Below, in pieces: positions 1 to 21,320 of a stretch of DNA of 21,320 nt (position 1 is the first letter of the stretch; every line of letters starts with the position of its first letter). The notes under the pieces were generated by a model. The model was given only the letters and a program-made list of their open reading frames with translations, was not told where the DNA came from and searched no databases. Origin of the DNA: a virus; the IMG/VR virus record IMGVR_UViG_3300048813_000187, positions 1 through 21,320 of that record, one strand, 5' to 3'. The position numbers and the translations under genes are program-made.

Positions 1-51
1 TGCCATGAATGTGGGTGCTGTTAAGGCCCCCACAATTTGGAGGAGCCAAAA

Positions 52-155
52 ATGCAGACGATCACGACTATCGGTCTCGATATCGCCAAGTCGGTATTCC
101 AGGTCCACGGCATCGACGCAGAAGATACTTGTTCGGCGTCGCAACTATTCTCACT
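52..155 (+). pseudogene. IS110-family transposase N-terminal remnant
   Basis: Translation from the ATG at 52 begins MQTITTIGLDIAKSVFQVHG, the typical start of an IS110-family (DEDD) transposase, including the first catalytic Asp in the LDIAK motif. After about 24 residues the frame is lost; the next frame continues with KILVRRR, which matches the family, so there is a frameshift near 123. Similarity fades by about 155 and the first frame stops at 175-177. A normal protein has about 330-400 residues, so this is a dead fragment. In IS110 elements the end upstream of the gene can encode the bridge RNA; only 51 bases of it are in the window. Confidence 0.75.
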
Positions 156-217
156 TCCCGTCTTCGACGCACCGTAGATCCGGCATCCTGATCACAACAC
201 CTGATTGGATATTGGAA

Positions 218-245
218 GGACCGCCGCGAGGCGGCCTTTCTTTTT
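218..245 (+). terminator. Rho-independent terminator
   Basis: CCGCC-GCGA-GGCGG forms a tight hairpin, extended by a GG/CC pair across a bulged A, and is followed by TTTCTTTTT. It could have ended transcription of the truncated transposase or of a gene lost from this place. Confidence 0.65.
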
Positions 246-321
246 GTGCCGACCAGATCGCCGAAGGTGATGGCGCCGTCGCGGGGCATCGTTGCGGGCG
301 TTTGCGGTGGTCGGGGATTGA

Positions 322-444
322 TCAAGAAGCGAACTGATAGACGGCGAACGCGAGAACGACCACCGCGAGAGCTAACGCAAGAGCGGTGGGGTTGTTCGCA
401 ATATCTTTCAGCATCTTAGCGATGTCGTTCACAGCTTCCTCCAT
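322..444 (-). CDS. Possible 40-aa single-pass membrane peptide
   Basis: A short minus-strand ORF reads MEEAVNDIAKMLKDIANNPT and then a run of Ala, Leu and Val ending in VYQFAS. Residues 20-37 form one plausible membrane helix after an amphipathic, weakly acidic N-terminus. No clear ribosome binding site precedes the ATG, but the start overlaps the stop codon (429-431) of the broken reading frame upstream, which would allow translational coupling. Function unknown; it could be a chance ORF, although its organised composition argues against that. Confidence 0.35.
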   Translation of the reverse strand: MEEAVNDIAKMLKDIANNPTALALALAVVVLAFAVYQFAS

Positions 445-964
445 GGCGGGGGCGAGAGAGGCTCTCCGCTCGTGAGTTTGCACCCGCTCCGGAATGGCCT
501 TGGGAAGGACATTCGGCGCGGCCTTATTGGCGCGCTGTTTGCGGAATCGAACTGCTCGGTCGGTATCTCAATCGCAGCCGCAGTCGCTAGTCCGTCCGAC
601 GATTTAACTGCTCGAACGATTGGGTACGACGCTTCCAGAATGGCCTTCGCGTCATTTCGTTCTTGAGGTCCAAGACGAACTTGATCGAGTTCGCGGCCTT
701 TTGGATCGCCGACTATGAAGACGTTATAGGTATCGATCAGGTCACGAAGTGTTTCGGCGACTGCAGGAGAGAGTACGCGCTGTTATCCGTAACAGCTGCG
801 GCCGCTGCATAGACGGCAGCGCGTTCTGGAGGCGGAGCTTTCAGGCTTCCAAGGCCAATAAAGGCGCCGCGCGCGGCATCAGCGAGCGTGTCGCGATGGC
901 TTGGATAGGCCGCCTTAGCCGCTTCAGTGAAATGCGCGCGGGGTAGGCCCGTGGGTAGACGCAA
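429..964 (-). pseudogene. Frameshifted gene of unknown function
   Basis: From the TTG at 962-964 one frame reads MRLPTGLPRAHFTEAAKAAY and continues to about residue 62 (VTDNSA), after which it soon stops at 737. A second minus-strand frame takes over near 780 and reads VAETLRDLIDTYNVFIVGD, then RLGPQERNDAKAILE, ending at 429. The two halves have matching protein-like character, and the second has a stop just upstream and no good start of its own. This suggests one gene of about 175 codons broken by a single indel near 785. I do not recognise the family. It lies outside the phage element, on the 3' side of the tRNA, and may be left over from an older insertion. Confidence 0.45.
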
Positions 965-1009
965 GTAATTATATATTATATAATAATATCAATATGTTAT
1001 ATGTCGCAT

Positions 1010-1099
1010 TGGCGGAAGGGGTGAGATTCGAACTCACGGTACCCTTGCGGGTACGCCGGTTTTCAAGACCGGTGCCTTAAACCACTCGGCCACCCTTCC
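1010..1099 (-). tRNA. tRNA-Ser (anticodon UGA)
   Basis: Read on the minus strand it starts GGAAGGGTGGCCGAGTGG. The anticodon arm CCGGT-CTTGAAA-ACCGG carries TGA, a long variable arm follows (GTACCC/GGGTAC), then a T arm with GTTCGAATC, the closing acceptor CCCTTCC, discriminator G and an encoded CCA. Ninety nucleotides and the long variable arm are typical of class II tRNA-Ser. It is structurally intact, but the 5' half and everything upstream of it lie on the element side of attL, so this is a hybrid gene restored by the element. It reads UCA-type codons and is probably essential. Confidence 0.97.
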
Positions 1100-1100
1100 A
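1061..1100. repeat. attL: 40-bp direct repeat in the 5' half of tRNA-Ser
   Basis: These 40 bases are identical to 20790-20829. They run from the anticodon loop to one base beyond the tRNA 5' end. The bases on both sides differ between copies, so the limits are clear. Crossover should fall within this identity block, most likely in the anticodon-loop part. Because the tRNA is complete here and only half is present at the other end, this is the reconstituting end. Confidence 0.93.
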
Positions 1101-1113
1101 AACCATTGAAACA

Positions 1114-1144
1114 ACTATCATTTCGTCTTAGTCCCTCAAATCAA
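1114..1144 (-). promoter_or_regulatory. Weak candidate promoter for the hybrid tRNA-Ser
   Basis: On the minus strand TTGATT (1139-1144) and GATAGT (1114-1119) are separated by 19 bp, with the -10-like box 14 bp from the tRNA 5' end. Each box matches consensus only partly and the spacing is long. The real point is positional: whatever promoter drives the tRNA now must lie in element DNA. Confidence 0.25.
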
Positions 1145-1154
1145 AAACAGCCAT

Positions 1155-1176
1155 TTGCTACCATTTTGCTACCCAA
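1155..1176. repeat. Left arm-type repeat (two TTGCTACC units, 11 bp apart)
   Basis: This 22-bp sequence holds TTGCTACCA and TTGCTACCC starting 11 bp apart, and recurs identically in the same orientation at 20652-20673. It lies 54 bp inside attL and overlaps the stop codon of the integrase gene. Paired short motifs about one helical turn apart, inside each att core, are what arm-type integrase (or Xis) sites look like in lambda-like recombination. Confidence 0.6.
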
Positions 1177-2341
1177 TCGTTTTCGCGAGCTTTTCTTGGG
1201 CCGCGCGCAGTGCGTCGTCAACGACGGCAGCAGCGTCTGCCTGCATCCCGGGAAGCACATGCGAATAAAGATCGAGCGTGATGCCAACCTTGGTGTGGCC
1301 GAGGCGCTCGCTAGCAATTTTTGGATGAACGCCCGAGGAAAGCAGGTGGGTCGCATGGGCATGGCGCAGATCGTGAAAGCGGATACGGGGGAGGCCTTTG
1401 GCCGTGATGACCCTGATCCACTCATGTGTGATGCTGCGCGGCTGCAGGGGCCCGCCATCCGCTCGCGTGACGACGAAGGTATCAGCGCCAGGCCGGGCGC
1501 CGAGCCGCAAAAATTCCTGGGCTTGCGCTAGTCGCCACGCCTTGAGCTCTTCCAGTACAGTCGTCGCCAGGCTGATGTTTCGGGCCTTCCCACTTTTTGG
1601 CTCCTTGTAGCGCACGCCTGCCGCTGTCTGTTCGGCACTTTCGACGACGGCAAGCTTGCCGGTATCCAAATCGACATTGCGCCAGCGGAGCGCGGCAATT
1701 TCGCCGCGGCGTAAGCCGCAGAGAACGCCAAGGACGGCCGGGATCAGCATCCGTGTCCCGCGCAGCGCCTCAATCATCGCGGCCGTCGCCGGGAGGTCAT
1801 AGGTCGCGAGCTCCTTCCGCTCCACCTTGGGCGGATCGACCGCATCGGCTGGATTGCGGGGCAGGGAATTCCAGCGCACAGCTAGGGCAAGCGCTTGTTT
1901 CAGAATACGATGCATATGGTGCACCGAGCGCGGGGAGAGGCCCCCTTTGCCATCGCGACGCCCGCGCGCTAGCGCCTCAGTGTAGGCGCCAGCGATCTGT
2001 TGCGGCTTCAACTTTGCGAGCTTCACGGTGCCGAGCCGGGGCACGATGTTTTTACGCACGATCTCGGCATAGCGCTCGTGGGACCTGGGCGAGACGTTTG
2101 CCTTCACGTGGTCGAGCCAGCGTTCGAGATACTCTGCAACCGTCGTCTTCGCCGGCTCCAAAGAAAATCCGCCGTTCTGAGCTTCGGCGATCAGCGTCGC
2201 ACATGCGATCTGCGCCTCGCGCTTGCCCTTGCAGTCGGGGAGGGAGCGCCACTTCCGTGCGCGCTTTCCCGTTGACGGGTTGCGCACGTCCAGAACGGCA
2301 TACCAGTTCCCAGCGCCGCGCTCGCGGATGTGGCCCTTCAT
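1169..2341 (-). CDS. int: Tyrosine recombinase / phage integrase
   Basis: This 390-aa site-specific recombinase should integrate and excise the element at tRNA-Ser. Residues 1-60 form the arm-binding N-terminal region, about 65-160 the SAM-like core-binding domain, and about 180-370 the catalytic domain. Visible catalytic residues are R211 (GLRRGEIAAL), K249 (PKSGKAR), H323 and R326 (HDLRHAHATHLL), H349 (RLGHT) and the nucleophile Y359 (LYSHV); the set is complete. The start ATG overlaps the stop of the upstream RHH gene by ATGA, so the two are probably translated together. The 3' end runs into the left arm-type repeat, about 70 bp from attL, as expected for an integrase beside its own attachment site. 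Confidence 0.96.
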   Translation of the reverse strand: MKGHIRERGAGNWYAVLDVRNPSTGKRARKWRSLPDCKGKREAQIACATLIAEAQNGGFSLEPAKTTVAEYLERWLDHVKANVSPRSHERYAEIVRKNIVPRLGTVKLAKLKPQQIAGAYTEALARGRRDGKGGLSPRSVHHMHRILKQALALAVRWNSLPRNPADAVDPPKVERKELATYDLPATAAMIEALRGTRMLIPAVLGVLCGLRRGEIAALRWRNVDLDTGKLAVVESAEQTAAGVRYKEPKSGKARNISLATTVLEELKAWRLAQAQEFLRLGARPGADTFVVTRADGGPLQPRSITHEWIRVITAKGLPRIRFHDLRHAHATHLLSSGVHPKIASERLGHTKVGITLDLYSHVLPGMQADAAAVVDDALRAAQEKLAKTIG

Positions 2342-3039
2342 AGTTGCACCTTTCGCGTTCGGATGTTCCTACGTTGAGGCTTGTTGTCGACGGCTTTTAT
2401 CACCGTTGAAGCGCCTTCGGTTCGCTCTTCGTTATTAGTCGCCTGGGAACCGACAGATTGGCTCCCATCCCGTTGCTGGAGATAAGATTCGACGCGGATG
2501 CGATTTGCAAGGCTGCCCAAACCATCTCGGATGAGCTCCGTAACATTTTGTTCGGAGTCAAAGTGTGATTTGCCGGCCCTGACTTCTGCAAGGACGATCT
2601 TGGCAATAGTTATCCCGAGGCGCGGCATTATGTCGGAGATCAACCCATCTGGATTAGCGACTCTCGGGGAAGGCGCGGACGGATCACCTTCGGGCCGGAA
2701 TGTCTCCAATATGTGTTGCACCGCTTTTATCACTTGATCGTAGGCGTACGCGTTTTCCATCCAGAAGTGAGATTGGTGATCGATCCAGAACTGATGGTCA
2801 CGTAAAGGGGAAGCGTAGAACGCAGCCTGCGAGTTGACCTTCTGCACGGCTACGGCGATCAGTTCCGCAATTCCGAACAATTCCTTTGTCTCAAAGAGAT
2901 CAGGCCCCATTTCAAAAGATCGTTTCAGCCGTTCGTCCATTTCTTTATTTACCGAGACGCCATTCTTGTCCGCGGCGGCTTGCAGACGGTCCCTAAGGCT
3001 TTCGTCTGTTCGCAAATTCATCTGTATTCGCTTCGTCAT
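2338..3039 (-). CDS. Ribbon-helix-helix (Arc-type) DNA-binding protein
   Basis: A 233-aa protein whose residues 4-43 (IQMNLRTDESLRDRLQAAAD, then VSVNKEMDERL) match the Arc/MetJ ribbon-helix-helix fold: a short polar beta strand followed by two helices. Such phage proteins bind operators as dimers or tetramers. The rest (about 50-233) is helical and charged, with no family I recognise, and is much longer than plain Arc repressors of 50-90 aa. AGAGG sits before the ATG. It is the first gene of the int operon (ATGA overlap) and diverges from the xis-nusG-like series, which suits a role as switch repressor or int regulator. The repressor role is inferred from position. Confidence 0.75.
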   Translation of the reverse strand: MTKRIQMNLRTDESLRDRLQAAADKNGVSVNKEMDERLKRSFEMGPDLFETKELFGIAELIAVAVQKVNSQAAFYASPLRDHQFWIDHQSHFWMENAYAYDQVIKAVQHILETFRPEGDPSAPSPRVANPDGLISDIMPRLGITIAKIVLAEVRAGKSHFDSEQNVTELIRDGLGSLANRIRVESYLQQRDGSQSVGSQATNNEERTEGASTVIKAVDNKPQRRNIRTRKVQL

Positions 3040-3081
3040 CTGCCGCCTCTCATGCCTGGCGTTTCAATCCCGCAAAAACGA

Positions 3082-3159
3082 GTGCTAGCACATTTTTTAC
3101 GGGACAGCAACGGGCGGGACGAAATGGCACTTGACTGTCTAACTGTTACCATTTAGGCA
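3082..3159. promoter_or_regulatory. Divergent control region between RHH-int and xis genes
   Basis: A perfect 10-bp palindrome GTGCTAGCAC (3082-3091) lies about 45 bp before the RHH start. On the minus strand it covers the likely -10 (TAGCAC, 17 bp after TTGCTG), so a bound repressor would block RHH-int. On the plus strand TTGACT (3131-3136) is a good -35 for the xis side, with a poor -10 (TAGGCA, 17 bp on). CGGGAC is directly repeated at 3100 and 3115. The RHH protein is the natural candidate ligand; this is inference. Confidence 0.4.
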
Positions 3160-3223
3160 TGATGATAGTACTGCGGCTATGTGATTGCGTTCCGCTCCGA
3201 AACCGAGGGTGAAGCACTTCCAC

Positions 3224-3469
3224 ATGACGCGCGCCGCCGAAGATTTAAGCTCGACCTTGAAGGGCTCCGCAAGCGACGCGGGCACGCCCGCGGATCGGCA
3301 GTCTGTCCCTCCCGCGCGTTTGGTAATGTCGGTTCCGGAGGCTGGGTCTGAACTAGGCCTGGGCCGAAATGCGTCGTACGCCGCCGCCGCGCGTGGCGAT
3401 ATCCCAACGATCAGAATAGGCGGGCTGATCAAGGTGCCGGTCGCTGCGTTCTACCGGAAGTTCTCCTGA
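3224..3469 (+). CDS. Excisionase / AlpA-like HTH DNA-binding protein
   Basis: An 81-aa protein from the ATG at 3224 (an in-frame TTG at 3185 would add 13 residues; an ATG at 3328 would leave only the core). The C-terminal part, MSVPEAGSELGLGRNASYAA followed by RGDIPTIRIGGLIKVP, matches the small winged-helix excisionase/AlpA family: a helix-turn-helix entry, an Arg-Gly-Asp-x-Pro turn and a wing. Such proteins bend DNA for excision or control int. The N-terminal 35 residues look unstructured. It is the first gene on the plus strand; its TGA overlaps the next ATG (TGATG), so translation is coupled to the NusG-like gene. Confidence 0.7.
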   Translation: MTRAAEDLSSTLKGSASDAGTPADRQSVPPARLVMSVPEAGSELGLGRNASYAAAARGDIPTIRIGGLIKVPVAAFYRKFS

Positions 3470-4107
3470 TGCTCGCCACCATGCACGAGGCGACTATTGA
3501 TCGCCAGCCGGCGAAGCAGAATTGGTTCGAACCGTCGCCGGTCACGCCACTTCCCGATCTCGACTATTCGGGATTTCCATTTTGGCACTCGCTGTTAGCT
3601 GAGCCCAATCGAGAGCATAAGGCGGCAGAATATCTCAAGCGCGTAAACATTCACGCCTATCTGCCGGAGTTTACAAAACAGCAACGGTGCGGTCGGCCGA
3701 CGCATTATCGCGCTCGCCGTATAGCGGTGATTTCATGCATGCTGTTCGTTCCCGTTGAAATGCTCGCGGTCGATAATCGCGACAAAATCATGGATTGGGC
3801 AGGCCTCCGTTTTGCAAAGCAGCAGCTCGCACGTCCTTTGACCAAAAGTGAAATACAGGAAATCAGGAGCGTGGAAGCGCGGTTGAACATTCGCGCATCC
3901 GAAAAAGCCGAAGATTGCAAAATTGGTCGGCGGGTAAGGCTTAAAAATGGACTGTTGACCGCGTTCCTCGGTGTGGGAACGATTATTGAGGTTGCGGGCG
4001 GCGGCCGAGTGCGCGTTGAGATGGAACAGAAGCTGCTCGGCGGAAAATCCGTTATTTGGGTCTCATGCGCCGATGTGGAAGTGATGCAACCGGAGACCGC
4101 GGCCTAA
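3469..4107 (+). CDS. NusG/RfaH-like transcription (anti)termination factor
   Basis: A 212-aa protein with the NusG layout. Residues about 37-115 are an NGN domain: FWHSLLAEPNREHKAAEYL, then AYLPEF, a basic RARR stretch and VISCMLFVPVEML, matching the Y-x-P and late hydrophobic strand of RfaH-type proteins. Residues about 150-205 are a KOW-like C-terminal domain (CKIGRRVRLKNGLLTAFLGV, ending WVSCADVEV). NusG paralogues bind RNA polymerase at the clamp and often work as operon-specific antiterminators. Its early position, and a strong terminator later at 6882-6927 before the tape measure gene, suit a late-gene antiterminator. Which transcript it acts on is not shown by the sequence. Confidence 0.75.
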   Translation: MLATMHEATIDRQPAKQNWFEPSPVTPLPDLDYSGFPFWHSLLAEPNREHKAAEYLKRVNIHAYLPEFTKQQRCGRPTHYRARRIAVISCMLFVPVEMLAVDNRDKIMDWAGLRFAKQQLARPLTKSEIQEIRSVEARLNIRASEKAEDCKIGRRVRLKNGLLTAFLGVGTIIEVAGGGRVRVEMEQKLLGGKSVIWVSCADVEVMQPETAA

Positions 4108-4142
4108 AACAAGCCGCCGCCCATCGGCCAAAGCATTTCCAG

Positions 4143-4186
4143 GCGGGAGATCCCGCTCAGCAATATCATTTTCCCGAAAACCGGGA
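4143..4186. promoter_or_regulatory. Pair of inverted repeats sharing CGGGA/TCCCG
   Basis: GCGGGA-GA-TCCCGC (4143-4156) and TCCCG-AAAAC-CGGGA (4172-4186) lie 15 bp apart in the 234-bp gap after the NusG-like gene. The same half-site appears first pointing one way, then the other. This could be an operator for the MerR-like protein encoded next, or two RNA hairpins. No U-run follows, so it is not a standard terminator. The rest of the gap to 4341 shows nothing else clear. Confidence 0.35.
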
Positions 4187-4341
4187 GAGTGGTACGGGCC
4201 GCGCATCGCCCCGCAACCGGTGCAGTGCGAAGCGCGAGGACCTCCCATGCTTCCATCGGAAACATTTTTAGACCTTTTCCGCGCGATTTTTTTTCCTTGA
4301 AAACGCGACGCCGTGACGCGTGGATCGGAGGGTATTTGTCC

Positions 4342-4752
4342 ATGAACCAAAATCTCGGGCCGCATGCCGCTGCTGCCGGCGTCGCCGTTAGCTGCGAATA
4401 CCTGCGCCACCTTCGCCGCTGTGGGTATCTCGATGGCCTGGGCATTCGCGAAGGCAGGACGATGGTCTATCGTGTGGGCGAAGTGTTTCAAATCGCCCTC
4501 GGGCTTCACCTATCGCGTTATGGCTTTACCGTAAGGCAGGCCTTCAATTTGGTTGAACCGGAGCGGGCGAAGCTCGCCGCTCTCGGCTTACCTGGCGCGC
4601 TGCATGCTGGCGGAGATTTGGTTTTGGAATTTCACGTCGATGACCCCGGGGTCACTTTGCTCGCGGTCAACGTTACCGCGCTCGCCGAGCAAGTCCTCGG
4701 TCGCCTCGCGAAGTTTAAAATCCAAACACCTCCGGCGGAACACGCTCACTAA
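4342..4752 (+). CDS. MerR-like HTH regulatory protein
   Basis: A 136-aa protein; the start at 4342 is chosen over upstream in-frame options because GGAGGG sits 9 nt before it. Residues about 14-65 (VSCEYLRHLRRCGYLDGLGI, then GRTMVYRVGEVFQIALGL) resemble a MerR-type winged helix: a recognition-helix segment, a basic wing (REGRTMVYR) and a following helix. Residues 80-136 lack the usual long coiled-coil and Cys effector domain, so it would be a reduced regulator. The paired inverted repeats just upstream are a possible autoregulatory site. Role in the element is unknown; early-gene control is the likeliest. Confidence 0.55.
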   Translation: MNQNLGPHAAAAGVAVSCEYLRHLRRCGYLDGLGIREGRTMVYRVGEVFQIALGLHLSRYGFTVRQAFNLVEPERAKLAALGLPGALHAGGDLVLEFHVDDPGVTLLAVNVTALAEQVLGRLAKFKIQTPPAEHAH

Positions 4753-4826
4753 ATGAGACCGCTTGTGTGCGACGGCGGCACAACCTTGGTCAGCTTCGAA
4801 AACATTTTCACCACAGGGAGAAATTC

Positions 4827-5231
4827 ATGTCTCAATTAGACACGGTGGCAGCTGTCGCCAACGCCCACGCTATCGACGACAAGAACAAGATAATTAAGCA
4901 GTTGCGTTTTGATCGAAATTCCGCGCGCCTGATGGAGATGGCGATGCAGGGGCGGCGCTCGCCGCAAGAGCGGCATACCGCCGCCTTACAGGTGCGAGCC
5001 CTCGATCGGCAGATCGAAAGCGCCGTCATCGAGCTTGGCGCGCTAGAGAAGTCTATGGCCGCGCATATCACCACTGCGTATGCGGACATAGAAAGCAAGC
5101 GCCGTATTGATGCTGCTGTCGCGCAAGCACTCTCGCACCCGGCAGCGGCCAAGGCGCCGCCCGCGCCGGCGGGGGCGTCGTCAGGGCTCGCCGCTATCTA
5201 CGCAGCGCTCGATCCGCATTGGAACGATTAG
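4827..5231 (+). CDS. Hypothetical helical phage protein, 134 aa
   Basis: The start at 4827 follows AGGGAG by 6 nt and is preferred to an ATG-equivalent at 4767. The protein (MSQLDTVAAVANAHAIDDKN...) is strongly helical, with heptad-like stretches around residues 15-90 (LRFDRNSARLMEMAMQ, LDRQIESAVIELGALEKSM) and an Ala/Pro-rich linker at about 108-120. No Cys, no membrane segment, no signal peptide. The 66-nt spacing to the next gene and the similar make-up suggest the two are expressed together. Function unknown. Confidence 0.65.
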   Translation: MSQLDTVAAVANAHAIDDKNKIIKQLRFDRNSARLMEMAMQGRRSPQERHTAALQVRALDRQIESAVIELGALEKSMAAHITTAYADIESKRRIDAAVAQALSHPAAAKAPPAPAGASSGLAAIYAALDPHWND

Positions 5232-5296
5232 CTGAACTGTCATCGGCATCCCAGCTGCGCACCTCAAACCGCAAGCCAAAAACCCAGGAGTTATTG

Positions 5297-6016
5297 ATGT
5301 CTAAAACTTCGATGCCAAAAAAATCTGCCGAACTTTCCGCGCAGCTCGCCCAGGAGCGCGCCACACAAACCAACGCCAATGCCGAGCACGCGCAGTTGGT
5401 GGCGCAATCTACATCCGTTGTCTGCGAAGGCGTCGAAGCGCTGCACCGGCATCGGCTGCTGATTCAGGATGCCGCCGATCGGTTTGAGGTCGCCCGCGCA
5501 AGGGCAGAAAAGTTAAACGGCCAACTGGCTGAGGCGCAGGAGCGCGAGGCCGCCGCCGACCGCCGCGCCAGATACGACACTTACGTAAAGGGCCTCAAGG
5601 CACGACGTGAGAAATACCGCAGGGATCTCAATTCCGTTTATCAACAGCTATTCGATGCACTAACGGCAGGCAAAGCCGAGCAGGACGAGATTGATGCAAT
5701 CAACATGGATCTGCCGCCTGGCGCCCCCTCTATCGAACACTTCGAGGCTGAGATGCGCCACACACCGGCCGTACCAGAGCGCCAGGAGATCGTCGAAGTG
5801 CAGCGCGCCGTGAACGACGGCCGCGATAGCCCCTGGCGAGTCGGCGCCTTGCCGCCCATGGAGACCGTGAAAGAGACGCGGGTTGTCCATGGCACTCGGG
5901 CGCGGCGGCCGGCGCCGCTTTGGGAGGTCGTGGAATTACCATCGCTCGACCGTTCGGTCGAGATGCTGCGCGTGGCCGGAACGTGGCGACCGCCAGGATC
6001 TGTGATTTCCGGATAA
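5297..6016 (+). CDS. Hypothetical coiled-coil protein, 239 aa
   Basis: The start at 5297 follows AGGAG with 7 nt spacing. Residues 1-130 are rich in Ala, Glu, Gln and Arg with heptads (AELSAQLAQERATQTNANAE; VARARAEKLNGQLAEAQERE), a likely long coiled coil. The C-terminal part (about 150-239) is Pro/Arg-rich and less ordered (ERQEIVEVQRAV..., WEVVELPSLDRSVEMLRVAG). It sits right before the head decoration gene, so a scaffold-like or morphogenesis-helper role is possible, but nothing in the sequence proves it. Confidence 0.65.
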   Translation: MSKTSMPKKSAELSAQLAQERATQTNANAEHAQLVAQSTSVVCEGVEALHRHRLLIQDAADRFEVARARAEKLNGQLAEAQEREAAADRRARYDTYVKGLKARREKYRRDLNSVYQQLFDALTAGKAEQDEIDAINMDLPPGAPSIEHFEAEMRHTPAVPERQEIVEVQRAVNDGRDSPWRVGALPPMETVKETRVVHGTRARRPAPLWEVVELPSLDRSVEMLRVAGTWRPPGSVISG

Positions 6017-6043
6017 CAGCGCCCGTCGCACTCGGCGGCAAAA

Positions 6044-6059
6044 GCGACATCGTTGTCGC
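6044..6059 (+). other. Small hairpin before the decoration gene
   Basis: GCGACA-TCGT-TGTCGC is a perfect 6-bp stem in the 95-bp gap between the coiled-coil gene and the decoration gene. Only ATTT follows, so it is at best a weak attenuator or an mRNA-processing or stability structure. The next gene has its own ACAGGAGA ribosome binding site. Confidence 0.3.
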
Positions 6060-6111
6060 ATTTGCCAATCTGCAATCGCATCCCACCAAAGATTAACAGG
6101 AGACCAAAACA

Positions 6112-6804
6112 ATGCTCCTCCAATATCTCAATAGGCCGAAACTTCAATCTGCCGTACTCAAATGGTTTAAGGGCGAGGAATTCAGCTGCGAGCAGGAAAC
6201 CGCTCTCGCGAACAGTGGGTCAGCTTTTTCGCCGCCCGGCTATTTTGATATTGGCACGGTCGTCGCAAAAATTACCAACCCCACACTCACCGTCGCTGCC
6301 GCTGTTGCCGGCGGAGGTAATGCCGGAAATGGCACCGTCGCGCTCGGGAGTCCCGCTTTTTTGGCCAACTCTTTGATCGGCACCTATGAGGTAGTCGCGA
6401 TCGGCGCGCTCGCCTGGGAATTGTACGATCCCTACGGCCGGCTGGTCGGAGTTGCTGCCGATGCGGCCGCCTTCGCCACTCAACTCGCCTTCACAATCAC
6501 CCACGGCAGCACTGCGTTTGTCGCCGGCGATCGTTTTACATTCGCAGTCTCCGTCGCTACCCCTGCGTCTGGCAAAGTCGTTCCGCTCAATCCCTCGGCG
6601 ACCGATGGCTCGCAAAATACGATCGGCGTTGTGTTAAGGCGCGTGAGCGTTGGCACGAGCGATACGCCGATCGTCGTGATCGAGCGCGATGCTGTCCTGC
6701 TTTCTGATGGCCTGATCTGGCCGTCCGGTATCACTACCGATCAGCAAGCGGCAGCCACCGCGCAACTTGCCGCGCTCGATTTGATCGTTCGATCTTCCTC
6801 TTGA
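6112..6804 (+). CDS. Head decoration protein (lambda gpD-like) with inserted domain
   Basis: A 230-aa capsid decoration protein; AGGAG precedes the ATG. The gpD-like core is split: FDIGTVVAKIT (about 45-55) and then, after about 155, GKVVPLNPSATDGSQNTIGV, DTPIVVIERDAVLLSDGLIW, ending with a helix (TDQQAAATAQLAALDLIV). Lambda gpD is only about 110 aa. The extra residues 56-152 (GGGNAGNGTVALGS..., YDPYGRLVG..., FTITHGSTAFVAGDRFTFAV) look like a Gly-rich beta-sandwich domain placed in the loop before the TDGSQ motif, so it should protrude from the capsid. In normal phages this gene sits between the S49 protease and the major capsid gene; here neither is adjacent and no capsid gene is found. Confidence 0.85.
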   Translation: MLLQYLNRPKLQSAVLKWFKGEEFSCEQETALANSGSAFSPPGYFDIGTVVAKITNPTLTVAAAVAGGGNAGNGTVALGSPAFLANSLIGTYEVVAIGALAWELYDPYGRLVGVAADAAAFATQLAFTITHGSTAFVAGDRFTFAVSVATPASGKVVPLNPSATDGSQNTIGVVLRRVSVGTSDTPIVVIERDAVLLSDGLIWPSGITTDQQAAATAQLAALDLIVRSSS

Positions 6805-6881
6805 CCTCAGTTGACGACATCCACGGCGTCTTACGCCGCGTTGGCCAGTGAAACTGCGCGCGTATAGGCGTGGGTGTCGTC

Positions 6882-6927
6882 GGCGATGGCCAGGAGCCGC
6901 GACCTGGCCGTCGCCACTCTTTTTTTT
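6882..6927 (+). terminator. Strong Rho-independent terminator before the tape measure gene
   Basis: A 13-bp stem (GGCGATGGCCAGG pairing with CCTGGCCGTCGCC, one G-U) with an 8-nt loop ends at 6915 and is followed by TCTTTTTTTT. This is the best terminator in the window. It falls between two structural genes and would stop read-through unless an antiterminator, such as the NusG-like protein, acts. The rest of the 152-bp gap holds no gene. Confidence 0.85.
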
Positions 6928-6956
6928 GCACCTTCTTTTTTTGAGAGGCAATCGCA

Positions 6957-9368
6957 ATGCCCAATGTCACATCAAACTTGACCCTCAAGTTGAGCGATCT
7001 CTTGTCGAAGCCGGCGGGCGAAGCCGCGGCTGCGCTCAAGAAGTTTGGTCTGACGGCGCAGGATCTGCAGAAGGCGGCCAAACTCGATCAGCTAAAAGTC
7101 GTACAGGCTGATTTTCAAAAAGTATCGCTCGCCGTCACCAATACAAGCCAGACCGTTAAAGTCCTCACCGAGAGATTGACGGCGGCTAAAAATCCGACCG
7201 CCCAAATGCAAGTGGCGCTTGAACGCGCGCAGCGGGCATCGGCTGCTGCCGGTCAGTCTTTCATTCAGCAATCGGATGCGCTCAAGCTGGCGCAGGCCAG
7301 CCTGCAATCGCTCGGTATTCCGCTCAGTCAGATTGCAACCGAAGAGACGCGGCTGAAGGGTGCCGCACTGGCCGCGACGACGGCGATGGAGCAGCAGGCC
7401 ACAAGGGCGCAGTCGATCGGCTCGCGCATTCGCCGCGGCCTCGGCAGCGCATTCGGCAGTATCGCACCCTTCCTCGGGATGGGGATGGCGGCCGGCGCCT
7501 ATAAGGCGGTGAAAGCCGGCGCCGCGGTCGACAGCTCCGAGACTGGCCTGCGCGCGGCCGGCATATCGGCCAGTGAAATTGACAGCGTCTCTTCAATCGT
7601 GATGGCGCAGCAGGCGCGTTTCCCGCAGCTACCGATCAACGAAATTTTCGACCGTTACAAGGAGGAAAGGTCGATCACCCATAGCCCTGCGGAAGCGCAG
7701 GCAATGCTCCCCGTCATCGCTCAGACGATGGCGGTGTTGAAGACGATGGGCGATGGCTCGACGGCTGGCCTCGGTTTTATGATGAAGGCCGCCCAGGGGC
7801 TTGGCGCGGCGCAGAATCCAGCGCGCCTGACCAGCTTTATGGAGGCGTTCCTCAAGGCCAAGCAAGTCAAGGGCGACCTCATCACGGCCGAGCAGATGTC
7901 TTCTTTCTTCGGTGGTCTCAAGGGATCGGGCGCGCTGCTATCCGATCGCTTCCTGCACACCACGGCGATGTCGCTCGCCGCCGAATTAAAGAGCGGTGGT
8001 AGAGCCGGCAGCGGCATTGATCAAATGATCAGGGAAATTGTTGCTCCTAGTGGAGAGCAGGCTAAGGAATTTGTTCAACTTGGCCTGATGGACCGAAGCG
8101 AGTTCAAACCACGTGCCGGCGGCGGCTTTGGCAGATCTTTCGGGCGCGGCGGTGCCAAGCTTGGAGAGGTTAAGTTTGGCGCTCACGGCACCGGCTGGCA
8201 AGTGGCTCAGACCGATCCTGATACTTGGGTAAAGGAATATTTGCTGCCAGCCTTTATCCAAAGCGGTTTCAAGGATTTGCCGACGCAGCTCTCACTGGTG
8301 GCGAAGATGTTCTCCGGACGATCCGCCGAGATCGTCACAAAATTGATCACGCAAGCCAAGGAATTTGAGGACGAAGCGGAGAAGATGCGGGAGGCCCATG
8401 GCGGCGCAGCCACCGGAGATTATGCAACGGATGCGAAGTTCCAATTAGAGACCTTGGGGACGGCGCTCTATAATTTCGGTACGACTCTGACGAAGCCGGC
8501 GATGGCGCCGGCAGCAGGGATAATGAATTCCATCACGCGCAGCATTGCTGGTTGGTCGGAACGGATTTCAAGCTGGAATAAAGAACATCCGACGCTCGCC
8601 CCGTTCGCTGGGCCTAGCGCGGTCGGCGCTCTAGGTGCGGGCGGCCTTGTATTGAGCTTGGGCCTTTTGCGCAGTTTCTTAGGCTTTGGCTCACTCAAGA
8701 CCTCGGCCGGGCTGCTTAATGTCGCGGCGGGGAATTTGAACGCCGCGGCGTCCAAGCTACTTGTCGGCGGCGGCGGTGCAGCAGTCGGCGCTGCCGAGGG
8801 CGCCGCCATGGCCGGCGGCGGGATGATTGCGAAAAGCCTGATCAAGGGCATTCTCGGCGGCATCGCGACTTACGCCATCGCATATCAAGTTGAGTCCGCG
8901 CTGTATGACGCGCTGGTGCCTGAGAAGACCAAGAAAGAAATCAAGCGGCGCAGCGATGCCATTGATGACATGAAGTATAATCTGATGTCGAAGGCCGAGC
9001 TGCAACGCCGCGCGTTCAATTCCGACCGGCAGCGGCAACGCATCGCGCCCATTGGCGATTTTACGCTCGGCTCCGATCGCGGCTTTCGTCTTGACGCGGG
9101 TCCTAATCTTGCTGGCTTTGACCGCGCGACGGACGCCCAGGCGGCTGGCGTAAAATTTGGCGCTGCATTTCGTCAGGCAGTGGCGACAGAGCTCGATGGC
9201 GCGGTTTCAGATACGCATTCGACCATAGATAAAATCGTCGGGTTGATGACCTTCGGCGCCAGCCCGAACATTACGCCGAGCGCGGCTGGCGGTGGCGGCG
9301 GCGCAACCGGAGGGCTCAACACCAACGGTGTCCATTCTGATGCTGGCGTCTCGCCGGCTTGGCCGTAA
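6957..9368 (+). CDS. Phage tail tape measure protein
   Basis: An 803-aa protein with the make-up of tape measure proteins: helical N-terminus with Ala/Gln/Lys heptads (about 20-140), Gly/Ala-rich hydrophobic stretches (about 165-190, 555-580 and 625-650) that could insert into the host membrane during DNA delivery, and a Gly-rich tail (GGGGGATGG). The middle (200-480) contains the MLPVIAQTMAVLKTMGDGST type of helical region seen in these proteins. GAGAGG precedes the ATG. By the usual 1.5 angstrom per residue rule it would fit a tail near 120 nm. It is preceded by a terminator and followed by the tail hub gene, a usual neighbour, but the chaperone, tube and sheath genes normally upstream are missing. 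Confidence 0.85.
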   Translation: MPNVTSNLTLKLSDLLSKPAGEAAAALKKFGLTAQDLQKAAKLDQLKVVQADFQKVSLAVTNTSQTVKVLTERLTAAKNPTAQMQVALERAQRASAAAGQSFIQQSDALKLAQASLQSLGIPLSQIATEETRLKGAALAATTAMEQQATRAQSIGSRIRRGLGSAFGSIAPFLGMGMAAGAYKAVKAGAAVDSSETGLRAAGISASEIDSVSSIVMAQQARFPQLPINEIFDRYKEERSITHSPAEAQAMLPVIAQTMAVLKTMGDGSTAGLGFMMKAAQGLGAAQNPARLTSFMEAFLKAKQVKGDLITAEQMSSFFGGLKGSGALLSDRFLHTTAMSLAAELKSGGRAGSGIDQMIREIVAPSGEQAKEFVQLGLMDRSEFKPRAGGGFGRSFGRGGAKLGEVKFGAHGTGWQVAQTDPDTWVKEYLLPAFIQSGFKDLPTQLSLVAKMFSGRSAEIVTKLITQAKEFEDEAEKMREAHGGAATGDYATDAKFQLETLGTALYNFGTTLTKPAMAPAAGIMNSITRSIAGWSERISSWNKEHPTLAPFAGPSAVGALGAGGLVLSLGLLRSFLGFGSLKTSAGLLNVAAGNLNAAASKLLVGGGGAAVGAAEGAAMAGGGMIAKSLIKGILGGIATYAIAYQVESALYDALVPEKTKKEIKRRSDAIDDMKYNLMSKAELQRRAFNSDRQRQRIAPIGDFTLGSDRGFRLDAGPNLAGFDRATDAQAAGVKFGAAFRQAVATELDGAVSDTHSTIDKIVGLMTFGASPNITPSAAGGGGGATGGLNTNGVHSDAGVSPAWP

Positions 9369-9417
9369 CCTGCGGGAGCTGATCTTTGAACCAATATTTT
9401 TGGAGGGGTGCGCAGAG

Positions 9418-10560
9418 ATGTTAGATCAGGCGATCTTCCAGATCAGCGTCGGTGGCACCGACGTTACCGAGACGTTCAATCCGATCCTGCAGCAGTTGCA
9501 GGTCGAGGATCATTCCGGTGAGTCGACTGATCACGCCATGGTCACGCTCGCCGACGTAGATGGCGCGATCCTATTGCCGTCCGTCGGCGACAGCGTGAAT
9601 ATCCTGCTCGGTTGGAAGATCGCCGGCGGTCTCACCCAGGTGTTCGACGGCATCGTTGACGAGGTGGCATCACGCGGCAGCCGCGGTGCCGGCCGGCTGC
9701 TGGTGGTCAAGGCACACGGTTTTGATACCGGCGGCAAAGCCAAAGAGCCGCAGCAATTTCACAAGGACAACGCCAGCCTGCAGGATTTTCTGTCGCAGGC
9801 GGCTGGCAATGCCGGTTTGAGTTTCCAGGCGGAGGGCTCGGTCGGCGGCATCCAGAGGCCCTATTGGGTTGCCGGCACCGAGAGTTTCATTCACCTCGGC
9901 CAGCGCATCGCGCATGAAGTCGGCGCCGTGTTCAAGATCGAGGGCACGCAAGCCTATATGTGGCCGCTCAATACGCCGCTCCAAGCCGCCGGCGGTGGCG
10001 ATGGCAGCGTCAATGCGACGTGGGGCCAGGGCAATGACACGGGAAACCTGATCGAATGGGATATTTCGCCGATCGTCGGGCGCCCACAATATGCCCAGAC
10101 GAGTGCGCGCTATTACGATCACACGACGGCAACCTGGAAGGAAGTCACGCAATCGATCGGCGGCATTGGCAGCGATTATGCTAGCGATTACGCCGCGACC
10201 CACACCCATCGCCAGACGCGCGCCGATGCGGGCGAGGCAACCACGACCGCGGCCGCCAATGCGGCGATCTCCACGCGCGAGGCCGGCACCGGCATCGTCA
10301 CTATCGTTGGGCAACCGGCGGCGTTCTGCGAAGGATCCTGCACCGTCAGCGGCGTGCGCGCCGGTGTCGACGGCACCTATCGCATCGCTGGCGTGCGCCA
10401 CGAGCTCAACCGCTCGTCAGGCTTTATCACGCAGCTGGAATTGAAGCAGCCCGGGGGGGGCGCCGGCACAGATCCTCGCCCTGTCGCGCCTAATCTAACT
10501 GGGCCGCCGCCCATAGACAGCGTGCCGGCCGCGATCGATCCCGCTACGCCGCCGACCTGA
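9418..10560 (+). CDS. Tail hub protein, phage late control D (P2 gpD-like)
   Basis: A 380-aa protein; GGAGGGG sits 9 nt before the ATG at 9418. The order matches P2 gpD / T4 gp27-like hubs: an N-terminal beta domain (FQISVGGTDVTETFNPILQQ, DHAMVTLADVDG), then LLGWKIAGGLTQVFDGIVDE, a middle domain with KDNASLQDFLSQAAGNAGLS and HLGQRIAHEVGAVFKIEG, and a C-terminal TGIVTIVGQPAAFCEGSCTV... region ending RHELNRSSGFITQLEL. The final 35 residues are Pro-rich. The hub links tape measure, tube and spike in contractile tails, so its presence implies a myovirus-type ancestor or helper. The spike and baseplate genes that normally follow are absent. Confidence 0.85.
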   Translation: MLDQAIFQISVGGTDVTETFNPILQQLQVEDHSGESTDHAMVTLADVDGAILLPSVGDSVNILLGWKIAGGLTQVFDGIVDEVASRGSRGAGRLLVVKAHGFDTGGKAKEPQQFHKDNASLQDFLSQAAGNAGLSFQAEGSVGGIQRPYWVAGTESFIHLGQRIAHEVGAVFKIEGTQAYMWPLNTPLQAAGGGDGSVNATWGQGNDTGNLIEWDISPIVGRPQYAQTSARYYDHTTATWKEVTQSIGGIGSDYASDYAATHTHRQTRADAGEATTTAAANAAISTREAGTGIVTIVGQPAAFCEGSCTVSGVRAGVDGTYRIAGVRHELNRSSGFITQLELKQPGGGAGTDPRPVAPNLTGPPPIDSVPAAIDPATPPT

Positions 10561-10611
10561 TCGTGGAACGTATCGATAATTCGGTTATCTCAATTTTGGC
10601 GCCAGGCCGCC

Positions 10612-10977
10612 GTGAGCAACATTATGCAGTTTTTCAAAAAGCTGATTTCTCGCCCGAGAAGGCCGCCTGTGCCACAGTTGTCGAGCAGCGACTTTGCCGT
10701 CGCGATCGACACGCTTACTGCCATCACGATTGCGCACCACCGGCTTATCGGCCTCGTCGCCGGCCACCTGCTTGCCCTAACACCACCTGAGCGGCGCCGA
10801 GACTTGATCAATGCCCTATATACCCGCGCTCCTCAGGAAGGTGCACCTAACTTCAAGTGTGGCCTGACCGGGAAGACATTTGAAGAGATCGGCCACGAGG
10901 CAGATGACATCGCAGCGGAACTGATCGACGCCCTCGCGTTGGCTGCCGAAGATGCGGCGCGCGACCCGCGCGGATAA
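10612..10977 (+). CDS. Hypothetical helical protein, 121 aa
   Basis: Starts at GTG 10612 (MSNIMQFFKKLISRPRRPP); an ATG four codons on could also serve. The N-terminus is basic and amphipathic, followed by a helical region with a mildly hydrophobic stretch (ITIAHHRLIGLVAGHLLAL, about 38-56) and an acidic helical C-terminus (IAAELIDALALAAEDAARD). The stop is one base before the ATG of the helicase gene, so it probably belongs to the replication module. Family not recognised; a helicase loader or accessory role is only a guess from position. Confidence 0.6.
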   Translation: MSNIMQFFKKLISRPRRPPVPQLSSSDFAVAIDTLTAITIAHHRLIGLVAGHLLALTPPERRRDLINALYTRAPQEGAPNFKCGLTGKTFEEIGHEADDIAAELIDALALAAEDAARDPRG

Positions 10978-10978
10978 C

Positions 10979-12766
10979 ATGACACCAACGGAAAAAACCA
11001 ATCCAGCCGCTTACCAAGCGGCGTGTCAGCAGATCCTTGCAATAATCGACGCGGCTAAACCGCCGCGCGACCCGACCGAGCTATCTGCAGCTGATGTTCC
11101 AGCCGCAGCCGACAATGTCGTGCCGTTCGCTGCGGCTCCTAGCCGTGTTGGCTCTCGAAAAAAATCCGCCCGGCGGAAGGTTGGCGGCGCGCTGGAACCG
11201 TTGCCCGATGAATTGCCGCCTCTGCCGGAAGCCGTTGATGGCGACGGTTGCAATCTTGATCTTCGGCTTGCTGATCTGCCTTGCACCGATCTCGGCAATG
11301 CGCGGCGTTTTGCGGCGCGCAACAAGAAAAGCCTCCTTTGGTCGAGTGTGCTCGGCTGGCTATGGTGGGACGGCAAGCGCTGGTGCCGCGATGGCGCCGA
11401 CGATCGTGTGCGCATGGCAGAGCATGATTGTGTGCATGCGATCGCGAAAGAGGGGAGCGCGATCAAGGGCACTAAGCGCGATATCATTGTCGGCTATGAG
11501 CGCGACGCCACGCCGATCCGAAAATCCGATAGACTAATGAAATGGGCGGTTGCCTCGCAGGCCGCCGCGAAGATGGCGCCGATCGCGCGTCACGCCGCGC
11601 CCTATCTCGCCATCGACCCGGCCAGGCTCGATGCTGATCCCTTCGTCATCAACACGCTTTCCGGCACGCTCACGGTCGCCAAGACGGCGGATGGTTCCGA
11701 CTACATCAGAATCCGGCCTCACGATCCTGCCGATCTGATCACCAAGATCGCGCCGGTTGAGTTTGATCCGGCGGCGGCGTGTCCGCAGTTCGATAAGTTT
11801 TTTGTTGAGATCCAGAAAGACGCCGATACCCGCGCGTTCCTGCTGCGCTGGCTCGGTTACAACTTAGTGGGCGACACTTCCGAGCAGAAGCTCGCGGTAT
11901 TTTGGGGCAAGGGCCGCAACGGCAAATCGGTGCTGGTCGATACCTGCGCCCACATTGCAGGCGACTACGCCGAGACGATCCCGATCGAAACCTTTCTCGC
12001 GGAAGGCCGCGGCCGCTCCGCCGGCCAGGCGACGCCCGATCTCGCAATCCTGCCGGGCAAACGATCGCTGCGCACGTCCGAGCCATCCAAGGGCGCGAGT
12101 CTCGATGAGGCTTTGATCAAATTGGCGACCGGCGGCGAACCGCTGCAGGCGCGGCACTTAAATCGCGACTATTTCAAATTCTATCCGGTGTTCAAGCTGA
12201 CGATCTCGGGCAACTACCGGCCCAAGATCGGCGGCACAGACGAAGGGATCTGGGGCCGTGTCGTGCTGGTGCCGTTCCTAGAATTTATCCCCCCGGAAAA
12301 GCGCGATCCGCAGCTGACGGCAAAACTGCGCGCGGAAGCGAGCGGCATTCTTAACCGCCTGCTCGATGGCTTACGCGAATGGCTCGACAAAGGCCTTGTG
12401 CCGCCCAAGGAGGTCACTGACGCGACCGCCGAGTATCGGCGCGACAGCGATCAGCTTGGACGCTTCCTGGAAGGCGTGGTGGTCAGGAAAGAGGGTGCGC
12501 GGGTGCAGTCGAGCGTCCTGCTCGCGACTTTCAACGCCTGGGCCAAGGCAACGGGCGGCACCGAATGGAAAGGTCGCGGCCTCGCCAACGCCATGACCGA
12601 GCGTGGCTACAAAAAGGACAAATCGAGCGTGATGTTCTGGCTCGACATCGAGCTCATCAAGATGGTGAGCGACTTCGTCGACGAGCGCGGCGAGCCGTTG
12701 CGGGACACCGACAGTCCCCCGCCGGTGCGCGCTGGGCCGGCCGGCGATGATGAAATCGTGTTTTAA
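10979..12766 (+). CDS. D5/P4-type SF3 replicative helicase (phage primase C-terminal family)
   Basis: A 595-aa protein of the D5 / P4-alpha C-terminal type. Residues 1-100 are low-complexity Pro/Ala. Residues about 105-300 form the D5_N-like region (GWLWWDGKRWCRDGADDRVR, DADPFVINTLSGTLTV). The SF3 core follows: RAFLLRWLGYNLVGDTSEQK, Walker A FWGKGRNGKSVLVD (about 307-320), a B region around LAILPGKRSLRTSEPSKG, and the late motif FKLTISGNYRPKIGGTDEGI. A winged-helix DNA-binding tail follows. There is no obvious primase domain at the N-terminus; the separate CHC2-Toprim gene at 17872 probably supplies primase. The start at 10979 is chosen because it lies one base after the preceding stop; an in-frame ATG at 10952 is possible. 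The iteron region directly downstream is a likely target. Confidence 0.88.
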   Translation: MTPTEKTNPAAYQAACQQILAIIDAAKPPRDPTELSAADVPAAADNVVPFAAAPSRVGSRKKSARRKVGGALEPLPDELPPLPEAVDGDGCNLDLRLADLPCTDLGNARRFAARNKKSLLWSSVLGWLWWDGKRWCRDGADDRVRMAEHDCVHAIAKEGSAIKGTKRDIIVGYERDATPIRKSDRLMKWAVASQAAAKMAPIARHAAPYLAIDPARLDADPFVINTLSGTLTVAKTADGSDYIRIRPHDPADLITKIAPVEFDPAAACPQFDKFFVEIQKDADTRAFLLRWLGYNLVGDTSEQKLAVFWGKGRNGKSVLVDTCAHIAGDYAETIPIETFLAEGRGRSAGQATPDLAILPGKRSLRTSEPSKGASLDEALIKLATGGEPLQARHLNRDYFKFYPVFKLTISGNYRPKIGGTDEGIWGRVVLVPFLEFIPPEKRDPQLTAKLRAEASGILNRLLDGLREWLDKGLVPPKEVTDATAEYRRDSDQLGRFLEGVVVRKEGARVQSSVLLATFNAWAKATGGTEWKGRGLANAMTERGYKKDKSSVMFWLDIELIKMVSDFVDERGEPLRDTDSPPPVRAGPAGDDEIVF

Positions 12767-12779
12767 CGCGATGCCAAAG

Positions 12780-13063
12780 CTCCCAAGCTCCCAACTTTGG
12801 GAGGATTGGGGTGCTGTGCAAGCTACTGATTTTGCTTGCGTTGGGAGGATTAATGGGAGTTGGGAGGATTTTTACATATGAGGACTCATGCGCGCGTGCG
12901 CGCGTGCGCGCGCGCGCACACACATGAGTCCGACTTACACAAAATCCTCCCAAGCTCCCAAATCTGATCGTGAGTTAAGCGAAAGCCTGCGTGGTTATTG
13001 GTTTTTGTGAACGGGAGGGTTGTTTGTGAGTTTCCTCCCATTTCCTCCCAAAGCCGGGAGGAT
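12780..13063. repeat. Iteron-like cluster of TTGGGAG heptamers (putative origin)
   Basis: The 310-bp gap between the helicase and gpZ-like genes has no gene. It is packed with TTGGGAG, often extended to TTGGGAGGAT. Plus-strand copies: 12797, 12841, 12860, and a variant at 12853. Minus-strand (CTCCCAA) copies: 12780, 12788, 12947, 12955, 13045, and a variant at 13035. CGGGAGG variants occur at 13012 and 13055. Copies at 12788 and 12797 form a perfect inverted repeat with a 2-bp gap. Repeats in both orientations next to a P4-type helicase gene resemble the iterons bound by P4 alpha at ori and crr. TerS-binding sites or a promoter control region are alternatives. Confidence 0.65.
12860..12953. 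repeat. 94-bp nested palindrome with Z-DNA-type centre
   Basis: Outer arms TTGGGAGGATTTT (12860-12872) and its exact complement (12941-12953) are each followed inward by 9 unpaired bases, then inner arms GGACTCATG (12882-12890) and CATGAGTCC (12923-12931), and a 32-nt centre of alternating purine-pyrimidine, mainly CG (12891-12922). Both arm pairs share the same centre at 12906.5. Such DNA can extrude a cruciform or form left-handed DNA. The outer arms are themselves iterons, so a protein bound there would be arranged symmetrically. Confidence 0.75.
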
Positions 13064-13076
13064 CGAAAGGTGAAAA

Positions 13077-13643
13077 ATGGAACTGACTATCAAGCTTCAA
13101 GATCAGGCCCTTGTTCGATTTGGCGCTCGGCTCGCGGCGCTGGGCGAGCGCGCCAATATGGCGATGTCGCGCGCGCTCAATCACGAAGGTGCCAAAGCGC
13201 TCACGCAGGTCAAGCGCTCGCTCGCGAAGCAAAGCGGCATGAAATACAGCGATCTTTCGAAGCTCACCCATGCGGTTCCCTCTTCGCCTTCCACATTGAC
13301 CTATCAAATCCGAGTTTCGGGGAAGGAAACTAACATCGCTGCGTTCGGTGGAAGGCAGACTGCCGCCGGCGTCAGCGCCTCACCGTGGGGGGAACGCCAC
13401 GTTTTCGCTGGTACCTTTATGGTTTACGCGCACGCCGGCGAACAAGGGTTGAGCGGAATCGTTGCCGAAGGCAGCGCGCTCGCGTTCAAGCGGGTCGGCA
13501 AGGGCAGACTACCGATCCACCCGCTCTATGGTCCCAACATCGGTCGCGAGGTCCTCAAAGGTGAGACGCGCGAAGTATTCGAAAGAGCGGCGCCGGCCGT
13601 GATCGAGCGACTGGGCCATGAGATCCAGCGATTACTGAAGTAA
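13077..13643 (+). CDS. Prophage minor tail protein Z-like (tail completion) protein
   Basis: A 188-aa protein; AAAGG precedes the ATG by 6 nt. It matches the lambda-gpZ-like (GPZ) family: N-terminal helical part (LGERANMAMSRALNHEGAKA, TQVKRSLAKQSGMKYSDLSK), a beta-rich middle (LTYQIRVSGKETNIAAFGGR) and the conserved end LPIHPLYGPNIGREVLKGET followed by a helix. GpZ-type proteins finish the tail end that joins the head. In complete phages it sits between head and tail modules; here it stands alone between the putative origin and terminase. The family call rests mainly on the C-terminal motif. Confidence 0.7.
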   Translation: MELTIKLQDQALVRFGARLAALGERANMAMSRALNHEGAKALTQVKRSLAKQSGMKYSDLSKLTHAVPSSPSTLTYQIRVSGKETNIAAFGGRQTAAGVSASPWGERHVFAGTFMVYAHAGEQGLSGIVAEGSALAFKRVGKGRLPIHPLYGPNIGREVLKGETREVFERAAPAVIERLGHEIQRLLK

Positions 13644-13800
13644 TGACCGCGCTGATTATTAGGAAGTCCCGCCCACGGTCACAGGTCGACCCATCCGTTC
13701 ACGGGTCCTTCCTACGGGGGGTGGTACGCGCGGTGCCGTTGCAGCCCGGAAAAACTCTAGCCGCGCAGAATCAGAACGTACTGAATTCATTAAAGAAACG
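13644..13800. other. Non-coding gap before terS; possible cos region
   Basis: No gene is visible. GACCC (13688-13692) and GGGTC (13703-13707) form an inverted repeat around 10 bp, beside a GGTCGACC palindrome (13685-13692), and a G6 run follows at 13716. In lambda-like phages with GpA terminase, cos lies just upstream of the small-terminase gene, so this is where a cos site would be expected. I cannot identify the nicking site itself. Confidence 0.25.
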
Positions 13801-14460
13801 ATGACCTCTCGCCCTGAAATCGCTTCTGGTGACGCTGCATTGTGGCTCACGATCACCGAACTGGCCGCGCGCCAGGGCGTTGGCGCGCCGGCAATCTCGA
13901 TGCGCGTGAAAGCGCTGGTGGCGGATGGCCAGCTGCAGACGCGAAAGGGCCATGGACGCCGCAAGCTTGTCAATTTGGTGCAATTTCTGGCCGCCATAGG
14001 CGAGAGCGGCGATGCCGCGCGTGAGATGCCTCAGGAAACGCGCGAGGCGGTGCCGGAGAGTGATGTTGCGGCTTCGCCGAGCTATCGAGAGGCCCAAATC
14101 CGCAAGGCCCAGGCCGAGGCTGCGCTGCGCGAATACGACCTACGCCAAAAGCAAGGCGAGCTGGTGGAGATCGCCGAGCTCGAGCCGGCCGCAGCGGCGT
14201 GTGCCGAGGCGATTGTCGCCGCGATAGAACGCCTGCCGGCGCATGCCGCCGAGATGGCGGCTGGTGTCGGGCACGATGGTGAGCGCGGGGCGCGCACTCA
14301 GTATCGCCAGGACGCCCGCCACCTTCGCATGGCCATCATAGATGCATTCGATCGAATGCTCATAAAATTTCCGGCTCTCGCAGGCCGCGTGCTCACCACC
14401 ATGGGCCAAGAAATTGTTCCTGCCTGGGGCGACCTTGACCCCGCCGACCGCGAAATATGA
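13801..14460 (+). CDS. Terminase small subunit (Nu1-like)
   Basis: A 219-aa DNA-packaging recognition subunit. Residues about 14-65 (ALWLTITELAARQGVGAPAI, then MRVKALVADGQLQTRKGHGR) form a winged helix-turn-helix for cos binding. Residues about 95-125 are a charged helix (YREAQIRKAQAEAALREYDL), typical of Nu1-like proteins for oligomer and TerL contact, and the C-terminal 60 residues are helical. The ATGA overlap with the large-subunit gene and the usual S-L order support the call. The ribosome binding site is weak (AAAGAAA). It should choose which DNA is packaged, so its cos specificity decides whether the element packages itself or uses a helper's system. Confidence 0.8.
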   Translation: MTSRPEIASGDAALWLTITELAARQGVGAPAISMRVKALVADGQLQTRKGHGRRKLVNLVQFLAAIGESGDAAREMPQETREAVPESDVAASPSYREAQIRKAQAEAALREYDLRQKQGELVEIAELEPAAAACAEAIVAAIERLPAHAAEMAAGVGHDGERGARTQYRQDARHLRMAIIDAFDRMLIKFPALAGRVLTTMGQEIVPAWGDLDPADREI

Positions 14461-16490
14461 ACACAATTTTGCAATCCGTTTGCGAGGCGCTGCTTCGCGT
14501 CATGCGGCCGATTATCCAGCCGCCGGCGGAAATCACGCCCTCGCAGTGGGCCGCCGCAAATCTGATTGTGCCGGATGGCCCGCACGCCGGCGAGAAGTGG
14601 GACCCGGCGCTTACGCCGTACATCGTTGAACCTTTGGACCAAATGGGCCCGGCTTCCTCTGTCAACCGGCAGGTCATTCGCAAGGCCGCGCAGACAGGTT
14701 TTTCGATTATGGCAATTTGCGGAGTTGGTCATTCGATCGCTTGCGACCCGCAGGGTGGTGTGCTGCTGGTACAGCCGACACAGGACGCCCTTGATAAATT
14801 CATAAGAGACAAGCTGACTCCAACAATTGAAGCAACCACAGCGCTAAAGGCGAAAGTGGCGTCGCAGATCGCTCGGTCGGGCGCAGGCTCGACCACCTAC
14901 AACAAAAGGTATCCTGGCGGATCACTGCAGCTGGTGATCGCTAATTCGGCGGCTGGCTTGCGCTCGATCACAAAGAAGAGGCGCATTAAGGATGAGGCCT
15001 CGGAATACCCGCACGACCTGGATGGACAGGGCTCGCCGCACGCGATGATCGAGGCGCGCGGCGAGGCCTTCCTCGCTTCAGGAGATTGGAAAGAGACGAA
15101 CATCTCGACGCCTACCATCGTGGGCGAGTGCTACATCAGCGAACAGTTTGAGCGCGGGGACAAGCGTTATTGGCATGTCGATTGCCCCGGTTGCGGCGAG
15201 CCTTTCGTCTTTCACTTTGATCTAAATTTCCAATTTAATGACACCTATCCGTACAAAGCGCACTACGTCGCGCCGTGCTGCGGGACCGTAATCGAAGCCC
15301 TTCAGAAAAACTCCCTGGTGCGCGCCGGCAGCCGGCATGCACCGCCCCGCGACGATGGTTTGCCGAACGGCTGGATTGCGACCGCGCCGGGGCCCGGCAA
15401 GTTTCCAAGTTACCATTTCGACACTCTTTCCAGCCCCTTCGTACCGTGGGATGCCGTTGCAGAGCGCTGGATAAATGTGCAGGCGCTCAATGATCAATCG
15501 GAGCTCAAGACATTCTGGAATTTGACGCGCGGCGAAGCTTATGAGGTGCGCGGGGACACACCCGATTATTTGCGCCTGATCGAGCGGCGTGAAGAATATC
15601 CGCGCGGCCGCATTCCCCCGGGCCCGCTGTTGCTCACGATCGCGGCGGACGTGCAGATGCGCGGGATTTATGTGGAAGTCGTCGCGCATGCACATGACCG
15701 TCAAAGCTGGGTGATTCACGCCGATTATCTCGACGGTGCCACCACCGCGGCCGACCAGGGTGCATTCGCCGCTCTCTCTGAGCTCTGGCATCGGGCCTGG
15801 CCGGACGGCTACGGCAACGAGTGGCGAGCTGATGAATTCGGAATCGATAGCGGCTATAGGACCGATATTGTTTACGAGTGGACCCGGCGGCATCCGGGTT
15901 CGAAGGCGCTCAAAGGCGTAGACGGTTGGGGTAAGGTCCCGCTCGGCGTCGCGGTAGACGTTGACATTTCCTACGCTGGCCGGCGGATGAAGGGCGGCGC
16001 CAAGGTGCGCGCGGTCGGGACTTGGGTGATGAAATCGGCTTTCTACGCCGATCTCGCGCTCACGGGATCGTCGGATGGATCGGCCGTGACGTATCCGCCC
16101 GGCTATTGCCATTTTGGCGCCTTCCTCGATGAAAACTACTTCAAGCAGCTCACGTCTGAATACCTCGAAGAGGAAACTTACCGCGGCCGGCCGCGCAAAG
16201 TCTGGAAGCTGGGCAACAACCGTGAGAATCATTTTCTTGATGCGCGTGTCTACAATCGTGCGCTCGCAAACGCTTATCTGACGACATACACGGCCGACGA
16301 TTGGGCACGCGCGGCTAAGGAGCGTGGTATTCCCGAAGACATGCAGAAGCCGGACTTATTCGCGCCGCGCGGCTTCACCCCGGGGATACCGCCGTCGTCG
16401 CCGCCGTCGGATGTCGACCGTTTTGCCGCCGGCACTACGGCAGATGGCGATCCATTCGATCGGCTCGCTGAATTAAACCGGGGCATCTAA
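14457..16490 (+). CDS. Terminase large subunit, lambda GpA family
   Basis: A 677-aa packaging motor and nuclease, close to lambda gpA (641 aa). The ATPase region has the deviant Walker A segment RKAAQTGFS (75-83, Lys76), an adenine-binding QWAAANLIVPD-type start (30-40) and a Walker B-like RRIKDEASEY (D179, E180). Two Cys pairs (CPGCG near 243 and PCCG near 277) make a small zinc site. The C-terminal nuclease part has acidic motifs TIAADVQMRGIYVEVV and DEFGIDSGYRTDIVYEW, and ends with the NRENHFLDARVYNRALA region of the family. Pro-rich tail. In complete phages W and portal genes follow; here the S49 protease gene follows after 59 bp. Confidence 0.93.
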   Translation: MNTILQSVCEALLRVMRPIIQPPAEITPSQWAAANLIVPDGPHAGEKWDPALTPYIVEPLDQMGPASSVNRQVIRKAAQTGFSIMAICGVGHSIACDPQGGVLLVQPTQDALDKFIRDKLTPTIEATTALKAKVASQIARSGAGSTTYNKRYPGGSLQLVIANSAAGLRSITKKRRIKDEASEYPHDLDGQGSPHAMIEARGEAFLASGDWKETNISTPTIVGECYISEQFERGDKRYWHVDCPGCGEPFVFHFDLNFQFNDTYPYKAHYVAPCCGTVIEALQKNSLVRAGSRHAPPRDDGLPNGWIATAPGPGKFPSYHFDTLSSPFVPWDAVAERWINVQALNDQSELKTFWNLTRGEAYEVRGDTPDYLRLIERREEYPRGRIPPGPLLLTIAADVQMRGIYVEVVAHAHDRQSWVIHADYLDGATTAADQGAFAALSELWHRAWPDGYGNEWRADEFGIDSGYRTDIVYEWTRRHPGSKALKGVDGWGKVPLGVAVDVDISYAGRRMKGGAKVRAVGTWVMKSAFYADLALTGSSDGSAVTYPPGYCHFGAFLDENYFKQLTSEYLEEETYRGRPRKVWKLGNNRENHFLDARVYNRALANAYLTTYTADDWARAAKERGIPEDMQKPDLFAPRGFTPGIPPSSPPSDVDRFAAGTTADGDPFDRLAELNRGI

Positions 16491-16549
16491 AGCGCGCACG
16501 GTTTGCCGCGCCCCGCTCACATTGCGCTCATCATTGGAAGGAAAACCAC

Positions 16550-17467
16550 ATGGCTATTTTGTTGCCGCACATCGCCGCGCGCATCTTCGATACACCGCTG
16601 ATGATCGACGCCGGCAAGGCCGCCTCAATCATCGTCGGCATCGGTGGCCGTTTGGTCGACGGCGGAATGATGATCGAGGACGTCGAGCAAATACAGCACG
16701 TCGCCTTTTCCGGCGGCCGGCCGTCGATGGGCAGCCTCGGCGATCCGCTCGGCAACCAGATCGAAGCCAACGGCAATGGGCATCGGATGCTGATGAAAAT
16801 TGGCTCGACCGCGATTATTCCGATCGAGGGTACGCTCGTGCACAAAGGCAAGTGGCTCGGGACGTCGTCCGGCGAGACCTCTTATGAGGGCCTGCAGGCG
16901 CAGGTGCAGCGTGCACGGCGCGATCCTTCCGTGCAGGCCGTAGTGTTCGAGGTGGATAGCTACGGCGGCGAAGTCTCCGGTGCTTTCGATACCGCCGCGA
17001 TGATCGCACAGCTATCGGCGGAAAAACCGACGCTCGCGATCCTGACGGATTTTGCCTATTCGGCTGGCTACCTGCTGGCGTCCGCTACAAGGCAGATCGT
17101 GTTGCCCGAGACAGGCGGCGTCGGTTCGATCGGCGTTATCGCCTTGCATGCCGACTTTTCGGCGCAGTTGGAAAAGAAAGGCATCAAGGTGACGGTGATC
17201 TCGTCCGGCGCGCACAAGGCCGACGGGCATCCGGCCGCGCCGATATCGGCCGGTGTGCTTGCGCGCGCGCAAGCCAGCGTCGATGCCACGCGCGATCTGT
17301 TCGCCGCCGCCGTTGGGCAATATCGGGGCGGCCGCCTTGATAAGGCCGCCGCACTCAAGACCGAGGCAATGACCTATCGCGGCAAGGACGCGATTGCCGC
17401 CAGGCTGGCCGATGGCGTCGGCCGGCCATCAGAAATGTTTGACCGTTTCGTTTCGCACTTTCGCTAG
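16550..17467 (+). CDS. S49-family head maturation protease (lambda gpC-like)
   Basis: A 305-aa SppA-type serine protease; GGAAGGA precedes the ATG. Motifs: IIPIEGTLVHKG (89-100), VFEVDSYGGEVSG (132-144, oxyanion region), catalytic Ser171 in DFAYSAGYLLAS, VGSIGVIALHADFS (191-204) and catalytic Lys223 in SSGAHKADGHP. In lambda-like phages it trims scaffold and portal within the prohead. Lambda gpC is 439 aa because its C-terminus contains the Nu3 scaffold; this one stops right after the protease domain, so no scaffold is fused. Its natural substrates (scaffold, portal, capsid) are not encoded here, which is odd for an intact gene. Confidence 0.92.
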   Translation: MAILLPHIAARIFDTPLMIDAGKAASIIVGIGGRLVDGGMMIEDVEQIQHVAFSGGRPSMGSLGDPLGNQIEANGNGHRMLMKIGSTAIIPIEGTLVHKGKWLGTSSGETSYEGLQAQVQRARRDPSVQAVVFEVDSYGGEVSGAFDTAAMIAQLSAEKPTLAILTDFAYSAGYLLASATRQIVLPETGGVGSIGVIALHADFSAQLEKKGIKVTVISSGAHKADGHPAAPISAGVLARAQASVDATRDLFAAAVGQYRGGRLDKAAALKTEAMTYRGKDAIAARLADGVGRPSEMFDRFVSHFR

Positions 17468-17491
17468 CTGGGCAGCAGAGACCAAAGCCGG

Positions 17492-17875
17492 ATGACCTCG
17501 CTCGCCTCGGACGAAATTGAGGACACCGAACCGCAAGCTGTTGCTGATGTCGCACGCCCAGCCATCTGCAGGGCCGCGCTCAGTGACTACATGATGATCT
17601 GCGAACGCTGTGGGTTGGACTGGCCTGCCGGAACGGCAGGACCAAAATGCAGCCCGATCACCTTCGAGGCCTTGCACCGCCGGATGCTCTCGGAAGTCAC
17701 GCGCGCGGAGGTTTCACTCGTTTCCGTCCTGGGTCTGCAGGGCCGTGGCGTGCCGACCGATGGCGGTCGCAGGGCGCGTCGGCGCCTCGCCGAGCTCAAT
17801 GCCGTGCTGCGTATGGTGGAGCGGATCACCGGAAACGCCGGCCTCAAGGCTATGTTGAGCGGAAAGAAAGCATGA
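17492..17875 (+). CDS. Hypothetical Cys-containing protein linked to the primase, 127 aa
   Basis: A 127-aa protein with a possible half zinc ribbon: CERCGLDWPAGTAGPKC (about 38-54) has a CxxC pair and one further Cys, with another Cys at 26. The C-terminal half is basic and helical (DGGRRARRRLAELNAVLRMV). Its stop overlaps the primase ATG (ATGA), so it is probably translated with the primase, and DNA binding is plausible. No good ribosome binding site is seen. Family not recognised. Confidence 0.65.
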   Translation: MTSLASDEIEDTEPQAVADVARPAICRAALSDYMMICERCGLDWPAGTAGPKCSPITFEALHRRMLSEVTRAEVSLVSVLGLQGRGVPTDGGRRARRRLAELNAVLRMVERITGNAGLKAMLSGKKA

Positions 17876-19032
17876 GCCGTTTCTCCGACGCCCAGCTTGA
17901 CGACATCAAGGCGCGCAACCCGTGCGACCAGGTCGCGGCACAATGGGTGACGCTGCGCCGGCATGGCAAGAAGATGATGGGGCCGTGCCCGCTGCATTCG
18001 CCGGATCCGCACGCCAAGGATTCCACCGGCTTCGAATGCGATGCCGAAGGTTGGGTTTGCGCCTGCTGTTCGGATGGCGGCGACGTCATCAAGCTGATGA
18101 TGAAGCGCGAGGGCATCGAATTCACCGCCGCGGTCGAGCGGTTGGGCGGTGCGCGCGAAATCGATCCGGTCGAAGATGCGAAGGCCGAGGCGGCGCGCGC
18201 TGTGCGCAAGATCGAGCGCGAGGCCGAGCACAATACCTGGCGCGATCGCGAGCGCGGCCGCGCCTGGGATCTGCTGAAATATACCCGGCCGATCGGGGGC
18301 ACGCTCGCCGAGCGCTATCTGCGCGAGATCCGCGGACTCGATGTTCCTGCCGACGTACAGCTGTGGTTTGACCCGGCAGCGCGGCTCTATGTCGAGGACC
18401 GGCCGAAATTCCGCCTGGTGCACAGCGGCCCGGCGATGCTGGCCAAGATCCAGCGCGATGGCCGCTTCGCCGGCGTGCATACCACCTGGCTGGACCTGGC
18501 GCGGCCCAAGGGCAAAGCGCGCATCGTCGACAGCAAGAGTGGTGCCGAACTGCCATCCAAGAAGGTTCGCGGCTCCAAGAAAGGCGGCCACATCGATCTG
18601 ACCGGCTGCAAGGATGATCCGCGCGAGCTGGTGCTAGGCGAGGGCATCGAGAAGGTGCTGGCGATCTGGACGGCCTACGCCGCCAGTGGCCGCGATCTCA
18701 CACATACCGCGTTCTGGACATCGGTCGACCTCGGCAATCTCGCGGGCAAGGCTAGTAGCTCGGTCCCTCACCCTTCTATGAAGACCGACAAGGGGCGCGT
18801 CCCGCGCGTGCCAGGGCCGGACCCCAATCTCGACAGCCCGGCGATCGCCATCCCCGACACGGTCGAGCGCCTGGTGCTGCTCGGGGATTCCACCTCGGAC
18901 CCGTTCACGACGCAATGTGTCATGGCGCGGGCGGCCAAGCGCTATGCTCGCGAGGGCCGCACCGTGGTGTGCGCCTGGGCGCCGGCGGCCAATGATTTCG
19001 ACGATCTGTTGCGTGAGGCGAAGGCCGAGTGA
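17872..19032 (+). CDS. CHC2 zinc-finger and Toprim DNA primase
   Basis: A 386-aa DnaG-type phage primase, starting at the ATG that overlaps the previous stop. The CHC2 finger is C39-P-L-H42 and C63-x-C65-C66 (GPCPLHSP; WVCACCSDGGDVIKLMM). A charged linker helix follows (AKAEAARAVRKIEREAEHN). A gp4/P4-like partial-primase region comes next (RYLREIRGLDVP, AMLAKIQRDGRFAGVHTTWL) and a Toprim domain with ELVLGEGIEKVLA (about 252-264) and VLLGDSTSDP (about 334-343). It has no helicase domain. Paired with the SF3 helicase at 10979 it could make a complete primase-helicase set from two genes almost 7 kb apart, unusual since such genes are normally side by side. Confidence 0.9.
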   Translation: MSRFSDAQLDDIKARNPCDQVAAQWVTLRRHGKKMMGPCPLHSPDPHAKDSTGFECDAEGWVCACCSDGGDVIKLMMKREGIEFTAAVERLGGAREIDPVEDAKAEAARAVRKIEREAEHNTWRDRERGRAWDLLKYTRPIGGTLAERYLREIRGLDVPADVQLWFDPAARLYVEDRPKFRLVHSGPAMLAKIQRDGRFAGVHTTWLDLARPKGKARIVDSKSGAELPSKKVRGSKKGGHIDLTGCKDDPRELVLGEGIEKVLAIWTAYAASGRDLTHTAFWTSVDLGNLAGKASSSVPHPSMKTDKGRVPRVPGPDPNLDSPAIAIPDTVERLVLLGDSTSDPFTTQCVMARAAKRYAREGRTVVCAWAPAANDFDDLLREAKAE

Positions 19033-19076
19033 CCGTACCATTTTCGACGAAATTCTGCTGCCCGTAAAAAACTAAC

Positions 19077-19126
19077 CGTCTGAGAAGTCAGACGAAATAT
19101 TAACATCGCGGGCAAACCTGCCCGCG
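19077..19126 (+). terminator. Two perfect hairpins in tandem after the primase gene
   Basis: CGTCTGA-GAAG-TCAGACG (19077-19094) and CGCGGGCA-AACC-TGCCCGCG (19107-19126) are perfect stems of 7 and 8 bp with 4-nt loops. No U-run follows either. They lie in the 120-bp gap before the 55-aa gene and may end the primase transcript by a Rho-assisted route, protect its 3' end, or be a protein-binding site. Confidence 0.45.
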
Positions 19127-19152
19127 CTGTTGCCAGATCAAAGGAGAACGCG

Positions 19153-19320
19153 ATGGCGGAAGCGATCGAGCGCCTTTCCGCATTCCCGCCGGCGCCTGTG
19201 GACATTCGCTGCTTGCGTCATCCCGGCAAATCAGCGAGTCTAGGTGCTGCGCAGCCGGCGGATGGTTCGAAGCATCCGCCGGCCACTTGCCATCAACCGC
19301 CACAGCAGGGCGACCGATGA
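19153..19320 (+). CDS. Small protein, 55 aa, upstream of the Tat-signal gene
   Basis: The ATG at 19153 follows AAAGGAG with good spacing. The product (MAEAIERLSAFPPAPVDIRC ... ending HQPPQQGDR) is Pro-rich with two Cys, no membrane segment and no fold I recognise. The stop overlaps an ATG (ATGA at 19317) that opens the frame running into the Tat-signal protein, so the genes are translationally linked. The strong ribosome binding site and the coupling are the main reasons to accept it. Confidence 0.55.
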   Translation: MAEAIERLSAFPPAPVDIRCLRHPGKSASLGAAQPADGSKHPPATCHQPPQQGDR

Positions 19321-19394
19321 CCGACTCAACGAATAGCAAAAAACCGTCCGGCATTCCGCTTGGCTGTGGCTCCTATCAACAGGGGTTCACCACC

Positions 19395-20138
19395 ATGACG
19401 ATTAAAACATCTCGCCGCGCCATCCTGGCCGGCGTCGCCTCGCTTCCTGCGCTTTCATTGCCGGCCATTGCTTCGTCCGCTCAAATCGATCCGGTGTTTG
19501 CTTCTATCGCTCGCCACCAGGAGGTGTTCGCAACTCTGCGATCGGCAGGCGACAAGCACGATGAATTTGAAGAGCAACATGGACCCCGCCCAGACCCACG
19601 TGCCCGAGTGAAGATCGGCGAAATCGAAGATGGGAGGTCCGAGTACAGGGACGTCGGCGAAGATGGCGAGTACGCTGTGACCTGGAAGCCCAACGGCAAA
19701 ACCAAGCCGGTCTATGTTTACGACGTGCCCGCAATCGAGCGGAGCGCTCCACGCGAGTTGAGCGACAATAAGAAAACAGCCTGGATCGAGGCGCGCACGG
19801 CCGAGCTCAAGGCGTCAGAGCGCCGGCTCGCCAAGCGAGTCGCAAAAACGGAATTTGGCAAGCTGAAAGCTGCATACGATCATGCTGGCGACGCAGAACG
19901 CGATGCCGCATGGGACTTGATTCGGACGGTCCCGACCACTCAGGCCGGCTTAGCCGCGGCGCTTGCCTATATCCAGAAACAGCAGCAGCAGCTCGATATC
20001 TTTGACGGCGGCGAATGGCTTGAAATCTTCCTTTATTCGGCCGAGCGCGCCGTATGCTCATTTGCTGGCCTTCCCGAGCCGCCGATGACAAAAACCGTTT
20101 CTCAATTTGCAGCCGACGATGAGGCTACGGTTGGGTAG
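19395..20138 (+). CDS. Tat-exported protein of unknown function
   Basis: A 247-aa protein with a twin-arginine signal: MTIKTSRRAILAGVASLPAL, then SLPAIASSAQ. SRRAIL is the Tat motif, and cleavage is likely after A26 (AIA) or A29. AGGGG sits 9 nt before this ATG. The frame is open back to an ATG at 19317 that overlaps the 55-aa gene's stop; that start would add 26 residues (MTDSTNSKKPSGIP...) before the signal. The mature part is charged and helical (KKTAWIEARTAELKASERRL, RVAKTEFGKLKAAYD), with QKQQQQLDIFDG near 200 and no metal site or catalytic motif I recognise. Export of a folded protein from a phage element suggests a host-envelope or lysogeny-trait role rather than virion structure. Confidence 0.75.
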   Translation: MTIKTSRRAILAGVASLPALSLPAIASSAQIDPVFASIARHQEVFATLRSAGDKHDEFEEQHGPRPDPRARVKIGEIEDGRSEYRDVGEDGEYAVTWKPNGKTKPVYVYDVPAIERSAPRELSDNKKTAWIEARTAELKASERRLAKRVAKTEFGKLKAAYDHAGDAERDAAWDLIRTVPTTQAGLAAALAYIQKQQQQLDIFDGGEWLEIFLYSAERAVCSFAGLPEPPMTKTVSQFAADDEATVG

Positions 20139-20153
20139 TGCTTAGAGACAACC

Positions 20154-20175
20154 CCGCCCGCAGCAATGCGGGCGG
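20154..20175. terminator. GC-rich hairpin between convergent genes
   Basis: CCGCCCGCA-GCAA-TGCGGGCGG is a perfect 9-bp stem in the 63-bp gap between the plus-strand Tat gene and the minus-strand gene ending at 20202. It could act as a two-way transcription stop for the convergent genes, but neither side has a proper U-run. Confidence 0.45.
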
Positions 20176-20201
20176 CCGCGGGGAGTGCAATGAGCATCCG
20201 G

Positions 20202-20516
20202 TCATTCCTGCCATTGAGAACGATCGGCGTTGCGAAGGGGAATCATTGCGCGTTCAACTTTCCTCAGGGCGGTGTAGAGGGCTGATTTCGCCTCGGCCAC
20301 ATCCATTCTACTCTTTTTTTGATACAGTTTTGCGGCGGTCATTACCCCGACGAGTTTCTCGGAGACATATCCGTACCGGGTCCTATCCATTTGACGCATA
20401 TAGCGCCGGCATTTCTGCTCAAGAGCCTTGGCATCTTCTGGCGAAGAGGATTCCAAAAGTTTCTCGCCAAGTATTGCCACTTGCCGACAAGCGTCCTCGG
20501 CTTCGTCAAAGGTCAT
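20202..20516 (-). CDS. Small helical protein at the attR end, 104 aa
   Basis: The ATG at 20514-20516 has GAGG 7 nt upstream and overlaps the stop of the preceding minus-strand frame (ATGACCTTTGA), so coupling is likely; longer in-frame starts lack such a site. The protein (MTFDEAEDACRQVAILGEKL...) is charged and helical, with ALEQKCRRYMRQMDRTRYGY and VAEAKSALYTALRKVERAM. No family recognised. It is oriented against the structural genes and lies next to the attachment site, the usual place for a cargo or lysogeny gene. Confidence 0.6.
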   Translation of the reverse strand: MTFDEAEDACRQVAILGEKLLESSSPEDAKALEQKCRRYMRQMDRTRYGYVSEKLVGVMTAAKLYQKKSRMDVAEAKSALYTALRKVERAMIPLRNADRSQWQE

Positions 20517-20706
20517 GCAGGGCCTCGTAACGTAATTCGCGTTCGTGGCTCGGCTCGCCGGGATTGAGCTCAACACCGACTTCGGCCGTGGCCGCAAAGC
20601 TCGGCCACTCAAGCGGCGGTGTGCCATGACCTGAGAACGTGTCGCGAACTCTTGCTACCATTTTGCTACCCAACTCGATAATATCGCCCGGTATCGGATG
20701 GGACAC
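20506..20706 (-). CDS. Small protein overlapping the right arm repeat, 66 aa
   Basis: The frame from GTG 20704-20706 reads MSHPIPGDIIELGSKMVARV and ends ELRYEALHDL, overlapping the next gene's ATG by 11 bases. The codons for ELGSKMVA are formed by the 22-bp arm-type repeat, so part of the protein is dictated by a recombination site. No ribosome binding site is seen for the GTG; an internal ATG (20658-20660) would give a shorter product. Function unknown. It might matter mostly for translating the next gene. Confidence 0.4.
   Translation of the reverse strand: MSHPIPGDIIELGSKMVARVRDTFSGHGTPPLEWPSFAATAEVGVELNPGEPSHERELRYEALHDL
20652..20673. repeat. Right arm-type repeat (two TTGCTACC units, 11 bp apart)
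   Basis: Identical over 22 bp to 1155-1176 and in the same orientation, 116 bp inside attR. The first base on either side differs, so this is a discrete site. It lies inside a small coding frame at this end, and at the stop codon of int at the other end. Confidence 0.6.
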
Positions 20707-20789
20707 GTGATGGCGCCGAAGCCAATTTCTCTATATAATTCAATATCAGGCGGGATAGAACAAAACAGCACGGTATATGTGCAAGCGAA

Positions 20790-20829
20790 TTTCAAGACCG
20801 GTGCCTTAAACCACTCGGCCACCCTTCCA
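20790..20829. repeat. attR: truncated 5' half of tRNA-Ser
   Basis: An exact copy of 1061-1100, here without the 3' half: before 20790 the sequence departs from the tRNA in mid anticodon stem. This is the original chromosomal 5' half, separated from its 3' half by the element. Joining 1010-1060 to 20790-20829 recreates the uninterrupted tRNA gene. Confidence 0.92.
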
Positions 20830-21091
20830 TAAGGCTTTATTGAACTTTTCGGTCGAAAGTTGCGAACGAATAGCGGGTCTTCGAACCCTTTTCCATGCCA
20901 ATGGTTAGGGGTGTCCGCTTTCGAAGGTGTCCATCTTTGGACAGACATTTTTTCGAACCAGTCTACCATTTTGGCGGTAGTGGCTCGATTCGGATTTTAC
21001 GCCGAAAGGGCCGGGGAACCGTTCGGACTGGGCGTTGTTGCTTCCAGCGTGGGTGGGGCAGGGGCGTCACTGGCACGGGAGCAATCTCATA

Positions 21092-21202
21092 ATGCCTTGG
21101 TGGATCGATATCGTGGCTTTGATTGTCGGCTTCGTCGTGGTGGGCCTCGCTACGATCCGGTTGATCGCCGGCCATTACACGCGCGAAATCCGGGGCGACT
21201 AA
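21092..21202 (+). CDS. Small membrane protein, 36 aa, in the right flank
   Basis: The frame reads MPWWIDIVALIVGFVVVGLA and then TIRLIAGHYTREIRGD. Residues 4-26 are one clear membrane helix followed by a charged tail. GGGAG lies 11 nt before the ATG. It is outside the element in what was DNA upstream of tRNA-Ser. Function unknown. The surrounding 20830-21091 and 21203-21320 show no other gene I can support; the original tRNA promoter should lie just after 20830 on the minus strand. Confidence 0.5.
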   Translation: MPWWIDIVALIVGFVVVGLATIRLIAGHYTREIRGD

Positions 21203-21320
21203 CATTTGCGCCGCCGGCTGCAGTTGCCTCCGAATTTGCAGCACCGACCGCTCGCCGCACAGCAGCATCTCGCCTGCCGACCAACGCCGCCGGCCGATAC
21301 GTAGCCCAAATTCCGTAGTG

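Follow-up and report, generated by a model that had tools for sequence, protein, structure and literature searches.

The repeat field at positions 12780–13060 of the window (a whole IMG/VR virus record, 21,320 bp) is very probably the replication origin of the element, recognised by the helicase encoded by the gene that stops 14 bp upstream. The preliminary description of this DNA had suggested that the field is the element's own origin. A comparison that took in more than 150 related viruses supports this reading at the level of sequence: helicase and repeats are linked across genomes, the field has a common layout, helicase and field were exchanged together, and the repeat word covaries with the helicase.

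Repeat field and helicase gene in the window

The field begins 14 bp past the helicase stop (12766) and ends 16 bp short of the next gene (13077), which encodes a tail completion/Neck1 protein. No credible gene was found between 12766 and 13077, in agreement with the earlier statement that the heptamers occupy gene-free DNA directly downstream of the helicase. The exact heptamer TTGGGAG was found nine times in a search of the whole window, eight copies being located within 12780–13051 (three on the plus strand and five on the minus strand); the remaining copy is isolated at 5920, and the window contains no second cluster. The chance expectation for the whole window is 2.14 copies (standard deviation 1.45), and at least nine copies were seen in 0 of 100 shuffles; for the 282 bp of the field, about 0.03 copies are expected by chance versus the eight observed. 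With relaxed words, the field holds 10 TGGGAG and 12 GGGAG boxes. The dense field of heptamers on both strands is thus real, and within the element the word is not common elsewhere, eight of nine copies being confined to the field. The claim that many copies are extended holds for four copies of the decamer TTGGGAGGAT (three on the plus strand, one on the minus strand), all of them in the field and none elsewhere in the record, although "many" then amounts to half of the eight exact heptamers.

The boxes are ordered rather than scattered. The outer left block (12780–12806) comprises two minus-strand boxes (12780–12786 and 12788–12794) and one plus-strand box (12797–12806). It is followed by the inner left block (12841–12869), with three plus-strand boxes at 12841–12850, 12854–12859 (TGGGAG) and 12860–12869, then by a central palindrome (12882–12931), and then by the inner right block (12944–12961), with two minus-strand boxes at 12944–12953 and 12955–12961. 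The outer right group (13012–13060) consists of GGGAGG at 13013 (plus), TGGGAG at 13035 (minus), TTGGGAG at 13045–13051 (minus) and GGGAGG at 13056 (plus). The palindrome has two 23-nt arms, 83% complementary, separated by a 4-nt loop, and contains a 40-bp tract of alternating purines and pyrimidines. The preliminary description gave the repeats only and missed both the order of the blocks and the alternating centre.

The gene preceding the field (10979–12766, plus strand, frame open from 10952) encodes a putative initiator helicase of superfamily SF3 that belongs to the P4 family and has no primase domain of its own. The protein matches TIGR01613 (phage/plasmid primase, P4 family) with 218 bits against a cut-off of 108.7, PF08706 (D5_N) with an E-value of 2e-22 and 80.3 bits against a cut-off of 22.4, and phrog_1156 with an E-value of 2e-109; since the curated cut-offs are exceeded, its earlier designation as P4-alpha-like is correct at the family level. 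The folds closest to the whole helicase are SF3 primase-helicases of large DNA viruses, a likeness that is silent on the iterons. DSSP analysis of an AlphaFold2 model (mean pLDDT 82.5) places a C-terminal winged helix at residues 501–559 (12479–12655, plus strand), composed of a strand (501–510), two helices (511–525 and 532–541) and two wing strands (546–548 and 552–559). The wing codons from K548 (12620–12622) to V551 (12629–12631) covary with the iteron sequence, as described below. A sequence search with the C-terminal domain alone matched no solved structure. D5_N is the only domain found on the helicase. The primase is encoded separately, by a DnaG-type gene (CHC2 zinc finger, DUF7146 and Toprim) at 17647–19032 on the plus strand with a likely start near 17872, whose product is expected to be the partner of the helicase. 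In two related loci (L005 and L006), a primase homologue is encoded directly upstream of the helicase.

Linkage of helicase and repeats and their joint exchange

The array pattern was searched for in 2.9 million viral contigs by DNA sequence only, with a threshold of at least five boxes per 350 bp. Among the 33 dense arrays obtained, 32 lie directly 3′ of a helicase of the same family as that of the window, some of these helicases being only 25–26% identical; two loci were confirmed on the full contig. A second scan started from the helicase and required one 7-mer to occur at least five times in the 400 bp after its stop codon. A field was detected 3′ of the gene in 65 of 77 distinct loci and inside the gene in none of the 77; in the other 12 loci, no field was detectable in these 400 bp. 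Related helicase genes do carry repeats directly 3′. Of the refuting outcomes named in the preliminary description, the two examined here (a heptamer equally common elsewhere, judged within the element, and related helicase genes lacking the repeats) thus both turned out in favour of the origin reading. A further set of 53 helicases, all below 97% identity to those of the earlier sets and many from named genomes including Bradyrhizobium, Tardiphaga, Methylobacterium and Sphingomonas, yielded a 3′ field in 44 cases (44/53 versus 0). An initial search of genome contigs with a single helicase protein gave no match.

The fields were found on plasmids as well as in phages and prophages, for the most part from Alphaproteobacteria. 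Natural plasmids with both helicase and field exist; one is NZ_CP089299 of M. currus, in which no phage structural gene is annotated and the single annotated replication gene adjoins the field. Across 82 loci, 25 families are represented by the gene after the field, which argues that the field goes with the helicase. These data also bear on a role in transcription control, whereby the boxes would bind a repressor or activator governing the following late operon. Such a role would suit the location of the field at the junction of the helicase and morphogenesis genes. It is nevertheless highly improbable and we reject it, because the field has neither a sigma-70 promoter match nor a terminator match, the following gene is so variable, the repeat word tracks the helicase, and the cassette exchanged between close relatives contains no other gene.

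This exchange is seen between the window and its close relative L007. The two are 97.3% identical over 8730–11078 and 93.9% identical over 13066–16409, but in between they differ in the helicase (47% amino acid identity) and in the field. The exchanged replication cassette (11079–13065), with flanks 94–97% identical in L007, comprises the helicase from about residue 34 to its end and the entire field, so that its right-hand border falls at the outer end of the field. The repeats thus moved with the helicase gene, one of the checks proposed in the preliminary description.

The same comparison addresses the suggestion that the repeats form a cos or pac site or an array bound by the small terminase subunit TerS. 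The field lies 740 bp before terS, and the field of Rhodobacter phage RcapNL adjoins an annotated cos end. The window and L007, however, have near-identical TerS and TerL (within the flank of 93.9% nucleotide identity) together with different helicases and repeats. In another relative, L264, the primase and terminase genes of the window are kept at 82–84% nucleotide identity, whereas the helicase is replaced by a DUF5906/VapE-like protein with its own field of GGTCCAGG repeats. Such fields also occur on plasmids without an annotated terminase. Because both L007 and L264 show helicase and repeats changed under kept terminase genes, the repeats, as judged from these genomes, follow the helicase and not TerS; a terminase-binding or packaging site is contradicted and hardly credible.

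Several individual loci deserve mention. In L264, the phage backbone of the window is combined at 1170–3210 with the GGTCCAGG field and a GCGCGCGCGCG centre. In RcapNL (L067), the field directly beside the cos end is at 3700–4002 and consists of AGGGACG repeats. The sole array of the DNA-only scan without an adjoining helicase (L040, also L290) is a complete GGGAG field at 1658–2180, directly after which comes a second field built on another word (TTCGAGGGTTT); the 17.8-kb contig has no helicase of the window's family. This is perhaps an orphan double origin of a helicase-less or defective element. The contig of L054 (G006), which also has no helicase of this family, contains four direct TGGGAG boxes at 14683–14732, three of them at 11-bp steps.

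Conserved layout and covariation with the helicase wing

Across the loci the field follows a conserved plan of forward repeats, a centre of about 73 bp with a long alternating purine/pyrimidine tract, and reverse repeats. Summed over loci, the boxes 50–100 bp past the helicase stop are 105 on the plus and 5 on the minus strand, and those 150–200 bp past the stop are 8 on the plus and 138 on the minus strand. A clear inverted (head-to-head) pair is present in 64 loci, with a median inner gap of 73.5 bp. The longest alternating run falls inside this gap in 61 of the 64, at a median position of 0.49 of the gap; its mean length is 17.2 bp versus 7.6 bp in shuffles, the run of the window having 40 bp. 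The AT fraction of the centre is 0.33–0.46 over most of its length and climbs to 0.57–0.65 only over the final 20 bp adjoining the right block.

The alternating tract is kept beside unrelated repeat words, namely AGGGACG in RcapNL, GGTCTGACGG in AcaML1 and GGTCCAGG in L264; in the M. currus plasmid (GCGAGGG) and a Tritonibacter plasmid (GGCTTGA) the alternating runs have only 9 bp. Since it persists beside unrelated words, the tract is probably a structural element rather than a specific binding site. A stable central hairpin was considered as a general feature and rejected: the DNA hairpin z-score is −4.75 in the window, but its median over the 64 loci is −0.80. In most loci the centre is no more stable as a hairpin than its shuffled versions, so that the conserved property is the alternating tract and not a stable stem.

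The repeat words vary by clade (GGGAGG, GGAAGG, GCAAGG, GGGACG and others) and track the helicase tree, with 23 changes versus 41.2 in shuffled data (0 of 200 shuffles). About six or seven switches between GGGAG and GGAAG are placed on this tree. Among all helicase columns, position 551 best separates the two words (78 of 80 helicases in the first set), and glycine is found there in all 28 helicases with GGAAG. Position 548 is second by information, and both positions belong to the wing. When applied to new loci, a rule based on residue 551 alone was correct in 40 of 41 cases, almost equal to the prediction from the nearest-neighbour helicase (39 of 41). For helicases whose nearest relative has the other word, residue 551 gave the right word in 9 of 10 cases in the first set and in both cases among the new loci (11 of 12 in total). 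With the C-terminal domain left out of the tree, residue 551 changes in the same direction in 3.9 of 5 independent pairs and never in the opposite one; significance at 0.05 is out of reach of the tree-controlled sign test, as there are only five independent switches that are well supported.

Helicases with GCAAGG share E548 (N in L117) together with G551. A two-residue rule (551 and 548), fitted post hoc, scored 79 of 80 in the first set and 34 of 41 in the new loci, and was withdrawn in favour of residue 551 alone. The covariation of wing residues with the repeat word points to direct binding of the repeats by the helicase.

Proposed working and relation to known systems

Based on this covariation and on the precedents of P4 alpha and Cch2, we infer that the helicase contacts each TTGGGAGGAT-type box through its C-terminal winged helix, wing residues 548–551 reading the variable bases. 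Hexamer loading, duplex opening and bidirectional replication are suggested by the symmetry of the field. As the two inner blocks face each other, two hexamers could assemble head to head, flanking the centre of about 75 bp. The alternating purine/pyrimidine palindrome with its AT-rich borders would then be the place of duplex distortion or opening; the helicases would unwind outwards, with priming by the DnaG-type primase that is encoded separately at 17.6–19.0 kb. Helicase and origin would constitute one exchangeable cassette, so that origin specificity would be inherited as a unit. Cumulative GC skew, calculated for two complete circular plasmid relatives with a field, has its minima and maxima elsewhere and no turn at the field, and so lends no support to an origin there.

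Phage P4 (NC_001609) offers one close comparison. Its helicase alpha belongs to the same NCBIfam family as that of the window and binds repeats with a winged helix (PMC4234260). The P4 crr site, like the field, has short boxes in both orientations directly 3′ of alpha, and after the strand labels are flipped its box order (minus, plus, plus, gap, minus, minus) agrees with that of the field. In contrast to the window, primase and helicase are united in one protein in P4, the boxes there read GGTGAACA, the gap is AT-rich, and a second, distant ori is present. The two helicases are 26% identical over the ATPase core, and the relation does not reach the C-terminal domain. The comparison with P4 in the preliminary description is thus sound with respect to the family and to iterons 3′ of the gene, but the position corresponds to P4 crr and not to the distant ori. 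Because the P4 counterpart is crr and the mapped P4 ori is 4.7 kb away from it, the field might make up just one part of the origin.

A rival reading is that the field is a crr-like auxiliary site, where helicase binding regulates or helps initiation (by copy number control or looping) and replication starts elsewhere. P4 possesses both ori and crr, with crr being the one next to alpha, and L005 and L006 have two or three additional GGGAG boxes close to the beginning of the helicase gene (5862–5951 and 6143–6226, respectively), possibly a second binding site for autoregulation. We consider an auxiliary site unlikely: outside its field the window has one isolated heptamer, only 2 of 72 loci have a repeat field within the 400 bp that precede the helicase frame, and in phage-inducible chromosomal islands (PICIs) the DNA 3′ of rep is an origin in its own right and supports plasmid replication (PMC6092414).

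The field can also be compared with the PICI/SaPI plan of Gram-positive and E. coli PICIs, in which the origin is located immediately 3′ of rep and has two iteron sets around an AT-rich region, a layout called unique to PICIs (PMC6092414). The candidate origins described here share the position directly 3′ of the initiator gene and the two iteron sets flanking a centre. They differ in the centre, which is GC-rich with alternating purines and pyrimidines and AT-rich borders, and in their occurrence in prophages, phages and plasmids.

Partial parallels exist in other systems. The initiator helicase Cch2 of SCCmec uses its C-terminal domain to bind direct repeats that lie shortly after the cch2 gene (PMC7581432), as we propose for the window helicase, but Cch2 represents another helicase lineage, with three AAGTG repeats and a CCPol-MP primase-polymerase. 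In the PLE satellites of Vibrio cholerae, the DNA-binding domain of RepA covaries with the ori, and the two are swapped together as a module (PMC8263062), similar to the covariation and exchange reported here; RepA is, however, a RepA_N initiator and not an SF3 helicase, and its iterons are semi-palindromic and about 30 bp long. The crenarchaeal plasmid pRN1 likewise has its origin 3′ of the gene for an SF3 helicase with a C-terminal winged helix (ORF904; PMC4234260), but this origin is one large stem-loop rather than iterons.

A description of this origin class was not found among the open-access papers searched, which is weak evidence of novelty. We tentatively suggest a large, so far undescribed class of mobile-element origins that combines head-to-head iterons, a GC-rich alternating opening element, a readable wing code and cassette exchange, though this broader proposal may well not hold. 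If it is true, the opening element may form Z-DNA or a cruciform, and the wing code would read V/T/S551 for GGGAG, G551 for GGAAG and E548 for GCAAGG, which would allow the origin sequence to be predicted from the helicase. Phages could then swap cassettes to change compatibility or to escape defences that target the origin. An alternating tract that serves as the place of DNA opening would be an unusual melting site. The layout once called unique to PICI satellites extends, with a different centre, to prophages, phages and plasmids. In practice, sequence by itself could place the origin in many alphaproteobacterial phages and plasmids that are as yet uncharacterised (Rhizobiales, Sphingomonadales and Rhodobacterales), and with origin specificity tied to a few wing residues, the compatibility and swapping of replication cassettes becomes directly testable.

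The remaining gene content of the window includes a decoration protein, tape measure, hub, neck, TerS, TerL and an S49 protease at 6112–17467, where portal and major capsid genes were not recognised. The gene order is unusual, with the helicase cassette within the late region; L007 confirms the order around the helicase. The element is possibly a defective prophage or a satellite. A tRNA-Ser(tga), the only match in an Rfam search of the window, is located beside a tyrosine integrase on the minus strand at 1010–2341, likely an attachment site. The gene at 3469–4107 has a weak match to the phage transcription antiterminator family phrog_6386, and a protein resembling its product follows the field in L005 (7999–8673) and in many other loci.
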